Positions 1-64,000 of a stretch of DNA of 64,000 nucleotides are shown in pieces. Every line of letters begins with the position of its first letter. Position 1 is the stretch's first letter. The notes under the pieces are model-generated. The model saw only the letters and a program-made list of their open reading frames with translations. It was not told where the DNA came from and did not search any database. The DNA lies in contig JAALGZ010000026.1 in NCBI GenBank assembly GCA_015227615.1, forward strand, positions 310,001 to 374,000, read 5' to 3'. This DNA is from Labyrinthula sp. Ha. Lineage: Eukaryota; Sar; Bigyra; Labyrinthulida; Labyrinthulaceae. A program made the translations under genes and the position numbers.

Positions 1-1255
1 AATCATTATGGTGTACTGTAACTTTTGTGAAAATTCAATGTTAATAAATAATTAAATGACACATCGCCGACTATTGGATTGCTTATCTAAGGATGACTTG
101 TAGCGATATTTTTTCTTGCAAACTCATAGGATTCTTATTTTTAGTTCTTATTATTTATTTCTAGTTTTATTAATTGAGACCTAGAATCTATCTCCCTAGA
201 CGAGCTCTACGAGGAAAAAATCTTGTTTATTTTTTATTCGACTTAATTCTCTAATATGAGGAATTTATATCTTGCTGACTACCTAACCCAAACATAGTGA
301 TAATAAAAAGATCTAAATAATATGTTTATCTATATAAACATAAAATCATTATTTCATAGTCTTCCTGTTTTTTGTAATTCTAACTAAAAATTACCCTGCT
401 CTTACATATTCTAAAAGCTTTCGATTCTTTATCTTGATTATCTCACTCACAGTTCTTAACGTTTGGTGCGCTCTTACACTCACAGATTGATTACATTAGA
501 TTTTAAAGGGAGTTCCGTGACCCTGCCAATTGAGTCTGAGGATCTAACCCTTCACGAGTCTGTGACTTTGCATATACTGTCTTCAGTAAAAGTATTATTG
601 TAATTATGTTACTTTCATTAACGAGTGTTCTTGAGCAGCATGATCCCTGTTATTCCATTAACTTCTTGAATCTTGTTCGTAATTTCCAAAGTTTTTTGGT
701 TTTTAAAATGCCAGTCCAAAACAAAGAAAACAACAATCGCGACCATTGAAGACGAGAAAGTGTCAGTTCGAGTGATCCAGTGGTCCAGGTGCAAGATACT
801 ATGTATCTATGTGGTGTAATGCATTCAATTAGTTGATGCGCTTCGGGTTTTCTCCAAGGTTTACGGTTCCAGCTACACATTCCTCTCTCTATGTGTGCTT
901 AACTGCATCCAAGTTCTAGGAGGCCAATCGTGAACACCACGGGGGGTATTTCGAAGTTGCCTATTGATCGCTTAGCTGTTCCGTTCTATCTTCCCGATAC
1001 TTGTTATTGACATTTTAACGCTGTTTGCCTTACGTTACACAATTCGTCGACTTTAAGGCTTTCGGTTCGTTTTGCTACATCCAGGTTTCATGATCAGGAG
1101 GCACTGGTTCGTCATTTTATTTCACATGTTCTTTCTTCGTGCCTTGTTGAAGTGTTTGTTCCAGATGTATTCTTTCTCTAAGATGTTGTGGCGATCTGGG
1201 CTCTAGAACATTTGTTTAACGTGCTGTGTCCAGTTGATCATCCATGGTTCTCTGT
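1..1255. other. AT-rich stretch, no assigned gene
   Basis: No coding region could be supported. A 76-codon open frame on the minus strand (650-880) has no recognisable motif, although base composition from about 500 to 1900 is less AT-rich than the flanks, which fits an old inserted element. Confidence 0.4.
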
Positions 1256-1465
1256 TCACGGAAAGTTTGGGTTCTTTATTCTGCAAGTTTGCGGACTTAA
1301 TCCATGCTTGTTTCTGGTACCTATCCATGTACTCCTGGCCTGAGCATTCTCATTACCTCCAATGACTATTAATCTTCTCTTGCCCGCTTCTTTCATCACC
1401 TTTTCGTATAACTTTTCTGGATTTTTTTTTGTACTCCTGAGTCGATAGTCCACTTTGGGGTTCAT
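1256..1465 (-). pseudogene. possible LINE endonuclease trace
   Basis: A 69-codon minus-strand frame contains the stretch KLYEKVMKEAG followed by LIVIGGNENAQ. This resembles the segment of LINE apurinic-type endonucleases in which a helix precedes the 'GDFNA' active-site strand. The key Asp of that motif is not present and neither a downstream His motif nor a reverse transcriptase could be read on the same strand. If real it is a heavily decayed fragment of a non-LTR retrotransposon; it may also be chance. A neighbouring minus-strand frame (1744-1938) has no recognisable content. Confidence 0.22.
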
Positions 1466-1965
1466 ACAAGTTTACTAAAATAAGTACCCTTTTGTAAGTG
1501 ACCTGATCTTGACAGCCAGGATCGTGCCGCTCGTTCTGTAGGTGTTAGTCATATCCCGAAGGGGTTCTTGACATAAAAAATCGCTACGCAAGTAGAATTG
1601 GAGTCAGCTTGTGAAAATAAAAAATCTTCCGTTTCCGTTCTGACTGGTGTTCTCATTTGCTTTTTCAAGTTTTTCCACACCTTTATGTCCAACTTCTTGA
1701 ATTAAGATTGGTAAGGACGAAAGTTCGTAACTGAGTTTTACTATTACAGAGAGTGTATATTGAGCAGGGCGACCAACGTCGGCAAGAGGACTCTCACTCT
1801 TTGTCCGTTAGTGAAGTTTGGGAGCCCCTGGAGGCACTGAGTCGACGTAATCTCATTCTCAGAAACGACACAAGTTGTTTCTTCTCCGCCCAAAATTTTC
1901 ACAGATTGGGATTTCTCTGTACAATTTGGTCCTACCAAAAAATTATCTTAAAACTAATATAGATG

Positions 1966-4900
1966 TTAAAATGATGTTCAAATTAGTTTGATTTCATTTG
2001 TTAATTTATTTTTATACCTATCATGGGTTCATTTTTTATAATTTCAATATTCTTGCGACGTAAAAGCAATGGCGACTCTTTTAGTCTAGTACAATCTATA
2101 GAAAGATATATTTACTTTGCAGAAGAAGACCAAAGGGATTCTAAATAAGATTATATTCATATTAAATTGAAAAACGTCAAGGCGTGGTACTAAATAGCGT
2201 TACTTCAGATACCCTTAATCGGAGATAGCGTTGTATTATTTATACACACGTTTTTCAAATCACTGACTAAGTTCCCCAAATTATTCTTTACTCGATAATC
2301 ATGGCATTTTATTTTCGCTTTAACTGGAAATAAAACATATTTAGTTTTATTTTCAGCAATAGATATAGCTAACAAGACAGTTTTTTACAGAAATTTAATT
2401 TTCTTTGATAGCTACAGAGCTATTCGACACTTCATAGATTTTTTAAGTAATCCCCCCCGGCTCTATGAATCTAGTTTATTCTTTATTTACATTACTTCAA
2501 ACTCTTTTTGCTCAAAAAATATGTTTATATCTCTCCCTCATAATATCGTTACTCTTTAAATCAGCCAGGAACAAAATTTAATTAACTTTCGATGAACAGA
2601 AATATTCTCTCACATCATTTGGTGAATATAAAATATCTCATCGATGTTAAGTACATGCTCTAGGAGGGATGTAAATATGTTAAACATGTCTTTCAGTTTA
2701 ATCTCTTACGAAATTACTAAAAAACAAGTAGTAAATGGATAGTGAGGCACTTGAAAGAGTTCATAAAATTGTTTGTAAAATTTCTGATGATAACTAATCT
2801 TGGATAATCTATTTTGATATCGATAAAGCAAGTGATTGTTAAAGTTAGTGGATAGAAAAAACAGCAACAACAGTGCAAAACAATTGAAATGAACAATGAA
2901 AAGTTCATAAAAATAAATGAAACATGTTTTAATTATTTGTTCCCTAGAGAAAACTGATTTTAATATATTTTATTTAGTAAGAAAAGGTTGAAGTTTATGC
3001 AAAACAAAAAGAAAGTATTTTATAAAGGAACTTTCAGAAGTTGTATATTATATTACATGTGGAAATTAAATTTTTACTAACTTAAAAAAAGCGAAATTTT
3101 AGGAAAGATAAGGAAAAATCAAGAAAAACTCTTGAAAAAACAAACACATCAAATTTGTCTAAACCTGAATTTTAAGTTTATATTGGTCCTGGTTATACTT
3201 AAAGATGTAATGGTGTACTTACTATTAATTAGCTGTTTATTCTGCGTGATTTTCGTTATTCAGAGCTGAGGTATTGTATTTATGGAGCCTCCACTATTAT
3301 ATATATATATATATATATATATTAATACTAAGTTCTGGATATAAATTTGTTCTGTTCATTATCTATGTACTAAGATAAAGAATATATCATGTGATAGCAC
3401 CTTTTGATGTTTCAGTCGTATCTCTTAAAATTGTTTTACCATAATAAGATCCAATAATAAGCGCGTTTGTATGAAAATAAATTTATGATAAACATTACTC
3501 GTTGTCTCTTTTGTCTTTTTGATTATTCAAATTTCAAAATTGCACTGTAAAGTTTTTGTAAAATATCTCTCTATATTAGAAAGCATATTGATTAAATTTG
3601 CTTTTATCCTCTTTCTTGTGAGGAGAAAATAAACTTAAAGTAATTTGATTTAGCTCTAGATACGATTCTAATAGACTGTGCGCTGAAAATATACTGGAAT
3701 ATTCGGGAACAACTATGAAAAAGAGCTAAACTTTGTTGGTTTTATTACCATCGGCAATAAATTTTTATTTTTCAACATATACATTGAAATAAATTCCAAT
3801 TTTCATAATTCCGTTATCTATAAAAATGCTTAAACAATAATGGAAGAACATACTTAGTATAACTGGTTGCAGAAAAAAATTAAAAAAAAAACGTTAAACC
3901 TCAAGTCAAAATCATTAAAAACTTCAACATTTTTCATAAATAGAAAAAAAAATATTTAATCTTCATCTTTTAAAATATTTTCTACATAAGAAGCATCGTA
4001 TGGTATAAATCTGTTTTCCAATATGTTGGAATATTTGATTTACAATAGTTTTTAAACAATGAAACTGAAATAAGACTATTTCTTCAAAATGTCATTGCAA
4101 GACATATCATATTTCTTGTTTTGACAATAAATGTAACTTATAAATCTTCAAATTCTTCAATACCCTATCATCAGCAGAAAATTGTTCTTGACGGTAGTTC
4201 TTTTATCTTAGAATCTTGAGGATATCTTGAAACTAGTAGTTTTAACTCAAATATCTCTAAATAAATCCGTTCTGAAACATACTTCAAATTTCGTGTTTTA
4301 ATTAAAATTGAAAAATTCAATATTTATGCCTTTATTCATACAGAGTAGGAGTTTTAGAATATGTTCATAGTTTTGAATGTTCTGCTTTATTTTTCTTGTG
4401 CAACTGAATTTTTTGAGATATGCCAATTTTTTCTCTTGAATAATTTTAAGCAAAATATTGTCTAATAAAATAATACAGATAAATAATTAAAAATGTTTAA
4501 TATTCATAAAAAGGTGGATCGAAAATAACTAAACTCTATCATAAAGAGTTAGTGTTTTTATTGCAACTTGTGTTCTTATACTACAGAATATAGGTATCTG
4601 TGACTTCTTGGCAATCTGTATTTGAGTGTAATTGACAACATTGAACACCTATTACTCATGAACTTGAAAAACTTAATTTGGAAGGATTCATCACCTTCAC
4701 AAATACTAAAATATTTTAAGTTATCTCTTAATAACACGAAGTTTCGTATAGGAAGTTAAACCTTATTCATAGAAGAGAAAAGAGAGTGGAAGTACTTTAA
4801 GCAATATAAGAATTACTTTAATTTAATGGATTCAGACAAAATATAACCTTGGAGTATATTAAAATATATGGAACTATATTTTTCGAGTTTTTAGGTTTTT

Positions 4901-5855
4901 ATTTATTCCCCCATATCTACTAGTTTAAACTGTTTCTATCTGAGTCAAAATCAAGTACATATTTAAATTAATAAATTACAAAGGTGCCACCAGTGAGTTC
5001 ATCAAAACATATCAGTAAAAAAAATTATTATTCAAACTATTCAACAAACACAGGGTAAATAAATTTAAAAAAGTCATGGATCATTCCAAATCATTTCTAA
5101 AAGCACTTCTTAATGTCATTTATGCTCTTATAAAGTAGTTTATAGAGGTACTATCTTTAATCTTGTAGCAAATCACATATGTAAACTGGAATGAAAATAC
5201 TTTTATTAGTTCGTGTATGATGAAATCGACTCCTTTGTGGTTTATTACCTATTATCCAATGTCTTGGTTGAAGTCAATTCCAAACTTCATTTTCATATTT
5301 AATCATAGTGGGTTTAGATTTAAAACAGATTAATTGTCTTGACGAATGACTCGGTTTGTTTCTCCTCTTAATTAAATGTCTATTAGCTTATTAGGTGTTT
5401 TATCTAAATTTAACTTAAATAGCCAAAATAAGGAAAGTTGAAGTAAAACGAAACTTTAAAGTATCATCAACACGGCAGAATTATCTCAGAGTTAAAAACG
5501 TCATATTGAATTTCTTTAGGTATATAACTTCAAAAAACTTATTTCCAAACAGCAAAACGACTTCTCTCTATGAGGAAATGTGTTTTATAGGAGCTGTTAT
5601 TTGGAGGATAAAAAACTAAGAACTGTAAATTGCGTAATCAGTTACCAACCATAGTATTAAGCCCTTAATATAAGTAGATTAGAATTCTATTATGCAGTGT
5701 TATTGAATGGTATTGACGAAAACAAATCAAATAGCTCATATAATTTGTACTTTAATATTTCAGATAGCTCGTTTATATTATATCTTTAGTTCATGTATTG
5801 AATAGAACCCTGTTGAATTAAGAGATAACAGAATAGATAACAAAAGAGGTTCTTC
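1966..5855. other. long AT-rich gene-free stretch
   Basis: About 3.9 kb with stops in all frames and long A/T runs. I see no open frame with protein-like composition, no RNA gene and no terminal repeats, apart from the AT microsatellite at 3298-3322. Confidence 0.5.
3298..3322. repeat. (AT)n microsatellite
   Basis: About 12 uninterrupted AT dinucleotides in otherwise noncoding DNA. Confidence 0.95.
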
Positions 5856-6116
5856 ATGCCAGGGACCTCCGATAGAGACTTATTTCCCGGGAGCTATTCC
5901 CGTCTCCTTCCCTTTTTTGAGCTTACTTCACCCTTTCTCGATTATTGGTACTTCTCGAGGCATCTTCAATTTCCAACCCATTTTGGACCGATTTCGTTCT
6001 TTCGCCCCGTATTCCTAACGGGACTTTGCCCCATGGATATTGGTGGCAGCTATTTCGCTGATTTGGTTCATTGGCTCAGTTTTTTTGTTTGGACTTTTGC
6101 AACTGAATTGAACTGA
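5856..6116 (+). other. orphan open frame, 86 codons
   Basis: An ATG-initiated frame rich in Phe, Leu and Pro, in a patch of visibly higher G+C than its surroundings. No domain is recognised. It could be a fragment of an inserted element or a chance frame; no upstream or downstream exon could be linked to it. Confidence 0.15.
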
Positions 6117-6799
6117 CAAACTTCGGCATTCAAAATCATCATCGTGTATAATGCATATGTCTCTGCTTATACACGTTATCATCAGACGTATAACATATTA
6201 TTTGAAAATTAACTTAATTTAACAAGATAACTAAGGAAATGTACATCTTTTACAATCTTAATTACGAGTGTTGTAAGAGGTAACATCCAATAATCATCGT
6301 GAAAAGTTGTATATCAATATTGGACGCAGTAATATTTTTTTTCTCAACGACTAAGTGCTCGTTTTTAACAAACGAAATTGTAAGAAGTTTTTAAACTTTA
6401 TTTTAATGCAATTTGACACTTTTATTTAGTTTAGATAAGATTCATTACATCAAAGTTGTCACTTAAATATTATAGTACAGTGATAGTCTCACCTAATATT
6501 TTTGTTACGCGTGTGTTCCACTAAATTTCGCTCTATGCATCTGCTATTTGATATAATACAAGCCTATAATATAATGCATAATTGCCAGTGCATATGATTT
6601 TAAATTATCAATGACTTACCCATTTATGTTCTAATATTTCAAAGTTAACGAGTAGTTTGGTGAAATTTTATATAACTGTAAAGCTTATTTCTTGGCCAGT
6701 CTCTTGAGCTAGGAAAAATATAAAAAGAACCTAATGAATCATTTTTTAGTTATAACCATGCAAATATAAAACGTAATAGGGTTTGAGATAATTAATATT

Positions 6800-9700
6800 C
6801 TTAGAACACTACATCTCGCCAAAATATGACCCATTCATTTTATATCGATCACAGAAGAATTAAGATATAGATTACACCACCTAAATAAGCTAAAAGACAC
6901 AGATATAATATTAAATTTATCTCCTTTGGTAAATAAAAATGTTTTAAGCTTTGGTTTTTACGGGGTGCTGGAAACTTTATCAACGATTTTTTCAAAAATG
7001 CAGTATGATGGTCATAAAATCAACAATACTTTATTAGCTCTCGTAAAAACATCAAAACACAATTCAAACTGACCCTGGTACTTACTTGTATAGAAAAGTA
7101 GAGGATTAAAATAATAAAAATTATTGAAACACCATGATTACTAAAAATAACGCATATAATATTTTTTTTAGTTTTTTTCACGAATCTTCCTCAAATACAA
7201 TATTATCATCCACAATGTGTTTCATATTAAAAAACTTTTTCAACCATGTGTTTTTTTTCAGGTTATTTGATAAGGATAAGTACTTTAAACACTAAAAAAA
7301 GGCTAATTTTAAGGGTCTTTTTCACTAAGTTTATAGATCTCTAAAAACATACATTCAAGAGTAACATCACGAAAAACGACTCTATAGATGATCTGATTCT
7401 TCTCAGGTTCTAAGAATTTACCATAAATAACTTCTGAAATCATTTCTCAAGACGTTTTTTCTCTAATTAATTGCAAATTAGCTAAGATATACTCAGAAAA
7501 CTCAAATGTTGAAAATCTTCACATCTGAAAATACGAAATCACTCAGTTTTGCTATGATCCCTAAATTTTTGTCCTAGGGAGCCTCCAATAGCTTAAAACA
7601 TGGCCTATAACCTATATTTTTATTATTTGGAAAAATTTTAATGTTTTTTTTAAGTCGATATTGGGCTAAAATGCTGGTTTTCAACTTCAGTACGGGTAAT
7701 ACCTCACGAAATACATATCTAGAACATAAAGGAATTTCACTAGTAGAAAGATCAGGTCAATTTAGGTCTATAAGCAAGTTTATTTGAGAATTAAAGCATT
7801 CTGTATAGGCACCCTAACAATGTATCCTATTTCCAAGATCCCAGAAACTCTAAAAAAGGATACCCTTAAATGTCAAAAATATTCTTGAATGGGTGATACC
7901 AAGTAATGAAGCACTAAGAATAATATATTCTACCTGAATTTATAAATAATTTAGCGTCCTTCCGAGTTTTATTTGATGAACTTTAAGGAATTCCCCTTTT
8001 ATCTCGACAATTGTTATTTGGCTTAACTTAACTTTACTCTAAACTCAACTATAAGATGGTAAAAACTGAACTTATAATAAGCAAAATATCACAAACTTCA
8101 ACTCTAACCTTTTGTAAGAGCTAGTTTCAGTGCCTTAGAAAAGAAAAAAATTAAAGTTTGAAGTTTTTTATTAATTTTTATTATACAAATCTATGTCACA
8201 ATATTTAACGGTACTAAAGAAATATTATCTTTACCTTTACTCCTAATAAAGTATTTAAGAACAAATATTAATTGGTAAGAAAAACAGAATTATAAATTAT
8301 AGAAAATCTTTTTTTTTTGAATTTTTATTTAAAGTTTTACTGTTTTCATTTCTCTGTTATATTTATGAAGAAAGAGTGATGTTTTTGTTATTATAAGTTA
8401 AAAAACCTACCTTTTTTTTGCAAAAGTGCTTGTTATCATTTTAATTAAGAAAATTATACTCTAAATGACAAGTTTTATATTCTCTAACTCTGGGATTGAC
8501 TTATTTAAAAAGTCTCCTACACTTTGGTACCTTGATACTTATCTTATACCCCAAAAAATTCAATATTACATGATCACCAACACAATTAAACAACAAGCCA
8601 AGAAATGATCTACTAAAATAATTTATCTCCCATGTTTTTGAATGACTGTAGGAAGCCAAATTGTTTTTCATAACTTCTACCTTTATAATTTTATACTTCG
8701 CACTAGCTCTTTAGTCTTCCCTTCCCAGACACATCGCACTAGTATTGCAGACACGGAACTTTGTGATGATGTCACTATTGGACAAGAGGTGTAAGCTTTT
8801 TGCTCCTCGAGAAAGTGATCAGTTCAAGGATGTTGTTGAAGAAGTGCTGCTAGAGATGGATAAGGTCAAGAGCTTAGGTGGGAATTATTCAGTGACACAA
8901 GTATTGAAGAAAAACAAGTTAGATTCCATCATTTTGTTTGAAGGTACAAATAATTGCGGACCAGCTACCACTGTTGAGACAAGCCGTGGAGAGTTGGTAC
9001 GCTGTTTGGGTTTTGACGTCATTCCAGGAAATTTTGACCTTTTGATATGGTGGACAAATGTTGAACCAACACTTGCTAAGATGGCTAAGAAGTTATTCGT
9101 TATTCAAAAAAATAGCGCTAGTTCTGAATGAATCTTCACTCACGCCAGATTTAAATATATAAGGAAAGAAAATATGATGAGTGAAACTTTCATGGTGAGG
9201 ATGAACGCAGGAGAATGGATAAGATTATAAGTAGACATTAAAGTTACTTTTCACGGTTCTTTAAGCTGTTAGCACATGTTTTCTCCGTTTTTTTAACTGT
9301 TGAAAACCATTTTTTTCAGAATTTTCACTAATTTTTAACCTAGACTAATAAGAATTATGAATCTTTTTGAGAGCTTAGCACAGAAAAATCTAAAGATATA
9401 ATTAACAATTACTTCACGGTCGAAATATTTTGTTTTACTAGTCTCTCCCTTATCCTAATATTATAATTTCTTCTTAAAATAAAAAATGTCTCTCAGACAA
9501 TTCAACAAAGCGTAATCTCTAACAAGTAGACGACAACTAGTCTTGAACCTTCAGCGAACATGAGTTTGTTTCTTTCAAAAAACTATTTGCATTTATATGG
9601 CCACTACTTTTATGGTTTTTAATATAAGAAGTTTTTTGTGGACTTTTTTGTTTTTGGCTTTAACGAGGAAGAGAAAATTTCGAGTTAATTGAATTTCTCA

Positions 9701-9919
9701 AAATATACCAGTACGTACCGTTACTTATTTTGGTTTCCATTAATTTCACGATTTTTTCATTCAACGATTTGGCTCTAATTTTGCTTAATACATACTATCG
9801 TGATATATTATACGATAAGAAATGTTAGGTGTTTAGTTGCTTTGTTTTTTTAAATGATAATTTCTACACGAATTAATTTTGGGCAATTAATTTATGTACT
9901 AAAAGTACAAAAAAAACAA
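6800..9919 (+). mobile_element. old 3.1-kb repeat with hAT relic, copy 1
   Basis: This interval is repeated in the same orientation at about 37240-40367, with many small differences and indels (roughly 70-80% identity by eye). Both copies begin near a shared motif ending TTCATTTTATATCGATCA and end near AAAAGTACAAAAAA. Near the 3' end both contain the remains of a hAT transposase C-terminus, so the unit is probably an old hAT-type element or a host duplication carrying one. Terminal inverted repeats and an 8-bp target duplication were looked for but not found. Copy 1 ends directly before Roco copy 1. Confidence 0.55.
8745..9165 (+). pseudogene. hAT transposase C-terminal dimerisation domain, relic
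   Basis: The 128-codon frame ends with a block matching the hAT family C-terminal dimerisation region: a Leu-x-x-Trp-Trp motif (DLLIWWTNVEP), then AKMAKKLFVIQ, then NSASSE. In the family that last motif is normally followed by Arg; here the next codon is TGA, as expected from CGA to TGA decay, and the frame continues for a few codons (IFTHARFKYI). The DDE catalytic part is absent or unreadable upstream. hAT transposases are cut-and-paste enzymes that dimerise through this region; this copy is dead. Confidence 0.6.
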
Positions 9920-9923
9920 AAAA

Positions 9924-12517
9924 ATGAACTCAATTCAACAAAAATATGAAGAAAGAGATGATAAAAGAGAGTTTAAAATTACATGGTATCTTAATTAACT
10001 AAATTATTCAAAGGGAACATGATGATAACCCCAATCCTATTAACCCAGAAAAGTTCAAAAGGGAGATAAAAGAGTTTGTTAAAGGGTTCCAACCAACTCA
10101 AGAAGTGTCTTTTATAGAGTATTCTATTTTCTTTTATCCTTATGTTAGGTTTGAATATTGTCCCTTTGATGCTGTCAAATCTATATTTGTAAGATTTATT
10201 CTTTGTTTTCCAGCTGTGAAAGAACTCAAGTATTTTATTTTGGTTTCTTGACTTTAGATTTTGGAATTGCAGATTCAGTAAAAAGAACTTTAAAAACCTT
10301 CAAAAAATTAAAAAAGTAAAACTGAATTATTTGGAGTATATATTTTTTTAATATGTTTAGTTTAGGTTGGTCGAGTGTAATATTCCTGAAGTGAGTTCTT
10401 TTTGCACTTTATTAAAATCAATCAGTGTAAAAGATATAGAGTAAAAATATTTTATATTATTATTTAGACTATCTACTAACAACTTTAGTGCAAAATTCAT
10501 ACCTAATATATTTAAAAGTTTATCTTCTAATAAATATATTTTAAGAATAAGGTATTTCTTATTAAAATATTTAGTATTTAGTATTGAAGAAAAGATTCAA
10601 AACAAAGTTATTATTTCAGCTATAAAAAACCTCTTGAAAACTAATAAAATAATAATAAGTTTGAATTATAATTATTTAAGAGGATCCATAGAGTTGTCAG
10701 AAGAAGATATTATTGAGTTACAAGATATAGTTGACTCACATCCTTCTATTCTTGGTCTTCAAGTTTTTGGAAGGTTTATCCAACCTAAAGGAAAAAGTAA
10801 AATATTAAAAAGACTTGTTCATTCTGCTTTACAAAGTCAATATGAAGAAGAAGAGTTGTTAAGAGAAGTTTCAGTTATTCTTATGGGTATTTTATTTAGT
10901 TTAGTTTTAATTTTAGGTGATGGAAGAACTGGAAAAACTTCTTTGTTAAGAAACTTATCTGGAAAGAGTTTTCAAAAAGAAACACAATCTACTTTGGTTT
11001 TGGAAGATTATCAAATATTTCAAGTTAACAACGTTTGGAATAAGTTTGAACCACTTACAAAATATGATCTGAGTGTTCAAAGAGTGAAGAATATGATAAA
11101 TATTAAATATTTTATTAAAGATGAAGTTCAAGAGAAGTCAAAATATAACTTAGATTTTGAAGATGAGTTGATTACAAGAACTATAAGAGAAAAAAGTTTT
11201 GTTGAACAATATACAACAGAACCTATCCGTTCACATTTCAGAACTCAAGATACTTTTTTACGTGTTTATGATTTTGGTGGACAAGAAGTTTTTTCTTCTG
11301 TTCATCATATTTTTATGAATAAAAAAGCTATTTATTTTGTTGTCTTTAATATGACAAAATTAAAAGAAAAAGATTTATTTAGACTAAAATTTTGGTGTGA
11401 AAGTATTTTAAGAAATACTCCTAGAGCGCCTGTTTTATTAATTGGAATTTTTTTAAATACTTTTTTAAAGAAAAATAAAACACTTGACAGTGTAAATTAT
11501 AAGATTAATTCCTTTCTTTCTGAACTTTCTGGGAAGTTAACTATCATTGAAGATATAGAAACTATTTTCTTTCCTGTTGAAAACGCTATTGATTCTAATA
11601 AGAGTCGTGAGAAGGCAATTAAAAAAGAGTTAATAAGCATAGGGAGATATAAATCAAAGTTAAATAGCTTATTAAATCCACGTATACCAATTAAATCTGT
11701 TTATGTATTATTTTTGGATAATTGTCGAGAAGAAGCAAGTTATATGACAGTTCAAAAGTTTAAATTAAAAGCTAGAAAATGTAACTTTTCTGAAAAAGAA
11801 ATGGAAGAAATGTTAGAACTTTATTCTAAAGAAGGAATTATTTCTTATTTTCCTGATTTAAATTTATCTGATAGTGAAAATTTTATATTTTTTGCGCCTT
11901 CCTTTTTAGCTCAAGCTTTGGGAAGTTTTATTCGTGATGAAAGTTTTCATCAACTTGCTTTTAGAACAAATAAAAATGTATTTTCAAACTATAGAAAATA
12001 TATTGATACTGGAATAATAAGAAAAGATTTATTTGAAGTTTTATTAAAACAATATACAAGAAAAGAAAGGGAGTATGTTTTAAGCTTAGCTTTACATAGT
12101 CTAATTCTATTTGTTGATCCAAGAGAAAAAAATAGTTTTATTGTTCCTGAATTACTTCCTGAAGGAAAAGATAAAAAGTTGAAAGGATTTAAAGGAAGCA
12201 AGAAAGTAATAAGCTTTGTTTCTCCCATTACCATAGCTAAATTTGTTAAAATTATCTCTTTGTTTCTTGAAGATAATAATATAGTTGAATCACATATATT
12301 CAAATATTTTGCAAGGTTTATTTTTTCAGTAGAGAATATTTTGGATATTTATTTTATGGAAGAAAATAAAATAGTATTGAATTATATTGGATATGAAATA
12401 AATAGTTTATTATGGACTAAAATTCAAAATATAGTTGAAGAAGAAAATACTTTTGAACAAGAAATTGAAGGAAAGCTTAATCTTAGTTTGAGCTTTCTCC
12501 TTAGAAGGTTAGGTTAA
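9924..12517 (+). CDS. Roco family protein (LRR-ROC-COR GTPase), copy 1, 5 exons
   Basis: Joined exons 9924-9985, 10014-10241, 10258-10335, 10366-10440 and 10468-12517 give one 830-residue frame; all four junctions keep phase. Residues ~1-200 are leucine-rich and hold degenerate leucine-rich repeats. The ROC GTPase domain starts with the P-loop GDGRTGKT (residues ~298-305) and has the G3 motif DFGGQ (~416-420); the G1-G3 spacing of about 115 residues is long for the family. The COR dimerisation region follows (~545-690), with the typical GIISYF, FFAPSFLAQAL and IVPELLPEG blocks. Roco proteins are GTPase switches that dimerise through COR; no kinase domain is attached. The second intron has GG in place of GT in this copy, a point of doubt. 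Two further copies lie at 31158 and 50463. The stop is TAA. Confidence 0.85.
9986..10013 (+). other. 28-nt intron 1 of Roco copy 1
   Basis: Starts GTATCT and ends CAAAG. The exon-exon join reads through a Trp codon split 2+1 and restores the frame. The same position, length and near-identical sequence occur in copies 2 (31220-31247) and 3 (50525-50552). A TTAACTAA stretch in the middle could serve as branch site. Confidence 0.8.
10242..10257 (+). other. 16-nt intron 2 of Roco copy 1
   Basis: In copies 2 (31476-31491) and 3 (50781-50796) the sequence begins GTTTTCTTGA and ends TTTAG; removing it joins a continuous leucine-rich repeat (RYFIFFL then N/S-C-x-F-S). Here the first two bases are GG instead of GT. 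An upstream-shifted GT would give 15 nt but the wrong frame, so copy 1 either splices a GG site or has lost correct splicing. Confidence 0.6.
10336..10365 (+). other. 30-nt intron 3 of Roco copy 1
   Basis: GTATAT at the 5' end and GTTTAG at the 3' end; the join restores the reading frame. Sister introns at 31570-31597 and 50875-50902 are 28 nt. Confidence 0.7.
10441..10467 (+). other. 27-nt intron 4 of Roco copy 1
   Basis: GTAAAAATAT at the start and ATTTAG at the end; contains an in-frame stop that is removed by splicing. Same length at 31673-31699 and 50978-51004. Confidence 0.75.
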
Positions 12518-12625
12518 GAGAACAAGAAAAACTGTATTATTTTCTTTAATAGTTTCAATCCCTCTGTATCAAATAGTAAAAGATATAGTTAAACTTATGG
12601 TTTATATGGTTTACCCTTTTTAGCT

Positions 12626-12660
12626 AAAGAGTGCAGTATAATTCCCAATTGCAGCTCTTT
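12626..12660 (+). promoter_or_regulatory. 3'-flank hairpin, Roco copy 1
   Basis: AAAGAG(T)GCA pairs with TGCAGCTCTTT around a ~15-nt loop, about 110 nt after the stop codon. The same hairpin recurs after copies 2 and 3, followed each time by a pyrimidine tract (CTTTCTTTTCTCTTT). It may mark a 3' end-processing or stability element; this is inference. Confidence 0.4.
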
Positions 12661-12816
12661 CTTTTCTCTTTATTCTTGGTGTAAGATTTAATTTCTTGAT
12701 CCCATAAGTTGAAAAGTTCAAAATTAATAAAGAATAACTACACAATACTAAAACACAAAAAAAACACCCAGATATAGATTCTGATCTTGATCCATCTCCT
12801 GAAGAAAATGAATAAT

Positions 12817-12926
12817 TGTTGTAGTAAGTCTTTGGTTTTCTGGAGAAATTCTTAGTTAGTTAGTTGTTCTGTCCTAAACAGCCAATAGTACTGAAGACTA
12901 CAAGTTACTCACTAGCAACAACAACA
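12817..12926 (-). repeat. copia 3' LTR
   Basis: 110 bp, TG...CA termini with a 6-bp inverted end repeat; two differences from the 5' LTR. Very short for a copia LTR. Confidence 0.9.
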
Positions 12927-14386
12927 TCCTCTTCTTCTTCTGTACTGTTCTTTTTAGCACATGTCTTCATTAAAGCATCTCTGTGAATCTTTAACTTCGA
13001 AAATCCCAATGCTTTTGTGAACATGTCGGCCTGCAACTCATTAGTGTTTTTGTAACTAAGATTAATCTTTCCCATGTTAATCAACTCTTGCACAACATGA
13101 AACTTTAACTCAATGTGCTTGGTTCTGTCAAGACTTCCTTTGGAGCTTCCAATTAAGATTGCTCCCATGTTGTCATTGTAAACATTGATTGGCTTCGTGT
13201 ACTCCAACCCGAGAAACTCTAGAACATTAGCGATGTACCTGAGTGGTTTGGTAGCTTCTGCAATTCCAATGTACTCTGCCTCCGTAGATGACATTGCTGT
13301 TAACGGTTCCAACTTAGATCTGTACAAAATCGGTGCATTGTTAACCTTGATCACGTAGCCGTAAACTGATTTCTTCCTAGGTCCCATTGCAAATGATGCA
13401 TCAAGCACCATTTCAAGCTTTAGGGCGTCTTTACTATTGGTTTTGTAACACAGGCTCAAGTTCTTTGTGTCTACCAAGTACTTCATCACACGTCTAGCTA
13501 GCTTCAAATCAGTCGTCGTAGCACATGAAGTTCTTCTACTCATTGCATGAACAGCAAAACAAAGGTCAGGTCTAGTTCCTAAAGCAATGTGCAACAAACT
13601 TCCTAGAACAGATTGAAAAGGTCTAAGATCTTCTAGTGGTTTACCTGATGCATTCTCTAACTTAAGATTCTCTTGTAGTGGTACTTTAACACTCCTCTTC
13701 TCAAGATCAACTACCGCTTCAGCTTTCTCAATCTTCATTCGTTGATGAACATGAATGCCTCCTCTAGTGTAGTTCAACTCGAGTCCAAGAAACATCCTTG
13801 GATTCAGCTCTTTTCTTACCTCAAATCGTTGTTCCACCTGTTGCTCAAACTCATCCAACTCCACACTACTCTTTCCAACGTGTAGAATGTTATTCACAAA
13901 CAAACACAAAAACATTTTGTTTCGCTTGTACAGACATGGATCTACAGGGCAATTGACAAACCCAAGTTTTTTTAGAAACTCATCAATGCAAACATTCCAA
14001 TTCCTAGGTGAACTTCGAAGGCCGTAGATTGAGGATGTAGTTCTCCAACAGTTGCTGCCATCGTTCTTAGGATGTCCAGCAGGGAGTCTTAAGTAAACCT
14101 CTTTCTCAGACTTTCCGTAGAGGTAAGCATTTTTCACGTCCAAACTTCTGATCCTCCAACCCTTCGATGCAGCAACTGAGATCAACAACCTTACAATCTC
14201 AAAACGACCTGTTGGGGCGTAGTTGTCTTCATCATCAGCAGGTTTCTCTAGATCACCTCTTGCTGCAAGTTTAACTTTCTTTCTCATACTGTCTTTGATG
14301 GTGAACAACTCTTTCAATGGCAATGGTTTCACACCGGCAGAAACATCTCGCAACTGAACAACATCAAACTCGCCGATGTATTCCAA
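12905..14386 (-). pseudogene. copia reverse transcriptase and RNase H region
   Basis: Fossil pol part, the longest open piece of the copia element. The N-terminal reverse transcriptase half has LDVKNAYLYG and the copia hallmark YGLRSSPRNW; the C-terminal RNase H half contains SSTEAEYIGIAEA and the final DxFTK-type block DMFTKALG. In the family these enzymes copy the RNA genome and remove the RNA strand. The frame runs into the 3' LTR. Confidence 0.9.
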
Positions 14387-14961
14387 ACTTTTAACTTCTT
14401 GGTTGTACTGTGTTAACCATTCAGTTTTGGCTTTTCTTCCAGTGATTTGTGCAAAATTTTTAGAAGGAAGTAGTTAAAGAGACTTAGCAGTAAATCCAAC
14501 AGCATTGCGAACCCATTTCCCTTCATCTACGCTACCTGTATCAATTTCAGACCATCTAGGCCCAACTGGAACACTCTGAGGTATTGATTCATTAGTTTAG
14601 TGGTGTGGTTTACTTTCCTCTTCTTCTCTAGGTACATCAGTCTTGGCATCTACATCATTTGGCACAATTAAGCTAAATTCCGTACTCTTTTTTATTGAAA
14701 CTGCATCATTTTCGATGACCCGTTTGAAAAACCGACCAGACCGTGCAGTTCCTTTTTTTTAGTGTCTAGCCAGTAGACCAAGTACTCCCTGCCCTTCTAA
14801 CCCAAGAAGATTGCCTTTCTTCCTTTCATTTCACCTTTTTTCTGCTGTTTTCTACATCTAGTTGCACCCAATCTTTCAAATTCAGAGAGATGATCGGTTT
14901 GAGGTTTTCGTAGGTACATTAACTCAAAAAGAAGCTTCGCTTCCGTAGCTGCACGAGAAAA

Positions 14962-15678
14962 TTATCTGTTGTGCAAGTGTAAAAAACATTTAACAGCGTA
15001 AGACCAGTAATCAGCTGTCAATCCAGAGTCATTGAGTAGCACTTTGTAGCCATCCTGCAACGTGCGATTCCAACGTTGCACTGTCCCATTCATCGATGGA
15101 TGGCACTTTGGTGACACAACATGAACTACTCCCAGATTCTCAAGTTCTTCCTTCAGTGACGAGGTAACAAACTCGTTTCTTTGATCCGTCTTAAAGTTGA
15201 TCAGCTTCCTTGATATCAAATTGCTCATCCTCTCCAACCAAGCCTTAACCACTTCGGTTAATTGTGATTTCTTGCAAATGCAAAATGTACACTTGTACTT
15301 AGTGTAGTCATCAACAAGAGTTAGCATAAATTTGAACCCACTTTTCCCGATTGGCAACCGTCCAACAAGATCTGCATGTACTTTTTTAAAACTTCTAGTT
15401 GCTTTGAACTTGTGCACTCTTATCGTAACAGTGGTCATCTTTTCAGTCAACTTTCTTAAGTCACACTCTAAGCATTGATTGCATTTCTTGAGCATTTCTT
15501 TTGGAAGTCCATCAACCAATCCATGCTTCTGCATCTCCATCATTGTCTGGTAAGATGGATGTCCAAGCTTACGATGCCACTCCATGGTTGTGTCAGGTAT
15601 CGAACCTAGCTTTACAACATTAGTTTTGACTGTAAATGACAACCAGTACAGCTTGTTTTGACCTCTTTTAGCAACCAA
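14962..15678 (-). pseudogene. copia integrase region
   Basis: Fossil integrase part: the zinc-binding segment reads WHRKLGHPS with CNQCLEC downstream, followed by the catalytic core with VDDYTKY and the block around MNGTVQRWNRT that carries the family Glu. Between this and the RT region (14387-14961) only decayed integrase C-terminal sequence is seen. Confidence 0.85.
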
Positions 15679-15711
15679 CTTATGGGTTTTTGTTTCATCA
15701 ACAATCTCAGC

Positions 15712-16873
15712 TCAATCCTTCAGAAGCTTGGTAGACCAACCCTTGTCTGCTAACAACCGTGTGGAAACAATCATGTTTTGGTTTAAGTTCTCATCAAAAG
15801 CAATATTGGTAAGTCTCACACTCAATACAGTCTCTGTTAATCCTACAAAGTTTCCAATGTAATTTACAAGAACAAATCCTGACAACGTCCCAACAACTAG
15901 AGGTTCTTTAAGGCGTCTTAAGTTTGTCATTAGTTCTTTTCTTGAGCACACATGAAGACTAGCACCAGAATCTAAGCGAAAATGGATTTTATTTGACTTC
16001 TGAGTGCCACCATGAGCTTCAATTAAGCAAATCTCTGTTTTTCCGTATAGACCTAACCCACTAAGATCAACGGTTTCATTGGTGAAACAAACTTTCTTCA
16101 CTTGTTTTTTTTTTGTTAGGGTAGTCGAAACTTTTGTGGCTAGTTTTCTTACAGTTCTAGCAACATGGACATCTAAACTTGAGGTGACCATCTTTCTTAC
16201 AAATCGGGCACTTTTTCTTCTTAATGCTTTGCTTAGCCGGAGCAGCATTTGTAACCTGCGCCTTCAGCACAGCTCTAGTGTCACGTAGACTACTCAACAC
16301 AGTAGCTCTTTGCATCACTTTAACCAGAATATTTTCCATGTCGTAAGAATTATCATCACTCCTGAACATCTTCTCTGTACGAATGTTCAACACTAGTTCA
16401 TTAAATTCTGCTGGTAGTAAGGAAAACAACTTCAAAGTCTGTTGAGAGTTTGAAACACTCCCCCCTGCCTGTTTCAGTTTCTTCACAGCAACCTTAAATT
16501 TGGTTACTGTCAGAAGAACATCTGGTCCAGCCTCAAGTTACTCTAACTCACACTCAGCTTCTTGCAGTTTCACATCCTCGGAAGTTACACAAACCAACTG
16601 AAGTTCTTTCCAAGCCTCTTGAACACTCTCAAACATTAAACAAAGATCTTATAAATCTCCCCCTACACACCTTACTAGGTCGCTAAACGCTCCAGCTGCC
16701 TGTCTCTCAAACTTTTCCAACTCTTTGGGATCTTCTGGTACAGTTCTGGCACCAGTCACAATCCCCCAAGTAGCCGTGCGAAGAAAGTGTAGCTTCATCT
16801 TCTTCGCCCACGTGGCGTAATTCTTGGCGTCTGTGAGTTTTGACGGTAGTTCAACTTTTTGAGACAGTTCCAT
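15712..16873 (-). pseudogene. copia gag and protease region
   Basis: Fossil gag begins 31 bp inside the 5' LTR (MELSQKVELPSKL), with the copia gag pattern around TWAKKMKLHFLR, and ends in a CCHC zinc knuckle (CPICKKDGHLKFRC, near 16170). The aspartic protease with LDSGAS follows near 15970. The region is in several open pieces. Confidence 0.8.
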
Positions 16874-16904
16874 GTATTTCTGCGTTTCGTTTAGGCTCTT
16901 AACC

Positions 16905-17014
16905 TGTTGTAGTAAGTCTTTGGTTTTCTAGAGAAATTCTTAGTTAGTTAGTTGCTCTGTCCTAAACAGCCAATAGTACTGAAGACTACAAGTTACTCAC
17001 TAGCAACAACAACA
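16905..17014 (-). repeat. copia 5' LTR
   Basis: 110 bp, matches the 12817-12926 LTR at all but about two positions. Confidence 0.9.
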
Positions 17015-17088
17015 TAAATACTTAACTGTACATATTGCGAATATCCCTCTTACTTGTTTTGCTACCCTTTCATTACCAATATTTTGAA

Positions 17089-17900
17089 TTATAGTTTATT
17101 CTTTATTCGTAATAGCATTTCTTGGGTAATTGAAGCAAGAAGTTCTTCTTCAAAATTGAAAATCCTTGAAGTAAATAAAATTCTTCCGCTATCTATAACC
17201 TGAAAAATAAGTAAATTAACGAAAATAACTTGCACGGTGATAAAAAAATACATCCAACTTTTTACGTATATTTTTCTTGGTTTGTGAAAGTGGATCGAGT
17301 GGTCTAAACTTGGTAATAGCAACTGAGCTCTTTCTATGTCTTTATAGTTCTTGATCACAGTTCTATGTAAATAAATATCCGTCATAAAACCTAAAAGCGC
17401 AGTGTTTACTCTCCAGTCATCTTTTTCCACAGTTGGAAGAAATTTAAAGAGGTATAGATCATTTCTTTCATCTGATGCAATACTTCTTCTTTCAATATTT
17501 CCCCAGAGATTAACTTCTTCATAACTTTCTATTGGCAATCCCAACCTAGAGATAAAGCTCTTTGGAATATTTTCTGGAAAAGAAAATTGATAAGAAAACG
17601 AGACTTCAGGCTTTTGAAAACTAGCTAATGCTGTAAAAATAACCTATAGTATAAAAGACTGTTGAGTTTTACTTTGTCTTTTTATGTAATAGTGCAAGAT
17701 CTTGTTTCGAAAGACTTTCCAGAACGACGTGGGTTGATTTTTATAGTTGAAGGCATAAACTCTCCCGTGTTAATAAAATACCCGTGAAGAGAATGAATAA
17801 CAACATCATCAGGCACCGTTTGACTCAAAGCGGAAATAGCGTTTCCAATGAACTGACCACCGAATGCGCGATTTAGATTTATCTTGATCTCATGAGAAGT
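17089..17900 (-). CDS. acyl-CoA thioesterase, TesB/ACOT8 type, with mini-introns
   Basis: Hydrolyses acyl-CoA to free acid and CoA; ACOT8-type enzymes act in peroxisomes. Exons (minus) ~17900-17673, 17643-17236 and 17199-17089 give a double hot-dog protein: RAFGGQFIG, then VIHSLHGYF, GKSFETR, TALASFQKPE, later LLPSLDHSIHFHKP and ASITQEMLLR. The Asp in SLDHS and the Gln in TQEM match catalytic residues of the family. Introns of 29 nt (17644-17672, GTAAAA..ATAG) and 36 nt (17200-17235, GTGCAA..TCAG) keep phase. Codon 17682-17684 is TAA where the family has Gln (A-x-Q-x-G-x-x-IF). The N-terminus is unclear: sequence just upstream is in another frame. The C-terminus ends NKL, a possible weak peroxisomal PTS1. 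A live gene or a recent pseudogene are both possible. Confidence 0.75.
17200..17235 (-). other. 36-nt intron in thioesterase gene
   Basis: Minus-strand GTGCAAG...TTTTTCAG. It is a multiple of three and free of stops, so it could be read through, but removing it joins MYFFIT to VIDSGRIL, which fits the spacing of TesB proteins better. Confidence 0.55.
17644..17672 (-). other. 29-nt intron in thioesterase gene
   Basis: On the minus strand it starts GTAAAA and ends CTATAG. The join gives KDK-VIFTALASFQ, matching the family order, in phase 0. Confidence 0.75.
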
Positions 17901-17904
17901 ACAT

Positions 17905-18145
17905 ATATATTTTTAAACTGGGTTGGAGCAGCGGCTAAGCTATCAGGGTACAAACTTGTGTTTCCAAATTTGCCTTGGAACGCTTCGTCCAATTTTGACT
18001 CTTTTTGTTTGTTCATTCCGATATCTTTTTCCCGATAATCTATATCATCTTTAGCTGGTAATGTAATATTGATTTTATTCGGAGCTTACATAGATACTTT
18101 CCACATTAACTGTAGTTCAAGCTCTTGTCTTGTTGAAATATAATT
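17905..18145 (-). other. unidentified coding-like exon upstream of thioesterase
   Basis: On the minus strand this stretch reads as protein-like sequence (LELQLMWKVSM, then KINITLPAKDDIDYREKDI, ending near SLYPDSLAAAPTQFKNIY) apart from a TAA at 18086-18088. It could be the N-terminal part of the thioesterase gene, joined by a junction I could not resolve, or a separate decayed gene. No domain is recognised. Confidence 0.35.
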
Positions 18146-18199
18146 GAAACCGTATAGTCTCGATTAAGTTTAACTATATTGGTTTCTTGGTTATTATTA

Positions 18200-21100
18200 C
18201 TTATCCATGTACTAATTTGGTGGGAAATAATGTTGAACTTTAAGCTAATGAGGAAAAAAATCAGAACGTGTTCGCAGGACATTCAGAGAAATCTCAATAC
18301 CTCTTACGTTGTAAATTTTCTGGCAATAACTTTATCATCATATAGATTCTTTTTATTGGATGTCCCTTCATATCTTTTTTCATCTATTATTCTTACCAAT
18401 GGGTTGTTTCTTGTTTCGTGATAGTTAATTAGAATACACAAGTGTTGTATTGTTCAAGCGACATAGAAATGGCTCATTCACATGGGTACTAATTTAATAC
18501 TATCAAATAACCATATATAAAGATTATTGTTCTTTTTTATTTTGCAGATTATATATGTTAATGCATAGAAAGTTCGAAATATTAGAAAGCTCGAGGTTTC
18601 TTGGATCATATCTGGGAAAGCCAACAAAAATGAGATATGAAAACAGGGGAAATGGATTGTTGAAGGTCAGTAAGAAGCAGAATTGAAACATTGACATAGA
18701 AAAAAAAGAAAACAAACGTCAATTATCCAAAGGTTACTTATCTAATTAGCTATAAACAAAATATTTAGTGGCTTGTGCAGCACTGGATTGGATATCCTAG
18801 AAAATCAGGAAAACCGTTACACATTTCTGCCGCCATATTTTCTTTATGGGATGATAAACCTTTTAAAAAGAGCTGGCGCTTCCTCTGATAAATTAATTCT
18901 TGGATTTAATACACTGAAAGAAACTATAAGATAATGCAAGATAACCTTGGTGACAGTCTTCTCAGGATTAGAAACGGAAAATGTTTATTTTTATTATTTT
19001 TACTAAGTTAATTTAGAATGACTTCTACTAAAATATTTTGAACTATCTACAAAGTATTTATACAGGCTCAGGAGGAAAAGTTAAAAACAGAATAAAAAGT
19101 TGTAACACTTTTTGTGAAGTTGGAACGCTTACATTAACAAAATTAAAGAATAACCTAGAAAACAATAAAAATCTGGATCTAGATATACTATAAGAAACGC
19201 TTCAATGTAAATTAGCTTGGATTTCATATATGAAAATAGTCCAAGATTCAAGATAGGTTTTTATGGAAAGGTCACAATTAATTTGAAGTGCTATAAATTT
19301 TGGTTTCACACGTACCATCAAGTTATAGATTCCGCAGTTCACTCCGCGTTCTGTGAAAGTTTAAGTATATTAGAGACATTATAATTATGAATAGACGAAA
19401 ATCCTCGTCCTAAATGGCTGCAAACATTTTAGTCCTATGTGATAAGATATGTGACAAATCGAAGAGCGAATGCACAGGTTCGGATAGAGAAATGTCAATT
19501 TGTGGAAATCCATTTCCACCACTCATTCAAAATAAGATTATGATAGATAAGACCTTGAGATAATCTATAATTACCCTTTTGGAGGAGCAACAGTGGGAAC
19601 CGGTTTATTCTTAAGAAACGAACGCCTTCATCGACACTCTAATCTTAAGTTGTCTGATGAAGTAAAGTTACAACCCAGAGAGAGAACCACAGGTTCCAAA
19701 ATATCGAATTTAAGTATAATCGATTGAAACTTACCACAGGATATAAATTTTCAACTGTCTTGGACTATTGGAGGTTGAATATCCAACATATTTGACGCAC
19801 TATTATATGAATAAGATAGTATTATGAAACCCTCAACGAGGATATTGGTTCGCTGGGATATGAAACAATATAATATATGTTATCGATATTGCATTGTAAT
19901 AAGGGTAGAAGCAACTAATCATTTTTCTAGCAACAAAACTCGTGTATTTAATTTAAAATTAGTATATATCTGCATGGAAACTAATTTATTTGGGGTTGGT
20001 TGAGTAAGTTTAAGCTCATTTGTGCTAGCAGTGATTAGATTAAAGTTATAGTGTCTAGCAACACATGAAAAGAATTACGGGTGATGGATTTCTAGAATTT
20101 ATAGTTCAATGACGTGATAGTTTAGTATTTTTATTATTAATCAACTGTTTTTAAATTAAATATACGGGGAATATCAAAGCTACGACAGCTATAAACTTAA
20201 TGTTTTGAGATTTTATTTGACTGAAAAAATTATCTGAATTAACCTATAAGATCTCAAATAAGAAGAATAATTGAGCAACAATAACTGAGAGTTATTGTCA
20301 AATAGAATCTTTTCCTGATTTCTTTGTGGATATATATTTATATGTGCTCTGAACCCAAGCTCTATGCATGCTAAGCGACAGGGATATATGCTTCTTTGTT
20401 TCTTATGTAGCTAAACAGGTGGTGTCCAAGGGAACAGTTTCAATATCACTTAAAATAGTTGCAGTAGAACGTTGTGCAAATCATCCAATAAGATTCCTTT
20501 TAACATAATTGAACTTTACATGAACGTACATGTATACAAGATCCTCAACCATTTAGTAGCTTATTAAGATCATGGAAGACATTCTTATGAACCTAAAACT
20601 CAATATGCACGTAAAATGAATACTGCACATACGTTCTTAAAACTACCATGACGGTTCCGCTAGTCGATAATACCGATATCTCGACCACATTATTTATAGG
20701 TTATACATTCATTGGGTTCCAACAGGAGAGTCAAAAACTTAGAATTTTAATAAAAATATTTCTTCCAAAGATTAAATATCACAACCTTAGATTATACATA
20801 GATATATACAGAAAAAAGATTTGTATGATACAGGTTACAGTGAGGTACAAAGGGTGGGAAAATGGGGGGGGGATATTATTCATGTAAAACTTTCTTGCTG
20901 ATAATTTTCAACACCACAGACCCGTCTGCAACAATTAGATATTTAACGAAGAAGATATCCTCTATAAAATAGCTCTCAACGTGAGTTTACGCTGTTCATA
21001 ATACATATCTTCAAAAAATAAACAAAAAGGCACGAATAGAAATAAAGCGATTGAATTCGAAGCTTTTCAGTATGAAAAAATAAATGAAGTTTTAGTGGGT

Positions 21101-24100
21101 TTGTACAGAAATGGTGTCCCTTGCAAATAATGATTACTTCTGTTGGGATTACGGAAGCAAAAATCCTGAATACAAAAAATTGCTCGATCCGAGTCATGAG
21201 AATTAATCAAATTCGTATCTTGCACGAAAACGACATCAATAAAAAACTTGGGGGAAATAATAGCAAATGGTCAACATGTTAGTAGTATTTAACTCCGTAC
21301 GATGATAAACATGAAACTACCCTGATGATCTAGGCTTAAATGTCATAAAGATCAAGATAAAAATTAGATAACCAATCCAGAAAATAAGATATTTGGTTGC
21401 AATTTCAAAGGACAATGTATTAATCAACCATTGGAGAGTCGAACTATGCTTCATGTTGCTGCTTACAAATATCTTCTGTACAATATTCCGCGCAAAACTC
21501 AAGTATCTTTACCTTGAGTAATGGAAGAATTAAATTTCGATACCGTAGATGAAGATATCCTTAGTTTTCTGTTAAGCAACATGATCCTACTAATTAAAAA
21601 TCTTGTGCTGGTCTGATTTATTAATAAAACAAAGCATCATTGGTGAGTCATTGCTGGTAGATGTCGATTATGCTGTACATAAAGCTCACAACCAAAGTGT
21701 TTCTGCTCCAAACGGTTACAATATAGCATCATATGAGAAATTGGATACTGTTATCATATGAGAAATTGGATACTGTTATCATATGACAAAATAAACCAAA
21801 AAAATTTAGCTACTCGAAGTTTTACATCTTCAGCGCAGATCTTATACATTAAATACTCTGTCGTATAAATAATAGATATATACTGTATACCAGGGTCAAA
21901 ACAATGACACTGTTTTACTGTATCTGATATTCAGCAGGAGAAATGGTCTAGATTAGCAGAGTTAACATGGCCAATTAAAACAATTTCACTCTCTGGAAAG
22001 TAAGATATCCATGGAAAAAATTATTTTAACATCATTTTAAACTCGCGTCCTTAATGGGTAGTTTTAAGTACATTTACCATGTTTTCTGAGCTACTCACAA
22101 TATTTAACACCTATTATCGCCAAAAGTGGATCTCATATATATATCTGAAATGGAACAGGAATGTATTAAAAGAATAATTTAGATTTGTAATAAGCACATC
22201 GATTGCATTTGCAATGATGGAGATACATATTTTCAAGGTGGAATTAGTATTGTTTTAAAAAGAACATAAAGGAAAGTACATAAATAAGCATTCCCCTTTG
22301 CAAAATAGAAAAAAAAGGAATATACAAATCTAACTTTGCTTAAAATGATGAGATTTTTCCTAACCCAAGTAACTATACTAGAAAATATCCGTCTATGCCC
22401 GCCCTAGCTGCAATATCATGAATTTCGTCTGAAGAAAACAAGGGTTCTCTCCATGCAAATCACTCTTCAACAAAGAATCCAATATCAAGTATATCAGAGT
22501 ATTTGGAGCTAGAGATCATATCATTCAATATATAAAATAGAAATTTTATTCCTTAATACCGAAGATATATATCTTGGATAAAACAGCAAATTAAAACTTT
22601 CTATTTTCTTCAAATTCAAAATCGGGAATCTATTACAAGTAATGACCATAAAGTTAGATGAGGTATATACCGGCAGCACAAGCTATGAAAAATGCATTTT
22701 AAAAAACCTCGACATATACATATTTTCCAATTTACCAAAAATGGGTAAGTGATTCAAGATATGAAAAAACATATCTTTCAATTTAAAAAAGATAATTAAG
22801 AAACTACAGAAGTATCTATCAATGAAGTGCAAAATAGACAAGCAAATGAAGATGGTTATATTACGAGACCACTGAAAACTTCTGATAGAGATAAGCAATA
22901 AAAATGATCTATTACAGTATCAGGAAACTTTGATATATTACCAAACAAGATTTTCAGGGACAAGCTACGTCTAATGACGCTTCATACTGTTTGCTTTTTT
23001 TATCCAAATATTGACTAATCGGCTATTATTTTGCGAAAGCTTGGGTAGATTAACGTTACATATTTCATAGGAGCCTGTTATTCGATAAACACAAAAGTCA
23101 TTGAATCTTCTGGAATTACCAGAATATTCAATGTTGTGCCAAGCACAGATCCTCCTACATGGAATATTAGACTGATTGGGTTGTTCAATGATCGCGGAGT
23201 ATAAGCAATGTTGTCCTGGCAGAAGTCAACATATATGCCAAAGGCAATGAGTATAGAAAGGGTATCCTCTTAACACTGTCATAGTTTTATGCACCAGTAG
23301 TACTAGTAGAAACTTTTCGAGTCATTATATGCATGACACTACAATTGAGGACCTTATTACCTGGGTTGGACATAGCTGGTGCATTCGTCTATAGCGCGTT
23401 GGAGAGATCTATCTTTATTGAACTTCCAAAAGAATACAGCAAAAAAGGGGACAAGGAATATGTTCGGAATAGTTTTAAATTCATATAAAAACTAAGAAGT
23501 ATGCTAAATATCCAGAATAGAAATACTGAAAAGCGTTAAAAACAACTTGGTTAACACCGTTACCAAGTCACAATTGTTTAGTCACAAATTATGGATGGAA
23601 AAAAGATACTTTGTATTTGTGGACGGCTTGTGCTGTAATTGTAGAGAAACGAGAGCCACTACAATTGAGAATATAATATCCGAAAAGCTGAAACTGACTT
23701 TTAAGCTAGTTGCTAAAACCTATCTTGGTTTTTTTCATCAACACATGAGAATATAACGCATTATGTAAGCTTAGCCACTCATATTTGAAATATTTTTTAA
23801 TAACATTATTACTAAATTTTGAAGAATAAATTGGAAGCGCTAATGTATACAAATCTAATTGTGAATAATGCATATAAACTTAACGCAGTTATACAAAATC
23901 AACTAGTTATGGGTTTGCTAAACCACATTACAATTTAAGACCGACCTGAGATTAGATGATATATTCATATTTTGTTTTCCAGACCTGACAAACTGGCTCA
24001 GAAGTGCTTGGAAGCAGAGAAAAAAGGAACTTTTGTGTTTCTTTGAAACAAAAAGTAAGAAGATACAATAAAAAGGAAAAAAAACTCTGAAAACATGATA

Positions 24101-24400
24101 AATGTATTTATAGACAGTTGCCATCGTAATGGTGAAAATGGAATAGTGTTCATGGAAATCTTATACTTCAAAATGAAAACATCATCTACTATTGACGTAA
24201 AACTGAGTCCGTTCTAACTACTGAATCTACTGATACATAATGGATTTGAAGGAGTTATCCAAGTAGAGCTCTGCTTGTGGTAAATAACTTATTGTTACTA
24301 TTCAATGTAGACCTCAAGACGATTATATTGATATGGAATCAACCTGTATTGAAATTGTGCTAAGATTTAGATGTAGTAAGATGATTAGAGAACTTAGATA
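18200..24400. other. 6-kb stretch without confident genes
   Basis: Open frames here are short and most have poor composition. Some pieces are protein-like, for example plus-strand text around 21070-21190 and 21450-21520, but they are short and I do not recognise them. They may be remains of a decayed inserted segment. A 25-bp tandem repeat lies at 21728-21787. No RNA gene was recognised. Confidence 0.4.
21728..21787. repeat. 25-bp tandem repeat, about 2.4 units
   Basis: Two perfect units starting ATCATATGAGAAATTGG and a partial third unit. Confidence 0.9.
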
Positions 24401-24654
24401 CTATATATAATCATCTTACACAACAAGTTGTTGCGTTGAGACCGAAGTTACTAGATCTTATCACAGGTGGCATCTGGTATGATTCAATGACCAAACTATG
24501 TGAAAGAGCATGTTCACTGAATTGTAGGAAAGAGCTATATGAACTTGGGGAAGGTGTTGTTGTGATTTATATTAGACCTTGGTCACTTAGCATATATGTT
24601 GTTAAAGTAGTACTTTAAAAACTAGTTTACTTCTAGAGTATTGTATTATTTGAC

Positions 24655-24825
24655 TTATTACTTAGATATAAAAATAATCAAATTGTTCCTATACCTAACT
24701 ACAAGAATACAATTACTGAACGGACTACGTATACAATAGCAGCAATAACTATTTTGGTGTCTATGCTTATTAGTCTCTTTGGAAACGAGTATCCATTTGA
24801 TTTCGGGTGCTTAAATAAGAGGTAA
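24655..24825 (+). other. small open frame with one membrane segment
   Basis: A 56-codon frame (no clear ATG at its start) holds one hydrophobic segment, TYTIAAITILVSMLISLF, long enough to span a membrane, followed by NEYPFDFGCLNKR. A 60-codon Cys-containing frame lies just upstream (24436-24618). Neither is recognised; they could be exons of one small gene or decayed pieces. Confidence 0.22.
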
Positions 24826-25006
24826 TGTGAATTTTAATTTAAAAACTTATATAGTAGATAATAATGGGTAACATAGATGTTATTCTATAAAACTTAGAAA
24901 AAATGTTTATATTGTAATATGGATTGGAACAAAATCAGATAATAACAGACTTAGGACATGTTCTGAATTAAACAAATTCAGTGTTTTATTTGACACCTGC
25001 TCTTGC

Positions 25007-26126
25007 TTAGTTCCTACGTTTCACCCATACAAGATTTGAATAATTTTCATTTCCAAAACTTGAGTTTAACCTCTTGAAATTTGAGTCCTGAACACGAGGA
25101 TTTGGTTTCAAATTTAGAGAACCATAGTTTCTTATTGAGTTCATATTGAACAGAACTGCACACATGTCTTTACTGGATGCTTTGGTACAACCATATCCGT
25201 ATAATGGAAACTCGCCATATGTAATTATAGGGGTATCATCTCAAAAATCAATTCTCAGCTGATTCACGCCTTTTGTTTCAGAAATCTTGATTACTGCACT
25301 TCCTGAATTGTGCAGCATTCTTGCAAATAGTTGATTATCTAGAAAAAGTAACTCAACTAGGATTGTTCCATTTCGCTTTTTGATGTTATCCCGAGTATTG
25401 AAGCTCTTGTAATTTCTGCTATTATATCAACTGTATGGATCTCACTCTTTTCTACGACTACCAGGAGGAGAATCTGATGTGTATTATTCAATAAATTCTT
25501 AATGATTTTTTCAGTAACTTTTTTGCTGGAAATCAGATTATGTTTTTCTAGTATTAGTGACATATTCCAGTCCGTTTTATGTAAATCAAGTAAAGCTTTA
25601 GTTGGTTCAAGTGCTTGTTGCCAAAACTCTTCTGAACAATTTGTTCTCTTACTCCAATTAAAACTGTTTCCAAAATTTCAGATACTAGAACTCCCGGATA
25701 TAGTTGCACTTTTTCCAAAATTAAATGGAATTTCTTAGAATTAAGCTTGGTAATAGTTTCATTTCAATTGAATTCCTTGATTAATTTGGGTTTACCGATT
25801 AGTTTTTGCACTGGGTGTCTTTCACAGTTTTCATAGCATAGAAATTTAGATAAGAGAAGACCCTCCAGATAAATTTCCACTTCGTAGTTTTGTATAACCT
25901 GGTAAAGAACAAATACTATTAGCATTTCAAAACATAAGAGACGTCTATCTTCAAATACTAAAGTACCCTTGTCTTTTCCATCGTTTCCTGAATTCAACAT
26001 TTAAAAGTATGGGACTTTTTGGTATAAAAGATCACGCTGAATCTCTATGCCCTCTTTGGAAGACTCATTTGTTTTTAGAATAATCCTGCTTTCACTTTTC
26101 TATGCATTTAAAATTTCTTGCAACAT
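25007..26126 (-). pseudogene. BTB-domain protein-like gene, degraded
   Basis: The N-terminal part (26126-25764) reads from an ATG as a BTB/POZ-like domain: GIEIQRDLLYQKVPYF, then FEDRRLLCFEMLIVFVLYQ and LEGLLLSKFLCYEN. BTB domains mediate dimerisation and cullin-3 binding. This frame has TAG at 26100-26102 and TAA at 26001-26003 and ends at TGA. Two further protein-like segments follow in other frames, 25740-25357 (FWQQALEPTKALLDLHKTDW) and about 25350-25007 (FNMNSIRNYGSLNL), the last with one in-frame TGA. They read in a sensible order as one gene with a longer C-terminal region, but the joins are not resolved, so introns, decay or both are possible. The BTB call rests on pattern only. Confidence 0.4.
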
Positions 26127-26599
26127 TTTGTTTATATTATATTATTAGTCTCTAATTATCTCTCGAAATAACGAATAGAATTTTTTGACTCAGGAGTTAA
26201 ATACACCTAAATCTCATTGGCCGAATTTTTATTTTCCCAATTTTTTTTTTTGAAAAAATCAAACCAACAAAATTAAAATAAAAAATTTGAAAACATAACA
26301 GTTGCATGAAAAAACCTAAGACAGGACAGAGCTAATATCCACAAAACAGAAGAGTTTACAAGTTTTAACAAGAATTTACAAGATTTAAGAAAATTTAAGA
26401 CATTTTACAAGTTTTAAAAATACTGAATTAAATTGAATGTAAGAAGAGAATCATTAAAACCAAAAGTTAAATGTTGAACAAGATTTAGTGCTGCCCAGAT
26501 GGTTAAAAATGCAGGATTTGTTCAAGTCAAAAGTCAAGGTTCAGGATTATTGAAGAAAAGGGGATGGAGTTTGGGTTCAAAGATTCATATTCAAATACA

Positions 26600-26905
26600 A
26601 AAAAGCTAGTTTCGACAAAAAAACTTGCACCTAGATTAGAAAACGAATCCACTTAAGTTTTAAATTATAATTTTAACAAAAATCTAAATCTTCTGAATTT
26701 CAGTTTTCAAAATTATTTGTCTTAAGTTATTAATTATGTCACTTCAGACATTTACTTATTAACTTCTACACATGTTTTCAAGTTTCTGTATTCAATCCAT
26801 GGGAAAAGATTTAAATCCATCCTCATTTTCATCAAGGGCCGAGTCATAGGGGGGGGGGGGCATTTTTAAAAACGCGGGAAGCATGAAAGGCTCCCCTTCT
26901 TTTTT
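26600..26905 (+). repeat. dispersed repeat, copy 1
   Basis: Matches 40757-41085 in the same orientation, including CCACTTAAGTTTTAAAT, TTCTGAATTTCAGTTTTCAA and, near the end, GCATGAAAG-CTC. A 12-base G run (about 26850) interrupts copy 1. Family unknown. Confidence 0.65.
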
Positions 26906-27576
26906 ATCTAAATATTGGAAATTATTGTTCTACGCATCGATTATTGAGACGAAGTGTGGAAAATGGCTATTCTGTGTACTCCAAATTAACCGGAAAGTAT
27001 GACTAAATTACCCAGAAATGGTGTTTTGCACGACAGAAGGTCATACGAATTCCGGTAAATCATATTTTTTTAAATGTGTGCTAGAATTCAATTAGGTAAG
27101 AATTAAGCCAGTTTTAACCTGAATTCGTATGACCGCTGTTATACTTCTCTTTAGGAGCCAATGTAAGGCTTTTTGGTTTTGCGAACATTTGCAGAAGAGA
27201 ACTGTGAATAAAAACAGAGTGGGGATAATCATACAATTATAATTTTCTGAAAACAAACACAAATCAAACAAAGAGTGCTCAAAAAATAAATACGTAAAAC
27301 TCGGTGAATATTTCGTCTTTTTAAACGATTCTTGACTTGTTAGAAAGCTCTTTTAAAGCCACTCTTATTTACATTTACTTTGTGATATCATTTGTATTTC
27401 TTGACGATACGTGATTTTACTATTTGCCTAAATTGCGAGCAAAAGAAGAAAAAAACAATGGCTTAAACTTTGTTGCTTTCCTTTTTCATGTCAGGGAAAA
27501 GTAGTTTTATGTTTCACCTAACATCTAAATTGTTGTTAAAACCTGTTTCCTACTTAATCTTTTAGTTTGAAGAAAA

Positions 27577-29440
27577 ATGAACGATCGATTGAATGAAGAG
27601 GATTGGGCAGAGATTTCACAACATGTTTCTGAAATTAGAGCAAACAGGATTACCAAAAACTCTCAGAGCTCGTACGAGTGTTCTTACACCCAATTTCTAG
27701 CTTGGTGCATAAGAAACAAACCCAATGTCTTGGCTGAAGATTTTCTTAACAAGTTGAAGGAAGGAAGTGCTGCTGAAGCGTCAATGAGTTTTAAGCTCAT
27801 TAGGAAAACAATTAAAACCTTTCAAAATTTACCACCCTTCAAATTTGATGATCTTGATGTAGAAACCTTCATGTCATGGATTGTAACTAAGAAAAGTAGT
27901 GATGGGAGCTTTTTCAATTTTTCTAGTTACTCAACTCACCGTTCTGTTCATTACAGTCTCTACCGTCAACACCATGTTCGTTTTAGTTCTGAGTTCGAGA
28001 ACGAGTTAAAAACCATTTTAGAGGTTTAAAAAGAAAAATTGTTTCGGGAGAACAAGCAGGTCAAGGTGTGGTTAAACATGGGAAGGATCCTCTTACAATG
28101 CCTTTGTTCAAGATCCTCAATTTAGCAATATTGCAGACTGAGCAAACGGATTTTTTTTCTTCAAAACATTTTTAACAATCACTTGTAACTTAATGTGTAG
28201 AGCTGTTAGCACTTTCAGTATTCAATACAGGCATTTAACTTGGAAAGAAGATGTCCTTTGCATCATTTTCTGCCACCAGAAGAATTATCAAGCAGGGGAA
28301 AAACTAGAGATCCTAGACACGTTTACGCTAATTCGCTACAATCTGAAATTTGTCCAGTCTTGTCCCTTGATATGTACTGGTCAAGCTTTGGGAATGGAGA
28401 TGGCACCTCTCTTTTTGGTGGAAACAATTGGTACGACAGATTTAGATAAGGTCAGAAAAAATTTTTAGTCTCGATGAAGTTGGGAACGAGCTTAGGAGAA
28501 GAAGTTTGATTGCTGAGGAGGTTTTAACTAATTCCCTAAGAAAAGATGTAGAAACTTTTTGTGCTTCAGGTTACCCTAATGGGCCTCCAATTGCTGCAGT
28601 TCAGTTACGTGTTGGGTGGTCAATGGGCACTGTTTTAAACGTCTACCTTCACTTTGAAGCTACTGGAGATTAGTACGTGAGATGTACTGTAAGCGGTCTA
28701 CCAATTAGTAGTTACAAGTTTTCTACATTACCACCAAGATTTACGTTTGCTGATGAACAGGTAGAAAGAGCTAAGCAGTTGGTGTTTCCAAGCGCTCCAA
28801 AACAAATCTCTTTGATTCTGGAGTATTTCTTAGTATCAATGGTGTACCATGAGAATTTTCTAAGTAAAGGGCTACCAGAAAATCACCTTCTCTTTAACAC
28901 CCCAATTTTTCAGGATAAAGGCCTAATTCAAACTCTTAGAGAAAAGCTGATTTGCGATGTATCTAACTCTGATGAAAATAGTCTCCAGGCCACAGGAATT
29001 TTCGCACACGTAGACATCTTAACAAAACTTCATCATGTTGGTAGAGTTGTAGATGGATTGGTTCAACGAAATGAAAGATCTAGAATTCAGGACAGATCAA
29101 TCATTCCTACTCGAATTATAGATATTTTAGAGGAACGTGATGTTGGGTCTACAGTAATCCCACATGCTGTAATAAAAAGATGCTAGATGAAGCGTTTGCA
29201 AAGCGTAAAACAGAATTTCTCTTAGAAAGAATGAGAACCCTTACAGGCAATTATGGTAATGAAGAGGAAGGGGTTGAAAACATAAAAAGCTCTACTCCTC
29301 CATCCGCCTTAAGCCTTTGGCCAGATAATGTTCTAAGACGTGTTCCTACAGGGTCCTCATTTCCAAAAGGAACTGCGCGTTTTATCTGGTTGATTTGGAA
29401 CTATGACAATGCTGAAAAAACCGATCACCATTGAAAACTT
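27577..29440 (+). mobile_element. Crypton tyrosine-recombinase transposon, decayed
   Basis: A tyrosine recombinase of the type common in oomycete and other protist Cryptons. The core-binding domain (27577-28029) has SSYECSYTQFLAWC. The catalytic domain has the first Arg in CNLMCRAVSTF (~28195), DPRHVYANSLQSEICPVLSL (~28310-28370), the His-x-x-Arg region as NSLRKDVETF (~28530; the His is Asn here), GWSMGTVLNVYLHFE with the expected catalytic Tyr (~28640), and the conserved tail LPISSYKFSTLPPRF onward to ~29430. Cryptons move by recombination at short sites without a DDE enzyme. At least three frameshifts (near 28025, 28150, 28300) and a TAG at 28672-28674, where relatives as I recall have Gln (GDQ-F/Y-V), break it. 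A tail in another frame extends to ~29600. Confidence 0.7.
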
Positions 29441-29869
29441 GCACGCCAATTGACATGTCTTCCGTAATTGCCGAAACAACTCAGTGACTTATAATTCTTG
29501 TTGAACTTACTTGAGAATGAAGCAAGCAAGAAAGCCCTGTATCCGTCAATTAAAAGACTTCAGGATGCTCAACTTTGGTTTGATGAATGCCAAAGTTCTT
29601 GAAGTGAAGAAAGTTACCCCAATGAAGAGATCTAGAAGGACAAAGGAATTAAGCTGTCAAACAGTTGTAAAATTAAAACGAAAAGAGTTGCAATTAACTA
29701 GAAGGAAAAATCACAGACTCTGAACTGAATACATTTGGGAATAGAATAAACTTCACCTGATTTCATGGCTTCAGAAATAACCAGTTCAAGTTTAGCTAAC
29801 AATGAACCAAACTGTTTTTGAAGAAATTCAGCTTTATTTCTTTACAAGTCAACTAGCCTCTTATCAGCT

Positions 29870-30290
29870 AACCCAGAATCTAGGAACCTTCTACGTTTTG
29901 AATAATAAGGCCTACTCTGTTCCCTCTCATCGTTGAGTTATATCTATCTATACAGTTAAACAAATCTTTTTCCAAAGGTTTTGGAACAAAGTTAAATACA
30001 TCAGAAGATAAATAGATTAATTGATCATTCTGTAGTTTTGTGCTTAATAAATAGTTTTCAACTATAGTCAAAATTCTTTCATTGTCCAAAAAAACTCTTT
30101 GCACCCGTTTACTTCACAAGTTGAATATATAAAAACAGATTCTGTTTCAAACTGCTTTAAGTAAACATGACAGCTGATATTTTCATCTACATGAACTTCA
30201 AAAAATAGATTGCGATTCAAGAAGCATGTATCTAAGTTGATAACCTGATCAAGATTAAAACCAATAGCTAGAAAATGTTGTATATTTAAA
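29870..30290 (-). pseudogene. unidentified coding fragment
   Basis: On the minus strand, two frames joined by a probable slip in a T run (near 30070) give protein-like text: FFEVHVDENISCHVYLKQFE and CEVNGCKEFF, then ERILTIVENYLLSTKLQNDQ and DVFNFVPKPLEKDLFNCIDR. The composition argues for real coding ancestry. No domain is recognised. It lies next to the Crypton tail and may or may not belong to it. Confidence 0.35.
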
Positions 30291-30376
30291 AAAGAAGAGT
30301 ATTGAGAAGTGTGTATTTAAAAAAAAGGTATTGAAAAGTGTGTATTTAAGAAAAGGAAGGGTATTTAAAAGCGTGC
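30281..30376. repeat. degenerate purine-rich tandem repeat
   Basis: About three units of ~30 bp, each with GTATTTAA, an A/G tract and a variant of TATTGAGAAGTGT. Confidence 0.6.
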
Positions 30377-30399
30377 AAAAGATACCAAGAATTTGTATA

Positions 30400-31157
30400 A
30401 AAAGGTGAAAAAGTAAAAAAGCAAAAACAAAAGAAGAAAAGTAAAACGAGAAGAAAATTAAGAGTAGGAAAATACTTTATTAAAAAGTGTTTGGATTAAA
30501 TATTAAGTTGAATACATAACAGAAACCAGAATAACATAAACACTTGGCCAAGTTCAATTGTTGTTTTCAGGAAGTCATTCTTATTCAGCAGACCATGATT
30601 TCCTGCATGGTTCAAGAATTGAAATGTTTTACCCATTAGGAAGTGAAAAAGGTTTACGAAGGAGTTTTGGTTTTCTTCATTTACCACATTCTTCTAAAAT
30701 GTATACAGAACACCATTGGCAACTTGATCCTTTGGATCTAACCTAAGTCCAGTCAGTACATCAATTATGTGAGTTCATATCTTTCCTCGAACGAAGCATT
30801 TATATCAAGTTCTCGACTCCACTTGTCATGTCGCAGAATATGATAGTTATTAGTTTCTACTGCAACCTCCAAAGTGCTCATTTCATTTTTAGTGTTACTT
30901 TTTTTTCACTTTCTGTTAAATTCCTGTTTCCAGAGTTCAACCAATGAAATTGTGCTATTTGGTATGAGAAATCACATGACAGTCTGTCATGTAAATTCCG
31001 ACCACAAGTAATTTCGTCTAAGTATGGGAAATCACCATTCAGCGCCTCCTATATTCAGACGGATAAAAAATATTTTGGGAAATTTATCTGACCAATGAGA
31101 TCGCGAGGAGTATTTGAATCTAGAGTCAAATAACCAACCAGAAAAAACAAAAAAAAA
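30400..31157. other. upstream flank of Roco copy 2
   Basis: Contains a 62-codon unrecognised frame (30558-30746). Two CCAAT-like sites (GTTCAACCAATGAAATTG near 30935, GACCAATGAGAT near 31090) lie in the 220 bp before the Roco start; TTCAACCAATCAAAT also precedes copy 3 (near 50400). They may be promoter elements, but the evidence is weak. Confidence 0.25.
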
Positions 31158-33726
31158 ATGAAATCAATCAAAGAACAATATGAAGAAAGATATAATAAAA
31201 CATACTTCATAATTAAATGGTATTTTAGTTAACTAAATTATTCAAAGGGAATACGATAATGATGAAACTCCTATTAACCCAAACAAGTTCAAAAGGGAGA
31301 TAAAAGAATTTGTCAAAGGGTTCCAACCAACTCAAGGAGTGTCTTCAATATCGTATTCTATATTCTCTTATGCTTATGTTAGGTTTATATATTGTCCCTT
31401 TGATGTCCTTAAATCTATATTTTTAAGATTTATTCTTTGTTTTTCAGCTGTGAAAACACTTAGGTATTTTATTTTGTTTTCTTGATTTTAGTTTTTTGAA
31501 CTGCATGTTCAGTAAAAAGAACTATAAAAATTTTAAAGAACTTAAAAACCTAAAACTGTATAAATTGGAGTATATTTTCTTTGCATGCTTAATTTAGTTT
31601 TTCTTTTTGTATCATTCCTGAAGTTAGTTCTTTTTGCAGTTTGTTCAAATCAATCAGTATAAAATATATAAAGTAAAAATATTTTATATTATTATTTAGA
31701 CTATATCAAAACATCTTCAGTACAAAATATTTGTCAAATTTATTTAAAAGTTTATCTTTTAATAAAAATAGTTTAAAGGTAGAGTATTTATTATTAATAT
31801 ATTGAGTTTTTAGTATTAGAGAAAGAGTACAAGATAAAATTATTATTTCAGCTATTAAAAACATCTTGAAAACTAATAAAATAATAAAGAGTTTAAAATG
31901 TGGTGATAGCTCTCAATTCAAGAAGATTTCAGAAGAAGATATTATTGAGTTACAAGAAATAGTTGATTCACATCCTTCAATTCTTGGTCTTCAAGTTTAT
32001 GGAAGTTTTATTGAACCTAAAGGGAAAACTAAAATGTTAAAGAAACTTGTTCTTTTTGCTTTGTAAAATCAATATGAAATAAAAGAGGAAATAAAAGAAG
32101 TTCCAATTTTTCTTATGGGTATTCTATTTAGTTTAGTTTTATATTTAGGTGATGGAAGAACTGGAAAAACTTCTTTATTAAGAAACTTATCTGGAAAAAG
32201 TTTTCAAAAAGAAATTCAATCTACTTTGGTTTTGGAAGACTATCAAAAATTTCAAGTTAACAGGAAAAAGTTTAAACCACTTACAAAATATTATCTGACT
32301 GTGCAAAGAGTAAAGAATATGTTGACTATTCAACATAGTATTGAAGATGAAGTTCAAGAGAAGTCAAAATATAATTTAGAATTTGAAGAGGATTTGATTA
32401 CAAGAACTATAACAGAAAAAAGCTTTGTTGAACAATATACAGCAAGTATGTCTTCAGGTTTCAGAACTACAGATACTTTTTTACGGGTTTATGATTTTGG
32501 TGGACAAGAAGTTTTTTCTTCAGTTCATCATATTTTTATGAATAAAAAAGCTATTTATTTTGTTGTCTTTAATATGACAAAATTAAAAGAAAAAGATTTA
32601 TTTAGACTTAAATTCTGGTGTAAAAGTATTTTAAGAAATACCCCAAAAGCACCTGTTTTTTTATTGGAACTTTTTTAAATGCTTTTTTAAAGAAAAATAA
32701 AACACTTGAGAATATAAATTATAAGTTTGAATCCTTTCTTTATGAACTTTCTGTGAAGTTAACTATCATTGAAGATATAGAAACTATTTTTTTTCCCTGT
32801 TGAAAACACTGTTGATTCTAATAAGAGTCGTGAGAATGAAATAAAAAAGAAGTTAATCTATATACATAGATATACCTTACTTGATCAATATATACTAATT
32901 AAATCTGTTTATGCATTATTTTTGGATAATTGTCGTGAAGAATCAAGTTATATGACAGTTCAAAAGTTTAAACTAAAAGCTGAAAAATGTAACTTTTCTG
33001 AAAAAGAAATGGAAAAAATGTTAGAAATATATTCTAAAGAAGGAATTATTTCTTATTTTCCTGGTTTAAATTTATTTGATAGTGAAAATTTTATATTTTT
33101 TGCGCCTTCCTTTTTAGCTCAAGCTTTGGGAAGTTTTATTCGTGATGAAAGTTTTCATCAACTTGCTTTTAGAACAAATAAAAATGTATTTTCAAACTAT
33201 AGAAAATATATTGATACTGGAATAATAAGAAAAGATTTATTTGAAGTTTTATTAAAACAATATACAAAAAAAGAAAGGGAGTATGTTTTAAGCTTAGCTT
33301 TACATAGTCTAATTCTGTTTGTTGATCCAAGAGAAAAAAAACAGTTTTATTGTTCCTGAATTACTTCCTGAAGGAAAAGATAAAAAGTTGAAAGGATTTA
33401 AAGGAAGCAAAAAAGTAATAAAATTTGTTTCTCCCATCACCATAGCTAAATTTGTTAAAATTATCTCTTTGTTTCTTCAAGATAATAATATAGTTGAATC
33501 ACATATATTCAAATATTTTGCAAGGTTTATTTTTTCAGTAGAGAATATTTTGGATATTTATTTTATGGAAGAAAATAAAATAGTATTGAATTATATTGGA
33601 TATGAAATAAATAGTTTATTATGGACTAAAATTCAAAATATAGTTGAAGAAGAAAATACTTTTGAACAAGAAATTGAAGGAAAGCTTAATCTTAGTTTGA
33701 GCTTTCTCCTTAGAAGGTTAGGTTAA
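31158..33726 (+). pseudogene. Roco family gene, copy 2, broken
   Basis: Has the same five-exon plan as copy 1: introns 31220-31247 (28 nt), 31476-31491 (16), 31570-31597 (28), 31673-31699 (27), all GT-AG. Codon 32064-32066 is TAA where copies 1 and 3 have CAA. Frameshifts occur near 32660, 32795 and 33340, and about 40 nt are missing near 32850, so the ROC (GDGRTGKT, DFGGQ) and COR parts are present but no longer in one frame. From the P-loop to about 32600 it nearly equals copy 3; from about 32960 to the end and beyond it nearly equals copy 1, a mosaic pattern. Coordinates follow the end of the last COR frame. Confidence 0.8.
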
Positions 33727-33834
33727 GAGAACAAGAAAAACTGTATTATTTTCTTTAATAGTTTCAATCCCTCTGTATCAAATAGTAAAAGATAAAGTAA
33801 AACTTATCGTTTATATGATTTACCTTTTTAAGCT

Positions 33835-33869
33835 AAAGAGTGCAGTATAATTCCATATTGCAACTCTTT
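33835..33869 (+). promoter_or_regulatory. 3'-flank hairpin, Roco copy 2
   Basis: AAAGAGT pairs with ACTCTTT, about 110 nt past the end of the coding region; same place as in the other two copies, with loop changes. Confidence 0.4.
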
Positions 33870-33879
33870 CTTTTCTCTT

Positions 33880-34880
33880 TATTCCTGGTATGAAATTTAA
33901 CTTCATGAACCCATAAGTTGAAAAGTTCAAAGTTAATAAGAAATAATTATGCAATGCTAAAAGACAAAAGACCACCCAGATTTAGATTCTGATCTTGATC
34001 CATATTCTGAAGAAAATAGATACTCTCAAGCTATGTAAGGAAATAAATAGGACATTTTGGATTTCTATTTCAATGAATCCGTCTTTGTTCAATCTGAATT
34101 TTACTAGGTACAGAAAACTAGTATACAAAAAAAATTCTGTAAAAGATTGTCATTCAAACACTATTGTAAGCATTAAAACCATACATTTGAATATCTTCCA
34201 CAAGAAACTATATCTTATGTTTTTAAATACTTCAACAATACAGACTTCAAGAATTCAGGAGCATCTCACTTTTATTTTTTTTAATAACAGTAAATTTATT
34301 GAGAATAATAGAAAACCATTCGGTATTTATCAAAAGGAAAATAAAAAAGTTTTTGTATTGTAGATCGAATAACTTTCTCAAGTGAAGAATTATTATTCCA
34401 ATCTTCATAAAAATCATGAAAAAGAACAGTCTCTTGTAAATGAAGCATAACTTTCCAATAAATTGTGACAAGAATAACTGATGAAAAAACTAAAACAATA
34501 ATATACAGTGTACATCCAAATAATCTGCAAAGCTTTTTTTCGCCTTATTATAGCACTCACAGCCCCTTTCAGCTTCTTTATAATCTGAAATGACTCTAAA
34601 GCTATATAATTTTCTTTTATTCTCTCAATTTTTTTTCACTCAATCATCTCGCCCAAATCTTGGTCCAGGATTCCTTTGATTTAGTTCTATAATATCAATT
34701 GTCTTAGTTTAATCATTGTAAGTGTGTTATTTATTACACCCTTGCACATCTTGCCACGTCATTATTGTACTGTAGTAGCTTTGTACTCATGAAATATGAC
34801 TATTAACAACTGTAATCCGAACTTATATATATATTCAAAGAGTGATCATTGGAGCTTCAAACCACGCTTAATTCGGATAC
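33880..34880. other. flank after Roco copy 2
   Basis: Up to about 34010 this still matches the flank of copy 1 (to the copia insertion point). The rest holds only short frames with poor composition (33995-34363, 34247-34471) and nothing recognised. Confidence 0.4.
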
Positions 34881-34885
34881 ATAGC

Positions 34886-36125
34886 ATGGAAAAACAAAAA
34901 AAAAGAAAATTACGAACAGACTTCCTATTGTCAGATTTAGACAGTCAAGAACACAGGTATTTGTGGTTCATATCTAGGGACGAAGGTACGAATTATACGA
35001 AGCAAGAAATCGGAGAGATATCCAAACAGGCAAGGGTATCATATTTGACATGCCTGTAGAATAAGAAACGAATGTTGAAAGAAGCAGAAACCCCCCGATT
35101 CGTTGCTGGACAAGTATCTACAGTCACGCTAGACAAATCCATCATAGAATCAATTAAACAAGTACGACTACCCACGGAAAGACCCCAAGATTATAGAAAG
35201 TTACCTTCTTAGACCGAGAATCCTTGACAGATTTTGTCATACTTTTCAAGAGAGTGAAAAGTAAGAACCCGATTATAGGAAAAAACGAATGGTAAAATGG
35301 TACCGTGGTGTTAAAGATACGAGGGCACTGCGTAAATCACGTAGATACGGTAGCCAAGATAAAATGTTTGGAGAATAAACTAAAGATCCAGAATGATAGC
35401 CTACTCAATCATAGCTTCAGCAGATTAAGTAAAGAACTCCAGTGGTCTAGCTTCTTTGAAAGTGGAGCGGAAGCTATCGAAGCGTTTCTTATGAAAGTTA
35501 GATAAAAACTTGGTCCTGCCACAGAATTAAGTAAGGATGAACAAAAATTTGTGGTTAAGACGTTTATTAAGAATTTACCCGAATACCTCTAGATAGACCA
35601 AACCATATATACAGATGTTTTGAAGGAGCCGGGAACCTTCAAGATTTCGGGGAGAAGTTACAGTATTTTGCGGTTAACGAAGATGCACAGGTTAGAATGA
35701 GATGAAAGACACCTAGAAAAAAGTATCCACTTATGAACCAATATGTTGGAAACAGTGAAAAGCAACTAATCTCAGCTACACCTACTATTGAGAACCCGGC
35801 TACGAGTGAAAATCTATTGGAGTTATTTATGATGGTGTTAAACAAGATATCGGAATCAATTAATATAGGCTTCAATTGCAATGAACCCAAGCACTTCATG
35901 ACCAGCTGCCAGTTGAAGAACAAGAAGAATGACATGGAATCGGTGGAAAATTCAACGCAGCAAAACATGTGAAGGAGAGGAAATGCAGGAAATCGTCAGC
36001 AGCTGAAGTATATGGCAGTAAAAAGACTTGTGGCTGAACGAGTGACATTTATAGAAGTATTTGGCCGCAGCCAGTGGATAAGTATCCCAGGATGTCTCGA
36101 TTCTGCTGCAGGTAGGGCTTCTTAA
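34886..36125 (+). mobile_element. gypsy-like element remnant (gag and protease only)
   Basis: Fossil. A gag-like region (MEKQKKRKLRTDFLLSDL onward) leads to a zinc-knuckle-like segment near 35875 (FNCNEPKHFMTSC) and then to a protease-like block near 36090 (IPGCLDSAAGR, cf. LDSGA). No reverse transcriptase, integrase or LTR is seen next to it, so most of the element is gone. Much decayed, with many interruptions; it looks older than the two elements further right and is not closely similar to them. Confidence 0.55.
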
Positions 36126-36129
36126 CCAT

Positions 36130-37235
36130 GAAAACGTTAATTAACGGTAAACAAATACCCATATTGTGCTTAACTTTAAGCACGGTAACTACGGTAAGAC
36201 AGATAGAATTTGGTGTTCCCAAAATTGTTAAGAATTAAGTATTCTGTCCTAAATCATATCCCCATTATATATTATGTCTATATTATTTCTGTAAAGAAAT
36301 AAAATCAAAGAAATGGTTGACTTAGAAGTAGATGCATAATAAAATCAACTTCATGTGAAAATTATTTTATATAAAAATCTTCTTATGACTACTAACCTTA
36401 GCCTTGAAGTTATCTCAATCCAAGCTCAAATTGAGCTCCTATAGAGTAGAAAATTATTTTAAATACATTTTCTAAGTAATTTTAAAGAACTAATTCTGCT
36501 CTCTGAGAGAAAATGCAACAAGTAAAATGGGGGGTATTACCTTGGCCATAGCAAGAAATTTATAGAATCTTCAAATAGAAATACTTGTATCTTAGCTTGA
36601 ACTCCTTTTCAAAAAATCTTTACCACATCACTGGAAAGATGTTTTAATTTTCATTCATTCAAAAAGAGGGATTTAGGTTTTTAAGAAGTTAACCATGAGA
36701 TATGTGCGTCTTAATATCCGAATATCAAAGCAAGATTTAGCATAACGAAAATTTTCCTCAGTAAAAGCCATTTTTCTCAGTCAATACTTCGTCTTTTAAA
36801 CCAAATAAAATTCCAAAATGTCTTAAATGCTACTTTTCAAGATTTTATAGCTTTTTTATTTTCTTTTACGTGAAAATACTAGGGTTAAACTACGTATTTC
36901 TATATTTGAAAAATATTGGTCAATTTCAAGTCGTATTTTTGTTTCTTTTGTATCTCGCTCAATTTTTATCTAGAGAACTATTGTAACCTATTTAATCTAT
37001 AACTAAATCTATTTCTAATAACTGGTCTTTATTTTTTTGTTTTTGACCACTGAAAAATACTTTTCTATTTTGCTCTTTTCATGTCATCCTGTATTTTAGG
37101 CAAATTTTTCAATAATTTCAAAGATCATTTCACAATAAATTTTTCGAGTTAGAAAAAAATACAGTTTTAGAAAGCTACTTTAAATAAATTTGTAACCATA
37201 TAAGATAATATAGAATATGAAAAGAGTAAATACAT
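36130..37235. other. AT-rich stretch without features
   Basis: No open frame of protein-like composition, no repeat ends and no RNA gene seen. Confidence 0.5.
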
Positions 37236-37239
37236 GTAG

Positions 37240-40200
37240 AACGCAAAGTATCACCAAAATATAGCTCATTCATTTTATATCGATCAGAAAACAGTGAAGA
37301 AAAAGGTTACACCAAATCTATAAACTGTCTTTTTTAGTATTTATATTTAAGTTTTACCTAGCAGTAAATAATAGTGCTTTATATTTTTGTTAATACAGCG
37401 TGTTGAAAACATTATCTACGATTTCTTTCAAAAATGCAGTATAATGGTCATATAATCAACAATACCTTTTTATATCTTCTACAAAGCTCAAAAGAAATTG
37501 AAAACTAAACTTAGTACTCATACACGTGATGATTTAGAGGATTAAAACAATATAAAGTATAAAAACCACGATTACTGAAAGTAAAGCATATATTATTTGT
37601 TAGTTTTTGTCACAAAATTTTCGTCAAATACAATACTATCACCCACAATATCTTTTTCATTAAAAAAAACTTTCCAATCATGTGTTTTGTCAGGTTATTT
37701 CATAAGGATGAGTACTTTAAGCCCTGAAAAAGGCTAATTTTAGGGGTCTGTTTCACTAAGTTTACAGATCTCTAAAAAAACATACATTCAAACGTAACAT
37801 CATGAAGAACCACTCTATAGATAATTTGATTCTTCCCATACCCTGATTATTTAACATAGCTAACTTCTGAAACCATTTTTCAAGAGTTTTCATTTCTGGT
37901 TAACTGTAACTGAGCTAAGCTTCACTCAGAAAAGTCAAATGATGAAAAAATACATATCTGAAAATTTAAAACACTCAGTTTTACCATAATCATGTAAATT
38001 TTTGTACTAGTCACCTCCCAGCAGCAAAAAAAAAGATCTGTAACATTTAATTCCGTGTTTCAGGAAATTTTAAATATTTTTTTAAAGAAAAAATCGATAT
38101 TGGGGTATACTGCTCTTTTCTCTGCTTCAATATGTGCAATACCTCAAGGAATACTCTCCTAGAGCCAAAACAAACCTCATTAGTCAAAAGAACAGGGGAT
38201 TTTATGTCTAGAACCAGCTTTGTTTAAGAATTGGAGTACTTTGTAAGAACTTTCTAACAATATATCCTGTTTCGAAGAACTCAGAAACTCTGAAAACGGA
38301 TTCCCTTAAATATCAAATATTCCTGAATGGGAGATACCAAATAAAAAACATCCTGAGAAATGGTAGGCATCCAGAGGTATTGTTAATTTAGGGTAGCTCC
38401 AATTTTGGTTCGATTTTACTCCAAGAATTTCTGCGTTAACCTCAACAATTGTCATTTCACGTACTTTAACTTGACTCCAAACTCAACTTTAAATTAGCCA
38501 AAACTGAGCTTCTAATTAGTCAAATATCACAAACTTTAACTCTAACCTTATTTAAAAGCAATTTCCAGCAGCATAAAAAAGAAAGAAAGTTCTGAAGTTT
38601 TTTTTTGTTTTAATTATACAACGCTCTGTCAAATTATTCGAAATACCTATATTGATATACATGTTTTTTTTTAAGTTTTGCATATACTTAAGTGCTAAAA
38701 AACACATATAAATTGGCATCGAGGGGACCAGTATAAGCTAAGGAAAATTTTAATTCTTAGTTTTTGAAAAGATTTGTATTGTGGCAGGTTTTCTGGTAAA
38801 TACCTGATAATAAATGATATTTATATTTCAATAAAATAAACAGCTTGCTCTTATTTTTACAAAACGTGTTATTGCATCATTTTAAATAAGAAAGATCTAG
38901 CTTGAATGATAAGATTCATATGCTCTAAATCAAAGTTTCGTTTAACTTCAAGCTATCCTACTTTTTAATATCTTGGTACTTCTCTTAAACCCTCAACAAA
39001 CTCAATTTTACATCAGCCTCGACCCAATTAAACAGCAAGCCAAGAAGTGATCTACCAGAATAATCGAGTTTCCTATACTCTTAAATCACTCTGGGAATCC
39101 ACGACCTTTTCAATAGTGCCTACCTTCATAATATTATACTTCACATGAGTTCTTCCGTCTTCCCTTCCAGAATACACGGCAGTAGTGGAACATGCACGCA
39201 TTTTCAAAATAGCAACACTATTGTACAAGAGGTGTGAGCCTTTTGCTCCTCGAAACAGTGATCAGTTCAGGGATGTTGTTGAATATGAGCTGCTAGAGAT
39301 GGATATGTTCAAGAGTTTGGGTGGTGATGCTGCAGTGACCTAAGTATTGAGGAAAAGCAAGTTAGATTTTACCATGTTGTTTTAAGGTACAAATAATTCA
39401 GGACCAGCTACCAATATTAAACCCAGACATGGAGAGTTGGTGTGCTGTTTGGGGCTTAATGTCATTCCAGGAACATCTGATCAATTGTCATAGCAGATAA
39501 ATGTTGAGTAAATGCTTGCAAAGGTCACTAGGAAGTTTTTAATTATTCAAACAAGTAACATTAGCTCTGAAAAAATCTTCACTAACGACATATTTAAGTA
39601 TATAAGGAAAGAAAATACGATGAATGAAACTTTCGTGTTGAGAATGAACGCAGGAGAATGGATGAGTTTATAAGGAAATATCAAAATTATTTTTCAGAGT
39701 TTTTCAACCTGTAATCACATGTTTTATCACTTTTATAACTATTGGAAACTAATATTTTCAAAATTTTTACTTGATTTCTATCCAAAACTAAAAGGAATTA
39801 CACATCTTTTTTAAAAGTTTAACCCAAAAACTAAAAATATAATTAACAATTACTTTACCGTCATCTAATTTTATTTTAACATTTTCCCCCTTACCTAACC
39901 TTTTTGTTTCTCCTCAGAAATACACACGTGTCTCAGACAACTCAAGCAAGCCTAATCTCCAACAAGTAGAAGATAAGTAGTCTTGAACATTGAGCACACA
40001 AGTGATTGTTCGCTCCTCTCCAAATATTTTTTTGCATTTCTATAACCCATAACTTTTTTGTTCACACAAGGAGTTTTTTTCGGGACTTGTTTGGCTTTGA
40101 CTTTAACCAGGAAGAGAAAAGTTCGAGTTTATTGAATTTCCCAAAATATACCAGTACGTACCGTTAATAATCGTGCTTGTCGTGATTTCCCTTAATTTCA

Positions 40201-40367
40201 CGATTTTCTAATTCAGTGATTAGGTTCTAATTTTGCTCAGGATAAATTATCGCGATATATTGTACGATAAGAAATACTAGGTGTTTAATTGACTTGTTTT
40301 TTTAAATGATTATTTTTTACACAAATTAATTTTGGGCAATTAACTTATGTCATAAAAGTACAAAAAA
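37240..40367 (+). mobile_element. old 3.1-kb repeat with hAT relic, copy 2
   Basis: Second copy of the repeat at 6800-9919, same orientation, more decayed in the coding relic. Shared blocks run along its whole length, for example TTCATTTTATATCGATCA at the start and ATATACCAGTACGTACCGTTA near 40145 (9705 in copy 1). Confidence 0.55.
39190..39600 (+). pseudogene. hAT transposase C-terminal relic, second copy
   Basis: Aligns base by base with 8745-9165, but carries many stops and indels and has no open frame of note. Confidence 0.5.
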
Positions 40368-40756
40368 GGGTTTTACTTTTTTGGACGTGTATAATTTACA
40401 TGCGGCAACACATTGTTCCAATTTTGAAATGACCAATTATGGCATAGTAAATTCATAAAACACAATCTAACAATCAGCAATTGCACATGAAAAGACGATT
40501 AAAACATCGTGACCTCCAAGAGAGCTTTAAAACAGTGCGAGTTGCATACAGTTCCTCTCACTCGTTGTTAATAAGCTTTATTAATATTTTTATTTCTTAA
40601 GTTTGGATAAAAAGCAATGAGAAACAATATGAAGTCAAAATGAAAAGAACTCAAAAAACGAAAAAGGATGAAAGTTTAACAAAAATATAAAAAAAACCGA
40701 AGAAGGATGAAAGTTTGACCAAAATATGAAAAAGAAAACGAAAAAAAGGCATGAAA

Positions 40757-40887
40757 GTTTTAGAAAAAATTACACCTAGGTTAAAGTATCAACCCACTTA
40801 AGTTTTAAATTTTAATTTAAAAAAATCTAAAACTTCTGAATTTCAGTTTTCAAAATCATTTGTCTTAAATTTATAATTATGTCAGCT

Positions 40888-40931
<44 letters not shown>

Positions 40932-41085
40932 TTGGCGTTCAGATATAGTTTCAATTTCCTATAATCAAGCTATGGAAAAACATTTTAATTCATCCTCTAT
41001 TAATCGAGAGCCGAGTGGGGAGGGAGGGCCAAGTCATGGGAAGACATTTTTAAAGACGCGGGGAGCATGAAAGACTCTCCGCTAC
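40757..41085 (+). repeat. dispersed repeat, copy 2
   Basis: Matches 26600-26905; an (AT)n tract has expanded inside it. Confidence 0.65.
40890..40928. repeat. (AT)n microsatellite
   Basis: About 19 AT units; it sits inside the dispersed repeat, at a point where copy 1 has no such tract. Confidence 0.95.
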
Positions 41086-41089
41086 GCAA

Positions 41090-42610
41090 GGGTTAGGTAA
41101 CTTCACATTATAATGTTTTTTAACTCTTAATACTTATTTGGTATCTTAGTTCGATTCACTTTATATCCAGTCTTCTTTACATTTCGTCAAAGTCTAAGAA
41201 AATTGAATTATGTTAAAAAAAGTTAATACTGGAATTTATATTTACGAGAAAATAGAAATAAAATAATAATTGCTAAAATAGCACTACAATATTTTCTGTA
41301 ATGTTTAAAATATTAAAGCTTAAAATTAAAATTTCTGAAGTAAAAAATACTGATGTCCTTTTGAACTACTTGAAGCAACTCTATGCAACCGTTGAAAGCT
41401 GCAAAAACATCTCGTTTTCTGTAACAACTTAAGAATATACTTATATTTCTAGCTCTCTTGTTTTTGAAGCATTTCTAGGCTCTTTTCATCTTCAAGTAGG
41501 TTCTCAATACCATTCTCAATTCTTGTATTTTTTCTTTTTCTTTGTTTTTTCTGATATTGGATGGAATTGCTCATTCTTTCCCTCCATTACCTCAAAATTT
41601 TAGCAAAGTATGTTTTTGGCTATATGTCCCAAATTTGAAATCCTGAAATTACAAATGTTATCAATAGTTAATAGAAAGGTGTGAGCAAGGTGCTACATCT
41701 GTAAATCCGCCTATGCGTTTATCTTAGGGTCCGATGCCGGTTCACCACTCACTAGGGAAGCTTCCCGTCTCGTGCCCATACTGTCACTTTAACCAACCAT
41801 ATTCGCTACTTATTTCAGAAATAAATTTAATTGCTCGTAAAGGGAGGAAAGAAACCAAACAACGGAGATAAATACGAAGAGAATAATTTATTCAGCTAGC
41901 TTTCATCCACGCAGTGCGAAGTTCCAATGGTGTGTTGTTGATTTCTAATCTTCGTCTGTATGCTTATTTTGCGACTTGAGCTTACAAACTTTTTTTTCGT
42001 GTTTCTTCAACGTTGTGGGTTAGCAGTTGGAGATTTTTGGTGTGTTAGTAGTGTTTGTAGGCGCTGATTTTGAACAACACCGAGGAGAAGACCAATGGTT
42101 AGGAGTTTGTTGGTAACAGGATGAAAGTGTTGGAAATGGCTGTGGGTTTGAGTCTTTCATTGATGTTCAATGGTGACCTTTTACCTTTGGATTATTGGTG
42201 AAGGTGGATGTACGGAGGAGTTTTCGGTAGAATTTTGCTGTGGTTATCACATCTAGCTTTTTTTTTATGACCGACTTAAGAAATAAGAATATACTTACTT
42301 TTCTTGTATGGTGTAGTGCATCTGGAAGGTTAAAGAGAAACTTGCTCTTTCAAGGTACTCCGCTCCTTTCCTACCAACTTCCTGTATTGCAGGGACGTTT
42401 GTATTGGAAATTAGGACATATCCCTCAAGAGACCTGAGCTTGTAGGAGGTGAGACGGTAAACGTTCACAGAAACAAATGAAATTGTTCTGGAATGTTGCG
42501 CTTCATCAACTCGTGACTGTCTTTCGACTGCCTGTGTATTACCGGAACACAAAACAGTTTTTTAGTTTCCAAATTTTTCGTTTTACAAAAATTTAAATGT
42601 CATTAATACC
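41090..42610. other. stretch without assigned genes
   Basis: 41690-42560 is less AT-rich and holds opposing open frames (42240-42437 plus, 42295-42552 minus) with no recognised motif. A patch at 41700-41790 was checked for a tRNA cloverleaf and does not form one. Confidence 0.35.
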
Positions 42611-42881
42611 TGTTAGTTCAAGTTTAAAATATAGGGACTGAGATAAATTCTTATTACTAGCTGTTCAAATACTTTTGAAATACGAGTACCTTGAAATATA
42701 AGCGGTTTAAGCGAATTAAGAGTTTAAAAAAATACAAAAAGAAAACTTATAACATTATATTTTGTTCTACTTTTACACAACAAACTACTTTGATAACAAG
42801 CCGATACTGTCGTTCTTTTGAAAATCCGTAGAATTTGTAGAAAGAAGTTTATTTTTGGGCTATAAACGAATATTGGTCAAT
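42611..42881 (+). repeat. chromovirus A 5' LTR
   Basis: About 271 bp, TG start. The 3' end is set where similarity to the 3' LTR stops (after TATTGGTCAAT), so it may be off by a few bases. Confidence 0.8.
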
Positions 42882-42917
42882 ATTCCCTTTGGCTTGATAT
42901 TTTCAAAGATTTAGAGA

Positions 42918-44426
42918 ATGTCTGGAGTAGATCAAAACAGGCTTACACGTCCTTTGAATCAGAAGCAGATACTGGTTCTTTATGAAAGTATGCAGAAGAC
43001 CTTGGATTCAACAAGAAGAGCTATAGAAGCTTTGCAGTTAAGTTCTAATGAAAAGCAATTGAGTAACATTACGCAGAATGTTGCGATGATTTGTCAGGAT
43101 TTCAAGGTCAATGATTTAAAAGTTCTCGAAAGAAAGAATGTAGAGAAGTTTATCTATCAATATGAGAGGTTTTCTTACAACAGAAAAGAAATATTGACTT
43201 GACTCAGTTCGTAGATTTGGATCTTTTTATTCACTTACGACGACTAGATGTTACTAGAACTAGTGAAGATCTCGTGGATTATTTAAAGATCCTATTATTG
43301 GAAATGAAAGAGCCTGTTTTGGAGGAAGCCCAAGTGAAGATCGCCAAACATGTGAAATACAACTTCAAACTAAGAGAGGAAGATGCGATAAAAGTTCTTT
43401 TTAGTGAAGTGCAGGAGATCATTAAGTTACAACCATCCACTGCAAGACTTAATAAGGAAGAGATTGCGTTAGCGATCTTTCCTAAATTGCCTAAATACAT
43501 CTGGGTAGTGCCTAGAAGGCTTAGTTGGAATCCTGCTTTAACCGATGTTGACCACGTGCGATTACAACAATATGTGCTGGAGTGTTTGCCTCCGCTGTGT
43601 GTAAGAAATGAGATAAAAAACGAGTCAACTTTAAGAGGATCCAGTTAGGAAAGTTCAAAGAAAGTGCTCCTATTGAGGCGAGCGAGGTGAATAACAAGGG
43701 AGAGAGGAAATAAAACTCTCATTTCAAGAAGCAATCTTCTAATGATGAACCAGACTTATGTAATCATTGCTGGTCTTATGGAAATAGAAGTTTTAAGTAC
43801 TGGATGAGGTTAAAACTTATTAGGAATGGAAATAAGAATCCATCCTCGCAGCCCAAACCAAATGGAGAGGTTTTAAGGAAGAGATTGCTAAAGTGGAAAG
43901 AGAATAAAAAGAAGGGCCGCAACGGTAATTTTAAGAAACTGGTCGAGAAGTCCACGTTTGCATCCAATGAAGTGACGCCGGCTAATGAAGGCGCAGTTGA
44001 GGATGCAGAGATCGACATTATTGGAGTCATTCCTACAGGATCGGTCGATGAGATATTTTTAAGTGAATGTACTGATGTAGCAAATGTAGAAGTATGGGAT
44101 GTAGCGGAAAAAATGAGATTAATCATGTCGAAGCTGAACTTGTTTTAGAAACCAGAAAAGGCCCGATAGTGGCGGACGGCATTTTAGATTCTGGAGCTAG
44201 AAAAACCTCGGGGGCAAGAAATTTATTTGAAAAGTTCCGCTGGAAGATAGATGATATCAAGAGGAAGACATTTGCGAGAGTGGCCTCTGGGAATTTGTAT
44301 CACGTTTTTAAGATTGGTCATTTACTACCCTCGGTAAGGATTCCAGGGTTCGGAGATTATTCGCTGGGACCTGTGGCAGTGCTGCTAGTCGAACAAGTGA
44401 GTAACTGGACGAAACTTTTAATATGA
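42918..44426 (+). pseudogene. chromovirus A gag and protease region
   Basis: Fossil gag begins MSGVDQNRLTRPLNQ and is helix-rich; around 43760 there is a Cys/His segment (CNHCWSYGNRSF) in the place of a zinc knuckle, followed by a Lys-rich stretch. The aspartic protease region holds VADGILDSGARKTSG near 44170. Element B has matching blocks. Confidence 0.7.
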
Positions 44427-44721
44427 AAAGAGGTTCTAAAACTCCATGGTCTTGATCCTACGCAGATTTTAGCTCGACTATTAAGGAACACAGGAAATGG
44501 AAGATCTTCTAAACTAACTGAAAAGGTTGAGAAATCAGTGAAATCTTTCAAAGAAACATGTGAAGTCAATGAGTGTATTACAGTAGAAGAAGTTTATTTA
44601 GCGAACTGGTTCAAGAGCAAGGTTTTATTGACATTGAATTTGATGTCGTCAATGCAATGGCGATTAATCCACATGTTTTAGCGAGCCTGGTATTGAGAAT
44701 CCATTAGAGTTACAAAAAGGA

Positions 44722-46650
44722 ATGGTAGAAGCATTTGCAGTAGAAGAAAATAAAATAAGATTTGAAGAAGGAGGTGCGTGGCCGGAGCCAATGGTATTTA
44801 ATGATAGGCATGATGCAGAGCTAGAGGAATTAACTGGTGTTGGAGAAAATTTAGAGGTTACCAGAGAAGCAGATTTAATGAGATTGAAAGTTTTGCTGAA
44901 GCGAAGATTAAAGGAAATACCTGCTCAAATATTTGGTGAAGATAAGAAGTTAAAAATGGAATTTGATGACTTGATTTTACACCATGTAGCCGCTTTTGGC
45001 GATGATTTATCCCCAACTCAATTATTTCTTCTAAAACCTATAAGATGTTCTTTAATGGATGGAACATCAGTGGGAGTTTTTAATGCGATCGCCCTTGGTA
45101 TCGAAAAAGAGGAGTTCATGAAGAAAAGAGTGGACCAGATGATAAAAAATAAAATTGTTGAGGTTAATGATGACCCAACAACATGTATGAGAGCTTTTGT
45201 TGTTCCAAAAAAAGGGCCTAAAAAATACCGAATGGAAGTTGATTTCAGGCCATTAAAAGCAGTTACGCAAAAGGTTGTCAATAACCTACCGAATATTGAT
45301 CTACAGGTCGCAAAGATAAAAGGAAACACTATCTTTGGATCATTCGACCTGTTAAGCGGGTTTGATTATTTACCAACACATCATAACTCGCAGCATTTAT
45401 TTACCTTTGGAACACCTTGGGGTGTGTCTTACTCGTTTAGAGGAGCCCCCCAAGGTTGGTGTAATACCCCATCTTTATTTTCTCAAAGGGTAATTACACA
45501 TGTTTTAACACCTGCATCTCTTTGGCCTAATCATGCTTTACAATGGATTGATGATACAGTTTTATTTGCATTGGATGTAAGAGCATACATGACTTTATTA
45601 AGGAGTTTCTTAAAGGCTATTATAGATAAGAGATTGAGGCTAAATATAGGAAAATGTGACCTGATTGCTCAGAGTGCAGTATTTTGTGGGCACAAGTTGA
45701 CAAAGGATTGTTATCGTTTAGATGACACTTATTTAAAAAAGTTAATGGAAAGACCAAAACCTACCTATGTGCATGAATTAGCACAGCTGATTTATTTAGG
45801 GAACTGGGTCTCAAAGATGTTACCGGGTTTTTCGGAGTTAAGAAAAAGAATGACCGGGGAGTTTAATATTTACGGAAGACTCAAGAAGTTAGAAAGAACA
45901 AAAGTGCCCTTGGAATGGAGCGAGGAAATGAATCATGCTTACGAAAAGTTAATGAAGGAGGTTAAATTGGCTTTCTCTAGTACATTAGGCTACTGCGACC
46001 AGAAGTTAGACCTGGTTTTATTTGTGGATGCTTCGGAATTTTACTGGAGTTATTTTATTTGTCAAACATCTGATGCAATTAAATTAGAATTTCCAATGGA
46101 TGCTAACTATGATGTGATTGCCATGGCTTCAGGTACGTTTAGAGATAGTTCCTTAAATTGGCATATTTCTTCGAAGGAGTTATTTCCAGTGGTGATTGCA
46201 TCACAGAAGCATTCTTATTTTCTGAAATCAAATGAGAAGAAGAAGATTCTCTTTACGGGCCACAAGAATCTATATTATATTTTGAATCCAATCAAAGCGT
46301 TTAGGAAGTCTTATTCTGAAAGGCTGACGCATTGGAGCTTGATTTTTCAAGACATTTGTTTGGAAGTACATCATATTCCTGGAGAGCAGAATGTAGTTGC
46401 TGACATTTTATCTCGCTGGCTTAACCCTGAATTTGATAGGGTGGAAGCTGATCAAGTGTTAGCTGCAGTAGCAACTGTAGAACATTTTAATGAACAGAAT
46501 TTCTGGGAAAAAGTGGATGAACTTCATGCTGGTTTACGTAACATAGATTTTACATTGAAATATGGAGATGCCTGGCCCGAAATGGATGAATCATTTTGCT
46601 TAAATTTACAAAAGAAGGATCTAAAGTTCAAAGAAAATATTTTGAGATAA
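44722..46650 (+). pseudogene. chromovirus A reverse transcriptase and RNase H region
   Basis: Fossil pol part, open over 642 codons. Reverse transcriptase motifs: FDLLSGFDYLP, FRGAPQGWCNTPSLFS and LQWIDDTVLFA. RNase H motifs: LVLFVDASEFYWSYF, the Glu in SSKELFPVV, and NVVADILSRW. The Trp-Ile-Asp-Asp form of the catalytic block, in place of the common Tyr-Val-Asp-Asp, is shared with element B. Confidence 0.9.
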
Positions 46651-48101
46651 TATAAAAATTAGCTGGTGGTAACAAAAAGTTTGATTTTACCAGTGATTGT
46701 TCATACATATCTACACTTTAATCACGGGGCAGTGGATCAGGAAAAGAAATGGATTTCAGCTAATTATGTTATACACTCTAAAGAAGTAAAAAAATATTTA
46801 TGGAAGCTACGAAAAAATTAAGAAGTCAATGTTTACATTGTCAACGTCCATCGAAAATAATAAGGAGACCCTTAGCGATTAATGAATTACCAAGTGAATG
46901 TAGAGCAGTTCTAATGTCAGATTATTTGTATGTTTCACCAGAGGAAGGTCATGTGTTGACTTTAATAGATGCGTTATCAAGAGTTACTTTATTGAAGCAG
47001 TGTAAGAATGCTAATGCAACAAATGTTGTAAATATTTTATGGGAATGACATTCTCACTACGATTTAGCTGATGACTTTATTTTATTATCTGACAAGGGCT
47101 CACATTATGTTAATGCAGTTGTAGATGCTTTTGTTAGGCAAAATGGAGCAAGTCAGAAGTTGACGGTGGCTTATACTCCTTACACTGATGGAGCTGCAGA
47201 AATACAAAATAAGCAGATCTTGAAGAATTTGAGAATCTTGCTTTCAGAATATAATTTGAAGGCTGAAGATTGGCCTGAGGTTTTAGTGCAGGTACAATAT
47301 TACCTTAATTCGAAGCCATTGAGAAGTAGAAATAATCTTACACCCTTCCAGATTTTGCTGGGTAAGAAACCTAGAAGGGATCCAGTGGGGCGAAAGCCAA
47401 ATTTGAAATTGACATCAATTCAAATGAGTAAGTTTAAAGAAGTTTCGCTGGAGGTAGAAGGAAGAATAAGAGAGTACCAAGAAATACCTTTTTCATTCGC
47501 TGAACGATCAAGACAATATGCTAATGCTTTGTACAATAAGAAATACAAACTAACTCCGATATATTTTCATGTGGGAGAGTTTGTATTAGTCAGTAAACCA
47601 AAACGTGGTTCGAAGGTTAAACCTCAATGGGCAGGACCATTTCAGATCAATCAACAATTAGGGTCATATTTATATTTATTGAAGAATTTATTCGGGGATG
47701 AAGAAGAAGTACATGCATCTAGAATGATGTTTTATGCTCCATCACACTTTTTACCTTCTGCAAAAACAAAGATTTGTTATTTAAATGACTCAAAAAAGCT
47801 TGAGATTAAGAAGTTGATTAAGACCAAGAAAAAGGATGATCAATATTTTCTGTTAGTTCATTGGAGAGGATTTTCATTAGAAGAGTCGACATGGGAACCA
47901 GTACAACAGTTATTTGAGGATTTGCCGAGTTTAGTGGTTGATTTTCTATTGAAGAATAAATTCAGTGGAATGAAAGCATGTCTAACCCGATTACGATTGG
48001 CAAATCCAGAAGCAGAAATATGGAGCACAGATAAATATAATGTAGATCTTTGTGATTTGCATCTTACTGACAAAGAATTAGATGATTTCTTGAGTTTCTA
48101 A
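46651..48101 (+). pseudogene. chromovirus A integrase and chromodomain region
   Basis: Fossil integrase: zinc segment ending CLHCQRPS (~46835), catalytic core with ALSRVTLLKQC and the block DGAAEIQNKQILKNLR (~47190), then the GPF-type segment QWAGPFQIN (~47630). A chromodomain follows (~47800-47940) with LLVHWRGFSLEESTWEP, the aromatic and Trp pattern of chromodomains that bind methylated histone tails. This places the element among chromoviruses. Confidence 0.85.
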
Positions 48102-48116
48102 CCAGTCAGTCAGTTT

Positions 48117-49360
48117 ATGATTCACATGTTTAATCCGCTGTTACGATGGAACAAAATCGAAGTTTACATCTTGAAACAATGTATTTTGAAGTTTGCATTT
48201 TCTAAGTATGGGAAGTATGCTGAGTTTCTCAAGAATATGGTACAAAGACAGATTTACAGTCAATTGCAGCGCCTGGTAGGTAAACAGGCCATTTCTGTTT
48301 ACTCGAATTTACAGCTTGATGTGGATGAAGTACGAAAAGACAATGTTAAATCTCATGGGGCTAAGTATTTTTTTGGGAAGGAGTTTAATGGAGAAACTCA
48401 TTTATTCAAGTTACGAATTTTTACTGCCATACGTTATGCGAAAATGCATAGATTGAATACAAAACGAGCTGAAAAAGTTGATCTAATGAAGTATTTTAAT
48501 TGCAGTTCGGCTAATGGTATTGGACAGTTTATAAAGTTTATGGAAGAAAAAGGTGAAGTAGCATCCTTTCCTCTTGTAAATTAGTTTAATGTTGATAAAG
48601 AAGTGCAATGCTGGAAAAAGAAATTCAGGGAAATTAGCAGATTCGGAGCAGCAATGGCTAAGAAGAAAATAGAAGTTGTTAGGGCTGTTGATGCAATGAG
48701 AGATGATTTGCAATGTGATAAATTGGTTCCTGATTCTAAACATGGTTTTGATGTAAAAAGAACTATATTGACAAATTTGTATGAGTTTAGAAAGGAGAAT
48801 TTTATGATGCAGCATTGGATTATACATCCTAGAGTGAAGTTCTTCCATGGTGATGTAAATGATTTTATTTAAAAGTTTGATGGTGGTGTTTTTGAGGTTG
48901 TACATTTGGATCCCCCATATCGATTTATGCCAAAGAATCCGATTAGGGGGCATCTAATTTTTACGATAACATGTCAGATCATGATTTAATGAAGTTGAAT
49001 TTTACGAGACTAATGAAAAATACAATTGTTTTTCTTTGGACCATTCCAAGTAAGAAGTCTTTAGCCATGGATATTTTCAAGAAGAATAATATTAAATACA
49101 TGGATCACTTGTTGTGGTTTAAACTTTCTGCTAAATGGAAATTGCGATCCACGTTTTGTAAGCTTACTCAGAAGTGTAGTGAAGAATTGTTAATTGGTGT
49201 CCATGGGAAGTTGCCAGATGCTTTGAAAAATAGGAACTTTGGTAAAGAATGTGTCTTCGCAGAAGTGGTAGGCAACAGCTGTAAACCAGAGAAGTTCTAT
49301 GAAATTATTGAAGTACGGTTTGAAAAGCAAGCTAAAAAGTTGGACCTCTTTAGCAGATAA
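48117..49360 (+). pseudogene. MT-A70-like N6-adenine methyltransferase module of chromovirus A
   Basis: Fossil module between chromodomain and 3' LTR. Its C-terminal part carries, in MT-A70 order, VVHLDPPYRFMPK (~48895; the family's DPPW-type catalytic motif), MSDHDLMKL, VFLWTIPSK, DHLLWFKLSAKW, CSEELLIGVHGK, a Lys-Pro motif before FYEIIEV, and KLDLFSR at the end. In known MT-A70 enzymes (METTL3, METTL4, ciliate MTA1) the DPPW motif and flanking loops place the adenine N6 for transfer from S-adenosylmethionine. The N-terminal ~250 codons are specific to this family and also occur in element B. It is in three open pieces. The downstream text NNLRLGWLAVGNE is also conserved in B. Substrate (DNA or RNA) cannot be told. 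Confidence 0.8.
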
Positions 49361-49422
49361 AATAATCTTCGTTTAGGATGGTTAGCTGTTGGGAACGAGC
49401 TCTAGTAACAAGAATGGGGCAG

Positions 49423-49520
49423 CGTTAGTTTAAGTTTGAAATATATGGACTGAAATAAATTCTTATTACTAGCTGTTCAAATACTTTTGAAATATGAGTA
49501 CCTTGAAATATAAGCGGTTT
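49423..49520 (+). repeat. chromovirus A 3' LTR, first part
   Basis: Matches 42611-42708 at about 92 of 98 positions; cut at GGTTT by the insertion 49521-50185. Confidence 0.85.
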
Positions 49521-50185
49521 ATTGCACTTTACGTCTTCTTAATGTATGATCTTAAGACGTCCGCGGAAAGGAATACACAACTTGACCAGAATACTTTAAA
49601 ATTTTGATATCAGAAATATAGATCTCTAACTCCTTATATATATAAAATCGTTCACGAATAAAACTTTTCTTCTTTTTTAAAAAAAACTTCTTCAAATTAT
49701 TCGTATTAACAGTTAGTTTTTCACTAAAAAATCCCAAGTATGTGAAAACGTAATATATTTCAAACTATTTCCAATACCGAAATTGATGAGTTAGATCAGT
49801 ATCATAGTGTATCCCTTCCTATGAATCCCTCTCATATTATTCCATATCAATCGTGACTAACAATATCTCATTTCAAATTCTTATCAACAAATGTAAATTC
49901 ACAGCATAAAAACATCAGTATACAAACCACCCCCAGTTCTCATCACGGGCGAATAATATCACCAAATACGAACCAGAAAAGACTGGAATCAGGGTTCTCA
50001 AATCACATTAACCTTCCCATTCTCTTCAATAAACACCTCAATAAGTGTCATAAACAACTATTTATCACATTAAATCTCTCAGGCAACCTTCTTATACCAA
50101 AATAACATTCTTAGAGACAAAATTTCACACTCCAAACACAAGAATCTTCACAAGCTGAAAATATATAACAGTGGAACACACAACA
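49521..50185. mobile_element. 665-bp insertion inside the 3' LTR of chromovirus A
   Basis: The LTR is interrupted here and resumes at 50191. The 5-bp sequence GGTTT is present on both sides (49516-49520 and 50186-50190), a target-site duplication. The insert starts ATTGCACTTTACG, ends GGAACACACAACA, has no terminal inverted repeats and no coding potential, and carries a hairpin near its left end (49531-49560, ACGTCTT..AAGACGT). It may be a solo LTR or a non-autonomous element of unknown family. Confidence 0.75.
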
Positions 50186-50190
50186 GGTTT

Positions 50191-50364
50191 AAGCGAATTA
50201 AGAGTTTAAGAAAATACAAAAAGAAAACTTATAGCTTTATATTTTATTCTACTTTTAAACAGCAAACTACTTTGAGAACAAGCCGATACTGTCATCCTTT
50301 TGAAAGTCCGTAGAATTTGTAGAAAGAAGTTTATTTTTTAGACAATAAACGAATATTGATCAAT
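50191..50364 (+). repeat. chromovirus A 3' LTR, second part
   Basis: Matches 42709-42881, about 91% identical by eye. Confidence 0.85.
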
Positions 50365-50462
50365 TTCAACATTGGCATAATTTGACATTCTAACAAAAAT
50401 TCAACCAATCAAATACTGAGTTTAAATTACACGTGTGTAAAAAAGGCAGATTCCAAAAACAA

Positions 50463-53022
50463 ATGAAATCAATCAAACAGCAATATGAATAAAGAAATGA
50501 TAAAAGAGAGTTTAGAATTGAATGGTATCTTAATTAACTAAATTACTCTAAGGGAATACGATGATGAATATAATCCTATTAACCCAGAAAAGTTCAAAAG
50601 GGATATAAAAGAGTTTGTCAAAGGGTTCCAACCAACTCAAGAAGTGTCTTCTATATCGTATACTATATTCTTTTATTCTTATGTTAGGTTTGAATATTGT
50701 CCATTTCATGCTCTTAAATCTATATTTTTAAGATTTATTCTTTGTTTTCCAGCTGTGAAAGAACTGAGGTATTTTATTTTGTTTTCTTGACTTTAGTTTT
50801 CTTAGTTGCAGATTCAGTAACAAGAACTTTAGAATCCTTCAAAAACTTAAAAAAGTAAAACTGAATAAATTGTTGTATATTTTGTTTATATATTTAGTTT
50901 AGTTTTTCTGTTTGTAATATTCCTGAAGTGAATTCTTTTTGTAGTTTAATAAAATCAATCAATATAAAAGATATACAGTAAGAATATTTTTTATTATTAT
51001 TTAGACTACTTATAAACAACTTCAGTGCAAAATATATACCTAATATATTTAAAAGTTTATCTTCTAATAAACATATTTTAAAAATATAGTATTTCTTATC
51101 AAAATATTGAGTTATTAGTATTTATGAAGATATTCAAAATAAAGTTGTTATTTCAGCTATAAAAAACTTATTGAAAACTAATAAAATAATAAAAAGTTTG
51201 AATTATATTTATTCTGGAAGATCTATAAAGCTGTCAGAAAAAGATATTATGGAGTTACAAGAAATAGTTGATTCACATCCTTCTATTCTTGGTCTTCAAA
51301 TTTATCAAAGTTTTATTGAACCTAAAGGAAAAAGTGAAATACTAAAAAAACTTGTTCTTTCTGCTTTACAAAGTCAATATGAAGAAGAAGAGTTGTTAAG
51401 AGAAGTTTCAGTTATTCTTATGGGTGTTTTATTTAGTTTAGTTTTATTTCTTAGGTGATGGAAGAACTGGAAAAACTTCTTTATTAAGAAACTTATCTGG
51501 AAAAAGTTTTCAAAAAGAAATTCAATCTACTTTGGTTTTGGAAGACTATCAAATATTTCAAGTTAACAGGAAAAAGTTTAAACCACTTACAAAATATTAT
51601 CTGACTGTGCAAAGAGTAAAGAATATGTTGACTATTCAACATAGTATTGAAGATGAAGTTCAAGAGAAGTCAAAATATAATTTAGAATTTGAAGAGGATT
51701 TGATTACAAGAACTATAACAGAAAAAAGCTTTGTTGAACAATATACAGCAAGTATGTCTTCAGGTTTCAGAACTACAGATACTTTTTTACGTGTTTATGA
51801 TTTTGGTGGACAAGAAGTTTTTTCTTCAGTTCATCATATTTTTATGAATAAGAAAGCTAGTTATTTAGTTGTTTTTAATATGACAAAATTAAATGAAAAA
51901 GATTTATTTAGACTTAAATTTTGGTGTGAAAGTATTTTAAGAAATACTCCAAAAGCACCTGTTTTATTTATTGGAACTTTTTTAAATACTTTTTTAAGGA
52001 AAAATAAAACATTTGACATTGTAAATTATAAGTTTGAATCCTTTTTGTATAAGCTTTCTGGGAAGTTAAATATTGTTGAAGATGAAAAAACTTTTTTCTT
52101 TCCTGTTGAAAATGCTGTTGATTCTTATAAGAGTCGTGAAAAGGCAATAATAGAGAAGTTAATGAACCTATATGGCTATAGCTCAAAGTTAAATAACTTA
52201 TTTGGTCAATTTATTTCGATCAAATCTGTTTACGTATTGTTTTTGGATAATTGTCGTGAAGAATCAAGTTATATGACAGTTCAAAAGTTTAAACTAAAAG
52301 CTAAAAAGTGTAATTTTTCTGAAGAGGAAATGGAAGAAATGTTAGAAACATATTCTAATGAAGGAATTATTTCTTATTTCAAAGATCTAAATTTATCTGA
52401 AAGTGAAAATTTTATATTTTTTGCACCTTCTTTCTTAGCTCAAGCTTTGGGAAGTTTTATTCGTGATGAAACGTTTCATCAACTTGCTTTTAGAACAAAT
52501 AAAAAAGTATTTTCAAATTATAGAGAATATATTGATACTGGAATAATAAGAAAAGATTTATTTGAAGTTTTATTAAAACAATATACAAGAAAACAAAGAG
52601 AATATGTTTTAAGTTTAGCTTTACATAGTTTAATTCTATTTGTTGATCCAAGAGAAAAAAATAGTTTTATTGTTCCAGAATTACTTCCTGAAGGAAAAGA
52701 TAAAAAGTTGAAAGGATTTAAAGGAAGCAAAAAAGTAATAAAATTTGTTTCTCCCATCACCATAGCTACATTTGTTAGAATTATCTCTTGGTGTCTTGAA
52801 GATAATAATATAGTTGAATCACATATATTCAAATATTTTGCAAGGTTTATTTTTTCAGTAGAGAATATTTTGGATATATTTTTTGTGGAAGAAAATAAAA
52901 TAGTATTGAATTATATTGGATATGAAATAAATAGTTTATTTTGGACTAAAATTCAAAATATTGTAGAAGAAGAAGATACTTTTGGACAAGAAATTGAAGA
53001 GAAATATCGTTCTTATTTCTGA
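50463..53022 (+). pseudogene. Roco family gene, copy 3, broken
   Basis: Five-exon plan as in copy 1: introns 50525-50552 (28 nt), 50781-50796 (16), 50875-50902 (28), 50978-51004 (27), all GT-AG and in phase. Exon 1 has TAA at 50490-50492 where copies 1 and 2 have GAA, and an extra base near 51450, just before the P-loop GDGRTGKT, shifts the frame. After that the ROC (DFGGQ) and COR parts are open to 53022, ending in TGA about 12 codons earlier than copy 1. Chromovirus A ends 98 bp upstream of it and chromovirus B starts 190 bp downstream. Confidence 0.8.
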
Positions 53023-53155
53023 GCTGGTTATTTAAAAAGTATGGTTAAGTGTACAAGAAAACTGAATTATTTTCTATTTTAAATTTAATCCTTCTGTATC
53101 AACCATTAAAAGCTAAAGTTAGACTTATTTTTTGTTTGAATTACCTTTTTAAGCT

Positions 53156-53190
53156 AAAGAGTTCAGTATATTTCCAAATTGCTACTCTTT
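53156..53190 (+). promoter_or_regulatory. 3'-flank hairpin, Roco copy 3
   Basis: Perfect 7-bp stem AAAGAGT/ACTCTTT, at the same place as in copies 1 and 2; the pyrimidine tract behind it is cut 24 bp later by the LTR of chromovirus B. Confidence 0.4.
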
Positions 53191-53213
53191 CTTTTCTCTT
53201 TATTTTTGGCATG

Positions 53214-53455
53214 TATTGAGAGTTTTTCGTCCAGTAAATATATTCTTCTCTTGACACGGCCAAGTACCAGTCGTGTAGAGGTAAACGTAAAAATATAGTT
53301 TTGTGTTCCCTTTTCTTATACTTAATACTTAAATATTATTATTGTGTACTGAACTACTCAAGTAACCAAATGACGTGGCATGGTGTAAATTTTGATAACA
53401 AAATATAAATAAACTACATAAGAGATTTTCATAAAAGAGGTGTTATGCCGTAACA
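53214..53455 (-). repeat. chromovirus B 3' LTR
   Basis: About 242 bp, ends CCGTAACA; sits in the 3' flank of Roco copy 3. Confidence 0.85.
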
Positions 53456-54572
53456 TTGCCCCAATATCTCTGAAGTTAGAAACCCACTTGATTCCCAACA
53501 GTTAACCAGCCTCTTCTTAGGTTGTTATTTCTCCCAAATAACTCCCATTTAACAGCATTATTATTGAAAATGTTCTCAATTATCTGATAAAGTTCAACCG
53601 GTTCTTCTAAATTTCCTCTTCTTACTCCATAAAAAACTACTTTTCCAATAAATCTTTTTTCTAAGGTATCAGGAAACTATCCTCTTAAAACAATTAACAC
53701 ATCTTCAGTACAAGCTCCAGTCACATTTCCAAGTGTAGATAAAATTCTTCCATCTTCATTAACTTTCACCCAAATAAGTCTGCTTAAAATTTTATCCCAT
53801 TTTCTGCAATCCAATTAAGTACTAACTTTCTTTTCTTAAATATAGCCCATACAAACCACATATTATTTGGTGGTAATCCATTAACATCCAAGTATAAAAT
53901 GGCAACATCATCCAAAACATAGTATTCAAATTTAGGTCCTCTTACAGGATCAGAAGAAAACATCTCAAAATTAAGGTCCACAATCAAAACATATGGTTTC
54001 TCTTTTTGATTAACGATAAAATCTTGAACATCTTTATTAATGTATCTCGAACCACGTGGTCTTTTCCAAATATAAAACTCCACATTAAGTTCTTGATTAA
54101 CTGCATGAACCATGTTGATTGTCTTAGACCATTTCAGCTGGTATCCTCTAATAAAAACTTCAACTCCCTCAAACTCATTTTTAATAATGACTTTTAGTTC
54201 TTCAAAACCTTCTGAAACATCATGCAAACGTTTAGAATATCCTTTAATACACCACTTAATCTGTTGTCTAAACTCGGTCAAATCACCGTTATACTCAGGA
54301 TATTTATCCCATGTACCTTCGTCAGCAATCACCCGAGAAACTTCGGAATATAATTGTTTCAATCCTTCAATTGAAAATACATCGTATACCACAAGTTTCA
54401 TCTTAAAGTTTTTGCTATTGTTTTCTATATGTTGTTCAGCATATCTCCACACATTAAAGAATCTCTTCATGCATTTAGATCCATCATCAAGAGACTTCTT
54501 ATTTTTTAAAAAATATTTTCCAGCTTTTAATTTTTTTCTCACTACATCTAAATCAATTTTAAGGTCGTTCAA
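53456..54572 (-). pseudogene. MT-A70-like methyltransferase module of chromovirus B
   Basis: Fossil module between chromodomain and 3' LTR. The 262-codon open piece (54572-53784) aligns with the N-terminal and middle parts of the module in A, for example IDLDVVRKKLKAGKYFLKN against LQLDVDEVRKDNVKSHGAK, and DPVRGPKFEYYVLDDVAIL against NPIRGHLIFTD plus NMSDHDLMK. The C-terminal part continues to ~53470 in broken form, with blocks like ELYQIIENIF and NNLRRGWLTVGN that mirror A. The catalytic signature is clear in A but not in B. Presence in both elements shows the module belongs to this retroelement lineage. Confidence 0.7.
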
Positions 54573-54874
54573 ATGTTCTAAACTTTGTCTTCTTAAATAT
54601 CTTTGACGGTAATTATAATTTGTTGCTTGGATTTTCTAGGTAACCACCTTTTGAACTCAACAAAGTTTCCCATACCAAACTTTGCAACTAAAATCTTCAA
54701 AGTATAAGCTTCAAACAAAGACTAAGAATATTGAATCATAATACCTCCAGCAATAACTATTAATTTTTGACTTAGTAACTTATGCACTAGATCCTCAAAA
54801 TTTTCACGGGTATGCCCCATCTTAAGTTACACAATTCAACTCTGATCTGTATTTTGCTTCACGGTATAATAACT

Positions 54875-56121
54875 TCAATAACTGCACCAATTCTTTAACA
54901 AGAATATTATTTTTATTTTTCCCATATATGTTAATAGTATCAACGGAACATCTTCATACATTATGACTGCCAACTCCCAAATGTTTCTATCATCGTCGAA
55001 TCCTCTCCACTTGACACTAACTAGAAACTGATTCTCTGCTGTTTTCTTCAAGTCTACAATAGAATCAACTTCCAGTTTGCCTTTATCTAGAATAAAAACC
55101 ACAGTAGTGTCTGGAGATGGTAAAAATGAACTTGGAGCAAATGGCACTAAAAAAGATGTATGTCTGATCTTCGTATTTCCCATCAAATCTTTAACTTCAA
55201 ATAAGTGCTCCGAAATCTGCATAGTTAATTGATAAGGTCCAGACCATCTAGGACGACTTTTGTCCTTCTGCATATTTCCTAAACCTTTCTCCGACAACCA
55301 GACGTATTCACCTAAATTGAATTGAATGGGAGTAAGTCTTTTTCCTCTTCTCTTATTCGCCACATATCTATATTCGAGTCCTTTTTATATGCTGTATCTT
55401 GATAGTCTGCTATTTTCTTAGATAATTCTGCGCTTTTCTGTTTCAAAAGATCTAAATCTTTCTCTTTCACCTTCAAATTACCAGATCCTATTGTTGCAAA
55501 CTTCACATCTTCACCATAAATAAGTTCAAAATTAGACTTGTTAGGATATCCACGACAAGTAAGTAGGTTAGAGTTCAAGAATCCTTGAACTAAGGTTAAA
55601 ATACGAGGCCATTGATCCTCTTTCAATCCGAACTCGGATACCAATGATCTCAAGTTCTTCAAAACAGACTTATTTTGAACTTCAACTGTTCCTGCTGTTT
55701 GAATAATATAAGCTATAGTCATTTTATGTAACCCATTGCTTTCTTTCAGAAACTTGGTTACAACCGTATTTACAAAATGACTGCCTTGATCCGTTACTAA
55801 GAAAAACTCATCGGCTAAAATAAAATGTGAATGCCATTTCCAAAGGACATCCACTACAACTTCAGCGTTAGAAGTTTTTGTATAAGTCAATAAAGTCAAC
55901 CTTGTCAAACTATCAATTAAAGTCAATACCCAACCATGTGCATTGATGTATAAAAAGCACGCATATAAAACCTTGCGAGCTTTATCCCCAAACTCGGTTA
56001 TATTCAGGGGTCTTCTGATTATTAAAGATATTTCTTCGCAGTGCATACACTGCTTTCTAAACCTAGTAATGGTTTTATTTAAAAGCTCTTTATCTTCAGC
56101 TTTAATTACATAATTCTTCAC
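54875..56121 (-). pseudogene. chromovirus B integrase and chromodomain region
   Basis: Fossil integrase with zinc segment MHCEEIS, core ADEFFLVTDQGSHFVNT and the block GTVEVQNKSVLKNLRSLVSE, then a GPF-type segment (WSGPYQLTMQI) and a chromodomain with FLVSVKWRGFDDDRNIWEL. In two overlapping open pieces. Confidence 0.85.
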
Positions 56122-56286
56122 ATTATAATTCCATTCAAATTTTCTTGCCCCATGATTAAAAACTAAATGAGCATGACAAACAGCTACTGGAATTAAACTT
56201 CTAGTTAAAACTATTTTTTAATTTTCTTTTAGAACTTCAAATAGTGAAGGAATATCTTTCTTTTGATATTAAATACAAATAAATCA

Positions 56287-57640
56287 TCAAAAAACTTGCC
56301 AATTACTAGCTGCAGGTTTAGCATCATGCAATGGATGTCTCAAACTAATGTGGTAAGAATCAACGTTTTCCCAATATTCAGCTTCATCCCAAGAGGAGTT
56401 TATACTAAGTATTTTATTTATTCTAGAAATATATTTTTCTTCTTCACTTTCTTCGATATAATCAGGGTTCATCCAGCGCGACAAACAGTCGGCTGGAATA
56501 TTTTATCTCCATCTAAATGGAAAAACTTTAACCCTATACTCATGAAGTCTGCACTCCATCTCCCCAAACGATTATCATAAGCTTTCGTTTTAACTTCTTT
56601 AGCTTCAATGATTCCAACCAAATTGCGTTAGTTAGTGAATAAGACTTTTTCATTAGAGTTAAATAATAAATAATAAGGGTGCATTTTAGAGCCATTACCA
56701 TAGGGTAAAGCTCCTTAGAAGAAATATGACAGTTCAGTTGGTTACCTCCAACGCTTCCACTATTAAGAGCAATAACTCTATACCTGGCCTTAAGAGGATT
56801 TTCTATTTCAACATCGTCAGCAGTTTGACACAGATATAAACTCCAATACTTATCGCTTGAATCAGCAAAAATATAGATGTTTTCATTCTAGTTATAATAA
56901 CTCAAAGAATTAACTAAAGTTTTTTTTCAAAGCTTCTTTAAGTTCAATAAAAGCTAATTCCGTTACTAAAGTCCATTCTATTAACAAGCGTTTTCTTTCA
57001 AGGGTTTTTAACTTAACATCTAATTTAAAATCACCAAGTACTAATTTTCTTATCCAAGAAAACTCAGGTATAATTCCACATTAAAAAATTGCAGTATACA
57101 CAAACTGCGCAAGCTGGTGCATATATTGAGGCTTAACTCTTTCTAAGAGTTTTGTAGAATAAGTAATATCATAATTATATCATTTACCATTTAAAACTCT
57201 TCCAAAAAATTCGTCTTGCTGTCAATAAAACTACATTTTCGACTGTCAATTCCCAAGTTGCGAGCCTGTCTCTGCTATAAATATTTTTTCTAATATTTTT
57301 AATAAACCTTCAAACGTTGGAGACATTAAAACAGTGTCATCTATCCACTGCATGCTATTTTTAGGCCTCAATCCAGTAGGGGTTAATGCCTGATGAATTT
57401 GCCTCATACTAAAGAGAGCTGGGTTGTTGCACCAACCTTGTGGTGCCCCTCTGAAACTGTATGCAAATCCCCATGAAGTTACAAAAGTAAACAGCCTCCC
57501 AGAAGCTTTGTCACAAGGTAAATAATCAAACCCAGAAAGTAAGTCAAAGGTTGAAAAATAATTCATATCCTGAACATTATGCAACTGTAATTCTAATTTT
57601 GGTAAGATGTTAGTAACTTTTTCGCGGCATCGTTAAGAGG
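56287..57640 (-). pseudogene. chromovirus B reverse transcriptase and RNase H region
   Basis: Fossil, much broken. The clearest piece (57584-57246) has FDLLSGFDYLP, FRGAPQGWCNNPALFS and MQWIDDTVLMS, the same blocks as in A. RNase H is readable only in traces down to about 56460 (SRWMNPDY). Confidence 0.8.
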
Positions 57641-58379
57641 TCTGAAGTTAACAACCATCCTAAGCTTCTTAGGATCTATTTTAGGTCATACTAAAGTACT
57701 CATGGCCGTTGTAGGGTTGGGCTTGACCTCAATAATACCGGCGTCCAACATTTGTTGGATCCTCTTTAATAGAAAAACTTTTCTGTTCATATCCTAATGG
57801 GTGTTGGTTTAGAACTCCAACACTCCATCCTTCTTTAAGTTCACATCCAATAGGAGTTAAATTGGAAAGAGAAGTAGGTGACTCAGAATCACCAAATGCT
57901 CTAACATTTTTTTCAATAAATTCAGAAGTTCATCTTTTCTATTTAAATCGTTGTCAAAATATTTTAAATTTAATCATCCAACCTTATCTTCTAAAATATT
58001 AGTTAAGCGTTTTATATCTTTTTCTGAACTTATATCTAAGTTTTCTCCTTCATCTATTATTTCAAAATTAACTTCATCATCCTGTTCAGCAAAAATCACT
58101 GGATCTTTCTTCATAAGTTCTTTTGGCAAAATAAGTTCATTAATAGATATATATCGAGTTTCTTTCTTATCCAAAGAGTCGTAGAGAATATTTTTTTCAT
58201 AATAAAAATCCTCAGACAAAGCATCATACAAAGATCATCTTGATTAATATAAAATACACCCCTGGGGTCTATTACAGCATCACCGACTTGAATAGTTTTC
58301 TCTTCTAACTTCAGAGTTTCTTCAAGCTAGTTAGCCCAATATTCAAGAGCGTTTACACTTTGAAATTGTTTCAGTTTTT

Positions 58380-59830
58380 TCTTTTTATTAAGTTTTTACC
58401 TCAGAGACGTTAAGGGATCCAACCCATGAGCTCTTAATTGATCATTACCTATGATCAAATCATCCCACTGGGGTAAATCCATGAGCATAAACTCAACATT
58501 CGTAAGAGTGTAGAAGCCACCGTATAAACGGACAATAACCTTGGCCAGAATACCAAGTTCAAATACTCAACAAATCCTTCCCCCAGCAACTATTATAACC
58601 AATGGGTTATCAAGGGTAATTGTCTTAGAACAATATTTTCTAAGACGCAGATTCATAGCACTTTTGAAAGCTCTACTGTCCAAAGGTGATGTGTATTTTT
58701 CTCCACCTTCTTCAAAATACACTTCAACTTCTGCATCCTCATCTAATTCACTATAATCATAAATGTGTCCAGCATGGATCATATTAGGTTTAAGTACCGT
58801 TGTACTTTTTATCACATTCAGTTTTTTAGGGTTGAAAAGAGTTCTTCAAACAGCTTTTTTACCAGTAAAAGGTTGAATATCTGTTGCTGGTTCCAACAGC
58901 GGCCCAGAAAGCACAGATTCGGCGATATTTTCTTTGCCATTAATATCTAGTTGGCTTCCAGGTTTCAAGATGTTACCATCTGATTGACCCCCAACTCTGG
59001 CAGCTAACTTTTTCGCCGCTCTTCTTTTCCTTCTTTTCTCCTTATATTTTTCCCACTTTTGCCTTAATTCTGGCTCTGTTGGGATAGCAGATTTTGGATT
59101 GCCACTTCTTTTCGCAAAACCTTTAGCTTCCTTGTGACTGTATTCATAACAATGAGTACACAAGTTAGCAATTAAAAGCTTAGAAGGCATCTTCTGGCCC
59201 AAAGTATCTACAGCTTTAACTTTAACCTTTGGTTTGGATTTCTTACTTTTAGTTTTGTTCATAGATTTAAACCTAGATATGACATGAAGAGGTGGGAGAC
59301 TGTCGAGAACGTAATCCATTAAAGCATCTCTATTCCTCTGCTTCAACTCCGGCTTAAGCCTCAAGTCTTCTTTTCTAACCCGTATATAATTGGGAAATTT
59401 CTCAAAAATAACTTCAGCAATAAGTCTGGGCATCATTTCAGCCCCTGATGCCATGATCTCCAATAATTCATCCATTTCTTTAAACATAATGACAATTGCT
59501 TCTTCTTCAAGAATATCTTCGTTAAAATAAATATATTTTTTAATTGAGTCCTCAGCAGACCTTCAATTTTTTTTCTTCTCCTGTTGCACCTTTTCTTTTA
59601 AATAAGTAATAATGTCCAGATCTGTATCTGTCTTTCGTAGAAACTTAAGTTGTTGAAATACTTTTCTAAATAACCTTTGAGCTACAGAAATAAGACCCTT
59701 CCGTTCTTGATTTAGCCTTTCATATTGATATACAAAATCTTCTATATCATCAATATTTAAACTGTCCAACTCATTGAGTTTTACCAGACTGAAATCCTTA
59801 AAAGTATTTGTGTTTCCAAGACACCTGCCA
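58380..59830 (-). pseudogene. chromovirus B gag and protease region
   Basis: Fossil gag (59830-58846) with a Cys/His segment (CTHCYEYSHKEAKGF) and a basic stretch (KEKRRKRRAAKKL); the protease-like block PLDSRAFKSAMN lies near 58680. It matches the corresponding part of A in order and length. Confidence 0.65.
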
Positions 59831-60030
59831 TCTGATTAGCCTGCTGTTCATACACCTCCTAAATTAAACGGGTTATCTGTGTATTGTTTAAACTTCTTTT
59901 CTAACTATTTTCACCCCTACTATTAGTAGATTCAAACAAGGAAGCCATAGCTAGTGAATATCGTAATTAGTTCTTTGGCAATAGACAAATACCTCGCATA
60001 ACTTCGTTTCTACAAAAACAAATAGTGCAA

Positions 60031-60285
60031 TGTTGAGAGTTTTTCGTCCAGTAAATATATTCTTCTCTAGACGCGGCCGAGTAGGAGTCATGTAGAGGTA
60101 AACGCAAAAATATAGTTTTATGTTCCCTTTTCTTATACTTAATACTTAAATATTATTATTGTGTACTGAACTACTCAAGTAACCAAATGACGTGGCATGG
60201 TATAAATTTCATAACGAAAAATAAATACAAAATATAAATAAATTACATAAGAGATATTCATAAAAGAGGTGTTATACCGTAACCA
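60031..60285 (-). repeat. chromovirus B 5' LTR
   Basis: About 255 bp, TGTTGAGAG start; matches 53214-53455 with a small insertion near its end. Confidence 0.85.
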
Positions 60286-60444
60286 AGAATTGTCTAAATG
60301 ATTGTATACTTGTTCTGGTGTTCTTTATTGAGAGAAAAGGCTTGAAAAGGTTGCATAGCTGAGTAAGAATCATCGATGAAGATAGCTGGTCTTTGCAAAT
60401 AAATCTTTAGAGCATAAAGTTATTTTTTTTTATTTCATCATCCT

Positions 60445-60640
60445 GTTTCAGTTTTATGTTTGTTTATGATAGATAATGCTGTGATAGAACTTTATGGAAT
60501 TCGATTCAATATCCGATTAATAATTCTGACTGGTTAAAAGTGCAACTTTCTTTATCGGAACTTATCGGTACTTATCAGAGCATTTTCTTAAGTTTCCAGA
60601 TTTCTTTGAGCTCTGTTAGTGTAGGCTCTACAAAATATAC
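60445..60640 (+). repeat. ~200-bp direct repeat, left copy
   Basis: Matches 61575-61775 at about 75% identity, sharing ACTTTATGGAATTCG and TTATCGGAACTTATCG. In the right copy this sequence is coding; here it is broken. The two copies bracket the Rpn-like fossil. Confidence 0.65.
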
Positions 60641-60685
60641 AGTAATGTAGTATCTTAACCAAATATTAACATATGCAAAAAAAAA

Positions 60686-61440
60686 ATGAAAAAATCGAGG
60701 AAAGATGACATATATAGTAGATTTGTTGCTACTTTTAAAAATTCAAAGGATGATCAATTTTTTAAATACTGTTTGGAAAATAAATACTTAAGGTGAGATT
60801 TTTTGGACAAATATCTTCCTGAGGATATTAAAAAATATATGAACACAGCAAATCTTTCATCTGACACTCTAAATAGTTTTAGAACAGAAAATATTCCAGC
60901 TGAACTCGTAGCAGATACTAGAGCCGACATCTTGCTGCAGTCTAATACAAGACCTTTCATTATTTTGGACATAGAGCATCAAAGCAATAAACATAATAAA
61001 ATGCTACTAAGAATGAGGAAATATGAAATTTCAATTATAGAAAATCACCAAAAACAGTCAATTCGAGAAAACTCGTACCCCATTAAATTTTAAATGGTCT
61101 ACTATAACGGAACACAAAACTGGGATAGTCATAATGAATACCACTCTACAGCTACAGACTGTTCCATTGAAAAACTAACTTCGACATATCATAGTTTTGA
61201 TAGTTTTAATCTAGTTTCTTTGCAAAAAGAAAATGTCGAAACTGTTTTGGATAAGGGAAAGACAGATTTAGCTTTAATGGAATATCTTATGAAATATATT
61301 TGAAAACATGATCTTTTGCCATTTTGGGAAACAGCAAACCAAAAATTCGATAATTTTGCCCAAAATAGCATAGAATTTATAAAATTTGCATTGCGCTATA
61401 CTGCAAAAAAACTTGTTATTTCATCAGTCGACGGGTGACT
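60686..61440 (+). pseudogene. Rpn-type (PD-(D/E)XK, Transposase_31) nuclease fossil
   Basis: A bacterial-type Rpn family sequence. It begins MKKSRKDDIYSRFVATFKNS, then DKYLPEDIKKYM, the core ADILLQ with PFIILDIEHQS (the Asp and Glu-x-Gln pattern of the PD-(D/E)XK fold), KMLLRMRKYEI, and VYYNGTQNWDS, all in the order of Rpn/YhgA-like proteins (PF04754). In bacteria these are DNA nucleases that promote recombination or act in phage defence; they are rare in eukaryotes. Here the gene is dead, interrupted about four times but without gross rearrangement. It lies between two copies of a ~200-bp repeat and downstream of chromovirus B. Confidence 0.65.
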
Positions 61441-61556
61441 AAAAACCTCAACACAAGAAGAGATCATAAGAATTAATTCTTATCAGATATTCAAGGGTAC
61501 CCAGGTTTACGGTTTGACGGACAAGAATTCTAAACCGCTCTACGTGTAAATTTCAT

Positions 61557-61835
61557 GTGTGTAAGAAAATCATTCCCCGTTTTTGTTATGATCTGCAGTG
61601 CTGTGACAGAACTTTATGGAATTCGGTAAAATATGCGATGAATAATTTTGACTGGTTGGAAGCAGAGCATTCCTTATCGGAACTTATCGAATACTATCGG
61701 AACTTACTGGAAATCTGCCTTAGGTTTCCACGTTTCTTCAATCTCAGAGCATGTGTTTGCTGTGCGAGGGTAATGTCACCTTGTGATAAAACGGAAGATG
61801 TGAAGAGCAGAATTCTTGAAGAAGAACCACTCTAA
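61557..61835 (+). CDS. unidentified Cys-rich open frame (right copy of the direct repeat)
   Basis: A 92-codon frame with LWNSVKYAMNNFDWLEAEHS, LLEICLRFPRFFNLRACVCC and a final acidic tail. Six or more Cys, several in CxxC-like spacing (CVCCARVMSPC), suggest metal binding. The left repeat copy holds the same sequence in decayed form. It may be the 5' part of the Ulp1-like gene just downstream or an independent gene; a stretch with stops (61836-61970) separates them. Confidence 0.35.
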   Translation: MCKKIIPRFCYDLQCCDRTLWNSVKYAMNNFDWLEAEHSLSELIEYYRNLLEICLRFPRFFNLRACVCCARVMSPCDKTEDVKSRILEEEPL

Positions 61836-61970
61836 CCCTGAAAAAGTTCTCCCATGGAACATTTCCATGCGAATTTTAATGCTTGATTTACTAAGGGCTT
61901 TCAATTTAGCTAAGATTACTAAAGTAATTCTAAAGGAATTGGAATGAAGAGCTTAAACAATTGCTTTTGA

Positions 61971-63634
61971 GTCGAGCGACATCTTTCTGAACATCGGTAC
62001 CTTCAGGTAGACATTGGACTTGAGATTGAGATCATTGGTTCTAGGTTTAAGAAATCTACAGTAGCGTTTAATGGGGCTGAACTTCACTGGAATTCGTTCT
62101 CTGGGAGTCTTTTCCTTAAGCACTTTGAAAAGTTTTATTTGCTAAACAAGAAGTTAGGTTCTTTCACTCTTAGTGGCATGTCAAATTTTGTCCCGAAGGT
62201 GATGCCTGCTGCAGTAAATTGGGTGAAGAAGATCAAACTTTACGGTGGACAGTACGACCAGTTGAATGGTTTGTACCAGATACAAAACAGAAAAGCCATC
62301 AAAGTTCCGGTCATTAATTCTGGTTCCTTCAAGAAAGTAAAATTTGAGTTGGAAAATTGTTCTGAAGTTTTAAGAACCCAAGATGTTGAAGTTGATCCTT
62401 ACTTAAGAATGGAGTTTACAGTGAGAAACCCAACTTCAGATGTTATTGCTCTTTTGAGTAGAGTGGCTGAAAATTTTGTTGAGAGTAGTAGACTTCAGCT
62501 TTTTGAAGAGGACCTTGAGAAAACTGCTGCACTTTACAATTACTTGCTTAAGATCGGGATTGGCTACGAATTTTGTAGCAAGAGACCAGTCCTTCGTGAC
62601 AATTACATCACGTTCATCAGGACTGGTCTTGGGATCATCAATCAAAAGTCATCACAAATGGAACAAGTTAAAGAATTATTGAGTAAGTACTTAGAAGTAA
62701 CCTCTGATGGAAACTTTTCTCTCAGTGTTGATGTTCATGGAAGAGCAGCTCGAGATGTGAAACGTCAACTTCAGCAGAGTCAGGAGTAGGATTCCATTGT
62801 AGCAAAATCCCTCAACGTCGACCTTAGGTTAGAGACGACTGACATCATTGACTTTCTTACTCACAGCTACCCTTCGAACTTCGGATGGAACAAGAATCGT
62901 AAGTTCATGATGTTGAATCTAGTCAGCTACGAACGCAACTGGAACAGTGTTGTCAATGAAGAAGATGAACATTGGATTGAAGATTTTCTTGAAGCCTTAA
63001 GCTACATCCATGATTTCTGGTTTGATCCAGCTAAAAAAATAGAAGCTGTGGGAGCTGTACTTCATGTCGAGAACCGCTTCGTTTTTGTTGCAGTCCACTT
63101 GTCTGGGAGAAGAGGAAAACATGTCATCGTCTACGACTTTCTTACAGGTGATGAGTGATTCAAGCTACTCGCCTTCCGAATGGTCAGCTTTGGCAAAAAC
63201 TTCTTGTACACAAGCTTTGAAGTGTAGACGATGGATGGTCCTACTCCATTAAACCATTTCTTGAGCAGCAGGATGGTAACAAATGCGGTGTGTTTGCTTT
63301 AATCCATTCGTTCCAGTTCATGAAGTCCGCTCTTTTTAGTTGGGGTGTGAGGAAGGTGGAGACGCCAAAGGTAAAGCAGATGAGAGAGATTTTGTTCCAA
63401 TGGAAACCGGAGCCAAGGTTTCAGCCAGCCATGATTAGATCCATCAGACAGAGAGTGCTTTCAGATGCGGCTACTTTGCAGGATGTGAATGAGGAGAGTG
63501 ATGATGTAGTAGTTTTAGATGATGTAACGACTGTAAACGAGGAGAGCGATGACGTGGTAGTTTTGGATGATGTGACGACTGTAGAAGAGAGCATCAGCGA
63601 ACAAAATGAGACCACCACTGAAGACAGTTTCTAA
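61971..63634 (+). pseudogene. Ulp1/C48-like cysteine protease gene with C-terminal SIM repeats
   Basis: One frame is open from 61971 to 63156 except for TAG at 62787-62789 (context QQSQE-TAG-DSIVAK). Its last part is protease-like: FVFVAVHLSGRRGKHVIVYD, with the family Asp in VYDFL. The catalytic Cys block EQQDGNKCGVFALIHSF (~63275) lies in another frame that runs to 63634. C48 proteases cleave SUMO or related proteins. The His-Trp usually found before the hydrophobic strand reads Arg-Phe here. The last ~50 residues repeat NEESDDVVVLDDVTTV twice, a SUMO-interaction-like motif. A 17-nt GT-AG stretch (63148-63164) would connect the two frames, but a TGA remains near 63220. Similar proteases are common in protist transposons, so this may be a mobile-element gene. 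Confidence 0.55.
63485..63580 (+). repeat. two 48-bp tandem units encoding SIM-like motifs
   Basis: Units 63485-63532 and 63533-63580 encode the same 16 residues (VNEESDDVVVLDDVTT), while the DNA differs at several third positions, so the peptide has been kept while silent sites changed. VVVL flanked by acidic residues fits the SUMO-interacting motif. Confidence 0.75.
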
Positions 63635-63639
63635 GGGGT

Positions 63640-64000
63640 GTTTCGTAGGAAAGTGTAATTTAGCATTTCGCAAAGTTTAAGTAACTAACTGAAATATTTC
63701 GAAAATGTAAAGCTTTTTGAACATAGTTTGATTCTATGAACCATTCTATGTATGTATTTTTATTCGTTTATAATATTCTTTGACGGTTTCAACAAATCAT
63801 ATACAATTTGGATGCAGGATCAAGATCACAGGCCACGGGTAATTATCTTGAACAGGTAAAAGACATCGTCGAACCAAAACTAACGCGACTGGAAACGAAA
63901 ACTCCACATGAAAAATATCCAAAACTGAAGCAACAGTTCAAAAAAACTTTCTCTGTCTTCAAAATAAAGTCAAAATGAACCTCCCAACTTTCATCGCAAC
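63640..64000. other. 3' flank, no feature
   Basis: No open frame or repeat of note to the end of the window. Confidence 0.5.

Follow-up and report, generated by a model that had tools for sequence, protein, structure and literature searches.

A decayed copy of a Ty3/gypsy-type element is found at positions 42611 to about 49521 of the window, that is, of the whole stretch of 64,000 nucleotides of the Labyrinthula sp. Ha genome analysed here, which lies in contig C73. Its features, together with those of a second element on the opposite strand, are given in Table 1. The protease motif LDSGA was identified in the frame 44076-44423 and has its equivalent at residue 425 of the intact relative L031; two pieces of the gag/protease region of the window copy gave no match when compared with Pfam. 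The rve profile, weak in the integrase of this copy, gives stronger matches in intact relatives (2e-06 in L031, which is below the cut-off, and above the cut-off in L032 and L033).

Table 1. Features of the two chromodomain elements in the window (L031 is an intact relative).
Feature	Position in window	Strand	Evidence or remark
5' LTR	42611-42872	+	92.0% to L031 3' LTR; opens a 95.4% alignment with L031 (6918 columns); direct-repeat families D1 and D2
Gag/protease region, broken frames	42915-44426	+	Open reading frame list
Reverse transcriptase and RNase H	44668-46647	+	Pfam RVT_1 2.6e-19 (about 45202-45696); RT_RNaseH 3.3e-12 (about 46000-46353)
Integrase, two frames (46782-47048; from 47049)	46782-47790	+	Pfam rve weak, 0.21
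Chromodomain	about 47802-47942	+	PF00385 (Chromo) E = 7.8e-08; C73:357802-357945
p1-like (Myb/HTH) domain	about 48111-48425	+	Own profile, 122.3 bits
MT-A70 domain, two frames (about 48843-48959; 48920-49393)	about 48843-49393	+	PF05063 and own profile pieces
3' LTR start, broken off at 49521	49424-49521	+	96.9% to L031 5' LTR
Further LTR-like piece	50186-50364	+	93.9% to L031 433-611, i.e. beyond the end of the L031 5' LTR (602)
Second, more decayed chromodomain element	53493-56217	-	Integrase-like frame 55312-56217
MT-A70 pieces of second element	about 53493-54041	-	
p1-like piece of second element	about 54610-54727	-	
Chromodomain of second element	54965-55072	-	
Gag-like frame near second element, further up	58846-59562	-	

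The first-pass annotation had proposed an MT-A70-type adenine methyltransferase in the 3' portion of the element from a series of short landmarks, and these are all present: DPPY at 48909-48920, and SDHDL, LWTIPSK, CSEELLIGVHGK, FYEIIEV and LDLFSR in the frame 48947-49357. The 137-residue piece encoded by this frame matches PF05063 on its own (E = 6.9e-16, 59.1 bits against a cut-off of 23.9), and a chance match of motifs was ruled out by the E-values and the copy number. The domain is interrupted in the window copy by a TAA at 48870 and by a change of frame after the DPPY. The order that had been described, with the methyltransferase after the integrase and chromodomain and before the 3' LTR, is the one found, although its intact version is seen in other copies and the 3' LTR is recognisable here only at 49424-49521. 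The whole interval 48117-49360 had been taken as the methyltransferase module; this holds for its 3' part, whereas a distinct p1-like DNA-binding domain occupies the 5' part (about 48111-48425).

Beyond the broken 3' LTR, the further LTR-like piece continues into sequence resembling the interior of the element, which indicates that the right end of the window element has been rearranged. With broken frames in gag, integrase and methyltransferase, and LTR pieces that differ by 3-8% from the intact relative, the window copy is dead.

Elsewhere in the window, frames at 12905-15711 on the minus strand resemble by eye a Ty1/copia-type element, and the MT-A70 profile lists nothing there. Three similar frames of the Roc-COR (ROCO) GTPase type were also observed (10445-12517, 32067-32678 and 51442-53022), the first and third of which were tested against Pfam.

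Intact copies and occurrence in the genome

In five other copies (L031 to L035) gag and pol form a single uninterrupted frame of 2107-2363 codons with the MT-A70 domain at its end. The order of domains in these frames, each compared with Pfam in two halves, is reverse transcriptase (RT), RNase H, integrase (some rve matches falling below the cut-off), chromodomain and C-terminal MT-A70. The latter scores 72-124 bits against PF05063, above the cut-off, and one such domain was seen per intact element, separated from the chromodomain by 308-460 residues. The chromodomain profile PF00385 is matched in all five, four times above the cut-off and once, in L035, below it (18.5 against 25.1 bits). From their LTRs, the RT-RNase H-integrase order and the chromodomain, the window element and its relatives are chromodomain LTR retrotransposons of the Ty3/gypsy type.

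The two LTRs of a copy are 99.2% identical over 263 bp in L031, 99.7% over 364 bp in L032, 100% over 443 bp in L034 and 99.8% over 441 bp in L035, and because these pairs are nearly identical the four insertions must be young. The pair of L033 is 94% identical, its second LTR reaching the end of the contig. Target duplications of four bases (CATA, GTGC, TAAC and TATG) were read by eye in L031, L032, L034 and L035. The frame of L031 ends at 7136 and its 3' LTR starts at 7157. In L034 and L035 the only retropepsin motif of the DSG type, LLDSGA, lies between the chromodomain and MT-A70 (residues 1984 and 1903, respectively) and not before the RT, with weak support from Pfam; a protease relocated in this way would be unusual.

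The assembly surveyed comprises 50.8 Mb in 153 contigs. A search with the PF05063 profile, in which the best 150 of 354 candidates were scored, placed all 150 above the curated cut-off, and three merged profile searches gave at least 231 distinct MT-A70 places, one of which is the host's own AMT1 gene. By hand count, 32 of these at least 231 places fall in frames 1700 codons long or longer, the match itself being free of stops. Cytosine methylases (PF00145), on the other hand, have only two places in the genome (C77:362853-363845 and C121:1129060-1130208) against more than 200 for MT-A70.

Of 148 chromodomain matches, 111 are followed on the same strand by a listed MT-A70 place, at a distance of 886-1452 bp downstream, and inspection of 20 of the remaining 37 loci revealed an MT-A70 domain in 17 of them, which gives 128 of the 131 matches examined. 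Two of the three exceptions (L079 and L080), in which no MT-A70 was found, are truncated, either inside the p1-like stretch or beyond it, and the third (L073) stops at a contig end. The 17 matches left out of this count include several that are partial and resemble host genes, and three with a match to P0012 downstream. The first-pass annotation had proposed a search of the reading pieces against PF05063 and a survey of the other copies of the element; PF05063 is the sole Pfam family matched at E <= 0.001 by the 14 representative domains, all of which hit it, and the module occupies the equivalent place in the copies just enumerated, so that its interpretation as an MT-A70 borne by a retroelement is supported.

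Some MT-A70 places were observed about one element length apart on the same strand (C62:563513/570328, C132:959661/966637 and C132:835214/842454). This spacing points to copies arranged in tandem, which perhaps share an LTR.

Relatives of the p1-like and MT-A70 domains

Between the chromodomain and the MT-A70 domain there is a conserved helix-turn-helix-like stretch. A profile built from it finds all 83 MT-bearing sequences tested (82 loci and the window, five places being doubled), weakly in some copies of the L035 type (21.2 bits in L048). The cut-off of Myb_DNA-binding (PF00249) is not reached, four of ten pieces matching weakly with a best score of 24.3 against 24.4 bits. Compared with the PDB, the profile finds as its best match p1 of the MTA1 6mA complex (E = 8.1e-17), followed by c-Myb (4.3e-11), p2 being weak (0.0035). 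The alignment with p1 spans profile positions 6-76, passing beyond the Myb core through GQQS...GL.ID, whereas that with c-Myb spans only 5-53; a generic Myb domain was rejected, since the fit to p1 is both better and longer. The p1 segment from the PDB also finds the window copy directly, at C73:358147-358350, i.e. 48147-48350 of the window (E = 9.5e-06, 38% identity).

When the genome was searched with the p1 segment (best 150 of 316 candidates), two host genes came first, with 44% and 46% identity, followed by copies of the elements. MT-A70 lies 121-1087 bp downstream on the same strand in 139 of these best 150 places, some positions being approximate; besides the two host candidates, nine have no listed MT-A70 downstream. 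One host candidate, L091, has p1 as its sole PDB match at E <= 0.001, and aligns with the linkers of L034 (32% over 134 amino acids, E = 6e-20), L035 (31% over 127 residues) and L033 (34% over 76). The p1-like domains of the elements do not form a supported single clade (62/0). These matches show that the linker is homologous to p1, the DNA-binding subunit of the AMT1/MTA1 6mA complex. No p1-like match was found in the 1501 bases surrounding the host AMT1, and the two host p1 candidates lack an MT-A70 match within the 801 and 701 bases of sequence around them. The host AMT1 and the p1 candidates are thus separate genes, and the elements combine p1-like and AMT1-like parts, placed after a chromodomain, in a single polyprotein.

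The profile of 14 element MT-A70 domains scores highest in the PDB with MTA1 (AMT1), at 208.5 bits, followed by METTL3 (138.4), METTL14 (84.8), 7cv6 (66.3) and MTA9 (45.5). Among solved proteins the domain is therefore nearest to MTA1/AMT1, the eukaryotic writer of 6mA in DNA, and not to METTL3. The chains of the MTA1 complex are presumably those of Tetrahymena (PMC9852454).

In the tree, the element domains cluster among MT-A70 references from eukaryotes, and 30 other MT-A70 proteins from the databases are set apart from them (100/99). With the host AMT1 (L089) included, and with references that lack AMT2/5, most element families group with the host and PDB AMT1 (96/92), and the clade of L034 and L035 falls outside this group with weak support (83/47). 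A single clade for all element domains is borderline rejected (p-AU 0.0466), which is compatible with one capture or with two. The host and PDB AMT1 are sisters (92/85), from which it follows that the element domain is no recent copy of the present host gene. Moreover the RT splits as the methyltransferase does, L034 and L035 against L031, L032 and L033, with 29-34% RT identity across the split, and this parallel fits a long joint descent.

P0008 and P0012 were considered as possible host enzymes and rejected, as their best places lie inside copies of chromodomain elements (P0008 on C104, with the chromodomain upstream, and the 95% twin of P0012 on C99, likewise). A phage or viral source was also rejected: one weak phage match was obtained (E = 5e-6), viral contigs gave no confirmed relative, and the 30 database MT-A70 proteins form a separate clade. 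In the protein databases searched, which are protein sets of limited sensitivity, no close relatives were found outside EukProt. EukProt holds one MT-A70 domain row identical to one of this genome and three at zero tree distance, and its source must accordingly be the same or a very near species. A metagenome contig of 1259 bases in ENA encodes a 209-amino-acid MT-A70 protein (P0011) that is nearer to the elements than other metagenome matches are, with weak support; possibly it represents part of a related element from a different organism.

These relationships bear on what the enzyme would methylate. MT-A70 domains include RNA enzymes, and the module might be a writer of m6A on the genomic RNA or mRNA of the element, acting in the manner of METTL3-METTL14 to control translation, packaging or decay. 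METTL3 is indeed the second-best solved relative, and a place within AMT1 is not secure for the L034/L035 clade. Nevertheless MTA1 scores 70 bits above METTL3 and the adjoining domain is a homologue of p1, which PMC9852454 describes as belonging to the DNA 6mA complex, and we consider an RNA writer unlikely. 6mA in DNA is favoured as the putative product because the nearest solved relative is a catalytic domain of AMT1 type and a DNA-binding domain of p1 type stands in the same polyprotein.

Conservation of the methyltransferase

The catalytic tetrad was read in an alignment of 79 MT-A70 domain rows, in which five places are present under two locus names. It is DPPW in 25 rows and DPPY in 24 (49 of 79 together), DPAW in 18, and another motif or missing in 12. 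At the level of families the DPPW-type motif is retained in most, the L035 type excepted. Thirteen columns are invariant over the 14 representative domains, among them the D and the first P of the motif. The ratio pN/pS is 0.11-0.23 for the domain (11 family sets, some sharing rows) and 0.13-0.35 for the region upstream of it in stop-free copies (8 sets), which shows that the methyltransferase is under purifying selection.

Known MT-A70 complexes include one dead partner (PMC9852454), and the domain of the elements could likewise be catalytically silent, serving in DNA binding or dimerisation as METTL14 or MTA9 do. The lineage with DPAW, which lacks the second proline, would agree with such a role; it is a single lineage (the L035 type, all 18 rows), and its domain is under purifying selection as well (pN/pS 0.18). 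Loss of catalysis in general seems improbable, given that 49 of the 79 rows keep DPPW or DPPY, in contrast to the eroded NALW reported for MTA9 (PMC9852454), and given the invariant columns.

That the module is a mere passenger, host AMT1/p1 sequence that one element picked up and carries along unused, or an assembly artefact at a junction, as the decay of the window copy itself might suggest, is hardly credible in view of the at least 231 places, the five uninterrupted frames, the purifying selection on the domain, its presence in families whose RTs are only 29-34% identical, and the matching rows in EukProt, an independent gene set.

Possible role and comparison with known systems

We consider it likely that the window holds a decayed copy of a large and long-lived group of chromodomain LTR retrotransposons whose polyprotein ends in integrase, chromodomain, p1-like domain and AMT1-like MT-A70, and which carries its own 6mA writer to pre-mark new copies as active; the activity, the substrate and the benefit are what we infer. 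Carried by the polyprotein, this writer would enter the nucleus along with the integration complex, and there the p1-like domain would grip DNA and the MT-A70 domain would methylate adenines (in ApT, if it is AMT1-like) on the new copy or around the insertion site. The new copy, pre-marked as active, would then stay transcribed where the chromodomain had placed the element. Several points count against this reading: the DPAW motif of the L035 type, the weakly supported position of the L034/L035 clade relative to AMT1, the borderline rejection of a single element clade, and the fact that in ciliates AMT1 works with a second MT-A70 protein (MTA9/AMT7), whereas one MT-A70 domain per intact element was seen here. 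Pre-marking as active is suggested because AMT1-dependent 6mA, which is mainly at ApT, is described as going with transcriptionally permissive chromatin across eukaryotes (PMC12695648).

A wider proposal can be put forward more tentatively, namely that this lineage captured a 6mA core (AMT1 and p1), joined it to a reader of histone marks and kept the combination through deep diversification as a read-and-write device that marks new copies active. As the copies number in the hundreds and a single host AMT1 was recognised, the elements could possibly be the main source of AMT1-type enzyme and shape the whole 6mA landscape of the genome.

Chromoviruses are the chromodomain-bearing members of Ty3/gypsy, with LTRs, the order RT-RH-IN and a chromodomain after the integrase. 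The elements described here share all of these characters, but differ by the addition of the linker of 308-460 residues and the MT-A70 domain, and in L034 and L035 by the LLDSGA motif placed after the chromodomain instead of before the RT. The first-pass annotation knew of no Ty3/gypsy chromovirus with an MT-A70 domain, and we likewise found no report of MT-A70 in an LTR element in the literature searched, which was covered at the level of titles and abstract openings, preprints and most subscription papers being outside its scope.

Retroelements with other methyltransferases have been described. Captured cytosine methyltransferases occur in Gypsy, LINE and DIRS elements, and Dam-like enzymes in DIRS elements also (PMC5890265). 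One close parallel is KnitGypsy-Dnmt3 of Klebsormidium nitens (de Mendoza et al. 2018, PMC5890265), a Gypsy LTR element whose Pol frame encodes a eukaryotic DNA methyltransferase, the key residues kept and Ka/Ks below 0.2. Its enzyme, however, belongs to the Dnmt3 cytosine methyltransferases, which are not related to MT-A70, and the description available in that source mentions neither a further subunit of a host pathway nor a chromodomain. The DIRS elements with a Dam-like enzyme, as cited in the same source, also combine a retroelement with an adenine methyltransferase, but they have a tyrosine recombinase and a Dam of bacterial type, whereas the elements here have an integrase and an MT-A70 of eukaryotic type.

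The AMT1/MTA1 complex is described as consisting of MTA1, MTA9, p1 and p2 (PMC9852454, PMC12695648). Like the elements it has a DPPW catalytic domain and a DNA-binding domain of p1 type; unlike them it is made of separate host proteins, whereas the elements have one polyprotein behind a chromodomain, with a weak p2 match and no second MT-A70 seen in the intact frames. As far as the literature searched reaches, no case has been described in which a eukaryotic 6mA pathway was captured with its catalytic and DNA-binding parts united in a single polyprotein.

In a recent survey (PMC12695648) the MT-A70 families are described as "relatively static" over the evolution of eukaryotes; the genome studied here, through its mobile elements, departs strikingly from that picture. 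The elements offer a natural single-chain arrangement of AMT1 and p1 for work on structure and activity. Moreover, with young and old related copies and with intact and broken writers in one genome, they allow a direct test of the role of 6mA.
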